Assembly (NCBI GenBank): GCA_030280995.1
Contig: JASXTE010000010.1
Coordinates: forward strand, 22,142,823-22,206,822
Origin: Hemileia vastatrix
Lineage: Eukaryota > Basidiomycota > Pucciniomycetes > Pucciniales > Zaghouaniaceae
Direction of reading: 5' to 3'
DNA: 64,000 bases
This document shows, one piece after another, positions 1 to 64,000 of this stretch. The notes under the pieces were generated by a model. That model ran no database searches. It was not told where the DNA came from and was given only the letters and a program-made list of their open reading frames with translations. Position numbers and translations under genes: made by a program. Position 1 is the stretch's first letter. Every line of letters starts with the position of its first letter.

Positions 1-1083
1 GCTACAGAGCTGCTTTTTTCTTTAAATATCAACATGGTTATGTTAGAATAACTTGTGATTTTGTAGTAATGGAAAATACTAAATTTAGTAGCTGCTTTAT
101 CATTGTTAATGACATTCTGACAATGTTTGGTGAGAAATTACACCCTTCTAATAATAATTTTACAATTTGCATGAATGGTAAAAGAAAATTTAAAATAAAT
201 TCTTTTAATACAGTCTTGCACATTGAGTCAGTAATAGATATTCATTGCAAAGGAAGAGAATCCAGTGAGATGGAACTTCTGGAAACAGAAATTTCAAAAG
301 CATTATTTGGAACTCAGATAAGTGAAACTGAGAAAATAAATATTTTGGACTTAATTAAAGCATTTTGGATGGCTTTTGCACATGGGACCAATGAACTTGG
401 CCTTGTAAAAGATCATGAGGTGAAAATTAGTTTAACCTGTGAAATGGATAATATTCCTGCTAGTCTTAAAAAGAAACCATACCCTGCTTCACCAATGAAG
501 AGAAAAGAAATAGAGGATAATATTAGAATTTTGTTAAACATGAAAATCATTGAAAAGTTTGAAGCTACACCAAAATATTGTTTGATATCACCATTTCTAA
601 TTTCTTATGAACAAGATAAAGCAAGACTGTGCGGTGATTGTAGAGCTTTAAATATATTCACAGTAGATGATATTTACCCCTTTCAAAGGATTGCCTCTAT
701 AAATGCTACCCTTAAAGATTCTAAATACATAAGTTGCCTAGATGGAAATAAAGGGTACCATTGAATTCCTGTTAAAATGAATTCACAGAACTTTTTGTTG
801 ATAAAAAAACATATGGGAATATATAAATATGTCAGGATGCCATTTGGACCAAAAAATTCTCCTTCATTATTTTAGAAGTTGATGGATATAACATTGCATA
901 ATGAAATGATTGAAGGATGGTTAATGGTATACATTGATGACATCATAGTGTTCTCTAAGACATTTGATGAACAATTAATCTCCTTAAAGAAGGTATTTCA
1001 GAAGATGGATGAAATAAAAATGACCCTTTCATTGAAAAAAATGTAAATTTGGGTTTGAGTCTTTGAAGGTTCTTGGTCATATT
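1..1083 (+). pseudogene. Ty3/gypsy copy A, protease end to reverse transcriptase (broken)
   Basis: This is the 3' end of a retropepsin region followed by a reverse transcriptase. The RT shows the finger motif LCGDCRALN and the catalytic box YIDD at 930-941 followed by IIVFSKT. The frame opened at 69 is stopped by TGA at 762 and TAG at 873 but otherwise continues to the catalytic box, so the copy is dead. An A-run length change near 1015-1045 puts the following 'FGFES' region in another frame. The same sequence occurs on the other strand in copy C (27200-28250), which proves the family. The element starts before the window and is interrupted at 1083 by the TIR element at 1084-6117. It resumes at 6118. 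Confidence 0.88.
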
Positions 1084-1687
1084 AGGGGGTATCAATGTTT
1101 ACTGATCCACAATTAAATTAATTTCAGATAAAAATCATTATACACCAATTATCTTCCTCAAATATTTTTGCTAATAATTAAGTTATTAGACCTTTTACAT
1201 GTCAATTTTCACCTCTATTTGACATTTTTATTCTCAATTTTTCATAACCACATCTTGGACAACTTTCTGTATGTGCCTGCCTCCCTAACTTGTTGCACAC
1301 TCCCATCCTGTCTATTTATTCTATCCATTCAAAACCCCTCCCCATCTCATCTGTTTATTTCTTCTCCTCTTCATCTTCAAATATATCAACATGCCTCATC
1401 ATCATAGAACTTCTCAAAGGCATCCATCCCCCTGATGTTCTTCAAATCTCCTTACTCCCTCTTTCCCCCTGTCATCTGAGAAATAAAAGACCATTCAACT
1501 ATAAAAAGGTGATCATCTCATACTTATCAACTAGCTGAAAACTAAAACTAATTATGACTCTTGTTTTGATACTGAGAATGCAACTAAATTAAGACATCCC
1601 CCTGCATCAAAAATCAATGGATATCTTCTAATGGTCAATGAATTATGAAATAAGACAAATGGAAGGATTAATATTTGGCCTAAACAG

Positions 1688-2379
1688 ATGTCTGAATGCT
1701 TCAAGCACTATCAAGCCAGATGCAAGAAGGCTGAGACTCTTTCATCTTCCACTGGTTTTGATATTACTGACCTTGATATCAGTAAGTGCATCAAAACTAT
1801 AGACAATAAACTTGATTCTTTATTTACTTACTATAAAGAGATGGATTCCATATTTGGAGAGCAAGCCAATTTTTATCCTACAAAAATTTTGGATGGAGAA
1901 GATAATATTTCCTAACATGATTTCAAAAGAAATCTTTTTCCTTCCACTTCTACTAAATCCTCCCCTCATTTGACTTCCACCAATCAAGAAATCTTTTCAA
2001 TAGATCCTTATGGCAATATAAACCAACCTTACATTACTCCAGTGAGTTTTTATTTCTTTTCTAGTTGTTTTATTTTTTTTATTTCTAATAAGGTTAATGA
2101 ATGAAATGAGGGTCCTCAAGAAATCAAGTCTGAAGCTTGAATAGGAGAAGAAATTTGAGTTTTCTTTAAAGAGGGATGAGAAAGAACATGATTTGGAGGA
2201 GAAGAAATTTGAGATAAAAAAAGTGGAGAAGGCTCTTGAGTACAATTTCCTATTGGATTAAATGAAACTCAAGTATCAACTTGAAGATTAGTCAAAAATG
2301 AAAGTTTTCTTGATAGAATGTGTGAAAACTAATAAAACTGTTGAGGAAATTGAATGCTTAATGAAAATGTTTGATGACT
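1688..2379 (+). pseudogene. Myb/SANT-like transposon protein, decayed copy
   Basis: An open stretch 1688-1915 aligns clearly with the better copy at 18977-20097: SECFKHYQARCKKAETLSSS, then a GFDITDLDISK core, then KEMDSIFGEQAN. This is the layout of the Myb/SANT-like DNA-binding domain that accompanies PIF/Harbinger transposases. The spacer and final helix (GF...D...K...F..MD.IFG) are as expected. A stop at about 1914 ends the frame. Downstream, pieces of the C-terminal coiled coil (LEEKKFEIKK, EKALEYNFLLD, EEIECLMKMF) are still readable to about 2379 but carry several stops. An intron with donor GTGAGT after ACTCCA (about 2042-2092) sits where the intron of the other copy sits. The role would be transposase partner that binds element ends; that is inferred from the family. 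Confidence 0.7.
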
Positions 2380-2484
2380 TGTTTTTTTTATTTCATTCAT
2401 ATTTAATTTCAATTTTTTTTGAAAGTTTTTTTGATAAACTGCATTAAAGCTAATAAATCTGTTGAGGAAATTGACTGCTTAATT

Positions 2485-2704
2485 AAAATGTAGTAAAAAG
2501 AAAACTAAAGGGAGAATTGACATCAATTCTAAGTAAATGCAGGAGAGGTTCAAAAGCTATCAATAAAAATATAAAAAGGCTCATTTTGCTTCCACTTCCA
2601 CTGGCTTTGGTATTGATGATTATGATTTGGAGAATGTAATTACTACTGTTTCCAAAAAGCTCAATGTCATGTATATTCTCAATGAGGAAATGAATATTCT
2701 TTAG
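2485..2704 (+). pseudogene. Second Myb/SANT-like fragment in element 1
   Basis: A second, diverged version of the same domain follows in the same orientation. ERFKSYQ, KYKKAHFASTSTGFGIDDYD and NEEMNIL are readable, with one internal stop after KSYQ and a stop at the end. The spacing of the GFG motif to the EEM motif matches the first fragment. It therefore looks like the product of a second ORF or a tandem duplication within the ancestral element. In the 18431 element the matching region (20409-20700) is only a coiled-coil stretch with stops. Confidence 0.55.
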
Positions 2705-2943
2705 GTTCCAGATTTAATTGTTACTTTTAATCTTATCAAAATTAGTTATATCATGAGATTCTGTTAAAACCATTTTTCTTTACTGGACTCTAAAATATTG
2801 CACTTTTGGAATCTCAGATGTTAAAATAATATTGACTCCTGTGAAAAAACCTCATAACCAACATCATTTTATCACCTCACCACCAATTTTGTATTTATAA
2901 ATAAAGCTAAGTCAAAAAAATTCTATATCTGTTTGAAAAATTT

Positions 2944-3084
2944 GGCAATACCCTCCCCTGTGTTTTATTGAAGCAAGGGGTGGGTATCACCAATTTTTTC
3001 TAAGTCATCAATTTTCCATGTCAGATTTGAAAATTTGGAAATACCCTCCCCTGCATTTTATTGAAGTAAGGGGTGAAAATGACC
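2944..3084. repeat. Tandem GC-richer hairpins of element 1
   Basis: Two short inverted repeats stand in tandem. The arms are GGCAATACCCTCCCCTG (2944-2960) against CAAGGGGTGGGTATCACC (2974-2991), and GGAAATACCCTCCCCTG (3037-3053) against TAAGGGGTGAAAATGACC (3067-3084). Both loops contain TTTTATTGAAG. The same pair is at 20693-20845 and 39152-39297 in the two related elements, so the structure is kept in all three while the surrounding sequence decays. Function is unknown; it may be a nested small element, a terminator or a structured site. Confidence 0.75.
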
Positions 3085-3424
3085 AAAATTTAGAATTATT
3101 CCATAAATTAATAAATAAATAAATAAGATAATTCAAATTCACTAGTTTTTAAGTAATGACAATTCCTCAAGCCAAAATGTGGACCAAGTCTATAAACCAA
3201 GTTTTGGACTTTCCACAGGTATAGGCAAGCTGAACCCCATGAAAAAATTTAATGTTATCATGATTACCTTTTATACAACACAAGTTAATTGGCTCATTAC
3301 TTTAGTTTAGTAAATTGAAATATCAGATTTATTTATTAAAAATTTAAGAAAGAATACAAAAAATTTGATGCCCTTACAAATCCCCAAACTTTTTTTATCT
3401 ACCTAAAGGTCTGTAAATTTATTA

Positions 3425-3485
3425 ATTTTACCATTTTTTTACCTTGTTGATTTGTTGTACTGACTTTAGACTGATCTGATAAGAG
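3425..3485 (-). pseudogene. Remnant of the 2OG-Fe(II) oxygenase C-terminus
   Basis: A short minus-strand stretch reads SYQISLKSVQQINKVKKW. It corresponds to the FQISHKLIQRINKV end of the oxygenase at 39481-40212 and to FQISQKLIHRIKK at 21296-21420. Position and orientation within the element match the other two copies. Nothing else of the enzyme is readable here. Confidence 0.5.
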
Positions 3486-3654
3486 AAGAAAAAACGTGTG
3501 AGGGATAGACATATGAAAATGGTAAGAAAAAGAAAAAAACACAACTTGATGAGAGGGTAAAATAATAGGTAAAGAGAAAGTTATTTTGAGGAATCTGGAA
3601 GGATAAATGCATGATGTAAATTTTATGTTATGAATTATGAAATAAATAAATGTG

Positions 3655-4620
3655 AAGATGGGAAAAAAAGGCTCAACTTTAAAGGTCAATATCTCAGCAA
3701 CTACTGAACCAAAATCTAATTGGTTTTCTGGAAATGAAAGATAGGCTTCAGAAGTATCTTCAGCTAACAGGAAAGTATATTCAAATAAACCTATCCCTAA
3801 TACTGACTCTGATTTTCAAAATTGCACAGAAACTTGAAAACTGATGATGAAAGTTCCAAAAAGAGGGAGATAAAAGCCTAGATAAGCAAAGGAATCTGGA
3901 GAGATAAATGAATGATGTAAATGTTATGATACTCATTATGAAATTAATAAAAGTCAAATTATAAAAAAAAGGCTCACCCTTAAAGGTCAATATCTCAGAA
4001 ACAACTGAACCAAATTCAAATTGGTTTACTGGAAATTAAATATAGGCTTCAGAAGTATCTTCAGTTTAAAGGACAGTTGATTCAAATAAACCTAACTCTA
4101 ATTCTGACTCTACTTTTAAAATTTTCTCAAAAACTTAAAAATTGATGATGAAAAGTCCAAAAAAATAGGAGATAAAAGCTTAGATAATAATCAGATAAGA
4201 GTTTCAGAATCCTTATTCTATAACTATGTAATATAAAAACATGAAATAAGATAAGTTAAATTTGGAAAAAAAGGCTCAACTTAAAAGGTCAAAATCTCAG
4301 CAACCACTGAGCCTAATTCAAACCTGTTTGTGGGAAATGAGAGATAGGCCTTAGCAGAATATTCAGCTAAAGGATATGTGATTTAAATAAAGCTAACCCT
4401 AATTTCTTAAATAAAAAAATGAAATAAAAATTCAAATTGGGAAAAAAAGGCTCAACTTTAACTGTTAATATCTCAGAAACCACTGAACCAAATTCAAATC
4501 TTTTTGTGGGAAATAAAAGGTAGCCTTTAGGAAAATCTTCAGTAAAAATAAGATTAGATTTGAATAAACCTAACCCTAATTCCAAGTCTTATTTTCAACA
4601 TTTTTCAAAAACTTGAAAAG
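3655..4620. repeat. Degenerate tandem repeat of ~180-300 bp in element 1
   Basis: The phrase GGCTCAACTTTAAAGGTCAA followed by a TATCTCAG...CACTGAACC stretch recurs near 3669, 3971, 4271 and 4449. Each unit continues through GAAATGAAAGATAGGCTTCAG to AAACCTAACCCTAATTC. Related units lie at 21566-22200 and 40318-40680. Tandem subterminal repeats of this type could be transposase-binding arrays, which is inference. Confidence 0.8.
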
Positions 4621-6117
4621 ATGTAATGGAGATGAGAACAAAAGGAGTTTAATAAGTTCACTGTTATCCAGATAAGAGTCATAAATATATTTAAATATTA
4701 AATTTTCATAGAAGGAATGAGATATCATATAGGCATGAAGAAAAAGAGATGGAACTTACCTTTATTGAAAAGTAGGAAAAATAGAATGAGAAAGATTGAT
4801 GTTGGAATTGTGGGGAAATTGAATATGGAGTAAGTGAAATGCATTAAGAATGAGCAATGTATGTGTTTTAAGGACATGGAACCAAAAAAAAGTGAGATAT
4901 GGGAAAGAGAGGATAATGACCATTACAAGGAGGGATGAAGAGTAGGGTGATGGAGCTAAAAAATAAGTTAAAGAGGGAGAGAAAAAAAGGTTAATTTTAC
5001 CATAAAAATCAAAAATAACCACTTACAAAAAAAATTAGATACAAAAAAGAAAAAAAAACAGAAAAAAAAACAAAAAAAACCATAATTAGAAATCAAAAAA
5101 TTAAAAAAATTAATTAAATGACTTACCTGGAGAGATGAGATGAAAAAATAAAAAAAACCAAATTGTTTGAGGGATGCTTGAGGAGAGGAGGATAGGATAT
5201 GAAGGATGAATGAAAAAAAACAGTGAAAAATTATTCAATTGCAGAAAATATGTGATTTCATGTTAAGCTGGTGAATGAAAACAAATGAGACATCCAAAAA
5301 AGAGACATTCAGTGTAATTTCAAAACAAAATTAATATGCAAAAAAAAAAAACACCAAACCAAGTGAATAAAGCACACAAGCTGAAAATATGGAGAGTATG
5401 AAAAAAAAAATTGAATGGGTTGTGTTTTTAAAATTTTTGAGGGTGATTGGCATAATGACAGAGCCTATTCTGGTGGAAAGAATGTTTTGTGATTCAAGTG
5501 AGGGGAGATCTGGTGCAGTTTGGAGATCCTCTTCTTCATAAAGATCATTGAAAAGGCATATAAGCTAAATTGTCTTCCAAACCCAAGTCAGAATTAGAGT
5601 CAGCAGCTAAAGTTGAAGTGATAGCATTCATAGCTAAGTGAAGTTGCTTCCTAGTAGAGAGATGCTTTATTATTGTCGGGAGAAGTTTTAGGTGATGAGT
5701 GGGAAGTGGGAATTCACCATCAAATGAGCAGGTGGGGTGTGTAGATAGAAAAAAATTTTATGTGCTTGCCACCCAAAATAAAGTAGCATAAAGTGAAGAG
5801 AATCATAAGGATGAGAGAAAATATTATGTGTTTGCCACCAAAATTAAGTAGCATAGAGTGAAGAGACACATAAAGATGGCATCCACAATTCTATGTCATT
5901 GAATTGCTTACAAATCAATCATGGATGTGATGAGTTTGGTATCAGGAATTAAGAATGGAAATTGGGGTATAAGAGGTGGGATTATGCATTATTGTGTAAT
6001 CCTTATCCACTATCCCTGGGACTAATGGATAAGAATTATCCGTAATTAATAATTTCTGATCCTTGCAAAAAAAATTCCTGATCCCTAATTGCAGATCCCT
6101 GAACATTGATACCCCCT
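4621..6117. other. Right subterminal region of element 1, no gene seen
   Basis: AT-rich, purine-rich on + in 4700-5400, with many A-runs. No protein family is recognisable. The last ~170 bases match the right end of element 2 on both sides of its retrotransposon insertion, so 5960-5990 is an empty site for that insertion (see findings). Confidence 0.6.
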
Positions 6118-7804
6118 ATTGTATCTGGCTTACATATATGTGTAGAACAAAATAAGGTGGCTTCAATAAAGAATATTGAAATTCTTCAAAATTTAAAGTA
6201 TGCACAATCTTTTCTTGGTATGTGTGGTTGTTATAGACGATATATAAATAACTAACAATTAATTGCTGCACCATTGACCACACTGATAAAGAAATAAGAA
6301 GATTTCATTTGGAATTATGAAAGACAACAGGCTTTTGATAAGATGAAAGAATTTTTAATGACAGCCCCCATCTTGGGACTACCAGATTTCCAATTACCTT
6401 TTGTCTTGTATACTGATGCAAGTTTTATTGGTTTGGGTGCTGCTTTGCATCAAAAACAACTTGTTAAAGGAAAAAATATCAGAAGTAGTAATTTTCTATA
6501 TCTCACATACTTTAAGAAGTAGTGAATTGAAATATGGTTCTACTCAATATGAATTCTTGGAAGTAGTGTGAGCTCTTGAGAAGCTACATTATTACCTTAA
6601 TGACCAAAAATTTGAGCTAATAACTGACTATAGTGCAGTTAAGTCACTCTTAAACATGAAAACCCCTAATAGGCATATGTTTAGATGGCAATTGTCTTTA
6701 CAAGAATATAGAGGATGGATGACTATTACACATAGAGCAGGAACTTTACACTCTAATGTATATCGGTTATCTATAGTGCCTCTATCTAATAATGATGATT
6801 ATCCTACTTATTTTCCTGAAACAGAGATTATTAACATTTATGGCATTTATATTGTAGATCTTGAAGATGAATTTATGCGATCAATTCTTGATAATTATGC
6901 TTCAGATCCTTAACTCAGTAAATTTACTACAATATTAAATGATCAATCTAATGCTTTAATGAGTGTCTTAATAAATACATTACCACAAAAATATAAGGAA
7001 GCATTAGAAAAAGGAAAATTTTCCATTGAGGATGGTTTTATATATTACATGAAAAAAGTAAGTAATGTAATTGTGATTCCCTCTTCAATGAAGGAGTTAA
7101 TGTTAAGTATATGTCATGATGATATACTAGCAGGTCATTTTGACTTCCATAAAACATTAACCAGAGTGAGAAATACAGCTTGGTGGATTAAAATGTCTGA
7201 TGATGTTAAAAAATATGTTAAGACATGTGATTCTTGACAAAAATTTAAAAGATTGATGGGAAAAAGAGCTGCTTTGTTACAGCAAATTGATCAACCAAAA
7301 GCTCAATGGGAAATAGTTAACATGGACTTTGTAACAGGTTTGCCAATAGTAGGGCATAAGATTTATAACTCCTGATGGGTAATTGTAGATAGATTTACAA
7401 AAATGTGTAAATTTATTCCTACTCACAAAGAGGTTTCTGCAAAGGACTTAGCATTTTTATGGTGGACACAAAAGTTAAATATAGCAGGATTCCCCAAAGC
7501 AATAGTTTCAAACAAAGATCCAAAATTTACTTGTGAGTTCTGGAAATCACTTATGGATGTTTCAGGTTTTCAATTAAAACTTTCTACAGCACACCATGCA
7601 CAAACTGATGGACTAGAAGAAAGAATGATACAAAACTTAGAAGATATGATAAAAACATATTGTGCTTTTGACCTTGAATTTAAAGACAATGAAAAATTCA
7701 CACATGACTGGGTAACCCTTATCCCAGGTTTAGAGTTTTCCTACAATAGTACAGTACATTCTGTCACTGGAAAAAAGCCATTTGAGTTATGGTTGGTTTA
7801 TGTG
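6118..7804 (+). pseudogene. Ty3/gypsy copy A continued: RNase H and integrase (broken)
   Basis: The interrupted polyprotein resumes. It first covers the RT thumb/RNase H region: a FLGM-type motif at ~6210, LYTDASFIGLG at ~6406-6440 and LITDYSAVKSLL at ~6617. From 6959 it covers the integrase zinc-binding region with ICHDDILAGHFDFHKTLTRV and a CxxC remnant at ~7228-7240. The integrase core follows, with MDFVTGLPI, VSNKDPKFT (second catalytic Asp) and HHAQTDGLEERM (catalytic Glu region). Breaks include TAA at about 6911, TGA after TCDS at 7235 and TGA at 7373. The second catalytic motif reads SNKD where copy C has SDRD. Homology ends in LWLVY near 7797, where an inverted fragment begins. Confidence 0.85.
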
Positions 7805-8252
7805 CTCTATGTGTAATAGTCATCCATCCTCTAAATTCTTGTACAGCCAATTTCTATCTTAACATATGCCTATTAGGGGTTTTCATGTTTAAGAGTGACT
7901 TAACTGCACTACAGTCAGTTATTAACTCAAATTTTTGGTCTTCAAGGTAATAATGTAGCTTCTCAAGATCCGACACAACTTCCAAGCATTCAAGTTGATT
8001 AGCACCATATTTCAATTCACCACCTCTTAGAGTACGTGAAATATAGCAAATTACTACTTCTGAAATTTTTTACTTCAATAAGTTGTTTTTGATGCAAAGC
8101 AGCACCCAAAACAATAAAACTTGCATCAGTATACAAGACAAAAGGTAATTGGAAATATGGTAATCCTAAGATGGGGGCTGTCATTAAACATTCTTTCAAC
8201 TTATCATAAGATTTTTCTCTTTCATTATTCCAAATGAAAGCTTCTGATTTGA
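7805..8252 (-). pseudogene. Inverted gypsy fragment (RNase H region) of the same family
   Basis: From 7805 the + strand matches the + strand of 26550-27000 in copy C, so the coding sense here is minus. It carries RNase H sequence including LPYFQLPFVLYTDASFIVLG. The fragment abuts the end of the + strand copy A, giving a head-to-head junction between two pieces of one family. It is about 450 bases, has frameshifts, and loses homology near 8250 inside the KSEAFIW region. Confidence 0.75.
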
Positions 8253-8294
8253 AATACTAAAAACTGGATGTAATTGTCTCATTGAGATTGGTAG

Positions 8295-9313
8295 TTACAG
8301 CTGATAAGCTGAGTCAGATACCCTGTGTTTGATTTTGAATGGCCCCAATTTTCTGTGATCTAATTTAGTGCTGGGTAACAATGTTGAAAGGAAACATGAG
8401 CTTAAACAAACCTTTTCACCTACCTGTAGCACACAATGCTGGGTCTTTCTTTGATTGTGATGATGCCTCATTAATTTTTGAGATAATTTGAGAGCTTCTT
8501 CTACTTCTTGACATATACTCAATATTCTTTGGATCCGCTCTTCCACTTCTGGGACTTCTAACATGGATGGGTTACCAATCAAAAATGTTGGGTGATATCC
8601 ATAGTTGGCATTAAAGGGTGACATTCCTGCTGAAGCATGTGTTTAGTTATTGTATGATAATTCAGCCAGTGGTAACATCTGCACCCAGTCATCTTGCTGA
8701 TAGTTAATGAAATGGTGCAAATATTGTTCAATTGCCTTATTCACTATCTCAGATTTCCCGCCAGTCTGTGGATGCCATTCTGTTGATAAGATGGGCTTAA
8801 TGTTCAGTTGCTCATACATTTTTTTAAAAGCTTAAAGTTAAAAGTACTTCCCATATCTGATACTATACTTTCAGTTAATCCATGTAATTTCCAGACATGT
8901 GCCACAATTAAGTCTGCAATACCCTCTGATGTAACCTTAGTAGTGGTGGGTATGAAGTGTGCCATCTTGGTGCAGAATTCAGCTACTGTGAGGATAGCAT
9001 TCTTTCCTTGAGACTTGGATAACTCCACTATAAAATCATAGGAGAGCTCCCTCCATGATTGTTTGGAAATGTTTAGTGGCATCAGTGGTGTTGTTGTTGG
9101 ACTAGCTTTGTTCCTCTGGAAAGAGTTTCACACCACTACATAGTGCTGGACATATGCTTTCATGGAATTCCAGTAAAAATTACACTTCACCAGCTCCACA
9201 GTCTTCAGAAGACCTGGGTGTCCTGCCATTGGGGAATCATTCCTTGATTTTACCACCTGCCTCTTGAGTTCCTGTTCATTTGGCACCACTATCTTTCCAT
9301 TCCAATACAGCAC
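8295..9313 (-). pseudogene. Ty3/gypsy copy B, integrase (broken)
   Basis: Read on the minus strand, 9128-9313 is the HHCC zinc-binding part (MAGHPGLLKTVELVKCNFYW). 8804-9082 is the integrase core (WRELSYDFIVELSKSQGKNA, IVSDMGSTFN). 8295-8624 is the C-terminal part (MSPFNANYGYHP, VGEKV, KLGPFKIKHRVSD). The pieces lie in three frames with stops between them. The family differs from copies A and C: the sequence is closer to the SPFEANYG type common in basidiomycete elements. No chromodomain is visible before 8295. Confidence 0.82.
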
Positions 9314-9498
9314 TCCCCCTTACAGGTGATAATCTTCCAATCCTTTCCTTACCAATACCTCATTTGATAAAAGTACCTTCATCAACTCCTTCACTCACTA
9401 ATCCTTTTCATGCCATCTTCATATCTATTCCATCAAATCCTCATCTTCCAATTCCAATTTTTCTAGGATTACCCCTCATCAAGGCCCCCCTTCAAAAA

Positions 9499-10659
9499 TG
9501 TCACCCTGACAGTGTGTAGTTGGCCCAGTTCTGGGCGCAAGTCAGGAAGTTGTGGCAGTCTAAAATTTAGTAAAGCACTTAAATTTATTATAGAGTAATT
9601 TTTGGGGATGATTATTGATATTTGAAAAGCCAATCTAATTTTAAATTGGTTATATTTAAAAGAATAGGTATTAAAAGTGGTTAAAAGGGGTTAATTTTAC
9701 AAGTCAAGATTAAACAAATAATTAATGGTCAGGAAATGTAAGTATAGGTCTAAAAGTGCATGTAAACTAAAGTCAGGAGTATCAAGAACTTTTGGAAATT
9801 TTTGTGGAGCTTTTACTATTTTTCTACTATTTTTAATAATTTTATAAAGTATTTTGGTTATTTTTGATTTTTCATAATTTACTTATCTTTGATCATTTTT
9901 ACTAAATAAATAGGGCTGCGCAGACTTCAAAATTAGAATGGATTATAAAGGAGAAGTAGATCTATCATCTATAATTTTTCTAGATTTTTTATTAGTAATT
10001 TATAGGTTTTAATTTAGTCTGGAAGTCCAGACAAGCTACAGACAAACTCTGGTCATCTCCAGATGAGCTCTGGAATGGTCCGGTTAGGGAAAGTAGGGCA
10101 CATGACATACTATGCATATAAAGCCTGTAGACTCTAAATTAGAATAAATACATAAAGATACGGAAAATCAATCAACAACTTAACCACCAACTACAACAAC
10201 ACATATTAACAACAAATATTATTATTTTCATAACAAATTATAAAATTGTAATACCCTTATAAATACAACTCTTTTACATAACATTTTATTAATTTCACTT
10301 ATCATCATATATATATTAACTTATAGGGCACCATTTTAAAGGTCTCATCATCAGAGATCTAATTTTAACAGTTAAATCATATAAAAAAAGCTTCATAAAA
10401 GTATATTATTCAATAATTTATATAACTTTTCTGAATACAGCTTCACTGTTGTGTTTCTCACCCTCATTATAAAGAAAACTGTTTCAACATCTCAACACTG
10501 TTAATAACAAATAGATTATTAGTCATTTAATATCAAGTAGAGGCTATAGCTTAGTTAATTGTGAACTCTTTATTAACTTAAAGGGACAGGTTTTTCTTCG
10601 GTTTATCCAACTCCCTTGGATTCTGGTTACAGCAAGGAAACTGTAAGAGTCTTTCTACA
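9499..10659. mobile_element. Possible solo LTR or other insertion inside copy B
   Basis: This 1.16 kb non-coding block separates the RNase H end of copy B (KPDSLS at ~10690) from the integrase. It begins TGTCACCCTGACAG and ends TTTCTACA, which fits the TG...CA rule of LTRs. It has a TATA-like ATATAAAG at ~10117, as LTR promoters do. I see no target duplication, and no second copy in the window confirms it, so the exact ends are a guess. Confidence 0.35.
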
Positions 10660-11880
10660 AGATTGTGATAGTGAATCAGGTTTTCCACTTCTCTTCCCTG
10701 GTTTGAATTTAACACAAAATTTAATTCTACTTAGCATTTCTTCCAGGAAGCCTTCCTGTGAGTCAGATTTTTAGTGTTCAGAAAGGTTTTCAGGTTTTTA
10801 TGATCTGTGTAAATAATAAATTGTAACCTGTGAGGCCCTCCTTCCAAATAATGGTACCAGGTGCTTACTGCTTCTTCCAGTGCCAATAACTCCTTAGCAT
10901 ACATTTCATAGTTTAATTTGGCACCTAGCAGTGTTCATGAAAAATAAGCTATTGGGTGCAAGAAATTTTTAGCATTGTATTGGGATTATACTGCACCTAG
11001 TGCAAAATTTGGGCAGTCAAATTCCTGAACAAATGGCTTCAATAATTCAGGTATTGGGAAAATAGGGTCTGTTGCAAATTGGATTTTCAGGTAGTCAAAC
11101 GCATCTTGTTGCCTACTTCTCCAGATAAATTTGGATTCTTTCTTTGTGAGGTTGTGCAAGGGCCAGAAAATGTGGGAGTAATTCTCAATAAAACAGCAGT
11201 AAAAATTTGCAAAGCCTAGGAATAACTGGAGATACTTTACTGATGCTGTTGTAGGCCATTCTGGTACAGCCTTTAATTTTTCCTGATCCATTTGCATCTT
11301 ATTTTTTAAAATTATCATACCCAAGTAGGGGATTTCACCCACTGAGAAGACACATTTCTCTGGATTTAATAATACCTGGGCCTCCCTCAAGAGCTGCAAA
11401 CAGTCCTTTACACATATTTGATGGTCTTCCCATGATCTGGAGTAAATCAAGATTTCATCTAGGTATACTGCTACATCTATCCCTATTCTGTCTCTGAAGA
11501 TGCTGCTGGTGAAGTTTTGGAAAATGGTGCATTACATGGACTAAATGGCTTTACCAAACATTCAAAATGACCAAAGTTAGTTCAGAATTCCAGTTTTTTT
11601 TCATTGCCTTCTTTTACACATATGTTGTAGTAACCTTCTCTAAGATCTAGAGATGTAAAGATCTCTGCACCTTGAATACTATTAATTAGCTCACTAGTCA
11701 AGGGAAGGGGATATTTATTCTTTTCCATCACCCCATTTAAACTTCTGAAATACATGCAAGATCTTAGTGACCCATCATTTTTTCCTGAAAAGATGAAAGG
11801 GACATCCCAGGGATATTTGGACTCCCTAATAAAACCATTCTTTAAATTTTCATCAATCATATCTTTTAGCATTGTTGAAT
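10660..11880 (-). pseudogene. Ty3/gypsy copy B, reverse transcriptase and RNase H (broken)
   Basis: The minus strand reads RT motifs in order: FTSLDLREGYYNI (11582-11872), then YLDEILIYSRSWEDH around 11430-11465, then LGFANFYCCFIENYSH, then the RNase H start, then YTDHKNLKTFL near 10780. The catalytic box is YLDE at 11454-11465 where the family has Y-x-DD, so the second metal-binding Asp is replaced. With the frame break at 11450-11582 and several stops, the enzyme is inactive. Order and orientation match the integrase at 8295-9313. Confidence 0.85.
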
Positions 11881-12560
11881 CTAGGGTTTATAATGGGATT
11901 ATATGGCTGAATTGAGAGGTTTTTCCTGGCATCAGATCAATGGCAAAGTTGTATGGTCAATAAGGTGATAGGGTCTTGACTTCTCCTTTCCAAACAGTGG
12001 TAATAATATCCAATAAGACTTGGGTACCATTTCCTTAAGGATTTTTTTTGACTTTGAGTACTGGAACTTGGCTGAAATCTTGTTGGGTATGTTCCAAACT
12101 GTTGTATCACATTCCAGAATCTCTTCTTTCTCCAGAAAACCCTCCAAGTCCCAAAATTTAGCATCAAGAGAAAGTGTCAGCTCTTGTGGAAAGTCTACTG
12201 ATAATAATGAATTACCAAGAGACTTTTTGGGAGGGGCTCCTGACCCCTGCAGAGGCCAGGGGACAAATACTTTCTCTGCACCATCCACCTTTCAATCTTC
12301 TTCCTTCCATTTTCTTTGTTGTGCCTTCTCCTCTTCTTGGTGCACTTTTCCCCCTTTCTGTTCCTTCCTAGTGCTTCCTGTTGGTTCCCCATCCCCAGCC
12401 TGCTGCTTAAAATCAAGAGGAAGCATCAGTTCTGGTGGCAAGTCAACTGATGATAACAAAGCATCAGAAGACTTTCTGGGATGGTCCCCTGACCCCTGAG
12501 AGGGGTCAGGGGGCCAATACCTTAGCACCAGCATCCCATTTCCTTCCCATCTGAACCTTC
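11881..12560 (-). pseudogene. Copy B protease-RT linker with internal duplication
   Basis: The minus-strand text ending KEMVPKSYWILLPLFGKEKS then RPYHLIDHTTLPLI is the linker that precedes RT in such elements. A stretch of about 240 bases is duplicated in tandem: a GACTTTTTGGGAGGGGCTCC block at ~12219 and a GACTTTCTGGGATGGTCCCC block at ~12469, each followed by TGACCCCTG and preceded by the same diverged acidic/serine-rich coding text. The duplicated text is why long open frames appear on both strands here; they are not separate genes. Confidence 0.6.
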
Positions 12561-12785
12561 TTTCTCTTCCAGTAAATTTGTGGGATATATAGGTGTAGCC
12601 ATTTCATACTTGTCTTTCAGGTTTGTCACATATGCCCTGCACTGCAACTGCCTTCCTTCACACCAAAACCTACAAAATATCTTTTCTCCTACTTCTCCTC
12701 CCCCACCTGGGGATCAGTAAAACATAACTAGACACCTATGGTGGTCCAATTTTTCTTTTTTCTTTTTATTTCTCTGTAAAAACTT

Positions 12786-13043
12786 GTTACGCCACAAAAT
12801 ATGGGGGAAAGACTTGCTAGTGAGTCCGCAACTTTGGATCCAAACTCACCACAGATTGAAAACACATTGAGTTATTGACAAAGGAACCATACAATCAGGG
12901 ATGAACACCACTCAGAAGATCAGTTTTAGGTGGGTGTTCAAGTAGAGTTCAGTATGGTTTTAATATGAGTTCAGTCTGAGTTCCATCTGAGTTCAGGTTG
13001 GGGACTTGCTAGCAAGTCCACCCCCTATATTGAATAGTGTTAC
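12786..13043. mobile_element. MITE with TGCTAGCA-centred terminal palindromes
   Basis: Inverted ends: GGGGGAAAGACTTGCTAGTG on the left and, read inward from the right, GGGGGTGGACTTGCTAGCAA. TAT flanks both G5 blocks (12800-12802, 13026-13028), and weaker inverted similarity extends outward to GTTAC on both sides. The right end contains the perfect 18-base palindrome GGACTTGCTAGCAAGTCC. The inner right part shares short AGTTCCATCTG-type repeats with the long element ending at 33835, so both belong to one family. It sits between the gag and protease portions of gypsy copy B. Confidence 0.7.
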
Positions 13044-13229
13044 AAATAAAATAGTGTGTGGACCCACAGTCCAGTAGGGCTTATATATTTGTTGTGGAAT
13101 CAAGGATCATTAAAGGCAAGTTTAGTATAATGCAATTATCATTTACTTCAAGTGGCTTACATGCTGATAATTCTTCTACTAAGTCCCCCTTATCCTTTCC
13201 CTTTAATCCTTTTTCAGAGAGAAAAACAT

Positions 13230-14156
13230 TCACTCTAGAGCACTATCTCTTATCTGTGCCTTTCCTGTGCTATCCTCCACCTCACAAACCCTTATTTCTC
13301 CTCTAAAATCCCTTTCCAGATTACCACCACTCCCACATTGGAGACACGGCCCTCTACTCATAAGCCTCTGATATTCCTGGCCAGATAGCCTTTTTTTCCC
13401 ACTATCTCCAGGTGAGTTTACTGCATCAATGTACATGGTATTTGGGTTCCTGGAACTGGTCCCACTTGATGAGGCATAGTTGTGCCACTGATGGGCCCCA
13501 CTCCAACCATCCATCGGCTGATGCATAAACTTGTTATCAATTTGGATAGCCAGCTCCATGAGCACTTGGAGGGAGTTTTGAGGAAGGTTGGAGGAAGTTG
13601 ACTGATTAGGGTGTTTCTAATTTTTTAGAGCCCATTTCTGAAGTGAAACATGAGTAATCCTTCTCCCCATGTTGTAACATAGCTGGCATGGACCCGGAAT
13701 TCTGACACATATTTGGGAACAGAGTGTTTCTGTTGCAACTGGTTGAGAGCATGATTCAAGGTTTTGGCCACATCAGGGCTGCCAAAGGCAAGTTTTAAAG
13801 ACACCATGAACTGATGCAAAGTTGTTTCCGACTTGCAATTTCCAAGGCCTTCATTTTATATATGGCCTTGCCCAGTGTTCCACCTCATCTTTGAGGTAAG
13901 AGATTGCAAACCCAATTTTTGACTGCTCAGCTGGGAACTGATGACTGTTGAAAAGGACGTAAAGGTTTACTTGCAATGCATACTGATCTTCCCAGGGGCC
14001 TCACTTTCCATCAAATATTTCTGGGACTGCAATTTTTGGGCCTTTAACAAGTGGCGCTGGTGTTCTAGGCCATGTCTGTGCCTTGGATTTGGAAGCATCA
14101 GGTTCTGATTCTGTAAGGCTGTGGTATGAGGGCTGTCCCTCAGATAGAGGCTCCAT
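13230..14156 (-). pseudogene. Ty3/gypsy copy B, gag (broken)
   Basis: A Met at 14154-14156 opens MEPLSEGQPS, followed by VPEIFDGK, QYALQVNLYVLFNSHQFPAE and ISYLKDEVEHWARPY. This is the normal start of a basidiomycete gypsy gag. The capsid part continues with frameshifts through SLKLAFGSPD (13800) and ALNQLQQKHSVPKYVSEFRV. A degraded zinc knuckle is at ~13310-13350: CLQCGSGGNLERD keeps the CxxC but has lost the His and last Cys. Several stops and at least two frame changes make it a relic. Confidence 0.78.
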
Positions 14157-15055
14157 TAGTTTGGCATTTTATTCTTGCATTGAAGAAGGGTTTGCTGCAT
14201 TAGGTTGATCAGAGGGATTTTTTTTTCTTCAGTAGTGCACCAATTAAGATTATATAAAATGTTAAGACCTAAGAAGGCGGACTAATACTAGCACTAATAC
14301 TAGCCTGGGATGGGACTGACTATGCTACTAAGTAGCGATACTAACTAGACTGACTATGTTGGGATCACCAAAAGTGAGATGGGACTAACAATGCTGATAC
14401 AGAAGTGAGACTAAGATGCAACCAGATTACCATATAAGTTGTCCAATGAGGAGCACTCCATAGCACTTGCCCCATATAACCCCCATATGAAATATTCCCT
14501 CTTCCACCTCTCAAAATGCATAGTTCCCATAGCACTCCTCATCCTCTTCTCTCAACCAAATACTAACAAAAAGTGAAACAGTCACATGGTGATGAGTATT
14601 ATGCTCAAATTATGGTAAGGATATTTAGGCTTAAGAGATAATTGAGAGTTGGAAAGGGTTTTACTTAAAAATATTGTATTGGGGAACTAGTTTTTTTTGA
14701 TTAAATAAATATACTAGTGACTAATTACATTATTAAGATTAGATTTTATTTACAAAAAATAAGTGGCATTTTTGATTTTTATCAACTATGTTGCATGCAT
14801 GTTAAGAGCTGAACTCATGAGTATGATGACTAAGCTAAATACAAGAAGATATTTAACTAATGACACAAGGTGGAAGTTAAGAAAAAAAGTTACCTTGGTT
14901 ACCATGAGTAAATGCCGCTGATGTAGTGGACCAGATTTGGGAATACCTTTCCGCTGAATCAGCACGGGGTAGCAGCTGATGAGTCACCTGTTTTCATGAG
15001 GTGTAACACCTCTGAAACTTTGTCCAGGATGTGTGTGCCTGGGTGCTATGCACAC
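14157..15055. other. Upstream part of copy B, no gene seen
   Basis: This should hold the leader and 5' LTR of copy B. It contains a short direct repeat (ACTAATACTAGC, 14281-14305) and several GGGACTGACTATG-like repeats at 14313-14390. No coding sequence is supported, and I cannot place LTR ends because the matching 3' LTR is not recognisable. Confidence 0.4.
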
Positions 15056-15109
15056 TCACCACACAATATGGGGGGTGGACTTACCAGCAAGTCCGCAACC
15101 TTGAAGCTG

Positions 15110-18100
15110 AATTCACATCCAGTTGATCATACATTAAGGTAGTGATGTAACTATTATGAAGAAATAGTAAAATTACTTTGAACACACTTTGAATGAAACT
15201 TGAACATTTATTGAAACACCAGTGATCATTATAAAAATAATATTGTGGCTTGGCTTACAGGAATATTTGCAGGAATATTCAGATAAGTGAACCCCACTAC
15301 CAAAATAATTGGGCACACTTATAAAATTGTGAAAAATCATCTATTTTCTTCATTGTATAAAAATAATAAAATTCTAATATAAATTGAACTAAAAGTTCAT
15401 TTTAAATGTGTTTATAGGATTTTTTACCTATAAATTGATAGAGGAATCATCCAATACTATAAAAATTTATTCAAGAAAAAACATTTATTGAAATTATAAT
15501 TACATCAAATGTTTATTAATAAAGGTTTCTAGAACTATATATTTCTTCTCATTATATGAATATATACTTTTGTATATTTTTCAAGCTTTAAAAGATTTGT
15601 GGAGGCTACATCACTCTCAAAATTGAAGTTAGAAAAAATTTAGTTAACTGCATAATTTAAAAAATTAATGTTTATGCCATAATTTTAGAAGTAAAAACAA
15701 TATATGGGTTCTATTTTTTCAAAAAACTAATTTACTGTTATCTTCTTTATAGCAAGAAAAATAAGGGTTAAATTTTTATGAGAATAAAACATATAGCTAA
15801 AATGTGGTGCACAATATTTATAAGTTTATTTTTGTTTTTATTATGTTTCACTTTCAATGCCCTATAATTATTATACCTTTATATTATTTACATTCTTTCA
15901 AAATTCTTCTTTCTACTGATTTAATCCCCTCTCTTGTTCTTCCAATTCTCTTCCCCTCTCAAATTTTCTCTCATTTTTAATTGTAGTGCTACTCTCCCCT
16001 TCAATCTCCCCCCACCACCCCTTGTTTCCCCTTCTCCAACCCTCTCCCTTGCACCTCACCTAAACTAACTCTTTTTCTCCACTTTTCACCTCTTTTACTC
16101 CCTTCTTCACCCTTCTCCACTTCTTAATACTCCTAATCACTTTACTTGCTCTCCTTCACAACTGCTTTTCATTTATAGGGACAAAAAAGGGTGACATGGG
16201 AAGCAAAAGGGTTGGGGTGAATAGAAAAAAGGTTGAGATGATTTGAAAGGGAAATGGTTGGGGTTGGGAGCAAGAATAGTAGGGTTGGAAGCGATAGGGT
16301 TGGGGTATTGTCAAAAGGGTGTGCTGGGGTGAAGGGGGCAAGAGATGTTGAGAATTGAGATGTGAGGAAAAAGAGGTGGGGTGGAGTGGGGAAAAGTTGG
16401 AAAGGGGTAAGGGTGGATGAATAGGGAAGCAACAGTTGTAAAATGAGGTGGAAAGTAAAATTGGAGTAAAGGGTAAAGGCCAGGAGTACTGAAACTTACT
16501 CTGGGAAAGCTGGAGAGTTCAGTTAGTGTGTTGGCATGGTTATCTGAACAAGAGATGTGGGAAGAAAATAGGAAGGGATGGAAAGGCATAAAACCAAATG
16601 TGGAGAGGTGAAGAGAATGTAAAATGAGGCAGAAAGAAACTGGAGGTTAACTCTATAGTTTGGCTGAGAAATAGAGTTCACCCTGATGGTTTGCAGTACT
16701 TATTTTTTCAATTTCAAAAAAATGGGTAACTCTGGTGTATTTCTATTTGTACCCCTAGATCCAAACAAGATAAATCTTTGTTTGTTGTTTTTAATAAATA
16801 CTGAAATTTGTGAAAGAAGATGCACTAGAATTTAAAAGTTAGCCATGAAATAGAATTTTGATTTTTCACAAATTGTTTTACAGAATGTTTCTGAAAACAA
16901 TACATAAGACATAAAACTAATAAAATATGTATATTTTTGAAACAAGTTTAAAAATTGAACAAAAATATATAAAGATTTTGAACTGATTTTCTTTTTTTAT
17001 TTCATGAAATGAATGTCTTTATATTTTAATTAAGTTCTAAATTCTTTTAGTGAGATGTAAAACAGCTTTGAATAAAGTCATAGAGTTTAACTAAAGGTTT
17101 AAAATTTGATATATTTCAAAATTTTGCTAGATTTCATTCTCCATGGTTAATATACATATCAGAATAATTACCTGCAAAAGCTAAAAAAATTAGTAAAATG
17201 TAATATTTCAAGCTCCTCAATATTTGTACTATAATCTATTAATTAACATAACAAGCTCCTTGAGTCCTTTTTTTTACTAAAATTTTTTCATTTCAACGAC
17301 TATATTTATTTTCATAAAATGATATATCTTAGTTTATGCAAAACTTAGATTGAACTCCCAATGTAATCCTGCTTTCAACAGTGGTTCAAGGTAAGTTAAA
17401 CAGAGAGAAAATTTATCACTTTTCAAAAAATTTCTTGAAAACCTCTAAATGTAAACATAAGTATATTTATTTATCACAAATATATATATTTAATATTTTG
17501 AAGTTATGAAACTAAATTTAAAGGATGAATCATTTTAAGAAAACACTTTATTAATAATAGTTGTAAGTATATTTTATATTATAATGATCTGATTTATTTT
17601 CTATATGATAGATTAGGAAATTTACTAAAAATTTATTTTATATAACTATAATATATAAAAAAGGTTTCAGATTTTCTGTTTAAATTCAAAATAATTGAAA
17701 ATAAAAACAAATTATTTTATGTAAAAATTATATAGATCCCTCAGGTTATCACTATGATTTTTTTGGATGTATATGTGTAAATTAAAGTGAAGCCTCACAG
17801 GATAAACTTGGTAGTTTCTTAAAAAATTAAAAAACATATGTTTCATCAATAAATATTTTAACTAAAATTCAAATTTTAAGCTTACTTTTCTTGTTTAAAT
17901 ATGTACTGAATTGTTGAAATATTCTCTATTGAAATTAATTTTTATATAAATAAACTTAATCTAGTATTGCTCTTTGATCAGACTAATAAAAAGAAGATTG
18001 ATAAAGTCTTGTGTTTAAATGAAATATGAAATAGATTTTATTTCATAGACTTAGAAACTGCTTAGCAAAATAATGTTATTATTACCTATAAGTTTGATTA

Positions 18101-18430
18101 TCATATTTCTAGTAAGTCATTGATAAGTCCTTGTCCCATATATATTATTTAAGAATTATGTGCAAAATTTCAGATGTGAATTACTCCTGCCAAAACTTTT
18201 GTTCTAAAAAAGAAAGAAGTGATCCTGAACTGCTTTTCTTAATTTTTTCTTCAAAACCATTAAATTGAAATACTTTATATATATTCATTTAAAATTTTTA
18301 TTAAAGTTTATTTTAATAATAATATAAAACCTCTTACACTGACTTTTTTATATGGGTATAAATAAAAATATTAATTGTGTATTTATTACTAAATAGGTAT
18401 TATATAGTACTTTTTCAGTGAAAAATTAGT
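15110..18430. other. AT-rich left body of the long TIR element
   Basis: No protein-coding family was recognised on either strand. A pyrimidine-rich tract (15895-16130) is followed by a G/T-rich tract with repeated GGGTTGGGGT-like words (16180-16600). Open frames there are compositional. The rest is AT-rich with many short direct repeats and almost no CG. Confidence 0.55.
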
Positions 18431-18976
18431 AGAGGGTATCAATGTTGACTGATCCGCAATTAAATTGATTGCAGATAAAAATCATTATACCCCAATTATC
18501 TTCAACAATTATTTTTGCTATTAATTGGGTTATTAGAACTTTTACATGTCAATGTTCATCTCTATCTCACATTTTTAAACTCAATTTTTTATAACCATAT
18601 CTTGTACAACTTTCTGGATGTGCCAGCCTACCTACCTTTCTGCACACTCCCATCATGTCTATTCATTTCCATTAAAAACCTCTCCCCATCTCATCTGTTT
18701 TTTTTCTTCTACTTTTTATTTTCAAATATCTCAACATGCCCCATCATCATAGATCTTCTTAAAGGCAGCCTTCCCCCAGGTGTTCTTCAAATCCTGTTAC
18801 TCACTCTTTCCCCTTCTCAGCTGAGAAATCAAAGACTTTTCAACTAAAAAAAGGTTGGTCATCTCATACTTATCAACTGGCTGAAAATAAAAACTAATTA
18901 TGATTCTTGTTTTGGTACTGAGAATGCAACTAAAGTAGGAAGGCCCTCTGCATCAAAAGTCAATGGCTATCTTCTA

Positions 18977-20097
18977 ATGGCCAATGTATTACAAAATAAG
19001 AAAAAGGGAAGGTTTGATCTTTTACATAAACAGATGTCTGAACATTTCAAGAATTACCAAGCCAAATACAATAAGACAAAGACTCTTTCATTTTATAATG
19101 GTTTTGGTATTACTGACATTGATATCAGTAAGGGCATAAAATTCATAGATGATAAACTTGAATCTCTATGTCTATACTTTAAAGAGATGGATGCTATTTT
19201 TGGAGAGAAAGCTGATTTTAATCCTGCCAACATGTTGGATGTTGAAGATTCTATCTCCAAACATGATGTCAAAAGAAATATTTTCCCTTCCTCTTCCTCC
19301 ACTCAAGCCTCCCCTGTTCTAAATTCAATGAATCTAGATAGCTTTCCAATAGATACTTATGGTGATATAAACCAACATGATCCCACTCCAGTAATTTTTT
19401 ATTTTTTGTCTAGTTATTTTGTTTTTTTTATTTCTAAAAAGGCTAATGAACAAACCCAGGATCCTCAAGCAAGTGAGTCTAAAGCTAGCATCAATGATGA
19501 AGAGGAAAATTTTACCTCCAAAAAAAAGGAAAGACAATCAACTACTTTGAATTTCAACAGTCATAGAAAGAAAAACAGAGATAGTATTTCCCAAACCCCT
19601 TTTTCTTCCATGGATGATTTTCTGGAGAAACATGAATCTGGTAAGTGATAGCATACCTCTTAATCATTAAGTGAGCTTTTATTTTTCTTTTGTTAATATT
19701 CCTTTTCACTCTAGGTAAAGTTGAAGATGAAAGAGATACTCTCATCTTTCAAAAGAAAAAATATGAGCTCTCTTCACAAATAGATGATAGGGCACAAGAC
19801 TTGGAGGAGAAGAAATTCAAGCTTTCTTTACAGAGGAATGGGAGGGTACAAGACTTGGAGGAGAAGAAATTTGAGCTTTTTTTAAAGAGGCATGAGAGGG
19901 CAAATGACTTGGAGGTGAAGAAATTCAAGATAAAGAAAGGGGAGAAGGCTCTAGAGTACAATTTCCTATTGGATCAAATGAAACTTAAGTATCAACTTGA
20001 AGATGGTTCAAAAAAGAAATATTTCTTGAGAGAATTTGTTAAAGCTAATAAATCTATTGAGGAAATTGAATGCTTAATGAAAATTTTTTATAACTAG
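18977..20097 (+). CDS. Myb/SANT-like protein of the Harbinger-like element
   Basis: Three exons are proposed: 18977-19390, 19442-19640 and 19715-20097. Introns are 51 bases (GTAATT...AAAAG, a multiple of three, so it stays open if unspliced) and 74 bases (GTAAGT...CTCTAG), giving about 331 residues. The N-terminal part (residues ~20-85) reads MSEHFKNYQAKYNKTKTLS, GFGITDIDISKG and KEMDAIFGEKAD, the layout of Myb/SANT-like DNA-binding domains that partner PIF/Harbinger transposases. The C-terminal half is a charged coiled coil with three diverged DLEEKKF repeats (LEEKKFKLSLQ, LEEKKFELFLK, LEVKKFKIKKG), ending EEIECLMKIFYN. In-frame text continues upstream of the chosen Met (GRPSASKVNGYLL) until a frame break near 18896, so the true start may be further 5'. 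Predicted role: binds element ends and aids transposase import; this is inferred from the family. Confidence 0.6.
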
Positions 20098-21290
20098 TTT
20101 TTTTTATTATTTTTAGAAAGTTTTCTTGATAGAATGCATTCAAGATAAAAATCAATCATTGGCACACACTCCTCACTGAGATGTGAAAAATTTTATTGCA
20201 ACATGTTAGATTATTTGTGTGTTTGGTTAAATAAATTTTGTTTTATTTATTTTTAGTAATAATTTCATATGTGCTGACTTTTTAAAGATCTTGATTCTAG
20301 TCAATTTTTTTTTGCAAAAATTTGAAAAACTCATACATTTTTTATTTTTTTTATGATTAAAGAATTTTTCTTAATTTAATTCTCTTACTCTTAAAATTTA
20401 AACTTGTTTCAGAAAAAGAACAAGCTCAAATTGAAATCATGAATTTGGAGTCTCACTAAAAAACTGCAGAACTTCAACTAATTTTTGAGGAAAAGAAGTG
20501 GTTTCATTCACAATCAAAGGAAGAATAATTTTTAGAAATTGAGAAATATTTTTTAGATTTGGAGAGGGAGAAGGTTAGGATTCAAAGAGAGAATGATGAA
20601 AAATTCAAAAATAGTCAATTTCAATTGGAAAACACCAAAATTCAGTTACAAGCCAATGAATTAAAAATGATTTATGTCAAAAAAATATTTTTGGCAATAC
20701 CCTCCCCTGCTATTTAGCTTAACAGGGGGTGGGGCAACCATTTTTTTTTCTAAGTCAGAAAAAAAATTTATGACAAAAAAATGGCAATACCCTCCCATGT
20801 GTTTTATTGAAGTAGGGGCATAGATTGCCAAAATTTATGTTCATTGCATATATTAGCATGTAAAAAAGTCTTATAAGATAATTTACAAACCTAAATTAAT
20901 AAAAATTCAAGTAAAAGTGTGAGGGGGAATTGTCTGTGACTGAAGTCGATGAAATCAAACACAAATGTATACATGAACCTCATGAGAAAAACAAATTTCC
21001 TCATGATTACCATTATACAACACACAGCTGATGGCTCATTAATTTAGGTAAGTAGAGTATCATATATGACTTTTAAAATGTTAATTTTTGAAATAAAAAT
21101 AAAATTTGACAACCTATATTACACCCCATACTTTTACTTTCTATTTAATGTTTTTTGTTTTACCTCAACTTTTTCTCATACCTTATCAATCCTATTGACC
21201 AGCTCCCTATTGATTTGAAAAGAAAAGCCAAAGTGAGTAAATTTCTTCACAGTATTTTTAAAGTTTTTATTATTTGTTAAATTTACCATC
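20098..21290. other. Middle of element 2: coiled-coil remnant and hairpins
   Basis: At 20409-20700 the + strand reads a charged helical remnant (EKEQAQIEIMNLES, FLDLEREKVRIQRENDEKF) with two stops. It is the likely C-terminus of a second Myb-like ORF, as in element 1 at 2485. Two tandem hairpins (GGCAATACCCTCCCCTG against GGGGGTGGGGCAACC, and the next pair to 20845) follow. The rest is AT-rich with no gene. Confidence 0.5.
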
Positions 21291-21425
21291 TTTTTTTACT
21301 TTTTTATTCTGTGGATTAATTTTTGACTGATTTGAAATGAACATCCAAAATGTGTGAACTCTTGAAAAGATTCCAAGCCAGGTGGAGCTTTAGTTGTTTG
21401 GTGATGAACTTGAGAACTTATTTTT
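21291..21425 (-). pseudogene. Remnant of 2OG-Fe(II) oxygenase C-terminus in element 2
   Basis: About 40 residues are readable on the minus strand: HHQTTKAPPGLESFQEFTHF then GCSFQISQKLIHRIKK. This matches residue for residue most of the end of the oxygenase at 39481-40212 (NHQTTKALPGLESCQHLTHF then GCSFQISHKLIQRINK). The distal metal-binding His context (HQTT) is kept. The N-terminal two thirds, including the HxD motif, is not recognisable, so this copy is a fragment. Confidence 0.72.
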
Positions 21426-21565
21426 AAGTAAAGAACAGATGCAAATGGAAATAAAATGAGTGACACTATTTTAAGAATGAAACACATATTATCAGACATA
21501 CCAAGAGAATAGGCTTTAACAAATCCTGGTCTAAACATGAAATAAATTAAATGAAATTTAGAAAA

Positions 21566-23587
21566 AAAGCTCAACTTTAAAGGTCAATATCTCAGCAACC
21601 ACTGAACCAAATTCAAATACATACATGGGTAATGAAAGATAGGCTTCAGAATAATATTCAGCTAAAAGAAAATAAGATTTGAATAAACCTAACCCTGATT
21701 TTGACTCTGATTTTAAAAATAGCACAAAAATTTGAAAATTGATGATGAAAATTCCAACAAGATGGAGATATAAGCTTAGATAATCATCAGATAGGAGTTT
21801 CAGAAGATTTTTTCTCTAATTATGAAATATAAAAAGATAAAACAAATTAAGTAACATTTGGAAAAAAAGGCTCAACTTTTAAGGTCAAAATCTCAGAAAC
21901 TACTTAACCAAATTCAAACTGTTTGTGTGAAATAAAATATAGGCTTCAGGAGAATCTTCAGTTAAAGGAAATGTGATTTAATGAAAACTAAGCCTAATTT
22001 TTTACATAAAAATATGAAATAAAAAAAATTAAATTGGGAAAAAAGGCTCAAATTTAAAGGTCAATATCTCAGCCGCCACTGAACCAAATTCAAATCTGTT
22101 TGTGGGAAATAAAAGGAAGCCTTCAGGAGAATCTTCAGTAAAGAGAAAAATGGATTTGAATAAATCTAACCTTAATTCTGAGTCTGATTTTCAAAACTTT
22201 ACAAAAACTTAAAAAGTGGTAATGGAGATGCAAACAAAAAGAGTTTAATAAGTCCACTGTTATCCAGATTAGAGTCATGCATATATTTAAGTATGATATT
22301 TTCATAGAAGGAAAGAGATATCATTTATTTATAAAAAAAGGAGATGAAACTTACCTTGATTGAAAAGTAGGAAAAATAGAGCGAGAAAGAATGATGTTGG
22401 AATTTGGGGAAAATTGAATATGGAGTAAGTGAAATGCATAAATAATCTGCAAGGTATGTGTTTTAATGACATGGAACCAAAAAAAAGTTAAATAGGGGAA
22501 CAGGGGGGATGATGGCCATGCCAAGGAGGAATGATGAATAGGGTGATGAAGCTAAAAAAGAAAGAAAAGAGGGAAGAGAAAAAAAGGTTAATTTTACAAT
22601 AAAAATTAAAAATAACCACTTACAAAAAAAATTTAGATACAAAAAAGAAAGAAAAAACAGAAAAAAAACAAAAAATATATAATTAGCAATCAAAAAATCA
22701 AAAAAATGAATAAAATGACTTACCTGGAGAGATTAGATGAGAAAATAAATGAAACCAAATAGTTTGAGGGATGTTGGAGGAGAAGAGGAAAAGGATAAGA
22801 GGGATGGATGAAAAAAATGAAGAGTTAAAAAATTATGCAATCACTGAAAATATGCAATTTAATGTTGAGCTGGTGAATGAAAACAAATGAGACATCCAAA
22901 AAAGAGACATTCAGCGTAAATCAAAAATAAAAATGAATATGCAAAATAAAAACACCAAACCAAGTGAAAAAAGCACAGAAGTTAAACATTTGGAAAGTAT
23001 GAAAAAAAATTAAAAGGGTTGTGTTTCAAAATGTTGGAGGGTGGTTGGCATAATGACATAGCATATGCTGGTGGAAAAAATGTTTTTTGATTCAAGGGAG
23101 GGGAGAGCTGGTGCAGGTCTGGGATTCTATTCTTCATAAATATCATTGAAAAGACATGTAATCTAAAGTGTCTTCCAAGCCAGAGTCAGCAGCTAAACCT
23201 AAAGTGATGGCATTCATAGCTGTGTGAAGTTGCTTCCTAGTTGAGAGGTGCTTCAATATTGTTGGTAGAAAAGGTTGTTAGTAGAAAGTTTAGGTGAAGA
23301 GTGGGAAGTGGGAATTCACCACCAAATAAGCAGATGTGGTGTTAAGATAGAAAAAAATTTTATGTGTTTTCCACATATAAAATTAAGTATCATAGAGTGA
23401 GGAGACACATAAAGATGAGAATAAACGTTATGTTTTTGCCACCAAAATTAAGTATCATAGAGTGATTAGATACATAAGGATGGCATCCACAATTATATGT
23501 CATGTGACTTACTTACAAATAAATCATGGATGTGATGAGTTTGGGATCAGGAATTAGGAACAGAAATTGGGGTATAAGAGGTGGGAT
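21566..23587. repeat. Tandem repeats and right body of element 2
   Basis: Repeat units starting GGCTCAACTTTAAAGGTCAA lie near 21569, 21869 and 22046 and match those of elements 1 and 3. From 22200 to 23587 the sequence is collinear with 4640-5990 of element 1. No gene was recognised. It ends at the target duplication GGGAT (23583-23587) of gypsy copy C. Confidence 0.75.
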
Positions 23588-24764
23588 TGTCAGTTTATGT
23601 TAGTATCTAATATGATTTAATAGTAAATATTAATGGTCCTACTACTTATTGTTAAATGATTTAGTGATTAAACCTCAGGGGAAGACTAATAAAATACTTA
23701 TTATCAATACAAACTGACAATACTTGGATTTTATGTGTGCTAGTGGTGGAAAATAGAATAATAAAGTATAGTTATAGCTTATATAAAGATAATATCAACT
23801 TATTAATGCTTTATAATATATTTCTATATGATAATAATTGTTTTATAATGTTTTTTTAATTTTTAGTAAGTAAGTGATGATTATAACCTGTCAAAATTCC
23901 CCTTACTTATACTAAAATCCATTGGAGTGCACAGACCTTCAATCCAGATGATGTCACTTCCATCCCTGGAAATTACAGAACTGTGAGGGTCCATCACCTC
24001 CCCATGGCTTCCACTTCAAGAAGTTTCAACACTCAGACCTCCAGTAAGGACCCTCCATCACAATTAATGATACCACAGACCCATACCATAAATAGAATAG
24101 ACTGATAAAAGCAGATACCATAAAGAAACAGGTAAAATAACTCATCCAAAGAGTATATAATGAAACGCAAAGCACATAAAGGAACCAAATTAACTTTCCC
24201 AGCCCCCAATAACATCCCCAAGCATCCATATTAACCCAGTAACCATATCCCAACCCATAAATCCGTGAAAATCCATCCAAGGAAGCAGATCAAGTTGTCC
24301 AAACTGGATATATGCGCCTGAAATAGGTGTATATGCTTGTGTAGGCGTTGTGAGTCCACTGGATACGTCCATATGACCTAAAATAAGCAGAAAAATAAAG
24401 TTTATAGGCTATCAAGAGGTTAAAACCCACTTATAGACCTAAATAAACATAATATAACTACATATTTCACTGAATATGAGGTTTATGTATACATATAAGC
24501 TTATGTATGTAAATAATTACTTAATATCACTTAAGATAAATATATTATGACTCCATTAACACCTTAATAAGTATTATTAGGCTATGGATAAGCTATTTAA
24601 ACTACTATAAGTCATATAATGGTGTAATAATTATATATATGTATGTATTATAACCATATATATAAGTATTTTAACCTTATTCTTAAGTTATAAGCTTAAT
24701 GTAATTAAGATTATCTTATTTTAAACATAAGAATTACTCATTCCTGGAGATACCTAGTCTGACA
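23588..24764 (-). repeat. 3' LTR of gypsy copy C
   Basis: On the + strand it starts TGTCAGTTTATGTTAGTATC and ends GATACCTAGTCTGACA, so it begins TG and ends CA in either reading. It is 1177 bases against 1179 in the other LTR. No gene lies in it; open frames near 24030-24370 are compositional and recur in the other LTR. Confidence 0.92.
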
Positions 24765-24889
24765 CTCCCTCACCCAAAAAAAACAATAAAAAAAATGTTA
24801 AGACATTTTAATTAATAAGTAAGGAGTGAATAGAAAAATAATTTTAAAATTTCTATGATACATATACTGAATTTTACAGTATTATTCGG

Positions 24890-25126
24890 AGTTAAATTTT
24901 TTCAAGAGATTTTTAAGATCAGAGATTTCATTTTCTGGAATCCACTGGTCATATTCACTTGATTCATTTTTAAATCTTAATAGATACTCAACTCCCTTTT
25001 CTTTAGTAAGGTGTCTCTTTTTAAGTATCTTTTCAATTTCTGCCTTTTCAACTATTTCTTCAGGTTGCTGATTATGCCTTCATGATCTTCTTGGAAATAG
25101 AGCAGTATCATTAGAATGGTATGGTT
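24890..25126 (-). pseudogene. Chromodomain of gypsy copy C
   Basis: The minus strand reads EKAEIEKILKKRHLTKEKG then VEYLLRFKNESSEYDQWIPE and NLLKKF, a chromodomain with its aromatic and acidic positions. Such domains sit at the integrase C-terminus of chromoviruses and steer insertion toward marked chromatin. It is out of frame with the integrase (25127-26197) by an indel near 25150, so the fusion is broken. Confidence 0.8.
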
Positions 25127-26197
25127 TTATAAGAGAAATAGGAAATACTGGATGTTATCTATCATATGGTGCATATAGAATAACTCAACAGCATTGTTAC
25201 CAACCATCTTTTTTACTACAAATGGTCCAATGAATGGATCCTTCAATTTAACATTACCATTTAAATTGAAATTTAGTGTAAAAATAAGGACTTCATCATC
25301 CTCTTTAAACATTTGCTCTTTATGGGATTTATCCCATCTTTTCTTCTCATATTCAAATGCCTTATTTATACATTCTTGAACATGATTTTTGCATAATTCT
25401 TGAATCTGAAGAATATATTTTGTACCTGGATGCATATCCAATATAGGTAATTTATTAAGAGTTTTAGCAGGGGTATTAGGTATATAACCCAACCATAACT
25501 CAAATGGCTTTTTGCCAGTGACAGAATTTACTGTACTAATGTATGAAAATTCTAAACCTGGGATAAGGGTTACCCAATCATGTGTGAATTTCTCACTTTC
25601 TTTAAAGTCAAGACTGGAAGCACAATATCTTCTTATCATATCTTCTAAAGTTTGTATCATTCTTTCTTCTAGCCCATCAGTTTGTGGATGGTATGCTGTA
25701 GAAAGTTTTAATTGACACCCTGAAACATCCATAAGTGATGTCCAGAACTCAGAAGTAAATTTAGGATCTCTGTCTGAGACTATTGCTTTGGGGAAACCTG
25801 CTATATTTAACATTTGTGTCCAACATAAAAAAGCTAAGTTCTTTGCAGAAACCTCTTTGTGGGTAGGAATAAATTTACACATTTTTGTAAATCTATCTAC
25901 AATTACCCAGCAGGAGTTATAAATCTTATGCCCTGCTATTGGAAAACCTGTTACAAAGTCCATGTTAACTATTTCCCATGGAGCTTTTGGTTGCTCAAGT
26001 TGCTGTAATAAACCAGCTCTTTTGCCAGTTAATCTTTTAGATTTTTGACAAGAATCACATGTCTCAACATATTTTTGAACATCATCAGACAAGTTAATCA
26101 ACCAAGCTGTATTTTTCACTCTGGTTAATGATTTATGGAAGTCAAAATGACCTGCTAATATACCATCATGACATATACTTAACATTAACTCCTTCAT
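25127..26197 (-). pseudogene. Integrase of gypsy copy C
   Basis: A 356-residue open stretch contains the HHCC zinc-binding motif (ICHDGILAGHFDFHKSLTRV ... CDSCQKSKR), the core MDFVTGFPIAG, IVSDRDPKFTSEFW and AYHPQTDGLEERM with the DDE residues present, and the C-terminal GPFVVKKMVGNNAVEL. A frameshift after MIDNIQ cuts off the chromodomain, and a frame change at 26197 separates it from RNase H. It is the best-preserved integrase of this family in the window and the reference used for reading copy A. Confidence 0.88.
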
Positions 26198-27190
26198 TGA
26201 AGGGGAATTACAATTACATTGCTTAATTTCTTCCTGTAATATATAAAACCATCCTCAAAGGAAAATTTTCCTTTTTCTAATGCTTCTTTATACTTTTGTG
26301 GTAATGTTTTTATTAAAACACTCATTGAAGCATTAGATGGATCATTTAATATTGTAGTAAGTTTACTCAAGTCAGGATCTGAAGCATAATTATCAATAAT
26401 TGATTGCATAAATTCATCCTCAAGATCTAAAATATAAATGCCATAAATGTTAATAATCTCTGATTCAGGAACATAAGAAGGATTATCATCATTATTGGGT
26501 AGAGGTACTCTAGATAGCAGATCTACATTAGAGTGTAAGGTTCCTGATCTATGTGTAAAAGTCATCCATCCTCTGTCTTCTTGTACAGCTAATTGCCATC
26601 TAAACATATGTCTATTAGGAGTTTTCATGTTTAACAGCGACTTAACTGCGCTACAGTCAGTTATTAACTCAAATTTTTGGTCTTCCAGGTAATAATGTAG
26701 CTATTCAAGAGCCCATACTACTTCCAAGCATTCAAGTTGAGTAGCACCATATTTTAATTCGCTACTTCTTAGAGTACTTGAAATATAGAAAATTACTACT
26801 TCTGACATTTTTCCTTCAATAAGTTGTTTTTGATTCAAAGCAGCACCCAGATCAATAAAACTTGCATCTGTATACAATACAAAAGGCAATTGGAAATCTG
26901 GTAATCCCAAGATAGGAGCTGTCATCAAACATTCTTTCAAATTATCAAAAGCCTTCTGTCTTTCATTATTCCAAATAAAAGCTTCTGATTTCTTTATCAG
27001 TGTGGTCAATGGTGCAGCAATTAATTGGTATTTCTTTATATATTGTCTATAATAACCACACATACCAAGAAAAGATTGTACATCCTTTAAATATTAAGAA
27101 ATTCTAATATTCTTGATTGCAGCCACCTTATTTTGGTCTACACATATTTGTAAGCCAGATACAATATGACAAAGCACTTTTAAAGACTCA
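26194..27190 (-). pseudogene. RNase H and RT thumb of gypsy copy C
   Basis: Two stretches, 26701-27063 and 26194-26628, contain MCGYYRQYIKKYQLIAAPLT, LYTDASFIDLGAALNQKQL (first RNase H Asp), [14 protein letters not shown] (Glu) and [20 protein letters not shown] then FTHRSGTLHSNVDLLSR. A stop near 26700 separates them, and a stop (TAA) near 27093 separates the thumb from RT. Confidence 0.85.
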
Positions 27191-27199
27191 AACCCAAAT

Positions 27200-28290
27200 T
27201 TACATTTTTTCAATGCAAGGGTCATTTTTTTCATCCATTTTCTGAAATACCTTTTTTAAATGGATTAAGTGTTCATCATATGTCTTAGAGAACATTATGA
27301 TGTCATCAATGTATACCATTAACCATCCTTCAATCATTTCATAATAGAATGCTATATCCATTAACTTCTGAAATACTGAAGGATCATTTTTTGGTCCAAA
27401 TGGCATCCTGACATATTTATATATTCCCATATGTGTTTTTATCAACAAAAAGTTCTGTGAATTCTTTTCTACAGGAATCTGATGGTACCCTTTATTTCCA
27501 TCTAGGCAACTTATATACTTAGCGCTATGAAGGTTAGCATGTATAGAGGCAATCCTTGAAAAGGGATAAATATCATCCACCGTGAATGTATTCAATGCTC
27601 TATAATCACTACACAGTCTTGCTTTATCTTGTTCATAAGAAATTAGCACTGGTGATATTACACAATATTTTGGTGTAGTTTCAAACTTTTCTAAAATTTT
27701 CATTTTTAATAACATCTTAATTTTATCCTCTATGTCTTTCCTCTTCATTGGTGAAGCAGGATATGGTTTCTTTTTAAGACTAGCAGGAATAATATCCATA
27801 TCACAGGTTAAACTAATTTTCATTTCATGATCTTTTACAAGGCCAAGTTCATTGGTTCCATGTGCAAAAGCCATTGGAAATGCTTTAATTAAGTTCAAAA
27901 TATTTTTTTTCTCAGCTTTACTTATCTGAGTGCCAAATGATGCTTTTTAAATTTCTGTTTCCAGAAGTTCCATTTCATTGGATTCTCTTCCTTTGCAAGG
28001 AATATTTATTACTGACTCTATGTGTAAGACCGTGTTAAAAGAATTTATTTTAAATTTCCTTTTACCATTCATGCCAATTGTAAAATTATTATTAGCAGGG
28101 TCTAGTTTAACACCAAACTTAGTGAGAATGTCATTTCCAATGATAAAACAGTTACTAAAATTAGTATTATCCATTACTTCAAAGTCACAAGTTACTCTAA
28201 CATAACCATGTTGATATTTAAAGAAAACAGAAGCTTTGTATCTGCCAATGGGGTGTATTACTGATCCAAAACCTCTCCAATTTTTAATTT
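27200..28290 (-). pseudogene. Protease C-terminus and reverse transcriptase of gypsy copy C
   Basis: 28174-27947 holds the protease tail (FIIGNDILTKFGVKL). 27898-27200 holds RT with KKKPYPASPMKRKDIEDKI, LCSDYRALNTFTVDDIYPF, SCLDGNKGYHQIPV, YVRMPFGPKNDPSVFQKLMD and the catalytic MVYIDDIIMFSKTYDEH. A stop near 27946 splits the two, and an A-run indel near 27225 ends RT. The catalytic residues are intact although the frame is not. Confidence 0.88.
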
Positions 28291-28297
28291 GAAGGGG

Positions 28298-28720
28298 TTA
28301 AAGCTTTAAATTATACTCACTATCAATTTTCTGCAATGTATTTGTTGAAACAACAGAACCAGCAGCTCCTGTGTCCAATACTATATTTACATTTTCTCCA
28401 GAAATGATAGCTGGAACCGTGATAGGTTTCATTTCCAAGTTATCAGCTTGTATATCCTTAATGATTTCAGCATCCTCAAAATTCATTAAAGATTCATTTG
28501 AGTCCATGTTTAATATTGGAGTTTCAAAGATAGACAAATCATCTTCCAACATACAGACTTCATTCTCATCACTATATGATATATTACTGTCATAATCACT
28601 TGAATCTTTACTTTTTTCTGTTTCATTTTCAGATTCATGCTGATTTTCAACAATATTTATATTCTTCTTACATTTATGACCTTTTACCCAAGGTTTATTA
28701 CACTTATAACAAGTATTAGT
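28298..28720 (-). pseudogene. Zinc knuckle and aspartic protease of gypsy copy C
   Basis: The minus strand reads a knuckle CYKCNKPWVKGHKC at ~28668-28711, an acidic serine-rich linker, then the retropepsin active site VLDTGAAGSVVS (catalytic Asp codon at 28373-28375). The frame is open from the knuckle into 28298, so this part is undamaged except for a stop after NLKL near 28300. Confidence 0.85.
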
Positions 28721-30744
28721 TTCATACTTTTTAGGTACTCCTGGTGCAGTAGGTTTTTTCTGCTTCTCCTAAAGTGTTTTTGAATTCTTATTTTTCACAA
28801 GTTAATTATTTTGTTTATAAGTGGTGTACCTTGCTTCATACTTATGGTTTAACAATATTTCATTGAAAATATTAATAAATTCAGAATATTCATTAACCAT
28901 TATTGTTCTAGCTACAACAATGTCTCTGATAGATATAGGTAATTTATATATTATCTTATCTTTCCATAAGTTAAAATCCATGTTTGGCTCAATGGCTTTT
29001 AATATTTTATTTAAATACATTAAAAACACCATAGGTTTGTCACCATTCAACGGATTATACCTATTTTTCTCATATAATCTTTTCTGAGTGAGCCTGAATT
29101 TAGAACCTCCAAATTGTTTTTCAATTAGTTGTTTCCATTCAGCCCAAGAGTAATCTTTCCTCTCACTCAAAACAGCTTCAAACCATAATAAAGCAAAATC
29201 ATTAAATAAAGAAATTAATTTTGATGTTATTTCTTCATCTGGTAACTTATATGAGAATTTCAAGTTGTCCATTCTTTGGATAAAATTTTGCCAATCAGAG
29301 CTGGCTTCCCCATCATAAGTTGGGTACTAATCTATCTTAGGCCAGTTCTTCTTATTGGATTTTGTTTCACTAATCTTAGGTAAATTCAATAACTCATTTA
29401 CTCTAGATAAATGGTCTTGTATTTCCTCTTGCACGGATTTGGGACTTACTTTTGTATTTTCAGACTTGACACTACCACCAGATGGTTTTAATTGTGGTGG
29501 TATGGGGAATGATTGAGATTCATTTTTTCCAATGAAAGGATTATTATTATACCCAGTATACTTATGATTATTCTGATTCATTAGTAGATTAGCAATTTCA
29601 ATCTCAACTTTAGTAAATCTTTGTAGCAGCTCAGAGACACTCTGATTTTTCTGAGCAAAAGATAACTTTGTTCTTGATTCAGTTTTCAATAAATGTGCTT
29701 CATACAACTTTTCTAACTCACAGAATTATTTTGAAAGTTCACTATATTTATTACTCAAATAATCATACTTAAGAGTTAGAGCCAAGTGTTCACTCTCTAA
29801 TTCTTTAATTCTTGTTGCCAGCTGAGAAATGTTCAATGTCAAGGGCAAAATTGTATCACTTGTGAGCTTAAATGGCTGTTCCTCACAATCAGTCATTCAA
29901 TTCCATAATGCTGAAACAATTCTATGGACAGTAGGGCTATTATTAAAATACTCCATGTCTTCCTTCTCAATTTTTTCACTATTTTGTAAACTTCTCATCT
30001 CACTAGTAAGTGGTGGCAACTGAGGATTAACTGTATTTTTATTATAAATAGTACTGTTGCTATTGACAAAAGATAATTCAGGTGTATCTACATCAAAACC
30101 TTATTTTCTCAAGTCCTCCTCAATTCTCTGTACAGATTTTACATCAATAATATTACCTATATTGTAATCATTAGTATTGTGTTCAATATGAGGGGGTAAT
30201 ATACTTACCACAGGAATTGTGCAAGCCCTGATTTTTGGTGCTTTTGCTTTCCTTTGTAGGGGTGAGCTAAGGAAGTCTGATGAGGGGGAGGATCCCTGTT
30301 GCAATTGTGACTGGAACATTGCTGTTGGAACCAATCCCACTTCCATTTCTCTACCAGGATTTTTTCCTGGGAATGATGTGACTCTCCTTGGGTAGGGGTA
30401 TTTTGGCTTGGCTGCCCTACCTTTAACTCTGCCAAGGTTTGATTCATCTGTTGGAAACCCACCTTATAGTTGTTTTGCAACTGCTCTACCTCCTTTAGCA
30501 TGAAAGACTTTGATTCCTCCAGTTTCAGAACCTGATTTTCCAGATGGGGCAGTTGATCCTGCAGAGGAGGTGAAGTATTTTTGATTGTTATCTTTTTAAG
30601 AGGGTTTCCTTTTCCTCTATGCTCATAGACTCTGGTTGTGGGTAGGATTGACCCTAAATGGTGATGTCCTGGAGCAATGTTTTTAGATTTAGGCCTGGTG
30701 TAATAAGCAAGTTTTTCACTTACATTGTCCTGTTGAGCACTCAT
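28721..30744 (-). pseudogene. Gag of gypsy copy C
   Basis: A Met at 30742-30744 starts MSAQQDNVSEKLAYYTRPKS. A polar, coiled N-terminal region follows, with a frameshift near 30330 and stops near 30103, 29899, 29728 and 29337. The capsid-like retrotransposon gag domain occupies 28802-29272 (KLISLFNDFALLWFEAVLSE, YSWAEWKQLIEKQFGGSKF, YEKNRYNPLNGDKPMVFLMY). About 80 bases later comes the zinc knuckle. Capsid formation and RNA packaging are the family role. Confidence 0.82.
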
Positions 30745-31252
30745 TGTGTCTTCAAATAACAATTTTATATGTCTACAAAAGCAAAAACCTATATAGTAAT
30801 TAGTAGACAAAAAATATTAGCAATACAATCACTAATAAAAGTTCTGGAGCTTACCCTGAATTTATATCTTTATTTATTTAAATAAAATATAAGAAAAATT
30901 CGAAAAATCTGTTAAAAATAATTTAATAAGTTTAACTAGACCTTTATAGGGGTGAATAATTAGCTTACCAAGCTTTAACCAAATACCAATTTAATTGGGT
31001 GTTATATTGGTGACCAAATACCAAGTGAAATCGGGTTTATATTGGGTACAGTTACTACTGTAAATACCTAATTTTTATTATAAAAAATTAGTAAAATTAT
31101 TATAAGGGTTCTTTTCTGCAATAACTGAGTTATTATGACCCACTAATGTGCTGAAAACTCAAATATTTGGTTTTTTGAGATATACTAGAGTAAAAATCAT
31201 GTCCTAAGGCTTATACTAAATAATAAGTAATAACCAAGGAAAGACCCCCAAT

Positions 31253-32431
31253 TGTCAGTTTATGCTAGTATCTAATTATGATTTAATATTAAATATTAAT
31301 GTTCCTACTACTTATTGTTAAATTATTTAGTTATTTAACCTTGGGGGAAGACTAATAAAATAGTTATTCTCAATTTAAACTCACAATACTTGGATTATAT
31401 GCAAGCTAGTAGTGGACAATAGAATAATAAAATATAGTTATAGCTTATATAAAGATAATATCAATTTATAAATGCTTTATAATATATTTCTATATGATAA
31501 TAATTGTTTTATAATGTTTGTTTAATGTGTAGTAAGTAAGTGATGATTATAACCCATCAAAATCCTCCCTTACTTATACCAAAATCCACTGGAGTGCACA
31601 GACCTTCAATCCAGATGATGTCACTGCTATCCCCAGCAATTACAGCACTGTGAGGGCCCATCACCTCCCCATGGCGTCCACTTCAAGAAGATTCAACACC
31701 CAGACCTCCAGTAAGGACCCTCCATCACAATTAATGATACCACAGACCCATACCATAAATAGAATAGACTGATAAAAGCAGATACCATAAAGAAACAGGT
31801 AAAATAACTCATCCAAAGAGTATATAATTAGACCCAAAGCATATAAAGGAAGCAAATTAACTGTCCCAGCCCCCAATAACATCCCCAAGCATCCATATTA
31901 ACCCAGTAACCATATCCCAACCCATAAATCCGTGAAAATCCATTCAAGGAAGCAGATTAAGTCGTCCAAACTGGATATATGCGCCTGAAATAGGTGTATA
32001 TGCTTGTATAGGCGTTGTGAGTCCACTGGATACATCCATATGACCCAAAATAAGCAGAAAAATAAAGTTTATAGGCTATTAAGAGGTTAAAACCCACTTA
32101 TAGACCTAAATATACATAATATAACTACATATTTCACTGAATATGAGTTTCATGTATACATATAAGCTTATGTATGTATATAATTACTTAATATAACTTA
32201 GGATAAGTATATTATGACTCCATTAACACCTTAATAAGTATTTTTAGGCTATGGATAAGCTATTTAAACTACTACAAGTCACATAATAATCTAATAATTA
32301 TTTATATATATATATTATAACCATATATATAAGTATTTTAACCTTATTTTTAAGTAATAATCTTAATTTAATTAAGGTTATCTTATTTTATACATAAGAA
32401 TTACTCAGACCTGGAGATACCTAGGCTGACA
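31253..32431 (-). repeat. 5' LTR of gypsy copy C, with candidate primer site
   Basis: 1179 bases, from TGTCAGTTTATGCTAGTATC to ACCTAGGCTGACA on the + strand. It differs from the other LTR by scattered substitutions and small indels. Just inside the element on the coding strand (31237-31252) is ATTGGGGGTCTTTCC, where a tRNA primer site is expected; I cannot name the tRNA. Confidence 0.9.
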
Positions 32432-32571
32432 GGGATAATGCATTATTGTGGATTCCTTATCCACTAGCCCTGAGGCTAGTCTATAAGATTCTTCTGCAAT
32501 TAATAATGTCTGATCCCGGGAAAAAACATTCCTGATCCCTAATTGCAGATCCCTGAAAATTGATACACCCT

Positions 32572-33790
32572 AATATAATGATGAAAAAATACCACTTCTA
32601 TGTATTAAATTCAGCTCTTGCATAATATTAAAGTCTAAAATTCAACCTGAAGAAAAAAAATTCACATGAAATAAATCTTTAAAATAAATGATTCTTATTA
32701 CAAGGTGGACACTATGATTATCCCACAATATAGAATTGAAGCACACTTTAGTGTTAAAATTATATTTTTAGAAATTTAAATTTTTATTCTTTGTTATATC
32801 TTCAAAAAAATTTATGTAGGTTAAATTTTGGTGTTTCATATAGTAAATTCACTGAGTAGTGATTAATTTTTCAATTCATGAGATTACCCTACCAAATCAC
32901 AATATTTTCATGTAATTCTGATGAACTACATTATGAAAAGATTCAAAATATCATATATTTATTGCTTTTACTAAATGTAAATTAAAAACTGTTTTTTAGT
33001 TGAGGAATAAGTAGAACTAAAAAAAGAGCAAAAATTAATTTCCTTTTAATTTTTATCATCTTCTCAAATTTAGAAATCTTCAAAACTGGATTAATATATA
33101 CTATTATATGAATTATACTTCTTTAAGACATATAATCAAATAATTTTATAAATATTAGTGCTTAGAATAAAGAAGCTTTCAGAGTACTTAATTGAGTAAT
33201 AAATTTGGAAAACACATTGCCTTCTTTTATTTGTTTAGATATGAATTTATTTAACTGTATTCTAGGATATAAAAATAAAGAATTGTGATTCTTCAACATT
33301 TTTTTAAAATAAATCAATTCAATTAAAGCTAATTATCTTTCATGATCAAATATTATAAACAAAGATCATAAAAATTAGGTGATATGGTTTAGATTTAAGA
33401 ATTGAAGCCTGAAATTTTATGTTAGAAGGAGTTTTCAATTATAAGAGCCATTAATTTTTATATATATTCTTTTTTAAAAAAATTAATAAACTCATTAGAC
33501 AGGTCAAAAGTAATACTTTGGAAAAAGTAGTAAATTTTTTAGTCTTTTTAATGATAAATTGCAATTTGAAAGAAAATTGAATTGTGTTTTATGAAAAAGT
33601 ACTGTGAATTAATCAGATTCTAATGCTACCTTTTGCATGTATTTCTATTAATTTTTCATTAAACTCTCACTATTATTTCAGCATATCATCATCCATCCTT
33701 GGTTAATGGCTCATGATGAGCTCAAAGTAGAGCTCAGTATCAGCTCATTATAAGTTCCATCTGAGTTCCATCTAAGCTCCATCTAAGTTC
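32572..33790. other. AT-rich right body of the long TIR element
   Basis: No coding sequence was recognised on either strand. At 33695-33790 the AGTTCCATCTG-type short repeats (AGTTCCATCTGAGTTCCATC) resemble the right inner part of the MITE at 12786, which links the two elements. Confidence 0.55.
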
Positions 33791-33835
33791 AATTTAAGTA
33801 CTTACTAGCAAGACCCCCCAAATATTGTGTGGTGA

Positions 33836-34410
33836 CTGTATGATAGGCATGATTAAGGTAAGGGGATTTGTGCATGGAGGGGGAAGTTAGGTTAGTAGCA
33901 CGTTTTCCTATTTTTTAAGTAATTTAGCATACCAATGTTTTTATATAATAGATATAATTAATAAGCTGGGTAAACTCACCAGGAATTCTTATTTGACACT
34001 AAATCACATATTCTTATTCTACAAATATTATGACATAAATCAAGGTCAACAGTCCAGATGTTTGATATACCTATTATGCAAGGTGCATAGAATTCAGGCA
34101 CACACATCCAGACTATTGGCCCAGATGTGTGTGCAAGGCTGTTGACTGTCTGCATATCAGATAGGTCACAGGCTTATATTTTAATACTTAGTTTGATTTG
34201 GACAACACTATTCATACTGTACCAGTAAAATCTTCTAGAAAAGTGACTAATTAAGCTACTTGCTTCTCTGTACTTGAACTCAGCCTGACAGTACACCTGA
34301 ACATCTTCACTTGTATTCAAATTTCTTTTTGATTTTAAGCAGGTGAACCTTGCTTTTCACCCAAACATCAGAGTTCATATTTACATTTTTCTCATCTATT
34401 CAAAATCCTT
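33836..34410. other. Non-coding spacer with short inverted repeats
   Basis: No gene. A hairpin is formed by CACACACATCCAGA (34101-34114) and CAGATGTGTGTG (34122-34133). The stretch ending at 34400 (TTCACCCAAACATCAGAGTTC) is repeated in inverted orientation just right of the foldback element (37180-37215) and directly near 37915-37955. Confidence 0.55.
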
Positions 34411-37166
34411 AGGGGGTGTCAAAAATTACCATATATTCCTGGAGGAATTCAGTCTCAAAACCCCATTCAAAGACACCATCATAAATAGCTGACTTGGGAT
34501 TATACATGTCAAAAATGAGGTCAAATACTTCCTACGTTTGCACCACTTCCCAACCACAATTAAGCCCCCAAATCTACTGCATATCAAATGCTTTTTCTTT
34601 CACTATCATCTCCTGAATTTCTTATGCTCCTTTTTTTTCTGAGGTGAGTCCTTTTTCTCTTTTTTTACTGTGTTCTACCTTCCTAATTTCCATTTTTGTC
34701 ATTTAAACTGACACTTTTTCTTTATCATCTCTTGACTATCTTTCTCACCCTTTTTTTTCAAGGTAAGTCCTTTTTTATCTTCTCTTTCTGTGCAACATTC
34801 AGGTCCCCTTCCCTCCTTCCTCTTACTTCCAACCCCTCCACTTCCCTCTCACCTCAATTCCCTCCCCTCTTGGCTCAATCTCCTCCCCTCCCCTCCCCCT
34901 TCCTCTCACTTCCAACCTCTCTCCTCTCTTCTCCTACCTTCCACTTTTCCCTCTTGCCTCTATCCCCTCCCCTTTCCTTTTCTCTTGCTTCCAACCCCTT
35001 TCCTCCCTTCTCCTCCCCTCCACATCCCTCTTGTCTCAATCCACTCTCTTTACTCTTGCTTCTGAACCCTCTCCTCTCCTCTCCTCTCAATTGTGTGTAG
35101 TATTTTAAAAATAAGAATTTGTATAAAATGTTTGATAAGAAATTCTAAAGTAGTGACACCAAATAAATACAGATTTGAGGAAATCCAATGAAATAAATCA
35201 AAGATATCAAACCTTCTAATTTCATTCACATGTTTTTTGAATATAACTTTGAAAAAATGCATAACAAATATATCATAAGTAAAAGAATGGATTAAAATTT
35301 GTCATTAACATCACATTTATTGTAGTGTAGCAAGAAGCTTGAAGATATATGTAGAATCAAAATGAAAAAAATAAAAATTAGATAAAATAAAACAAAACTT
35401 TATATTACAAAAATCAATGTGAATTTTTGGTTTTCTGTGCACAGAACCCATTACTTTATATTATGTTTTCTATGTGAAAGCTTAAGTGATTTTTTTATAA
35501 ATAAACTTTAAAGTTATTCAATAAAATTAATTTTTAAAATAATAGCTAAATATTTACAGATTGACTTATTATTTGGCTTCAAAAAGAAATTTTTTTTACA
35601 GAAAAGTGTAAAGACTTGTTTTTTGAATTATGTTCTCATTCATTTATCTCATAATTATTTATTTAGTATTACTTTCAATTATAATTCTTTTGATTTTCTT
35701 CAGAGAGAGGAAAGAGAAGGAGAAGGGGGTGGATGTAAGGGGAAAGGAGAGGAGGGGAGGAGAGGGGAAGGGGAAGGGGAAGGGGAAGGGGAAGGGGAAG
35801 GGGAAGGGGAAGGGGAAGGGGAAGGGGAAGGGGAAGGGGAAGGGGAAGGGGAAGGGGAAGGGGAAGGGGAAGGGGAAGGGGAAGGGGAAGGGGAAGGGGA
35901 AGGGGAAGGGGAAGGGGAAGGGGAAGGGGAAGGGGAAGGGGAAGGGGAAGGGGAAGGGGAAGGGGAAGGGGAAGGGGAAGGGGAAGGGGAAGGGGAAGGG
36001 GAAGGGGAAGGGGAAGGGGAAGGGGAAGGGGAAGGGGAAGGGGAAGGGGAAGGGGAAGGGGAAGGGGAAGGGGAAGGGGAAGGGGAAGGGGAAGGGGAAG
36101 GGGAAGGGGAAGGGGAAGGGGAAGGGGAAGGGGAAGGGGAAGGGGAAGGGGAAGGGGAAGGGGAAGGGGAAGGGGAAGGGGAAGGGGAAGGGGAAGGGGA
36201 AGGGGAAGGGGAAGGGGAAGGGGAAGGGGAAGGGGAAGGGGAAGGGGAAGGGGAAGGGGAAGGGGAAGGGGAAGGGGAAGGGGAAGGGGAAGGGGAAGGG
36301 GAAGGGGAAGGGGAAGGGGAAGGGGAAGGGGAAGGGGAAGGGGAAGGGGAAGGGGAAGGGGAAGGGGAAGGGGAAGGGGAAGGGGAAGGGGATGGGGAAG
36401 GGGTTCGAAGGGTGGGTTAGTGAGATGGAGCACAGAAAAAGTAGAGAAAAAAGGAGACACCTAATAAAAAAGGAGAAGAATATAGTCAGGAGATGATAAA
36501 GAAAAAATGTCATTTTAAAAGACAAAAATAAAAAGTGGGATTAATCAGTGATTAAGAGGCAGTGGAGGATAAGAACTACTGGAAAAAGAGGCAGGTGTAA
36601 GTTTGTGATTTTAAGGAGGGGAAGATAAAGGTGAACAAAGGCTCAGTCCAGAGGGGAGGGCAGGTTCAGAGATGGTGAGTAGCAATTTAAAATTATCACA
36701 AGTAGTGAGATCAACCAGGGTCACTTTATGGTAAAAACTTGAGCCATGGCAAGAGTTACAAACCAGTATATAAAAATCACTATCACTATGCACCAAGTAA
36801 GATATCCCTGATAGGGATATCCAGCACAAGTTAGGAATATTTTATGAAGGGACATAAGGTCAGAAAAGTAAATGTAAGAAAAGTAAGTGCAAGAAAAATA
36901 AGTTTGAGAAAAGTGACACCCTTAAGGATTAGGTGAAGAAAAACTTTTAAGGTATGGGCATGTGTGTACCTAATGCTGACTAATCAAGTTGAGGGGAAGA
37001 AGTGCTTGAGGGGCTTGGATGTACCCAACAGATGGAATGTGTAGGGAAAAGCACACTCTTGAAGTATACCAGTTAATGGGGTGTGTAATTCAAATTAAAA
37101 TGACTTGCTTGGTACCTTTTTTGAGGCTTGCTTGAATGGCATATATGGTAATGTTTGACACCCCCT
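34411..37166. mobile_element. Foldback-like non-autonomous TIR element with hexanucleotide expansion
   Basis: The ends are inverted repeats AGGGGGTGTCAAAAATTACC (left) and AGGGGGTGTCAAACATTACC (right, read inward), sharing the first ten bases with element 3. Longer arms are recognisable: GACACTTTTTCTTTATCATC at 34710 faces GACATTTTTTCTTTATCATC (minus strand) at 36490-36510. A C/T-rich tract (34795-35090) faces the G/A-rich hexamer array. The flanks are CTT and ATT. No protein is encoded; long frames over the arrays are compositional. Confidence 0.7.
35764..36391. repeat. (GGGGAA)n array, about 105 perfect copies
   Basis: 628 bases of uninterrupted GGGGAA hexamer, followed by one variant GGGGAT unit and two further partial copies to about 36404. 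Every frame is open on both strands (Gly-Glu, Gly-Lys, Pro-Phe or Pro-Leu dipeptides), so the apparent long proteins are artefacts. Runs of four G every six bases can form quadruplexes or purine triplexes. The lack of any point change over 600 bases implies very recent expansion or an assembly effect. Confidence 0.97.
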
Positions 37167-37487
37167 ATTATGAATTTTGAAGAGATGAACTCTGATGTTC
37201 AGTCAAAAATCATGGCTCACTTCTTATTTTTAAGGCTTCATTCTGATTGTTTTTTCAATTTTTCTTTTGTTGATTCGGATATTTGACCTACATCCAAGTT
37301 CACCTTGTTGTTCATGTCTTAATTTTTTCAAATCCTGAAACTTTATAGTGTTAAAGATCATGTATGAGTTCTTTTCACCATTCTGTATTTTTGTTCTTAT
37401 TTAATAAATATTTTTGATTATTGGATTTTTCTCTATGTGCGTGTTAATGAGTCTCATGATTCTAGTTTCAGTAGATGTAACATCACA
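36405..37487. other. Right arm of the foldback element and flank, no gene seen
   Basis: To 37166 this is the right arm of the foldback element. It contains a triple AAAGTAAGTG-like repeat (36868-36920). 37167-37487 is flank sharing inverted similarity with 34340-34400. No coding feature is supported. Confidence 0.5.
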
Positions 37488-37846
37488 AGGGGGGAAAATG
37501 GCAAACTAGATGTCTAGTTTGGTTTTGTGATCCTATTTCAGTTCTAGGTGTGTTTTTGTGACAAACCATTGAATGCCACTTTTTGAGCCCAACTTATTTT
37601 TTGCCTTTGGAAGAGGATTAAGGTGGTGTGGTGTGGATATGCTTGTAAGAGAAGGGAAGAGGAGGTGCAAATAGAATTTTAGGATGAATCCATGAAGATG
37701 AGAGGACATGAGCCAAGGAGATGACAATATCAGAAAAGCAAAAAAATAAAGTGGGGTGAAACAGGGTCACTCCACAAATGTAACCCAGAGTTGTACCCTG
37801 AAACCAAAAACTGGACTAGACATCTAGTTCAGGGATTATTCCCCCT
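37488..37846. mobile_element. Small MITE with CTAGATGTCTAG in both ends
   Basis: Left end AGGGGGGAAAATGGCAAACT then AGATGTCTAGTTTGG. The right end, read inward, is AGGGGGAATAATCCCTGAAC then TAGATGTCTAGTCCAG. About 360 bases lie between. Each end holds the near-palindrome ACTAGATGTCTAGT. No clear target duplication and no gene. The G5-6 terminal block recalls the other TIR families in this window. Confidence 0.65.
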
Positions 37847-38451
37847 GTGGATGATTGTTGACAAAATGTCAGGTTGCACCATATCATTTTTTTGTATTCA
37901 AATTCTTTTTTAAATTTTAGCAGGTGAATTTTTCGCTTGCTTAATCATCAGGGTTGACATTCTCACAACATGTTCACTGCATTAGATCTCAATCATGTAA
38001 TATCTTACTATTACTACACTTGAAAATATGAAATTATCTACATGAAATTTTCAATTTGGCAGTTGCCCTTACATGAAAGGAATCTGAAATAAAAAAAGTA
38101 AGAAATATCAATAAAGTCCATTACTAGATTTATAGTAGATATTAGGGGGTGTCAGTTCTGGCAAATCCGCACTTACAAATCCGCACTTAAATTTGACCAA
38201 ATCCGCACTTAAATAAGTGCGGATTTCCAAAACACACTAGCCCCAATACTGGTGGATTTCAAAATGAAATAAGTCACTTATTTCACTCAAATCCGCACTT
38301 TCTCAACCAAAAGTGCTGATTTCACCATCAAGTCCCATTTCACTGATTTGTCAGCATCATCCCATTCATACGCAGCACTCCGCAGCATAACACTTCATAA
38401 CTCAAAACATCGTACATCACTTACATCTTCATATCATATCATATAAGAGTT

Positions 38452-39111
38452 ATGCCTTCCTCACTTTCAAATCGTGATAAATTACATAAAGCAAGGACTT
38501 TCATGGCTCTTGAACTGCTCTTGGACTCTGATTGCAATTCTGATTCTGATCTAGAAGAAGATTTTGTCTTTTTATCAAAAATGGCCATGAAACGTTACCT
38601 TCTTCCCAGAAAGCCTCAAGTACTTCATACCCCCAAGTACACCATCCAAACACTTCTTAAACTATCTACACCCAGTTTTAGACAGCTGTTCAGGACTTCT
38701 CAGGAATGTTTCCTTAAATTGCTTGAGCTTATTCAGGATCATCCCATATTTCACAATAATTCTCAAAAAGAACAACAACATCCTTCAATTCAATTGGCCA
38801 TCACACTATGTCATTTGGGTTCAAATGGTAATGGAGCCACTTTGAAACGTTTAGAAAATGTCTTTGATTTAGGGTATGGTTCAGTTAACACTTATACCAA
38901 ACCATGTATCACTGCCATCAACTCCTTGTAATCTCAACTTCTCACCTGGCCAACAAAAGAAGAGCGACTTGAATCATCTCAGGTTATGCAAGCAGAGGGC
39001 TTCCCAGGATGTATTGGTTTTGTTGATGGTACTGCTATTCCTTTGAGCCAGAAACCTGCTCAAGGTGGAAACAATTACTTTCACATTCTCGTCAAAAATT
39101 TTCACCAAAAT
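38452..39111 (+). pseudogene. PIF/Harbinger DDE transposase, N-terminal half
   Basis: The Met at 38452 opens a frame reading through MAMKRYLLPRKPQVLHTPKY, the helix-turn-helix-like part (TPSFRQLFRTSQECFLKLLE, LAITLCHLGSNGNGATLKRL, VFDLGYGSVNTYTK) and, after a TAA at 38929-38931, the same frame continues to EGFPGCIGFVDGTAIPLSQK and GGNNYF. VDGT holds the first catalytic Asp (codon 39025-39027, about residue 192). The family then needs a second Asp and a Glu. Instead homology stops at about 39095 and the sequence joins the non-coding block shared with elements 1 and 2. The enzyme is thus truncated by deletion and cannot be active. The family cuts and pastes DNA with 3-base target duplications. 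Confidence 0.85.
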
Positions 39112-39480
39112 ATTTACAAGTCAAAAAAATTCTATATCTGTTTTAAAAAATTGGCAATACTCTCCCCTGCATTTTATTGAAGCAAGGGGTGGATATCACC
39201 AAAATTTTTCTAAGTCATCAATTTCACATGTCAGATTTGAAAATTTGGCAATACCCCCCCCTGCATTTTATTGAAGTAAGTGGTGGAAGTCATCTAAATT
39301 TAATATAATTACATAAATTATTAAATAAATATCTAATATATATCAATTTCCCTAGTTTAAAGTAATGACAATCCCTTAAGCCAAAATGCAGATCAAATCT
39401 AGAAACAAAAGTTTGGGACTTTCCACAGGTATAGGCTAGAGGAACCCCATGAAACAAATAAATGTTATCATGATTACCAT

Positions 39481-40212
39481 TTATACAACACAAGGTCGTG
39501 GGCCCATTACTTTAGTTGAGGAAATTGATACATAAAAAATATTTATTAAAAATTTACGAAAAAATATAAAATTTTCAATGACCAGTCTAATCCCCATACT
39601 TTTTGGATCTAAATAAAGTTTTTTTAATCGATTAACTTTACCTTCTTTCATTACCTTATTGATTCTTTGAATCAACTTATGACTGATTTGAAATGAGCAA
39701 CCAAAATGTGTTAAATGTTGACAGGATTCCAAACCAGGAAGAGCTTTGGTCGTTTGATGATTATCCTTAGAAGAATTCCAAATAGTTTCGATGATACCAT
39801 TTCCCAAACTAAAATCAATGATGCACCGGTGGTCTGGAAAATATAAACCATGTAATTTGATTTTAGCTGGAGATGGTATTGGTTGGCCAGTAATCGGTTT
39901 GATATATGAGAATATACCAAAAGTAAGAAAATTGGTGTCCTTGGTATCAGTGTGAATTTTATTGTGAAATCCAGAATGAGTGATAATAACATTAGAAAAT
40001 AAAAGATATTCGTGGCTGATATCTTCCCATTCGGAGTCACACTAATTCGGTATTCCAACTTTGGTTGCAAGTTCATGATTTTTTTCAAATGCTTTATTAC
40101 AGTGCTTTTTGAGTCGAAGAGCAAGAAAAGAGTTAAAGGAAGGTAGAGTGTCCCATAAGCAAAAATCTTCATCTTTTTGAGCTTTAGTGATATTCTTGAG
40201 CAACGAATACAT
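39481..40212 (-). pseudogene. TET/JBP-related 2OG-Fe(II) dioxygenase, transposon-borne
   Basis: On the minus strand a Met at 40210-40212 starts YSLLKNITKAQKDEDFCLWD, with FNSFLALRLKKHCNKAFEKN and a TAG at 40042-40044. The same frame then stays open for about 187 residues: EWEDISHEYLLFSNVIITHS, GFHNKIHTDTKDTNFLTFGI, HGLYFPDHRCIIDFSLGNGI, IWNSSKDNHQTTKALPG and THFGCSFQISHKLIQRI. HTD (39946-39954) is the iron-binding HxD, and the His in NHQTT (39757-39759) is the distal iron ligand. The order HxD, Phe-Pro, IDF, H-T fits the double-stranded beta-helix of the rust-expanded 2OG-Fe(II) oxygenase family related to TET/JBP. I recognise it by motif memory, not by search. TET/JBP relatives oxidise methylated pyrimidines in DNA; the substrate here is unknown. 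Only one nonsense codon is visible within the domain. Confidence 0.7.
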
Positions 40213-41907
40213 GCCTATATAATTGAAATGCCTAGATAATAATCATATAAGAGTTTCAGAATCCTTATCCTCTAAATATGCAATATAAAAATGTGAAATA
40301 AGACAAGTGAAATTCGGAAAAAAGGCTCAACTTCAAAGGTCAAAATCTCAGCAACCACTGAACCTAATTCATACCTGTTTGAGGGAAATGAAAGATATGC
40401 TTTAGTAGAATCTTCAGTTAAAGGACATGTGATTTAAATAAACCTAACCCTAATTTGTTACATAAAAAAATGAAATAAAAATTTAAATTGGGAAAAAAAA
40501 GGCTCAACTTTAATGGTCAATATCTCAGCAACCACTGAATCAAATTCAAATCTGTTTGTGGGAAATGAAAGGTAGCCTTCAGGAGAATCTTCAGTTAAAA
40601 GAACATTAGATTTGAATAAACCTAACCCTAATTCCGAGTCTGATTTTCAAAATTTTACAAAAACTTGAAAAGTGGTAATGAAGATGAGATCAAAAGGAGT
40701 TTTATAAGTTCACTGTTATCCAGATAAGAGTCATACATATATTTAAGTATGAACTTTTCATAAAAGGAATGAGATATCATATAGGCATGAAAAAAAGGAG
40801 ATGAAACTTACCTTGATTGAAAAGTAGGAAAAATAGAGTGAGAAAGATTGATGTTGGAATTGTGGGGAAATTGAATATGGAGTAAGTGAAATGCATAAAG
40901 AATGTGCAATGTATGTGTTTCAATGAAATGGAGCCAAAAAAAAGTGAAATAAGGGAAAGGGGGGATAATGACCATGCCAAGGAGGGATGAAGAGTAGGGT
41001 GATGGAGCTAAAAAAGAAAGTAAAGAGGGAGAGAAAAAAAAGGTTAATTATAACATTGAAATCCAAAATAACCACTTACAAAAAAAATTTAGATAAAAAA
41101 AATAAAATAAACAGAAAAAAACAAAAAAAAATTATAATTAGTAATCAAAAAATCAAAAAAAAAGAATAAAGTGACTTACCTGGAGAGATGAGATGACAAA
41201 ATGAATGAAACCAAATTGTTTGAGGGATGTTGGAGGAGAATAGGAAAAGGATATGAGGGATGAATGAAAAAAAAAATCACTGACAAAATATGCAATTTCA
41301 GAAAATATGCGATTTCATGTTGAGCTGGTGAAAGAAAACCAATGAGCCATCCAAAAAAAAAAAAATTCACCGTAAATTCCAAAAAAAATGAATATGCAAC
41401 AAACCAAAATACCAACCCAAGTGAATGAAGTACACAAAGAGGACATTTGGAGAGTACAAAATGGTATGGGAAAGAAAGGGATGATGTGGCCAACATGTGG
41501 TTTTGAAAAAAAAATCACGAAAAAAGTGCTGATTTGAGGTCAGAACTGACACCCATAGAAAAAAGATTAAGAAGTAGAAGAAATAAGTAAAAAAGAATGT
41601 AAACATGCCTGGTCAAAATATTGAAAATGTCAGGAAGGGGTGTGTGCCGAGGATTGATGGGTAGGTAGCGAGGAAGGTCAGTGTGTCACATGTGACAGGG
41701 ATGGGGTAAGAAAGGAAGGGATGTTTTGTGGCCAAAATGTGGTTGTGAAAAAAAACGGGAAAAAAGTGCTGATTTGAGGTCATAACTGACACCCTTTTTT
41801 GAAATAAGTGACTTTTTTGCAAAATTTAAGTGCTGATTTGTAAGTGCTGATTTGGTTTGAAATCCGCACTTAAGTTAAGTGCGGATTTGCCAGAACTGAC
41901 ACCCCCT
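40213..41907. repeat. Right body of element 3: tandem repeats and duplicated terminus
   Basis: Repeat units (GGCTCAACTT...GGTCAA) lie near 40323 and 40501. A purine-rich block (40790-41170) is collinear with 4740-5130 and 22340-22730. Two extra partial copies of the right terminus follow, at 41455-41550 and 41690-41797. No gene. Confidence 0.75.
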
Positions 41908-41910
41908 ATT

Positions 41911-42595
41911 ACATGATTGAGTGACTAAGAGGGGCAATAACGCACTCACGACATGCTCGCTGCATTAGCCCTCAGTCGTGAAATATCATATTCTTACAAC
42001 ACATTCACAATAAATTAGTAAAAAATGAAACTCTTTACATACCTTTTTATACTTAATCTTGCTATAGCTATCACCAAATGTTAAGCAGAATGAAACAAAG
42101 GTAACATGATGCCATTCCCAAAAGCAACACAGAAAGTCAGTTAACTGTTTTGTGGATCTCCGCAAATTTTTCTTGCAGTTGGGGATAGCCAAATTCTTTT
42201 TTTCTAGTCTGTATATTTTTTGAACAGTGAAGTTTGCGTATTGTTTTTAGGGTGTACAAACAAATTCTTTAAATTTAGAAATCATTAGACCACTTGATTT
42301 CTTCTTAGCTATTACTGTGAAGATGACTCAATGCGTCCATAATCTCAATTTTATTTTCACTGAGATGCAAATGGTTGACACCTCATCCTGTAAGTAAGAT
42401 GGCAGATTGATAGTAGCTGCTTCCATATATTGTATCTTTCTCGTCATTAACTATAACTGCCTTGACGAGCTCATCTTCCATTTTCTATCATATTGGCAGC
42501 CTTTCATGTATTTGGTGGTGCTCTTTATGCATTGTGCATTCCTCTCAATAGCTGGTCTCAGCCACTCATTCATCTAATTCAGCGCCTCCTTCCTC
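41911..42595. promoter_or_regulatory. Upstream region of the Uso1 gene
   Basis: Unique sequence apart from 41941-41990, which has a diverged direct copy at 37968-38015 left of element 3. The core promoter of the Uso1 gene should lie here, but I see no firm TATA box. A pyrimidine-rich stretch (CGCCTCCTTCCTC) ends at 42595 directly before the ATG. Confidence 0.4.
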
Positions 42596-45500
42596 ATGTC
42601 TTTTCTATCAAACATCCAGGGAAACCTTTTGAAGGGATATGAAGCTCTTCAAGGAGCTCAACCACATGCGCAATCCGTTGATGGAACCCTCAATAAACTA
42701 GTCGATCGTCTGCAAAACTCTCCCCAGCAGGAAGACAGGCGAAGTAGTGTGTTGGCAATAAAAGGATTGGCTCGTGATTGGAAACAGGTTCAGCTCTTTA
42801 TTTTTTTTCTTCATAGAAAGCTTCATTTCAATATTTTCATAGTATACTCACTTTGATTTTTTTATTTTTTTTATTTTTTTTTTAGGATGTTGGAGCTCTT
42901 GCTCTGCCAGCACTCTTGGATGCCCTCCAGAGAGATGATCTCTATGATGACCTTGATATGGCCAAAGCCATCCTTGAAACACTCCACATTCTTTGTCAAG
43001 TAGATGAACCAGAATCGAATAAATCTATCAATCAAGACCGGGCAATTGATCATGTTGACTTGTTTTTACAAGTAAGTCAACTCTTTGCATCTTGGTTCCC
43101 CAAATACTAATTCCCCATTTTTAGAATCCACAATCAACTCATGCTCTATTAAACCTTCTTGCGATTTCTCAATTTTACGTTCGATTTTTCTCCCTTCAAC
43201 TTATCGGCACTCTTTTGTCGGCCCCTTCTCCTCGCCCAAGCACCCTTCAATCTCATTTACTCAGTGCACCCGGTGGACTTGGAACTATTCTCTCTATTTT
43301 AGATGATACTCGTGAAATGATAAGAAATGAAGCTTTGCTCATATTGATTGCTATTACCGAAAAAAATGCAGACATTCAAAAAATTGTTGCCTTTGAAGGC
43401 GCCTTTGATCGCTTGTTTGGCATCATTAATGTAGAAGGAGGGATTAGTGGCGGCGGAATTGTTGTTGAAGACTGCCTGATATGTGTGGGCCAATTACTAA
43501 AGTACAATGTCTCCAATCAGGTATGCCACCTGTAATTTTTATACTTATTTCGCCCAGCAATCTCTGACAGCTAGCTTTGGGTTTCAATGTTCAACAGAAC
43601 TACTTTCGTGAAACGTCTTGTATACCTCATCTAGCACCTATGCTCCTTTTTCCACCAATGGTGGACCCACCTCAAGCTGCCCTTGATGCCTTTGCATTTC
43701 AGCCCTGGGTTGCCCAGCAAACTAACAACGCCAATTTAGTCCTTTCACTTGCCAAAACTTTGGTTTCTGGTGCTGGTTCTGGAAAAATAGCTAATCAAAA
43801 AGCTATTCTTGGCAGCGGTCTCACACGCGCTCTAGCTGAACTCAGTTTAGCTTCAACTGCACCTTGGGATTTAAAAACTGAGGCATTGCATACACTCTCA
43901 GGAATCTTCTCAGATAGTCCACCGAACCAGCAATTTTTTGGTCACTTGATTGTCAGTCCAGTCCTCTCTATCTCGAGTGAATCCAACTCAGTTGAAGAAC
44001 CGCCTCCTAGGCCCTCTACCTCAAGTGACCCAAGCCAAAGGCAGCATCAAAGGGCTCGACGGCTTTCTCCTCAACCTGCTATACTTGCTTTAATATCTCT
44101 TGCAATCTATGGTCCCCCAGTTGATGATTCCCACGCAATACTTAGTTATGAAGCGATTCGGCTCCGTGCCGCTGCCGTAGCAGCCTTGGAGTCTTTTTTG
44201 ACCAAAAATCCAGATGCACAACTTGGAATTGTTGCCACCATGGCTGCTTCGCCCCCTGAAGACAGCTTGGATTCGCAACAAATTTCTCAAGGAGTACCCC
44301 ATTCATCAGGCTCATTATTGTTGAAAGCTTTAAAAAACTTGCCTTCACTGGAATCAGACATCATTGATTCATATGCACCATTTTTCGCTTGTCTTATTCT
44401 AACACATCTTTTGAGACAGTCTGAGTCCAGTAAGAGTATTGCTAGGAAAATTTGTGCAAGTGGAGAAACTGCTGACCCGGCCTCAGATGAAGAAAACGAT
44501 GAAAGGATCAGCCTAGTGCAATCACTTATGGGCAACTTGATGATGGCTCAGAGAATACAAGCTCAATGCAATAATTTAGCTAATGGTCCAGGAAGATCGC
44601 TTGAATGGACTCGAATCATGGTTGGGTACTTGATTGCTTTAGCTGTTTGGTTGTGGGAAAGCCCCAAAACGGTTAGCGAGCTATTAAGTGAGGGTACCAA
44701 CTTGCAGATCGTAAGCTGCTATGTTGCCTTTTGGGATATAAATGACTGAATAGATCATTTTTTAGTTGATTGAACCAATCACGCAAACTTCTGGCGTAGA
44801 CCCATTAGTACAAGGGCTTTGCGCCTTCGTTCTTGGAATTTGCTATGAGTTTAATCACGATGAAGAGTCCCCAATCAATAGGTTTGCCTCTCTTGACTTA
44901 TATAAATGTATTTTGATCGAGGGGTTTAACTCATTCCGTCATCTTAGAACCCTTTTGCAGCCTATCTTGCATTCGCGAATCGGCCCAGATCAATTTGTCA
45001 ACCGCATCTTGAGGTTACGAGAAGATCCAAGATTTCGAAATGTAGGACCCGACGTGATGCAGTTGGCTCCATCTAAGTTAAAATCTCGAAGTGCTAATGT
45101 GGTATATGCTGGAGATCCTGATGCTAGTGGACTGTGGTTTGATTGGCCATTTGTTGAATTTTTGAAAAATAGTTATGGTCAGTTTATTTCTTTCCACTTC
45201 CATGTCAACTCCACAACCCAATATTTACCTGTATTTTGCTATGTTTCGATATAACTGTGACTCTTAGTCTCGGTTCAGCAAGGAATACTTTCAAATCCAG
45301 CAACTGCAGATTCCAATAGTCAGCTTTCCTCATATCTATCTACTTCATAACTTAAGTCCAAAAAAACCCACGCTTTTTATATTTTGGTACAGATTTTGTT
45401 AATGATCAAAAATCAAATGAATTGATTGAAAATCTTCGCTCTCAAATTGCTGAGCAACTGAGAGACATAGAAACACTGCGACAAAAATTGCAGCAAGTAG

Positions 45501-45877
45501 AACTGGAACGAAACGAAGAGGTAGGCATATTTTAATGAACATCTGAAAATTTTATGTGATTTCATATAAAAGATTAGGGATATCAGTTCATCTGATCACC
45601 TTTTAATCCTACCTTTGTTCCACTAAAATTTTTGTTTCGTCGTTTTGAATAATTTTACCAGCGTGAATCGTTTCTTAAGGAAATAGCGTCCCTTAATGAA
45701 AAATTAGCGTCATCCCAAAAAGAAACCTTGGACGCGATATCAAGTCAGAAAGAAAGTGAAAAAGAGCAGGAAGATTTACTTGTTTTGTTGGAAGATATTA
45801 GTAATAAAAGACGAAAAGATAAAGCCAGGATGAGAGAATCTGGTATGGAAGTTAGTGAAGATGAGGAAGAGGAATAA
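42596..45877 (+). CDS. USO1: Uso1/p115-type vesicle tethering protein
   Basis: Seven exons: 42596-42787, 42886-43071, 43125-43520, 43598-44710, 44766-45177, 45393-45520, 45662-45877, all joined at GT-AG and giving about 880 residues. The long N-terminal armadillo-like head starts near DGTLNKLVDRLQNSPQQEDR. It contains the hallmark REMIRNEALLILIAITEKNA and IQKIVAFEGAFDRLFGIINV (residues ~175-230) and ends near DPDASGLWFDWPFVEFLKN. A short coiled coil (ELIENLRSQIAEQLRDIETL) and an acidic tail (EDLLVLLEDISNKR ... SEDEEEE) follow. The family tethers COPII vesicles to the early Golgi via Rab1/Ypt1; the acidic tail binds golgin partners in p115. The length is nearer animal p115 than yeast Uso1, whose tail is much longer. 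Intron 5 (45178-45392) is unusually long and could hide a small exon. An intact copia element lies 580 bases downstream. Confidence 0.88.
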
Positions 45878-46451
45878 ATTTTAGAATTTATAAATAATCA
45901 AACAATTTTTCATAGATATCAATTTAGTTGAGATCGAAAACTAATTCAACAAATATATTTAGGAGTTCAGAATGTTGTACTTCTATGTGTGGGAATGTGC
46001 TATTATGCTAGAATGTGTATACAAGCACTAATGCATGGAAGCCTATCATACAACAAATTAAATGGAATCACGCTAACTTTGTGACAGTTATATTAGTAGA
46101 TATATATTCCCTTATTTTTTTTTTTTTTTTAAAAAGAATATTGACTAGGGGTTTTTTATTATATGGACAATTTGGATACTGTAATTTCTGTGTTTAATTT
46201 AAGCTCTCTGTGTGAAGAATGATCCCAACGAAACCGGATAATCATGGAAAATCATATATTCATTCCTTATGCATGAAGATTACAATAAAGTTGAAGGTTA
46301 TATCATCTTTCGTAAGAATTTTTTTTCATTTTTTGTGATTTAGGGAGGAGAGCAGTTGAATGAAATGATTATATCACGAATAGATGGATGCGGAAAGTAA
46401 AAGGTTTCAGGTATGTGAAACTGATTTGAAACCAATCTATTGAAAGTGTTT
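45878..46451. other. Downstream flank of the Uso1 gene, no clear gene
   Basis: This is AT-rich 3' flank with A/T runs near 46115-46135. A small open piece at 46230-46300 and another at 46345-46400 (GEQLNEMIISRIDGCGK with splice-like borders) cannot be assigned. See findings for a possible split gene around the copia element. Confidence 0.4.
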
Positions 46452-46456
46452 GGAAC

Positions 46457-46646
46457 TATGATAGCAACGTCAGTGCTGTCTCCGGAGTGAACCAATAATA
46501 TTTCATTCTAACATACCTATGATAGCAACGTCAGTGCTGTCTCCGGAGTGAACCGGAGATAATACGACGAAGTATCATAGGTTTATATACTTCTCTATGT
46601 ACATAACACATAATATCGCTAAGTCTATGTCTGCCTAGTCATAACA
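46457..46646 (-). repeat. 3' LTR of the copia element
   Basis: On the coding strand it begins TGTTATGACTAGGCAGAC and ends GTTGCTATCATA. It contains a direct duplication: the phrase TATGATAGCAACGTCAGTGC plus TGTCTCCGGAGTGAACC occurs twice, ~62 bases apart, on the + strand. It also contains the inner palindrome CTCCGGAG, and an ATATAAAC promoter-like box on the coding strand. It is identical to the 5' LTR. Confidence 0.96.
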
Positions 46647-46674
46647 CCCCCCCTCTTAGCGATTTTCCCACTAC

Positions 46675-49600
46675 CTAGTAAACTCCCAATAGATGCCTTT
46701 TATCTCTCCATACATTTGCCCCCAGGTTCTTGGTTAGAAGGTCCGCTATTTGATGTTGGGAGGATACCCACTCAATATCAATTTCACGACGGTGTAGTTG
46801 CTCGTTTACAAAATAGAAATCACGATCCACATGGCGGCATCGTTTATCAGAGGGGTTGTCAGTTGCCGCTACAATAGCACCTTTATTATCGCAGAATAAT
46901 TTGGTTGGCCCATGACATAAGTCAAGTTCGCGTAGCAAATTCCTCATCCATAAAGCTTGACGCGTAGCATTTGACATTGCCATGAGTTCTGAGTGCATGG
47001 AAGCAGTAGCAACTCGAGATTGACGTTTTGATTGCCATAGTATCAGGCAATTATTAAGTCGGAGAATATGACCACCAGTTGCCCGGGCAAATTCTCCACC
47101 CCATGTAGCATCACAGTAGACGTCCGTGAGAGGTTTATGGACAACTGTCGGAAATAAATGAAATTTTTTATCCTTGGTGAATTCGAGATATCGGAGTAAC
47201 TGATTCAGTGCAACCCATTCCTCTTTACCTGGTCTTGATGCAAAACGTGCCAGGAAGTTGACTGGGTATGCCAGATCAGGTCGAGATCCCGCTACAAGAT
47301 AGGACAAAGAACCAATGATGGATAAAAATTTAGTTGAGTCAATAGGGGTGTTTGTTTTTTCTTGTAGTGAAGTCAATACTAGACCAGTGGGAAGAGGCGC
47401 ATGTGAGGTCAGGTGTGCCGCATTATGCTCATTCAGGATTTTATTGACAAGAGCTGGTTGGTGTATTGTAAATCCTTTTTCGCATCTAGAAATTGCCAAA
47501 CCCACAATGGAAGAAATACAATCAGACCATTTAACCTTCAAATACTTTCCCATATCCTTTTCTAACTCATCTAACACCGCTTTACTACTACCCATTACCA
47601 CTCCATCATCAACATGAATCCAAAGCATAGCTTTGGATCCCTGTTTAACAAGAACATAAACACTGGCATCTTGATTACTTGATCGGTAACCAATTTGCGA
47701 TAGCAAAGAGCTCAGATGTTTCCACCAACATCGTGCTGCTTGTTTGGTGCCATATAAGGCCTTTTTCAGTTTACATACATGCAATGGATTATCAGTTTCA
47801 AAACCTTCAGGTTGTTTGACGTATATTTCTTCATTCATGTCGCTATGAAGATATGCCGCGGTAACATCAAATGTCTTGACTGGCCAGTTGTATGTTGCTG
47901 CTAGGGTAAGAAGGAGACGAAGTGATGCAAAAGTGGCAGTGGGAGCAAAAGTAGCATCAAAATCAACACCTTTTACCTGTTTAAAACCCTGCGCAACATA
48001 TCTTGCCTTGTGCTTGACAATTTCACCTAATTCGTTCCTTTTAAGAGCAAATACCCATCTGGCGCCAGTGACAGTCTTTCCTTCTGGAAGAGGAACAATG
48101 TCCCATACCTTCATGTCAGTAAGATTGTGAATTTCATTGCTACATGCATTTCTCCATGCCTCTGCATCAGGTCGATTCATGGCTTGTTTAAAGGTATGTG
48201 GTATTCTGTCAGAAAGATCAATAGCATTATTGTTAATGAACTCTACCAATGAATCTTGTGCAGAAATTGTCTCTTCAGCGGTGAAGTCGCCAAAACGTAG
48301 TGAATTGAGAACAAAAGATAGGTCCCCTTTTGATTGGTGTTGCACAGATGAAGAGTTTGGGTATGGGTTGGTGAGGGCAGAGGTAGATTTCTCTTCACCA
48401 TCTGGGATAAAATTTGCCATTGCCGATTGGACAAAAGTGTTAGTCTCTGGGTGCCAGAACATCCACCCTTTTCCACCATCTAGGAAACCGACGACACGAC
48501 ACCTCATTGCACGGGGTTCCATACGGGTTCGTTTTTCGGATGGTATATGAACGTATGCCCATTGGCCAAAAATCTTAATCGGCGACAGATCGGATACTCT
48601 ATTAAATATAAGCTGATAAGGTGTTGAGTCAGTCACCCGTACATTAGGGATTCTATTGTGAACATACGATGCCCAACAGTAGGCCAGGGGCCAGAAAGTA
48701 GCAGGCAGATTTGTGGCGAGTAAGATTGTTCTTGAAATTTCGCCAATTGTCTCATTGAATCTTTCCGCCATGCCATTCTGTTCGTGGTGGTATGGCATTG
48801 AGTGCTCATGAAGAATTCCTTTATCAGACAGAAAATCCGAAAATTTTTTGTTCATATACTCTTTGCCATTGTCCGTACGAAGAATTTTCATGCACTTGTT
48901 GGTGACATTCTCTAGGCGGTTTTTAAAATTGATGAAGGCATTAAAAACATCGGATTTCTTTTGAAGGATAAACACCTCACCATACGTGGAGAAAGATTCT
49001 CTAAACGTAGCTACATAAATTTCACCATGATCAGTTACATCAACCATAGGTCCCACAAGGTCAGACACAACCAACTCCATCAAGCCATGTTCACGCTTTA
49101 TAGATTTGCATGTGTTTTTCCGTTTGCTTTTTGAAACTGCACATATATCACAGTGCAATTTACACGAAGGGACATGGTCAGGTGCACCTTCACAAAGACC
49201 CATTTTAACAATGCGCTGTAGGATTCGGGTGCTTGTATGTCCTAGGCGTCGATGCCAATCCATGATTGAATTGGGGACCGCTTTCGGATAAGGTATATTT
49301 GAAGGTGGGTTAGATACAAATGGCGCTGGCAAGGTTGCTGATGATAAAGAGTTAAAATAATTAATTGCAAAAAGACTAGTGTCTAGACTACATGGATATA
49401 CTAGATCAACAGTCCATCTGCGTTCAGAAGGAGAAAGGCAAGCAACAAATAATGTTTTATTGTTTTTTGAAATAACATAATCATGGCAATCATTAAAACG
49501 TAGAGAGACACCATTTTGTAGAAGATCAAAAGGTGATAAGAGAGTTGATTTTGCCTTGTCACAGTAGAAAACGCCTTTAATCGTGATCAGCTCTTCATTG

Positions 49601-51165
49601 GTGCCTTTAACCAGAATGTTACCATAGCCCGTAATAAAAGCAGCCATGGAGTCAGTTGCTGTTTTCACTGATATTGGAGTGGGGAGTGATTTAAAATCAG
49701 ATAGAAGACGTACGTCACCGGTTACATGATGCGTTGCCCCAGAGTCAAATACTCCTTTTACACTATCACTCTCCAGTTCCGCCAACCAGTCCTCACTTCC
49801 TAGATCAAGCTCATTGAGGGCAGAGGTGAGTACATTCAAAGCTGATGAGTCAATTTTGTTTAATCGTACTTTAGATGAAGTTGAAGGGTGTTTTCCTCTT
49901 TTGTCGGTTAAAGAACGACGGATTTGACCGACCGCATTTCGTGCTTGTTGAAGACGTGCTTCTCGTTGTCCCCATACTTCAACATTAAAAGCTGAGCCAT
50001 TTCCATTGTATGGACATGTTTTCCAGAAATGTTCAGTTGAACGACAAAAACGGCATGAAGCGTCGTCTTTGTTGTATGCGGGTCGATAGCTATCTGTTTT
50101 ACCTTTGCGGAAAGCTAGAGTAGAGACTTCATCATCCGACGGGTTCAAAGCTGTGGTCAGGGCAGTGGACATGGTTGGACCAGCAGACAGAGCATTTGAG
50201 GATGAATTCGAGTATGAGTTTTGTAGGACGTCCATCATTTCGTCAAAAGATGGTTGGACAATGTCTTTTCGAAGTTCAAAATGACGATTCGCCTCCGTGT
50301 AGAGATTATTAGCAGATGCTGGAAGGAGCAACTGTGTGAACGTCGCAGCCATCTCGTCAAATCCAAAGGTAAACCCCGAACGTTGTATCGCTTCCAAAAT
50401 CGACTTGACGTTTTTTCCATGCGTCATTACATTTTCGAAAGGGAGATTCTTAACTTTTAGTAAGTCATTGAACAGGGACATGCGAGCTGTGTGTGACGCT
50501 TTATCAAATTTTTTACTAAGTATAGTAAAAGCCTTTTTACATGATGTGCCAAAATCAATAAACGATTGGAGTTCCTCATCTAGGGTGTAGTATAGAATAT
50601 GCCAACTCATTTCATCTTCAAACCGTGCGATCGAAGTATTTAGATCAATTGATTCAGTAGCATATTTCGTAGTCCTGATCCGTCGATTCAGAAACAGATT
50701 TAGATTTTTAACCCAGACATGCCAATTCGAACCATCGACTTTTAATTTGGCCATATGTTTTGTTTTTGAAATAATGTCTTCGATAATGTCGGCACAGTCC
50801 TTCCCTTTGTACTCCGATAGTGGTGCCAGTTCAGATTGGTCAGGCATATTGTGACGTGGAGGGGAACAGTGGGCAAAGGGATTGGGCAAATTATCAGTTG
50901 GGGAACGCGTGGAAGTTGAAGTATTATTTAGAGGTGATTCTGGGGGAGAGTCCGCTGGGAAGAAAGGTCGGGCAGTGTTGCCACTAGAAGACGAGATGGG
51001 AGATGCAGTATGGGAGAAAGATTTTGAACGCCGTCGATCACGTGTTGTGATTTTTGCGTTGTCGGTGTTAGAGAGGTGAGGAGGAAGATCCAAGTTACGG
51101 ATTTCGCGTTGTAGTTTTGGTTTGGATTTGAATGGGTTAGGGTTATTGACGTCGAATGCTGGCAT
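46675..51165 (-). CDS. Copia Gag-Pol polyprotein
   Basis: 1496 residues in one frame. Gag occupies about residues 1-400, with a CCHC knuckle CRFCRSTEHFWKTC at ~372-385. The protease site DSGATHHV is at ~474. The integrase HHCC region (WHRRLGH ... CDICAVSKSKR) starts at ~637, and the core has SDLVGPM (~701), RTDNGKEY (~764) and NGMAERFNE (~803). RT starts with GARWVFALKRNELGE (~1040) and has the catalytic HVDDGVV (~1185). RNase H YCDATWGG (~1350), SMHSELMA, CDNKGAI and HVDRDFYF run to the end with ADLLTKNL. The order integrase before RT defines Ty1/copia. All catalytic residues I can check are present. The first Met lies 253 bases inside the 5' LTR, a normal leader length. No separate gag frame or frameshift site is seen, as in many copia elements. 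Confidence 0.97.
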   Translation of the reverse strand: MPAFDVNNPNPFKSKPKLQREIRNLDLPPHLSNTDNAKITTRDRRRSKSFSHTASPISSSSGNTARPFFPADSPPESPLNNTSTSTRSPTDNLPNPFAHCSPPRHNMPDQSELAPLSEYKGKDCADIIEDIISKTKHMAKLKVDGSNWHVWVKNLNLFLNRRIRTTKYATESIDLNTSIARFEDEMSWHILYYTLDEELQSFIDFGTSCKKAFTILSKKFDKASHTARMSLFNDLLKVKNLPFENVMTHGKNVKSILEAIQRSGFTFGFDEMAATFTQLLLPASANNLYTEANRHFELRKDIVQPSFDEMMDVLQNSYSNSSSNALSAGPTMSTALTTALNPSDDEVSTLAFRKGKTDSYRPAYNKDDASCRFCRSTEHFWKTCPYNGNGSAFNVEVWGQREARLQQARNAVGQIRRSLTDKRGKHPSTSSKVRLNKIDSSALNVLTSALNELDLGSEDWLAELESDSVKGVFDSGATHHVTGDVRLLSDFKSLPTPISVKTATDSMAAFITGYGNILVKGTNEELITIKGVFYCDKAKSTLLSPFDLLQNGVSLRFNDCHDYVISKNNKTLFVACLSPSERRWTVDLVYPCSLDTSLFAINYFNSLSSATLPAPFVSNPPSNIPYPKAVPNSIMDWHRRLGHTSTRILQRIVKMGLCEGAPDHVPSCKLHCDICAVSKSKRKNTCKSIKREHGLMELVVSDLVGPMVDVTDHGEIYVATFRESFSTYGEVFILQKKSDVFNAFINFKNRLENVTNKCMKILRTDNGKEYMNKKFSDFLSDKGILHEHSMPYHHEQNGMAERFNETIGEISRTILLATNLPATFWPLAYCWASYVHNRIPNVRVTDSTPYQLIFNRVSDLSPIKIFGQWAYVHIPSEKRTRMEPRAMRCRVVGFLDGGKGWMFWHPETNTFVQSAMANFIPDGEEKSTSALTNPYPNSSSVQHQSKGDLSFVLNSLRFGDFTAEETISAQDSLVEFINNNAIDLSDRIPHTFKQAMNRPDAEAWRNACSNEIHNLTDMKVWDIVPLPEGKTVTGARWVFALKRNELGEIVKHKARYVAQGFKQVKGVDFDATFAPTATFASLRLLLTLAATYNWPVKTFDVTAAYLHSDMNEEIYVKQPEGFETDNPLHVCKLKKALYGTKQAARCWWKHLSSLLSQIGYRSSNQDASVYVLVKQGSKAMLWIHVDDGVVMGSSKAVLDELEKDMGKYLKVKWSDCISSIVGLAISRCEKGFTIHQPALVNKILNEHNAAHLTSHAPLPTGLVLTSLQEKTNTPIDSTKFLSIIGSLSYLVAGSRPDLAYPVNFLARFASRPGKEEWVALNQLLRYLEFTKDKKFHLFPTVVHKPLTDVYCDATWGGEFARATGGHILRLNNCLILWQSKRQSRVATASMHSELMAMSNATRQALWMRNLLRELDLCHGPTKLFCDNKGAIVAATDNPSDKRCRHVDRDFYFVNEQLHRREIDIEWVSSQHQIADLLTKNLGANVWRDKRHLLGVY

Positions 51166-51417
51166 GAATTAAATGCCGGCGTGGTTAGGATGAATAGTAG
51201 AATTCTGTGGCAAGGATTAGTTGACCACGACGAGATTAAAGGGAGATGGAGTATGCGCCAAGAGTTAGTTGAACACAAAAAAAATTGTTGAATTGTGAAT
51301 GCCGATGATTAGTGGGCACCACTTCAGGCACGTTTAACGTGGGACAAACACGGGATTCACACTTGCTTCCGAGAGAATAATACAAGAACTTCAATTGTTC
51401 AGGGACGGCCCATAACC

Positions 51418-51607
51418 TATGATAGCAACGTCAGTGCTGTCTCCGGAGTGAACCAATAATATTTCATTCTAACATACCTATGATAGCAACGTCAGTGCTG
51501 TCTCCGGAGTGAACCGGAGATAATACGACGAAGTATCATAGGTTTATATACTTCTCTATGTACATAACACATAATATCGCTAAGTCTATGTCTGCCTAGT
51601 CATAACA
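51418..51607 (-). repeat. 5' LTR of the copia element
   Basis: Identical to the 3' LTR including its internal duplication. Directly inside on the coding strand is GGTTATGGGCCGTCCCTGAA (51398-51417), where the tRNA primer site should be; the tRNA is not identified. Confidence 0.95.
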
Positions 51608-51612
51608 GGAAC

Positions 51613-53334
51613 CAATCTAAAACCATTAATTGAATTGTTAAGTCAGATGTGTCTCTAATCAATTCAATTAATGCATAGTTTCATGATAGTTCAATAAATC
51701 ATTTCAGATTAGTTCAATGAATGGTTTCACATAAGATTTGAGTTCAATCTGAAACTGGTCTCAATACAGTCTTCACATCCTTAAATGTGACTACTTTACA
51801 TCTGGACATTGATTATTATTTTTTCTTTTTTTATCCTGTGCTTTATAGAAAGGGATGTGGGTGAAACCTTGTCAAAGTTATCTGGTTTAGGAGAAATAGA
51901 TCTTGATTATGTCAACACTACAAATAATCAGGTGGGGTACCTTGCATACAAATTCACCCCCCCCCCCCTCACTCTCTCTCTCTCTCCCTGTTTTTTTGTG
52001 GTGACAGCATCCAGCCCTCAGGCCTGGAATATCCAAAAAATAAAAATAAAAAAAATAAAAATAAAAATCACTACGCAAAACCTGTTTCTACGTTGTCTTG
52101 CTTCAAACACTAAGTTCAATCTATTTTTCAAATTGTCTTTTGACTGAGTTTTTGCAAAAGGGACTTACTCGATATATATATAAATTAAAATTAAAAATTA
52201 AAAAATTAAAAAGAACACCTGACTTTCTTCTGTGGTGAAGGTTTGGTTAACTCTTTTTTTTAAAAAAAAAAAACAATTGAAAAACAATAATAAAAATTAC
52301 ATTAAATCTCTAAATATTTAAAGATATCATTTTTTTATTATATATATATATATATATATTTAAAAGATGTTGGTATTTGATGATTGTGCATAGCAACTTC
52401 TTATTATATCTTATTTTAATTTATTTTTTGAATTATATCCAAAGCAGAAAAACACTGCATGTTAAATGTCTAATATGTTTGTGGTTTACTGCTTGAGTCC
52501 TTATTGTGTTTCTGTTTTTAAACTGTTGAGTCACCTAGGCTGAGCACATATCTTCCCTTTATTACCAAAATGTAGATTATGTAACTCAGGAAGAGTCTTA
52601 ACCAGACACTACAAAATTAAAGTACTTTGCCCATAGTTATAAGCAAAATAATTTGACATAGCGGGCGGGTATATCACTACTCTAATCAATATTTGCATTG
52701 AAACAAAATCATTATACTTTTAGAATAAGTATTTTAAGCTCGTAGTAAGAGTCAGTCACTGGGTCATTACTTAAAACCAAAAATAAAAAATAAAAAAAAT
52801 ATTAGACGTCCAGCACCCAGTTGTTACAATTCATTAATTGTTTTAATATGTTAATACTATTTTATTATTATTATTCAAAGAGGATTCGCTAGGGAACAGC
52901 CCGCCAATCCTTACAGCTATTTATACATTAGAATTATTCTTAACTACATCATATATGGGCGGAAATAGTTGTGGGGAATCAATATGTAATATCTAACTGT
53001 ATTAATGTGGGAAATATTATCTATGTAAAATACTTCATTAAAACGTAACAACAGTCTCTTTCCACTTTGATAAACCAGGTTCAACCTTGTTTTCAAGTGT
53101 GCTCATTGAATGATTCAACTAGCTTCCTATGACTCAGACTGAGCTGAATTTAGTAAGTAAAAATGAATAAGTAAGCTTTTTTAATTTAGTTGATCAAGCT
53201 TTTTTGTGTAGAGGATGTAGTCAGAATTAAAGCGCACATTTGCTAGCAAGTCCACCTGATTATTTTCAGAGTGAAGTATTCACCATGAAAATTCGAACTA
53301 GAAATTTTTTAGCTGGAAGCATATGCAGCAAGAA
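51613..53334. other. Intergenic, with microsatellites and one exon-like piece
   Basis: A phrase at 51860-51931 reads DVGETLSKLSGLGEIDLDYV then NTTNNQ behind a good acceptor (TTTATAG) but before a weak donor, so it is unassigned. A C-run and (CT)n are at 51958-51987, an AAAAT array is at 52035-52070, and (TA)n is at 52339-52359. No other gene is seen. A single half-site of the TGCTAGCA MITE family (TTTGCTAGCAAGTCCACC) is at 53228-53245. Confidence 0.4.
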
Positions 53335-53510
53335 CCATAACTCTTGGCCCTTTTGTCATTGGTTTGTGCACTTTTTTTACTGGAATAACATATTTTGTTG
53401 TTGGATGTATCACCCAAAAAAGCTTAAAACCTCCTGTTAAAGGCCAGAATAGTGCTGAGCCAGGCAAAAAAGTAGTAAAACTTTTTGGCAAAAAGGCCAA
53501 GCATTTATGG
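53335..53510. mobile_element. MITE, copy 1 of a CTTGGCC-ended family
   Basis: The ends are inverted: CCATAACTCTTGGCCCTTTT on the left and, read inward, CCATAAATGCTTGGCCTTTT on the right, about 176 bases apart. A diverged second copy is at 57949-58074. The hydrophobic frame across it (TLGPFVIGLCTFFTGITYFV) is therefore repeat sequence, not a gene. Confidence 0.6.
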
Positions 53511-54191
53511 TTGTGCTATATATATATATATATATATATATATTTACATTTATTAAAATCACGCCCAGCTAGGGGCCTGGAGAAAGGGAAACCGTAAATT
53601 CAAGGATTATGTTCCCCAAATACGATGATAAAAAAGGTGAGAATTTGATTTTAAATCTTATTAGAATGGCCATACAGGCAAGGGGAAATTGATATGTAAA
53701 AACACTTTATGTAAACCTCCTCTGAAAATTAGTATACACCTGAGCCTTGAAAGAAATATTAACTCTTAGGATATCAGTTTAAGAAACAATTTTAGCCACA
53801 AAAAGAAAACACAAAAAAAAGTAATTGACAAAGAATTTCATAAAATTAATTTCAGAAACAAACTTTCCTTAAGTTTGTTGTCGAATAAATATCCACAAAA
53901 ACATTAACGGGAGGCTTAAAGCAGTGTCTACTGAACGTGAAAAGTAACGTCATAATAAAATAATAATTGGGTTTCAAGGCACTTCAGATTTCTTCTTTAC
54001 TTCTATGTTTCCAATATGAGTTGCTGACGGTCAAAATTCTATGATAAATCTTGATTCAGGCTTCATGAATCGATGCCCAACTCCATCCATTCATGGCATT
54101 AGGTTTTTTAATAATGACTCAACTCAAACTTGAGTGATGAAAATGATTTACATTACTGCTGTCGTATTTTCATGAATTTATTAGCTTTTTA
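53511..54191. other. Intergenic region downstream of the receptor gene
   Basis: A (TA)n run (53517-53541) abuts the MITE. The rest is unique AT-rich sequence that should contain the 3' UTR of the minus-strand receptor gene. No other gene was recognised. Confidence 0.45.
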
Positions 54192-54922
54192 TCAAATTGC
54201 TCGAAACTCGTAACAAATTTTATCTTGCGTATAAATCGTTGGAGAATATTGATCACAATTCGGGCAACTTGTATTTTTCAATGGGGCTGTGTCGTCTAAT
54301 GGAGAGGTTGGAGTTTTTACTTCTAAAGAATTTGTATGGGCTTCTTCAAAGCAAGTTTTAGAATCCGTTGAAGGAATTGAGCAAGCCTTGCTAGTAGATG
54401 TAAATAATTTGGTGTGGTAATTTTGAACCAGTACGTTGCGAGTAACCTACAAAGGAAAAAAAAAAAAAAAAGGAAACACTATCTTTAGTAAATAATTTAA
54501 TGGAAGATACATTCGAAAAAAAAAAAAAATCTCACTCCAAAAAGTAATGCATCAACTACTCCATGACACGAAAATATTGAGCCAGCAATAGCTTGTGGGA
54601 GTGCAGTCCATTCATTGCTTGTTGCTTGACAAATCCGATAAGCCGAAAATGGGATGGTCAAAAATAAAGATGCCAAAGGATACAAAATCATGGTTCTTCC
54701 AACGGACCGTAGGCATCTTTGAGCTTGGTAGGTTGACTCTAAACCTTCCATTGGGTCAACATGCGAAATGATTATTGAAGAACGATGTAATAAACTTCCA
54801 TCTCCTTTATAATGTTTTTGTAAGCTCCAATACAATATTCCATATATAATACATGCCCCAAGAGTAGAGCTCAGTAGCCAGATATCTGTAAAAATTGAAG
54901 AATTACTTAGTTACGCTTTTTG

Positions 54923-54957
<35 letters not shown>

Positions 54958-56002
54958 TATTGACTGCATTACCATGAAACCATATCTTTTCGGTTTTGTA
55001 TTTATTATTGATCCAACACCAGTCACCTGTCCAAAAATCTGAAGAGTGAAATCTTGTCAATTTATTGGCTAAAATAAAAATCTGTTGGAATATTCTTACA
55101 GAAAGGATGCTTGGGGTACATTCGGTCCCTTACTAACCCCATTATTGCTAAAACGCCTGAAAATAGCCATGCCAAAACTGAAGCAAACTGAGTTATCCAG
55201 CGTTGACTACATTTATTATTTAAGATAATGAATGTTTCGAATGCGATGAGAAAGTGCTGTGGAAAATTTAAACAAAGTTTTAGCTAAAAATGCCCAAGAA
55301 AAAATGTTGATAAAATAGTTCAAGTCACAAAAAACCGACAAAAAATGAAGATGCTACATCCGAAAACTGAATTAAGAGACCTTGAATTGTGCAAGTGTGT
55401 GAAATTATTCCTTTTGAATTTGGAATGGGAGAAAAGTCTAGAAAAGCTCAAAAAGTTTGCCAATATCAGCATGGTTGTAGTAGCGCATTGAACCCGACAA
55501 CTGACAGTTGTGCATGAAACCCATTGCCTGAATAATTTCTGCCACTAGCAAGTTGATAAAAAGAGGCTAAAAATTAAAGTGTAACCCAGTTAGTCTTTTC
55601 AGATGTTTATTTATAAGAGCACGAAACCACTTACCCCAAAGGAAGTGTGCATAAAATTTAGTCGAGCTCTTGCCCAAACAGGGGAGGATGTCGATTTAAC
55701 AAGGCATGCCAAAACCAAAACATAGCCAATAAGGGCCAGGCAGGTAACGAATGAAGTCTAGTGAGAAGATATATAGCAAGTTATGAAATAATTGAATCAG
55801 AATTGAATACTTCACGGCTGAGTAGCTTTATTACCTACAGTAGCGGCAAAGGCAACGATCTGGTTAGAAAGAGAGACATTTCTGGTCAAAAAATGGAAGT
55901 GGAAAGCTTTTGTCAAAATATGAATGGAATACTTGCGAGAATTTGTACATGGTGTTGAGGCGCAGTAGGGAGGGACGTTAATCTCCCAGAAACAGGTGTC
56001 AT
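54192..56002 (-). CDS. Seven-transmembrane receptor, fungal cAMP-receptor/Git3-like type
   Basis: Nine exons read on the minus strand: 56002-55949, 55859-55839, 55757-55635, 55566-55506, 55437-55340, 55256-55100, 55026-54973, 54885-54536, 54446-54192. All junctions are GT-AG and phases agree, giving about 390 residues. TM1 is FVTCLALIGYVLVLACLV; TM2 is PLFINLLVAEIIQAMGF; TM3 starts CTIQGLLIQFSDVASSFF and crosses an exon join; TM4 is FASVLAWLFSGVLAIMGL. Then comes the loop motif DWCWINNKY, TM5 IWLLSSTLGACIIYGILYW, TM6 TMILYPLASLFLTIPFSA and TM7 IAGSIFSCHGVVDALLFG followed by VTRNVL. The conserved Cys, QG, CWI and YPL positions match the basidiomycete receptor family. The ligand is unknown; such receptors signal through G proteins at the plasma membrane. 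The first two exons (N-terminus, a 21-base micro-exon) are uncertain. The long poly-T (54925-54956) is inside an intron. Confidence 0.75.
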
Positions 56003-57163
56003 GAACAATAGAATAAAAAGAGGAAATAAGGAATAAAATAAATGGTAGAAAAATAGCAATAAGGAAGTCAAGAGAGAATTTAATAGCTTTCAGTTTGTTA
56101 TTACAGCATTAACAAGTCAACCTGAATGAAAATTATCAATTTTTTTGGTGCTGCTATACATTTTAGGAATCGATGAGCCCCTCAAGGTTTGCAAGGAGTG
56201 GGGTGTTTGAGGAAGATATACAAAAAAAAAAAATGGTGGGTAAATTGGCCGTAGCCACACCTCCCGCTGATTCTAGATTCTTTGGAAAAACCAGTCAGGG
56301 ATTTCTGAAACAATACATTCTTCATGAGGACGTGTTGACGACTGCAACCACATAAGCTGGATGGATAAGAAATCAAATATTCGAGTAACTCTCATGAGAA
56401 TACTGACCAATTTTTTGCTTGTGCTTCGTCAGTGTGACGACGTAACATGTGATAGACATGGTTTCTTCTATATCAATCTAGTTTGAAAAATCATCCGCCC
56501 ATAAGGGCTCCCTATTTGTTTTGAAACGTCCGTATTGTTTGGGTTATTAAGTTTCCAGCTTCCTTTCCTTTACAAAAATGGATCAATAAGCTCGACTTTG
56601 TGTCCCTTCGATGTAATTTCTCTATTAGTATATAAAAACCAAACCGACGGATTCGCTTACCAACCAGGTTGTTGATATACTAGTTAAGATTTACAACCTG
56701 AAACCACTTCTACATTCGCATGCCGGTGAAGCGAGTAGTGGTTTGTAATATATTTTTTTCATTTTAGCCATATCGGCTGACCGTTTACTCCGAGGACAGC
56801 AATTGCGACACAAAACTGTTTCAACTCTTACAAAAGGCTTCAATTTTTTTTTGGGAAAATTCTCTCACCTAGCTAAAAAGCTCGACATTTCGCAACGAAA
56901 TGATGCTTTAATGAGGTAAGTATATGACAAATTCTTTTGAACATACTTCTTTTCACAGGCTCTGAAAGATAATGATAAAAACTGATGAAATATTAAATAT
57001 AATGAGATTCTGACGCATTAAATACCCTAGGCACAAATCCCATCTGTATCAATAGAGATTGGTTATGGCACAACTATTTCAAGATGAATAATATAATTTC
57101 ACCTATCAAAGGTGGTAGTGGAATATAAAAAAGTAGAGAAAGTAGACCTCACCAGGGAAAAAA
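56003..57163. other. Upstream region of the receptor gene; possible exon
   Basis: This should hold the receptor promoter. At 56768-56926 a stretch bounded by TTCATTTTAG and GAG-GTAAGT is open (ISADRLLRGQQLRHKTVSTL, KKLDISQRNDALM) and continues after CACAG at 56958 into a stop, so it looks like a last coding exon of a small + strand gene. The only upstream Met (56720) would need a 23-base intron, too short. I do not call a gene. Confidence 0.3.
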
Positions 57164-57251
57164 TATTGGCACATGCTAGCAGATCCCTGACTCTGACTGA
57201 AAAATTATGATAGTTTAATTAGGGTCAGGCATCTGCTAGCAAGGGCCATTT
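57164..57251. mobile_element. Very short MITE with TGCTAGCA ends
   Basis: Inverted arms of 27 bases: ATTGGCACATGCTAGCAGAT then CCCTGAC (57165-57191), against AATGGCCCTTGCTAGCAGAT then GCCTGAC (minus strand, 57250-57224). The centre is only about 32 bases, so the whole can fold as one hairpin. The arms share the TGCTAGCA core with 12786-13043 and 58478-58648. Confidence 0.6.
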
Positions 57252-57948
57252 TTTTTCTGGAGTCTATAGCTAGATATGTTGGTGAAGGTTGAATACTTGC
57301 TTGAATGACAATGTAAGTTGTTGATTTCTTGGCCTGTTAGTATTAACTCAAAAAGTAAAACAAATCTTTCAAGTTTTGTCATTGCTTGGCTGCTCTTGCA
57401 GTCAACCAGCCACCCATTTCGTCCGCAACAAATCCTCTTGTCAACCATCTTCGGGATCATCGTTTTATCATCTTTGTATCATCGGTTTTCTTGTCTTTAA
57501 TCAATCAATCACCATTCTTCAACACGGAAAAGAATTCTCGTCATCCAACTCAAATCAGTAAGTTAGGTGGACGTGTTCGGAAATCAAGACCGATTATCAG
57601 GCTGAGATCACATCGAATGCCTTGTGTGATGGCTATGAGTTTAATGAGTTGAAGCCAATAAATAACCGGGGATTCTTGAACATACCTCACGATCAATCAA
57701 TCGAGAAAGTCAATGAAAAACTGGAAGCAGAAAGATTTACTAAATAGTAAAAAAGAAAAAGTAGTACTAGTGATTTGTAGGGAAATCTTCTATATATCTC
57801 ATATATTGTTTATCTTTAATTTACCTGGTTAATAACTTTTACATCTCAACTTTTTCACTGCAATACCACCTAATTTGCTTATTATTTTTTCTCACTTGAA
57901 GCATAATCGATGATGACATATTCGATGGATTACGGTAGTGCTATTACA
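57252..57948. other. Intergenic, no gene supported
   Basis: Three overlapping frames are open on + in 57376-57650, CG content is higher than in the elements, and one frame reads MAALAVNQPPISSATNPLVN. I recognise no family and see no convincing splice sites, so it is left uncalled. Confidence 0.35.
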
Positions 57949-58074
57949 CTAAGAGCAATAACTCTTGGCCCTTTTGTCATTTTTTGGGCACTTTTTTTGT
58001 TTGGTGTATCACACAAAAAACCCTAAAAACCCCTATTTAAGACCGGAATAGTGCTGAGACGGAAAAAAAGTCAG
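57949..58074. mobile_element. MITE, diverged copy 2 of the CTTGGCC-ended family
   Basis: AACTCTTGGCCCTTTTGTCA at 57959 and GGAATAGTGCTGAG at 58046 match 53339 and 53446. The middle is shortened and the right inverted end is no longer clear. Confidence 0.5.
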
Positions 58075-58186
58075 ATCATTTGTGGTTTTACTGTTCACTA
58101 ACACTAAAATACTTAACTATTTTAGGTTCTCTTAATATTGGACCAGTAATGGTGCTCATTTCACTACATGTCCGATAAAATTCACA

Positions 58187-58547
58187 TCAGTGTTCAGACG
58201 ACTTCATGCAATGATTTGATGTGATAACATCTTGAATGTCATTTTTAATTAGACTAACAAGCTGGATTAGTTCAGAAATGGGCTTTCCTTTGATGAGAAC
58301 CTTGAGTGTTGAAAATAGGTCCAATTGGATATAAAAATGGTGGATATGGTGGAAGGAAGTCAATATAAATTCCATTGGATGTCTTTAAGAAGTTTTTAAT
58401 TTTTTTAAATATATCACTAAGATGTATTAAAAGATTATCTGGAACTAGTATTGTGTCACCATAAAAAACCACCAAGAACCTGCTAGCAGGTGCCAATCCC
58501 TCAATCCATTTGTGATTCAAGAATAACTCAGATTTGATGTCACACAA
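58187..58547 (-). pseudogene. Tc1/mariner-like transposase C-terminal fragment
   Basis: The minus strand reads FLVVFYGDTILVPDNLLIHL, then GIYIDFLPPYPPFLYPIGPI and, after a frameshift, FSTLKVLIKGKPISELIQLV. The block (I/V)xDNxxIH ... LPPYSPxLNPIE is the second catalytic Asp and the end of the DDE_3 transposase family. Here it is visibly degraded: the Ser in the PPY motif is Pro, and the NPIE box reads YPIG, so the last acidic residue is lost. The N-terminal half is absent. A MITE-like inverted repeat (58478-58648) overlaps its 5' side and replaces upstream coding sequence. Confidence 0.55.
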
Positions 58548-58648
58548 GATAGCATGTTCGGTTTTCAGTGTGTGGCTTTTTCAGAAAAATTAAATCCGGG
58601 CTAAAACTGAAACAGATCAGAGATAGGGATTGGAACCTGCTATCAATT
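58478..58648. mobile_element. MITE-like inverted repeat with CCTGCTAGCAGG
   Basis: The left arm ACCTGCTAGCAGGTGCCAAT then CCCT (58478-58501) faces AATTGATAGCAGGTTCCAAT then CCCT (minus strand, 58648-58625). The left arm starts with the 12-base palindrome CCTGCTAGCAGG. It is about 170 bases, with no coding content of its own. Confidence 0.45.
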
Positions 58649-59886
58649 GCACACATTGTTTTTCTGGTTTTTTGGCCTCACATTTGCCTCAAATTCCGGC
58701 TAAGAAGCCAGAAAAATCTGTATAGTTAACTCCATTGAATTTTTTTCATCTTCATTGAAAAATTCATAGAACATAGGACCACTTTCTAATATAGAAGCAA
58801 TCAATAGGGGGTCTCAAACATGACCTAATATGCCACATAAACAAACCACAAAAAAGTTACCAAATCAGCCATCTGAAAATGAATTACACCTGCTGTCAGA
58901 GGGGTCTTTTGGTCTAGAAGATAATTCCAGCGGTCCAACAGCAGTGAAGGTTAGGATAACTCAAGATTTCAAGATTTGGGGTACATATTTAATCTTTTAT
59001 ATTTTACTAAACTTAAAAGGTAACAAATGTAATTATTATTATGTCACCGGACGACCTATGCACAAGGTTGAGGATGTTCCTGTAAGTGAGATGAGGATTT
59101 AGAGACTTCTTCGAAGCACAGAGGAATGATTCGAGGATGACTCAAAGGAAGAATTACTGCTTCGAGTTATGTTCGAGAAGGATTCTAATATAATTGAAAG
59201 GAAATATTAAAATTCTTAAGATCTCACGAAGGGTTGGAAACTCAACAATCAAAGATTTAGGATTTAGAAATGATTATTGAGAAAATAAAGAAAGATACAA
59301 TAATAATGATTTAACTTAAAAGCTTTTACCACTATTAACTATAAATACGTTTTATAATTTAATTCTAAAGAATATTGAACCAAAAACCCAACCCCTTTTA
59401 TATCCTTTACTCCTCCTTGCATTGACCTCATACCCATCCACTATTCCGCACACCACAGACCATTAAAATACATCCGTTACACCTGGACCCTCCTCACTAA
59501 CATCCGTTAACCCCTTAATAACCCACAGACATTTCATAATCCTTTTAATGTACTATTATATTAACTATTGCACTGTGTGTTGCTTATTGAGAAAAAGACT
59601 AAGACACACTATTGAGAGATTGACTAATTTAGATTTAGAGTTCAGGCTAGCGCGGTTGAATAGTGAGTACACAAAGGAAAGTCACAGTTGCTATGGAGAA
59701 TTGCTTTCTGCGCTTTGAGTATGGATTTGAGCCTCTTATTATTGATTTAATGAGCTGCTTTTGCCTCGAGTGTCACGTAGCGCGTGACATATGCCCGGGT
59801 ATAAGAACGCAAGCTCCGTTGAGCGTAAAACATACTTCCCACACTAATTTCTCTTCCCTCCTTATTTAATTATTCTTTAATTTATT
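58649..59886. other. Region before the zinc-motif ORF, possibly LTR-like
   Basis: No firm gene. TGTCACCGG at 59042 and GTGACA at 59786 could mark an LTR of about 750 bases driving the ORF at 59887, and a TATA-like TATAAATACG lies at 59340, but there is no second LTR in the window to test it. A perfect palindrome TGTCACGTAGCGCGTGACA is nearly formed at 59773-59791. Confidence 0.3.
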
Positions 59887-60879
59887 ATGACAGATTTCCC
59901 TACTCCAACTCCCATGCCTCCACACCCTAAAGCAGATGGGGGCATCGTTACACAACAATATTCCAAGACTTGCACGGCCTGCGAGTCGATGGAGTACTTT
60001 TGTGTAGAAAGCACGGAGACACAAGGTCCTCTCCAGAAGTGCAAATTTTGTCAATGGAGAAGTTTGGCGTGTGACGCCTTGTCGAAGAATGCCGACATCG
60101 AGAGTCGGTTCACTAAGACAAAATATTGGGTGATTCCCAAGACAAAGGAAGTAGTCGAAGACATTTGGGATGTGTCAATTGGGGATGATCAATCAGTGGG
60201 AGAAAATGAGGAAGAAGCTGAAGCCGATGTAGCAACATGGGTGACTCGGGCTACAAGCAAGAAGTGAGTGGTCGAAGATGAAGTCGACGAGTTAGTTTAG
60301 GAAGAAGAGGAAGTCTCTATCTCGAGATGGACCCCAAAGAAGCGACGGGTGGTCATCGAGGATGACGAAGAGGAGAAGGAAGTGGCGGTGGAGGTTACTC
60401 CAAAATTATTTTTAGAAGTAAACCATATTTTCGAAGTAAGTCCATTCCCAGATATTTTAGAAATCTAGTGACTGATGATCTCGTTTTAGAATTCAGACGT
60501 CATCACAGAAGTCCCTACGGCGGAATCTTCGAATGCAGAAGCAACCATTGTGGAACCCACTTTTGTGGAAGTGGCGGTGTCGATTGTAGATAGATTACCG
60601 GTGGTTACCTCGAGGGAGGAGAATGAAGAAACCCTCAATCAGGTATGGTTGAAGAAGCCTCTCCCAGTTCGACGAATGAGATTTATTGAAGACTTAAGCG
60701 GCGAAATTGATAAGATTGTCGATGCCGCCTCCTTTGACGTGGCCAAGGAGTTATTGGAACTTGGAGAATTGATTCCGGTAGGAGAGGGGGAGAATTTTGA
60801 GAAATGTAGGAAGGAAATAAGGGAAATTTTGGAGAAGATGAAGGGATTGGTTCGGGAGAAAATAAAGGAGAGAATTTAA
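59887..60879 (+). pseudogene. Retrotransposon-type zinc-motif protein, two exons, broken
   Basis: Exon 1 (59887-60435) and exon 2 (60490-60879) join at GTAAGT...TTTTAG in phase 0 and give about 312 codons. TGA at 60265 and TAG at 60298 interrupt the frame. The N-terminal part reads TCTACESMEYFCVE ... KCKFCQWRSLACD, a CxxC-x6-C / CxxC-x6-C zinc motif like that of the small ORF that accompanies gypsy elements in basidiomycetes. An acidic region (EDDEEEKE) and a helical C-terminus (VAKELLELGELIPVGEGENF ... REILEKMKGLVREKIKERI) follow. Since the frame stays open after both stops and across a good intron, the stops look like recent damage. It faces gypsy copy D tail to tail. Confidence 0.55.
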
Positions 60880-61744
60880 AATGGGAGGAAAAAAGAAAGA
60901 AAAGAAAGTAGAAATAATTTGTATTTAGTTATTTTTATTTTGTTGTTTTATTTAAAAATTTTAATATCTTATTTTTTTATAAGATTTTGAGAGAAAAAAG
61001 ATTTAAATAGAATTTGTTTTAAAATTTTGAAAAAAGAAGTTTAAATGAGAAAAAAAGAAAGAATATTTGATTGAAGGAGTTTTAGTTTTAAAGTTCAAAA
61101 AGAAAGAATTAAGTAAGAAGAAATAAATAGTTGATTGAAATAATTTTGTTGTAAAATAAAATTTAATGAAAAAAAACAATTTGTTATTTATGAAAGTTTG
61201 TTAATTGAAGATTTGAGGAATTTAGTTATTTGAAAAAAGAAAAGAAAGAAAAGAAGAGAAGAAATAAATTTTTTTTAAAAGAGTTTTGAAAGAAAAGAAG
61301 TAATTTGTTCAAAGGATTTAAAAGAGAGATTTAGAGATTGAAGTGAGGTTCGAGAAGATAGTCGTTTTGCATTTGTGAAGAGTTTTGATAGTTTGAGGAA
61401 AAGAAAATTTTTTAAAGAAAGAATGTATATAGAAAATTGAGAAGGAAAAAAGAAAATGAAGTAAATTTTTAAAGAAACATTTTAATTTTATTTGTTTAAT
61501 TTAATTTAATTTTAATTTGGTTTTATTTTTATTTTATTTTATTTTTATTATATTTTATTTTATTTTAATTTTAATTTAATTTTATTTATTTTAAAGAAGG
61601 TTAAAAAATTTTGAAAAGAAAAAGAATAAAGAAGAAAACCAAATTAAAGAATTTTTTAGAAGTAAAGATGTTTTAGATTTTAAAAATAGGAAAAGAAAAG
61701 AGAAGAAAGAAATAAAAAAGAGAAAGGAAAAATAAAAGAGATTT
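60880..61744. other. Low-complexity AG/AT spacer between two convergent elements
   Basis: The stretch to 61500 is dominated by GAAAGAAAAG-type purine runs. 61495-61590 is a TTTTATTTTAATTT-type array. No gene is seen. The 3' LTR of copy D would be expected here but is not recognisable. Confidence 0.6.
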
Positions 61745-62465
61745 TTAAGGTTTTGGTTTTAAAGGATATTTAAGATGAAAAGATTTTAGGAGTTCAGGGG
61801 CCTTAGAACCATTGATGGCTGGTTCCCAGGATGTTTTGTCTGAGTCATTGAGGAAGCCTTCCCATTTCACGAGGTATTGAAGTTTCCCCTTGCGCATTCT
61901 TGAATCAAGGATACAGCTTACTTCCCACTCTAGATGGTCTTCTACTTCGACCGGTTCTGGAGGAGGTTGGTCTTGCCCGGGTATGTTTCTCAAGCCAGTT
62001 CCAGGAGAGATACCTGGAAACCAGGGTGAATAGCCTGCCATTTAGGAGGTAGCTTGAGTTGAAATGCAGTTTTAGAGACTTCAGAGTTGATTTCAAATGG
62101 TCCCAAGCGTTTCTCAGCCAGTTTCTTTGATGGTTGAGTCGTTCAAATGTTTGTGCCTTGAGCCATACTTTGTCGCCTGGTTTAAAAGAAGGAGCAGTTT
62201 GTCAATGTTTGTTGGCCTGTTACTTGTACCTTCGAACTGCTAATTCCAAATTTGATTTAAGTTCTTCTTGGAGTCTTGATATGGTTCGAAGATAATTTTC
62301 CACAGGATGATTAGTTCCTACTTGAATTGAGTTGAATCAAGGATGTCTTCCAAAAACAGTTTCAAAAGGAGATTGTTGTGTCAAAGAATGAGTCGAGTTA
62401 TTATAAGAAAATTTGGCCAATGGTAACCATGTGGTCCAATTGTCTTGTTGGTAACTGAAATACAT
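61745..62465 (-). pseudogene. Gypsy copy D, integrase C-terminus and chromodomain
   Basis: On the minus strand the integrase tail (WTTWLPLAKFSYNNSTHSLT, PFETVFGRHP, FKPGDKVWLKAQTFERL) carries four in-frame stops, three of them TGA where related proteins have Arg. After a frame change near 62040 a chromodomain follows (EVEDHLEWEVSCILDSRMRK, LQYLVKWEGFLNDSDKTSWE), ending LKYPLKPKP. This makes it a chromovirus. Confidence 0.85.
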
Positions 62466-63737
62466 TCAAAGGTATTGTTCGAGGATTTGGTTGACCCTTT
62501 CTGTTTGCCCATCAGTTTCAGGATGATAGGCTGTGGAGAGGTTCCTTGTGTTATTGAGTTGTTGACACAATTGAGTCCAGAATGTGGATACAAACAATGA
62601 GCCTCTATCTGAAATAATATCATTAGGTAAGCTGTGTTTGGAAAATACATATTCTAGAAACAATTTTGACAAATCTTCTGCTGTAGCAGTAGTAGTGGTT
62701 TTAATAAAAATAGACATTTCTGAAAATCTATCTACTATTACTAACATAGCATCAAAATTATTAGAAAGAAGAAGTTGAGAAATAAAATCCATCGATAAAG
62801 ATTCCCAAGGTTTAGAGGGAATAGGAAGTGGTTGAAGCAACCCATACTTCTGGTGACGGGGAGCCATATTCCTATTACATTCGTAACAAGCTTTTATATA
62901 GGCCTTGATTTCCCTGGTCATACCTGGCCAGAAGAAATCCCTCGCTATTAACTGGTAGGTTTTATCAACCCCAAAATGACCAGCTAATGGAGAAGCATGT
63001 CGACTATTGAAAATACAAACTTTTATTTCATTGTTGTTGGGTATGACTACTCTTCCCTCGAAAACTAATATACCTGATTCAATACTAAATCTTTTGGCCC
63101 TTTGCTTTGAGAGTATTTTGTCTTTTAACCCTAAACAATAATTGTACTTTGACTGAGCTTCGAGGATGTTGGATAGTGGATTTTGAAAAGATTGAATTGT
63201 CATTGAATTAAGTTGATGAGTCGTTAACATTGATTTGTTGAAGATTGATTTCACATTTGCTTGGTTCTTGTCAGCAAATGCGTCCCCCCGCTGAGGGTAA
63301 ACTTTTTCCCGACGTGACAAGATATCTGGGACAATGCAGTTCTTACCTGGGCAATAGGAAATAGAAAAAGGAAATTCAGACAGAAATTCAGCCCACCTGG
63401 CTTGATGCCTGGTTAACACTTTGGAAGACATAAAGTATTTCAAAGCATTATGATCTGTTAAAATTTGAATAGGACTATCTAAGCTGAGAAGAAAAGAGCA
63501 CCATTTTTTAAGACAATGAATAATAGATAAAAGCTCTTTGTCATGAATTTCATAATTTAATTCTGCTGCAATGAGTTTGCATGACTCAAAAGCAACAGGA
63601 TGAAACAACTTTGTTTCAGGATTTAATTGAGAAATGACCCCTGCAATAGCATAATCGCTAGCGTCTGTCTCAACTATTGTCAAAGCAGAAGGATCAAAAT
63701 GACAAAGAATTGGAGCTGTGGTGAAAGCAGTCTTCAA
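62466..63737 (-). pseudogene. Gypsy copy D, RNase H and integrase
   Basis: A 423-residue open stretch runs from RT-RNase H (TIVETDASDYAIAGVISQLN, AELNYEIHDKELLSIIHCLK, LTDHNALKYF, DILSRR) into the integrase HHCC region (HASPLAGHFGVDKTYQLIAR, CYECNRN) and core (SMDFISQLL, IISDRGSLFVSTFW, AYHPETDGQTERVNQ). All DDE residues are present. It is bounded by TGA at 63738 (KEFEAL side) and TGA at 62463, both compatible with single transitions. It is the best-preserved gypsy pol in the window after copy C. Confidence 0.9.
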
Positions 63738-64000
63738 TGCTTCAAATTCCTTTCATGCTGTAGAAGTAAAAACAAAAGGATTATCTTTTCTAAGAAGAGA
63801 AGTAAGATTGGAAATAGTTTTAGAGTAATCTTTAATAAATCTTCTATAGAAATTTGCAAAACCCAAAAATCCCTGGAGGGATTTGACGGATTTGGGCTCA
63901 GGCCATTCCAGGACCTTTTGGACTTTTTTGTTGTCCATGACTAATCCATCAGTGGATAACGTAAAACCCAAAAAATCAATAGATTTAAGATGGAATTCGC
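63738..64000 (-). pseudogene. Gypsy copy D, RT thumb, cut by the window end
   Basis: The minus strand reads MGFTLSTDGLVMDNKKVQKV, EWPEPKSVKSLQGFLGFANF and YRRFIKDYSKTISNLTSLLR, the RT connection region. One TGA separates it from the RNase H stretch, in the same frame. The rest of the element lies beyond base 64000. Confidence 0.88.

What the first reader, a model, noticed from the sequence alone, without database searches (positions are those of the whole stretch)
39481..40212. A TET/JBP-related dioxygenase carried by a Harbinger-like DNA transposon
The minus strand of element 3 encodes, with only one stop inside the domain, a 2OG-Fe(II) dioxygenase with HxD (HTD, 39946-39954), a distal His (NHQTT) and the IDF/FGCS context of the rust-expanded oxygenases. 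Fragments of the same enzyme sit at the same place in elements 1 and 2. TET/JBP relatives in basidiomycetes are known to travel with KDZ transposons. Here the carrier has AGGGGGTRTCA ends, 3-base duplications, a DDE piece with VDGT, and Myb/SANT-like partners, so it looks PIF/Harbinger-like. A mobile element carrying an enzyme that could erase DNA methylation from itself would be an anti-silencing device.
Basis: partly seen in the sequence, partly recalled or inferred. Interest (0 to 1): 0.9.

Follow-up and report, generated by a model that had tools for sequence, protein, structure and literature searches.

The report
Rust transposons carrying TET-like oxygenase genes
A large family of jumping genes in a rust fungus carries its own gene for an enzyme of the type that removes DNA-methylation marks; such carriers were described in 2025, but here they run to thousands of copies, and the copy in this window is a dead hybrid of two families that has itself spread widely.

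Summary
Minus strand 40218-39682 is a Tet-like 2OG-Fe(II) oxygenase (PF20515, E 5.9e-17; HTD and distal His kept; one in-frame stop) inside a 3764-bp PIF/Harbinger-like element with AGGGGGTGTCA ends and a 3-bp duplication. The assembly (747.6 Mb, unnamed, evidently a rust) holds 10,570 exact AGGGGGTGTCA and 17,230 AGGGGGTATCA ends (reversed-pattern controls 95 and 99). Of 20 such elements taken in order along one contig, 6 hold near-complete transposase, oxygenase and a weakly Myb-like protein. Between two families the oxygenase is under purifying selection like the transposase (dN/dS 0.09 against 0.10-0.11). The elements show C-to-T decay at CpG, as expected if they are methylated. So anti-silencing is plausible, but enzyme activity is untested. 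The window's element is not a working copy: it is a chimera of family A ends and a 2.35-kb family B oxygenase cassette (95.6%); its junction 20-mer occurs 1,054 times. Transposase and oxygenase trees conflict, so cassettes move between families. TET-bearing Harbinger elements in rusts, and the anti-silencing idea, are already in print (Kojima 2025, PMC12730594). Different here: 3-bp AWT duplications instead of TA, a weak Myb match, the scale, and a recent swap with both breakpoints.

The parts
38144..41907 (+). Element 3: chimeric, non-autonomous PIF/Harbinger-like element, ends AGGGGGTGTCAGTTCTGGCAAATCCGCACTTA, ATT flanks
   Evidence: Ends; 32-bp perfect terminal inverted repeat; identity to L009 98.8% and L019 96.5% over its full length, L026 97.5% from offset 55, L013 96.4% over offsets 55-3413; 3-bp flanks
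38144..39084 (+). Family A part, left: terminal repeat and transposase exon 1 (ATG at 38452, stop at 38929-38931; VDGT inside)
   Evidence: 95.2% to family A element L020; 86.7% aa to the L022 exon-1 frame
39085..39101 (.). Left chimera junction, about 15 bp that match neither parent
   Evidence: Alignment; junction 20-mers in 5 of 5 chimeric copies and in none of the other loci compared (L003 and L004, which overlap L009, were left out)
39102..41456 (-). Family B cassette: hairpin-rich 3' region, oxygenase gene, 5' block
   Evidence: 95.6% over 2359 bp to family B element L061, against about 80%, 74% or no match to family A
39118..39302 (.). Two 91-nt repeats, each able to form a hairpin (by eye), between the converging transposase and oxygenase genes; also in elements 1 and 2
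   Evidence: Family D4
39682..40218 (-). Tet-like 2OG-Fe(II) oxygenase, C-terminal three quarters of the domain; HTD 39946-39954, distal His 39757-39759, in-frame stop 40042-40044
   Evidence: PF20515 E 5.9e-17; 78.8% aa to residues 190-368 of the open L020 frame; 83% to the open L061 frame
40226..41456 (-). 5' block of the oxygenase gene with tandem repeats of about 177 and 300 nt; function unknown, probably leader/intron/promoter (inference)
   Evidence: 88% to element 1, 86% to element 2; repeat families D1-D3
41470..41907 (+). Family A part, right: subterminal repeat and terminal repeat of the third-gene side
   Evidence: 41557-41907 is 97.7% to L020; 41470-41554 is 86%
1084..6117 (+). Element 1: decayed family B element, ends AGGGGGTATCA, ATT flanks, in a gypsy-type retrotransposon; pieces of third gene (+), oxygenase 3' trace (-), transposase-side end on the right
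   Evidence: (empty site)
18431..23595 (+). Element 2: decayed family B element, worn left end, right end lost; open third-gene frame 18848-19645 and coiled-coil frame 19675-20094 (+), oxygenase fragment 21418-21299 (-)
34411..37166 (+). Element 4: non-autonomous relative of another family (ends AGGGGGTGTCAAA..ATTACCATATA, as in L028); no matching 3-bp duplication

Best explanation
Element 3 is a dead, chimeric member of a superfamily of three-gene PIF/Harbinger-like transposons that has multiplied to thousands of copies in a rust genome. A working element would encode (1) a two-exon DDE_Tnp_4 transposase, (2) a Tet-like oxygenase, and (3) a probable Myb/SANT-like DNA-binding partner with a coiled coil, between AGGGGGTNTCA ends, and would duplicate a 3-bp AWT target. 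Most likely mechanism: the host methylates the elements at CpG, which silences them and lets C decay to T; the element's oxygenase oxidises 5-methylcytosine on element DNA, which keeps some copies expressed and so transposing. The oxygenase gene is a cassette that passes between families. One swap put a family B cassette between family A ends; that chimera, with its oxygenase already broken or soon broken, spread in trans to about a thousand copies, and the window holds one of them. Shown: domains, association, duplication, chimerism, copy number, purifying selection between families, CpG decay. Inferred: methylation itself, enzyme activity, targeting to own DNA, benefit to transposition.
For: Oxygenase family. 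Three genes in one element: near-complete in 6 of 20 sampled elements (L016, L017, L020, L021, L022, L024); also family B L060 and L061 and L063, with ends AGGGGGTCTCA and AAT flanks. Oxygenase in 13 of the 20, counting a piece in L012 and L014's diverged one. Open full-length oxygenase frames: 25 of 111 scored copies have no internal stop (counted from its table; one is the query itself; the scored copies are the best-scoring ones). Catalytic H-D-H kept in 32 of 42 copies that cover all three sites, 30 of the 42 being the best PF20515 hits. Selection between families A and B: TET dN/dS 0.09, transposase 0.11 and 0.10, third protein 0.18. Copy number. Target duplication: 18 of 20 sampled elements, exactly 3 bp and ATT or AAT each time, plus one empty site. 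CpG decay: C-to-T per CpG site 0.33 against 0.036 per other C in the chimeric class, 0.25 against 0.065 in the three-gene class; CpG o/e 0.03-0.05 in elements 1 and 2, 0.32 in element 3, 0.60 in the neighbouring Uso1 gene. Chimera. Cassette exchange: transposase of L064 groups with L060/L061 (support 100/100), while the TET data reject that clade (AU p 0.0014); L064's transposase and oxygenase stretches are colinear with family B; L014, family A-like at its ends and transposase, holds another oxygenase type.
Against: No activity, methylation or expression data. Among recent copies the oxygenase's dN/dS is 0.72-0.84, not below the transposase's 0.56-0.67, so selection within young copies is not visible. 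Five of five chimeric copies read have a broken oxygenase, yet their junction 20-mer occurs 1,054 times: an intact oxygenase in cis seems not to be needed to spread. The open family B frame of L061 has Asn in place of the catalytic Asp (HIN). Element L062 has an open transposase and third-gene frame but no recognisable oxygenase. dS between A and B is high (1.4 for TET; undefined in 7 and 10 of 12 pairs for the two transposase exons), so the ratios are rough. CpG depletion is not special to TET carriers: a gypsy copy has o/e 0.08 and element 4 0.02. The structure model of the window frame is weak (mean pLDDT 58) and its fold matches are inconclusive. None of the six three-gene elements has all frames open. 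L064's own ends were not found.
Confidence: 0.65

Rival explanations
1. Passenger: the oxygenase gives the element no benefit; it was captured once and is carried along by linkage.
For: The chimeric class amplified (junction 20-mer 1,054 times) although 5 of 5 copies read have a broken oxygenase; L062 lacks it; L061's frame lost the catalytic Asp; dN/dS among young copies is 0.7-0.8, and 0.69 within the chimeric class.
Against: Between families A and B dN/dS is 0.09, as low as for the transposase; frames without stops in 25 of 111 scored copies; three different oxygenase types in the same gene slot suggest that having one matters.
Confidence: 0.13
2. The oxygenase does not erase silencing but makes another DNA change: a hypermodified base such as the 5gmC of CMD1, or oxidation of 6mA, used to mark or regulate the element's own ends.
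For: Tet-like enzymes vary in product: CMD1 makes 5gmC and CcTET also acts on 6mA (Kojima 2025, section 3.4); CMD1, CcTET and NgTET are among the weak fold matches; Kojima states that another activity cannot be excluded.
Against: No direct evidence; the CpG-specific decay of the elements fits a 5mC-based conflict.
Confidence: 0.17
3. Chance: a host oxygenase gene happened to be hit by transposons, with no carriage.
For: None found.
Against: Oxygenase in 13 of 20 sampled elements, inside exact ends, 18 of the 20 with 3-bp duplications; 1,054 occurrences of one junction 20-mer.
Confidence: 0.01

Closest known systems
TET+ PHISTA Harbinger elements of rusts (Kojima 2025, PMC12730594)
   Same: Harbinger-type transposase, TET/JBP oxygenase and a third protein in one DNA transposon of Pucciniales, including Austropuccinia psidii; proposed to escape methylation silencing; oxygenase genes pass between transposon lineages, with no signature at the ends of the shared stretches in the pairs he compared.
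   Different: PHISTA is defined by TA duplications and third proteins without Myb/SANT. Here duplications are 3 bp (AWT), although every flank also reads T|A..T|A, so the two calls are easily confused; and the third protein has a sub-threshold Myb/SANT match. Kojima's closest shared pair is about 80% identical; the swap here is 95.6%. Copy numbers are not given in the parts of the paper read or word-searched.
Nuwa lineage of PIF/Harbinger (as described in Kojima 2025 after Han et al.)
   Same: 3-bp duplications; transposase plus a DNA-binding protein.
   Different: Nuwa encode two proteins and no oxygenase. No Nuwa sequence was at hand for a tree.
TET+ Dileera/Kyakuja/Zisupton (KDZ) and other TET+ lineages
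   Same: DNA transposons of fungi with TET/JBP genes.
   Different: Other transposase types; 8-bp duplications in the Dileera element Zisupton-1_PGr (Kojima).
O181_016336 (P0001), A. psidii MF-1, Tet-like 2OG-Fe(II) oxygenase
   Same: Nearest named protein to the window frame: 47% over 72%.
   Different: Another species; its carrier was not examined.

Membership tests
PIF/Harbinger superfamily | DDE_Tnp_4-type transposase | tested here: met
   PF13359 E 2.9e-25 (L020 exon 2), 5.8e-26 (L062 open 454-aa frame); the window copy has exon 1 only
PIF/Harbinger superfamily | 3-bp target duplication (canonical TWA, recalled) | tested here: met
   3 bp in 18 of 20 sampled elements and by an empty site, but the triplet is AWT beside an A..T end, not TWA
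PIF/Harbinger superfamily | Myb/SANT-like second protein | tested here: inconclusive
   Myb_DNA-bind_4 in 6 of 7, best E 7.6e-4, 20.3 bits against cut-off 27; L063 0.42; structure model unusable
PHISTA (Kojima 2025) | TET/JBP gene with Harbinger-type transposase and a third protein | tested here: met
PHISTA (Kojima 2025) | TA target duplications | tested here: not met
   3-bp AWT; the empty site has one ATT where a TA model needs ATTATT (one site); in 18 of 20 elements the flanking triplets agree
PHISTA (Kojima 2025) | Transposase inside the PHISTA clade | not tested
   No reference PHISTA or Nuwa sequences available; supplementary files could not be read
Tet-like 2OG-Fe(II) oxygenase (PF20515) | Profile match above cut-off | tested here: met
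   Window frame 62.8 bits, L020 103, L061 101, L064 118.2, L014 40.1; cut-off 27
Tet-like 2OG-Fe(II) oxygenase (PF20515) | HxD...H iron-binding triad | tested here: met
   Present in the window copy and in 32 of 42 copies covering the sites; not in L061
Tet-like 2OG-Fe(II) oxygenase (PF20515) | Fold of TET/CcTET/NgTET | tested here: inconclusive
DNA demethylase (function) | Oxidation of 5mC | not testable with these tools
   Needs biochemistry

The most novel reading that the evidence does not exclude
The oxygenase slot of these Harbinger elements is an exchangeable anti-silencing cassette: related families (transposases 55-65% identical) hold oxygenases 80% identical, while elements with transposases about 80-92% identical hold oxygenases only 58% identical or of another type, because cassettes are swapped by template switching during repair. 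Full-length elements keep a working oxygenase under selection, and non-autonomous chimeras that carry a broken one spread by using both the transposase and the demethylated state supplied in trans. The TA duplications reported for PHISTA may be 3-bp AWT duplications read short, which would place TET+ Harbingers in or next to Nuwa.
Probability: 0.35. Interest if true: 0.68.

Novelty: new variant of a known kind. Interest (0 to 1): 0.55.

Why it matters
If the reading holds, one fungal genome carries thousands of transposon copies that encode, or once encoded, an enzyme against their own silencing, with intact, broken, swapped and absent oxygenases in otherwise similar elements. That natural series makes a question that has stayed at the level of inference directly testable: does a transposon-borne TET protect its own copy, its whole family, or everything? 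Long reads that record base modifications could answer it without new experiments. It also bears on how rust genomes grew so large.

Tried and rejected
Chance insertion was rejected. TA duplications were considered because every flank reads T|A..T|A, and rejected by the empty site and the matching triplets. An intact window copy was rejected. The idea that the window is Austropuccinia psidii was dropped: the best A. psidii protein is only 47% identical. A comparison of L064's third protein was dropped: that piece lies in a second element starting at L064:7238, not in the element of its transposase and oxygenase.

Led nowhere: NCBIfam; PDB sequence search with the oxygenase profile, two matches at E 0.55 and 1.4, and with the third protein, three at 0.08 or weaker; protein search with element 2's third protein, no hit at 0.001 among 174 candidates; structure of the third protein, pLDDT 40; Foldseek of the window oxygenase frame, no match at 0.001. 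Whether the canonical 2OG-anchoring Arg is missing in this type (HFGCS in its place; the RxS motif is recalled) was not settled. Counts of two oxygenase 20-mers did not complete (tool busy to the end). One of the four AGGGGGTATCA regions fetched, L059, held copia-like frames and no hit to the three genes.

Literature: searches (terms listed there; two searches returned no papers). Kojima 2025 was the only paper in those listings whose title or shown abstract treats TET on several DNA transposon lineages of rusts; only part 1 of its Discussion was read. PMC12210899: passages only. All others: search listing only. Iyer et al. 2014 was not seen; it is known here only through Kojima.

Full report
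WHAT IS THERE. The frame at window 40041-39484, minus strand, matches Pfam PF20515 (Tet-like 2OG-Fe(II) oxygenase) with E 5.9e-17. The named protein relatives found are from rust fungi: Austropuccinia psidii (47% over 72%), Puccinia sorghi, P. graminis; three others have no name. The window lies in an unnamed assembly of 747.6 Mb, evidently a rust. The terminal 11-mer occurs six times in the window against 0.03 expected and bounds three elements: 1084-6117, 34411-37166 and 38144-41907; a fourth, worn one starts near 18431.

THE CARRIER. One search listed the first 100 of 10,570 exact AGGGGGTGTCA places; by eye 34 pairs face each other within 10 kb, and I fetched the first 20 of these 34 in chromosome order. 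Searching them with window pieces and then with the best frames: transposase exon 1 in 20 of 20 (only 31 residues in L012, 37% identity in L028), oxygenase in 12 of 20 (58 residues in L012), the third gene in 13 of 20 (41 and 71 residues in L010 and L015). L014 carries a further, diverged oxygenase (PF20515 E 5.3e-10), so 13 of 20 have one. Six (L016, L017, L020, L021, L022, L024) hold near-complete transposase exons 1 and 2, oxygenase and third gene. Order in L020: transposase then oxygenase on one strand, third gene converging. Transposase exon 2 is DDE_Tnp_4, E 2.9e-25; the oxygenase frame of 368 aa is PF20515, E 2.9e-29. None of the six has every frame open, but single exons are open in single copies: oxygenase and the first exon of the third gene in L020, transposase exon 1 in L022, and in family B a 454-aa transposase frame in L062.

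TARGET DUPLICATION. Flanks of the 20 elements: 18 carry an identical 3-bp repeat, ATT or AAT, not longer. L025 (composite) and L028 (another family) do not, nor does window element 4; window elements 1 and 3 do. Of four AGGGGGTATCA regions, L060 and L061 do and L059 and L062 do not. L063 has AAT on both sides. A 2-bp TA reading would also fit every flank, but the retrotransposon paralogue at 27163-27165 shows the uninterrupted target with one ATT, where a TA model needs ATTATT. Kojima reports TA for PHISTA; his figures and tables were not available, so whether the two differ or were read differently is open.

NUMBERS. Exact ends: AGGGGGTGTCA 5266+5304 (reversed control 49+46); AGGGGGTATCA 8690+8540 (53+46), which include paired ends about 190-200 bp apart, probable MITEs; the 20-base family A end 3323+3345 (0+0); a 20-mer over the transposase's catalytic Glu 878+877 (0+0). 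PF20515 gave 10,849 first-look candidates; the tool scored 150 and all 150 passed the cut-off. With the L020 oxygenase, 17,253 candidates, 111 scored, 25 of these without an internal stop by my count of the table, the query included. The scored rows are the best ones, so the intact share among all copies is lower.

THE WINDOW COPY IS A CHIMERA. Element 3 is 95.2% identical to family A (L020) over 38144-39084 and 97.7% over 41557-41907, but its middle, 39102-41456, is 95.6% identical over 2359 bp to family B element L061 and only about 80%, 74%, or not alignable, to family A. Relative to its ends the cassette is inverted compared with L020. The junctions show no inverted repeat or duplication by eye, and about 15 bp of unmatched sequence on the left, which suits template switching in repair (inference). 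L009, L013, L019 and L026, 4 of the 20 sampled elements, share both junctions and are 96.4-98.8% identical to element 3 (L013 has a gap near its right end). The right-junction 20-mer occurs 552+502 times in the genome (control 0+0); within the 20 sampled elements its listed places fall in exactly those four. All five chimeric copies read have at least one stop in the oxygenase, none of them shared by all five. So a single hybrid arose, transposed with transposase supplied in trans (inference), and reached about a thousand copies, in the five read without an intact oxygenase.

CASSETTE EXCHANGE IS OLDER TOO. Protein identities: L061 and L064 have transposases 92% (91 residues) and 82% (186) identical but oxygenases 58%; L061 and family A L020 have transposases 56-62%, third proteins 52%, oxygenases 80%; the complete third family L063 is 60-67% (transposase) and 60% (oxygenase) to L020. 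The transposase tree groups L064 with L060/L061 (100/100) and rejects family A plus L060/L061 without L064 and L063 (AU p 2e-55); the oxygenase tree rejects L060+L061+L064 as a clade (AU p 0.0014). These trees have 10 and 12 rows chosen by me; L028, L063 and L064 are long branches in the oxygenase tree. L064's transposase, oxygenase and 3' stretches are colinear with family B, but its own ends were not found and another element starts at L064:7238. L014, 80-83% to family A in exon 1, has the diverged oxygenase in the opposite orientation. L062 has no recognisable oxygenase.

SELECTION. Between families A and B: oxygenase dN/dS 0.09 (8 pairs, 178 codons, dS 1.42), transposase 0.11 and 0.10 (12 pairs each, dS undefined in 7 and 10), third protein 0.18 (12 pairs, undefined in 3). 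Oxygenase synonymous differences (0.64) are fewer than in the transposase and third gene (0.73-0.75), which fits later sharing but is near saturation. Within three-gene copies dN/dS is 0.84 for the oxygenase (0.72 in a set of 11 copies) and 0.56-0.67 for the transposase exons and third protein; in the chimeric class it is 0.69 for the oxygenase and 1.18 for transposase exon 1 at very low divergence. So selection is seen between families, not among young copies. The catalytic triad is kept in 32 of 42 copies that cover it, but L061's open frame has Asn for the catalytic Asp.

METHYLATION TRACE. In the chimeric class (5 copies) single C-to-T changes hit 19 of about 58 CpG sites but 42 of about 1,172 other C sites (0.33 against 0.036); in the three-gene class (5 copies) 0.25 against 0.065. 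CpG observed/expected is 0.03-0.05 in elements 1 and 2, 0.02 in element 4, 0.08 in a gypsy copy, 0.19-0.33 in the ten younger elements, 0.60 in the neighbouring Uso1/p115 gene (named) and 0.78 in a young copia element. This is what 5mC deamination leaves; methylation was not measured. It also means the elements are not fully protected, and that repeats without a TET gene decay too.

KNOWN AND NEW. TET+ Harbinger elements in rusts, passage of TET genes between DNA transposons and the anti-silencing idea are all in Kojima 2025. New here, as far as the searches and the read parts of Kojima show: 3-bp AWT duplications with an empty site, a third protein with a weak Myb/SANT match, copy numbers in the thousands, purifying selection on the oxygenase as strong as on the transposase, and a recent swap caught with both breakpoints and about a thousand descendants. 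After checking, the confidence in the best explanation was set at 0.65 (0.66 before) and that of the passenger rival at 0.13 (0.12 before), because L061's frame lacks the catalytic Asp.

Noticed in passing
window 35763-36403: AGGGGA/GGGGAA hexamer array, 106.8 copies at 99% match, inside element 4.
   Followed up: no
window 46456-51607: Copia-type retrotransposon with an open frame of about 1,496 aa (RVT_2 E 5.2e-59) and 191-bp ends identical in both copies, CpG o/e 0.78: probably a recent insertion.
   Followed up: partly
window 43568-44746: Host gene for a Uso1/p115-like vesicle tether (PF04869 E 2.7e-32); the match begins about 2 kb from element 3's right end.
   Followed up: partly
window 40204-40764, 3634-4712, 21532-22308: Tandem units of about 177 and 300 nt in the 5' block of the oxygenase gene, kept in elements 1, 2 and 3; role unknown.
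   Followed up: no
window 2909-3092, 20658-20838, 39118-39302: Paired hairpin-like repeats between the converging genes in all three elements; possibly shared transcript ends.
   Followed up: no
G000:C2:2277276-2277290 and 3297388-3297402: AGGGGGTGTCA and AGGGGGTATCA ends lying exactly 3 bp apart, as if one element used the other's duplicated triplet as its target.
   Followed up: no
L014:2050-2672: A family A-like element whose oxygenase is another, diverged type (PF20515 E 5.3e-10) in the opposite orientation; its frame has Arg residues after the distal His where the others read HFGCS.
   Followed up: partly
G000:C2, e.g. 1749061-1749255, 1902453-1902652: Paired AGGGGGTATCA ends about 190-200 bp apart: probable MITEs of family B.
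   Followed up: no
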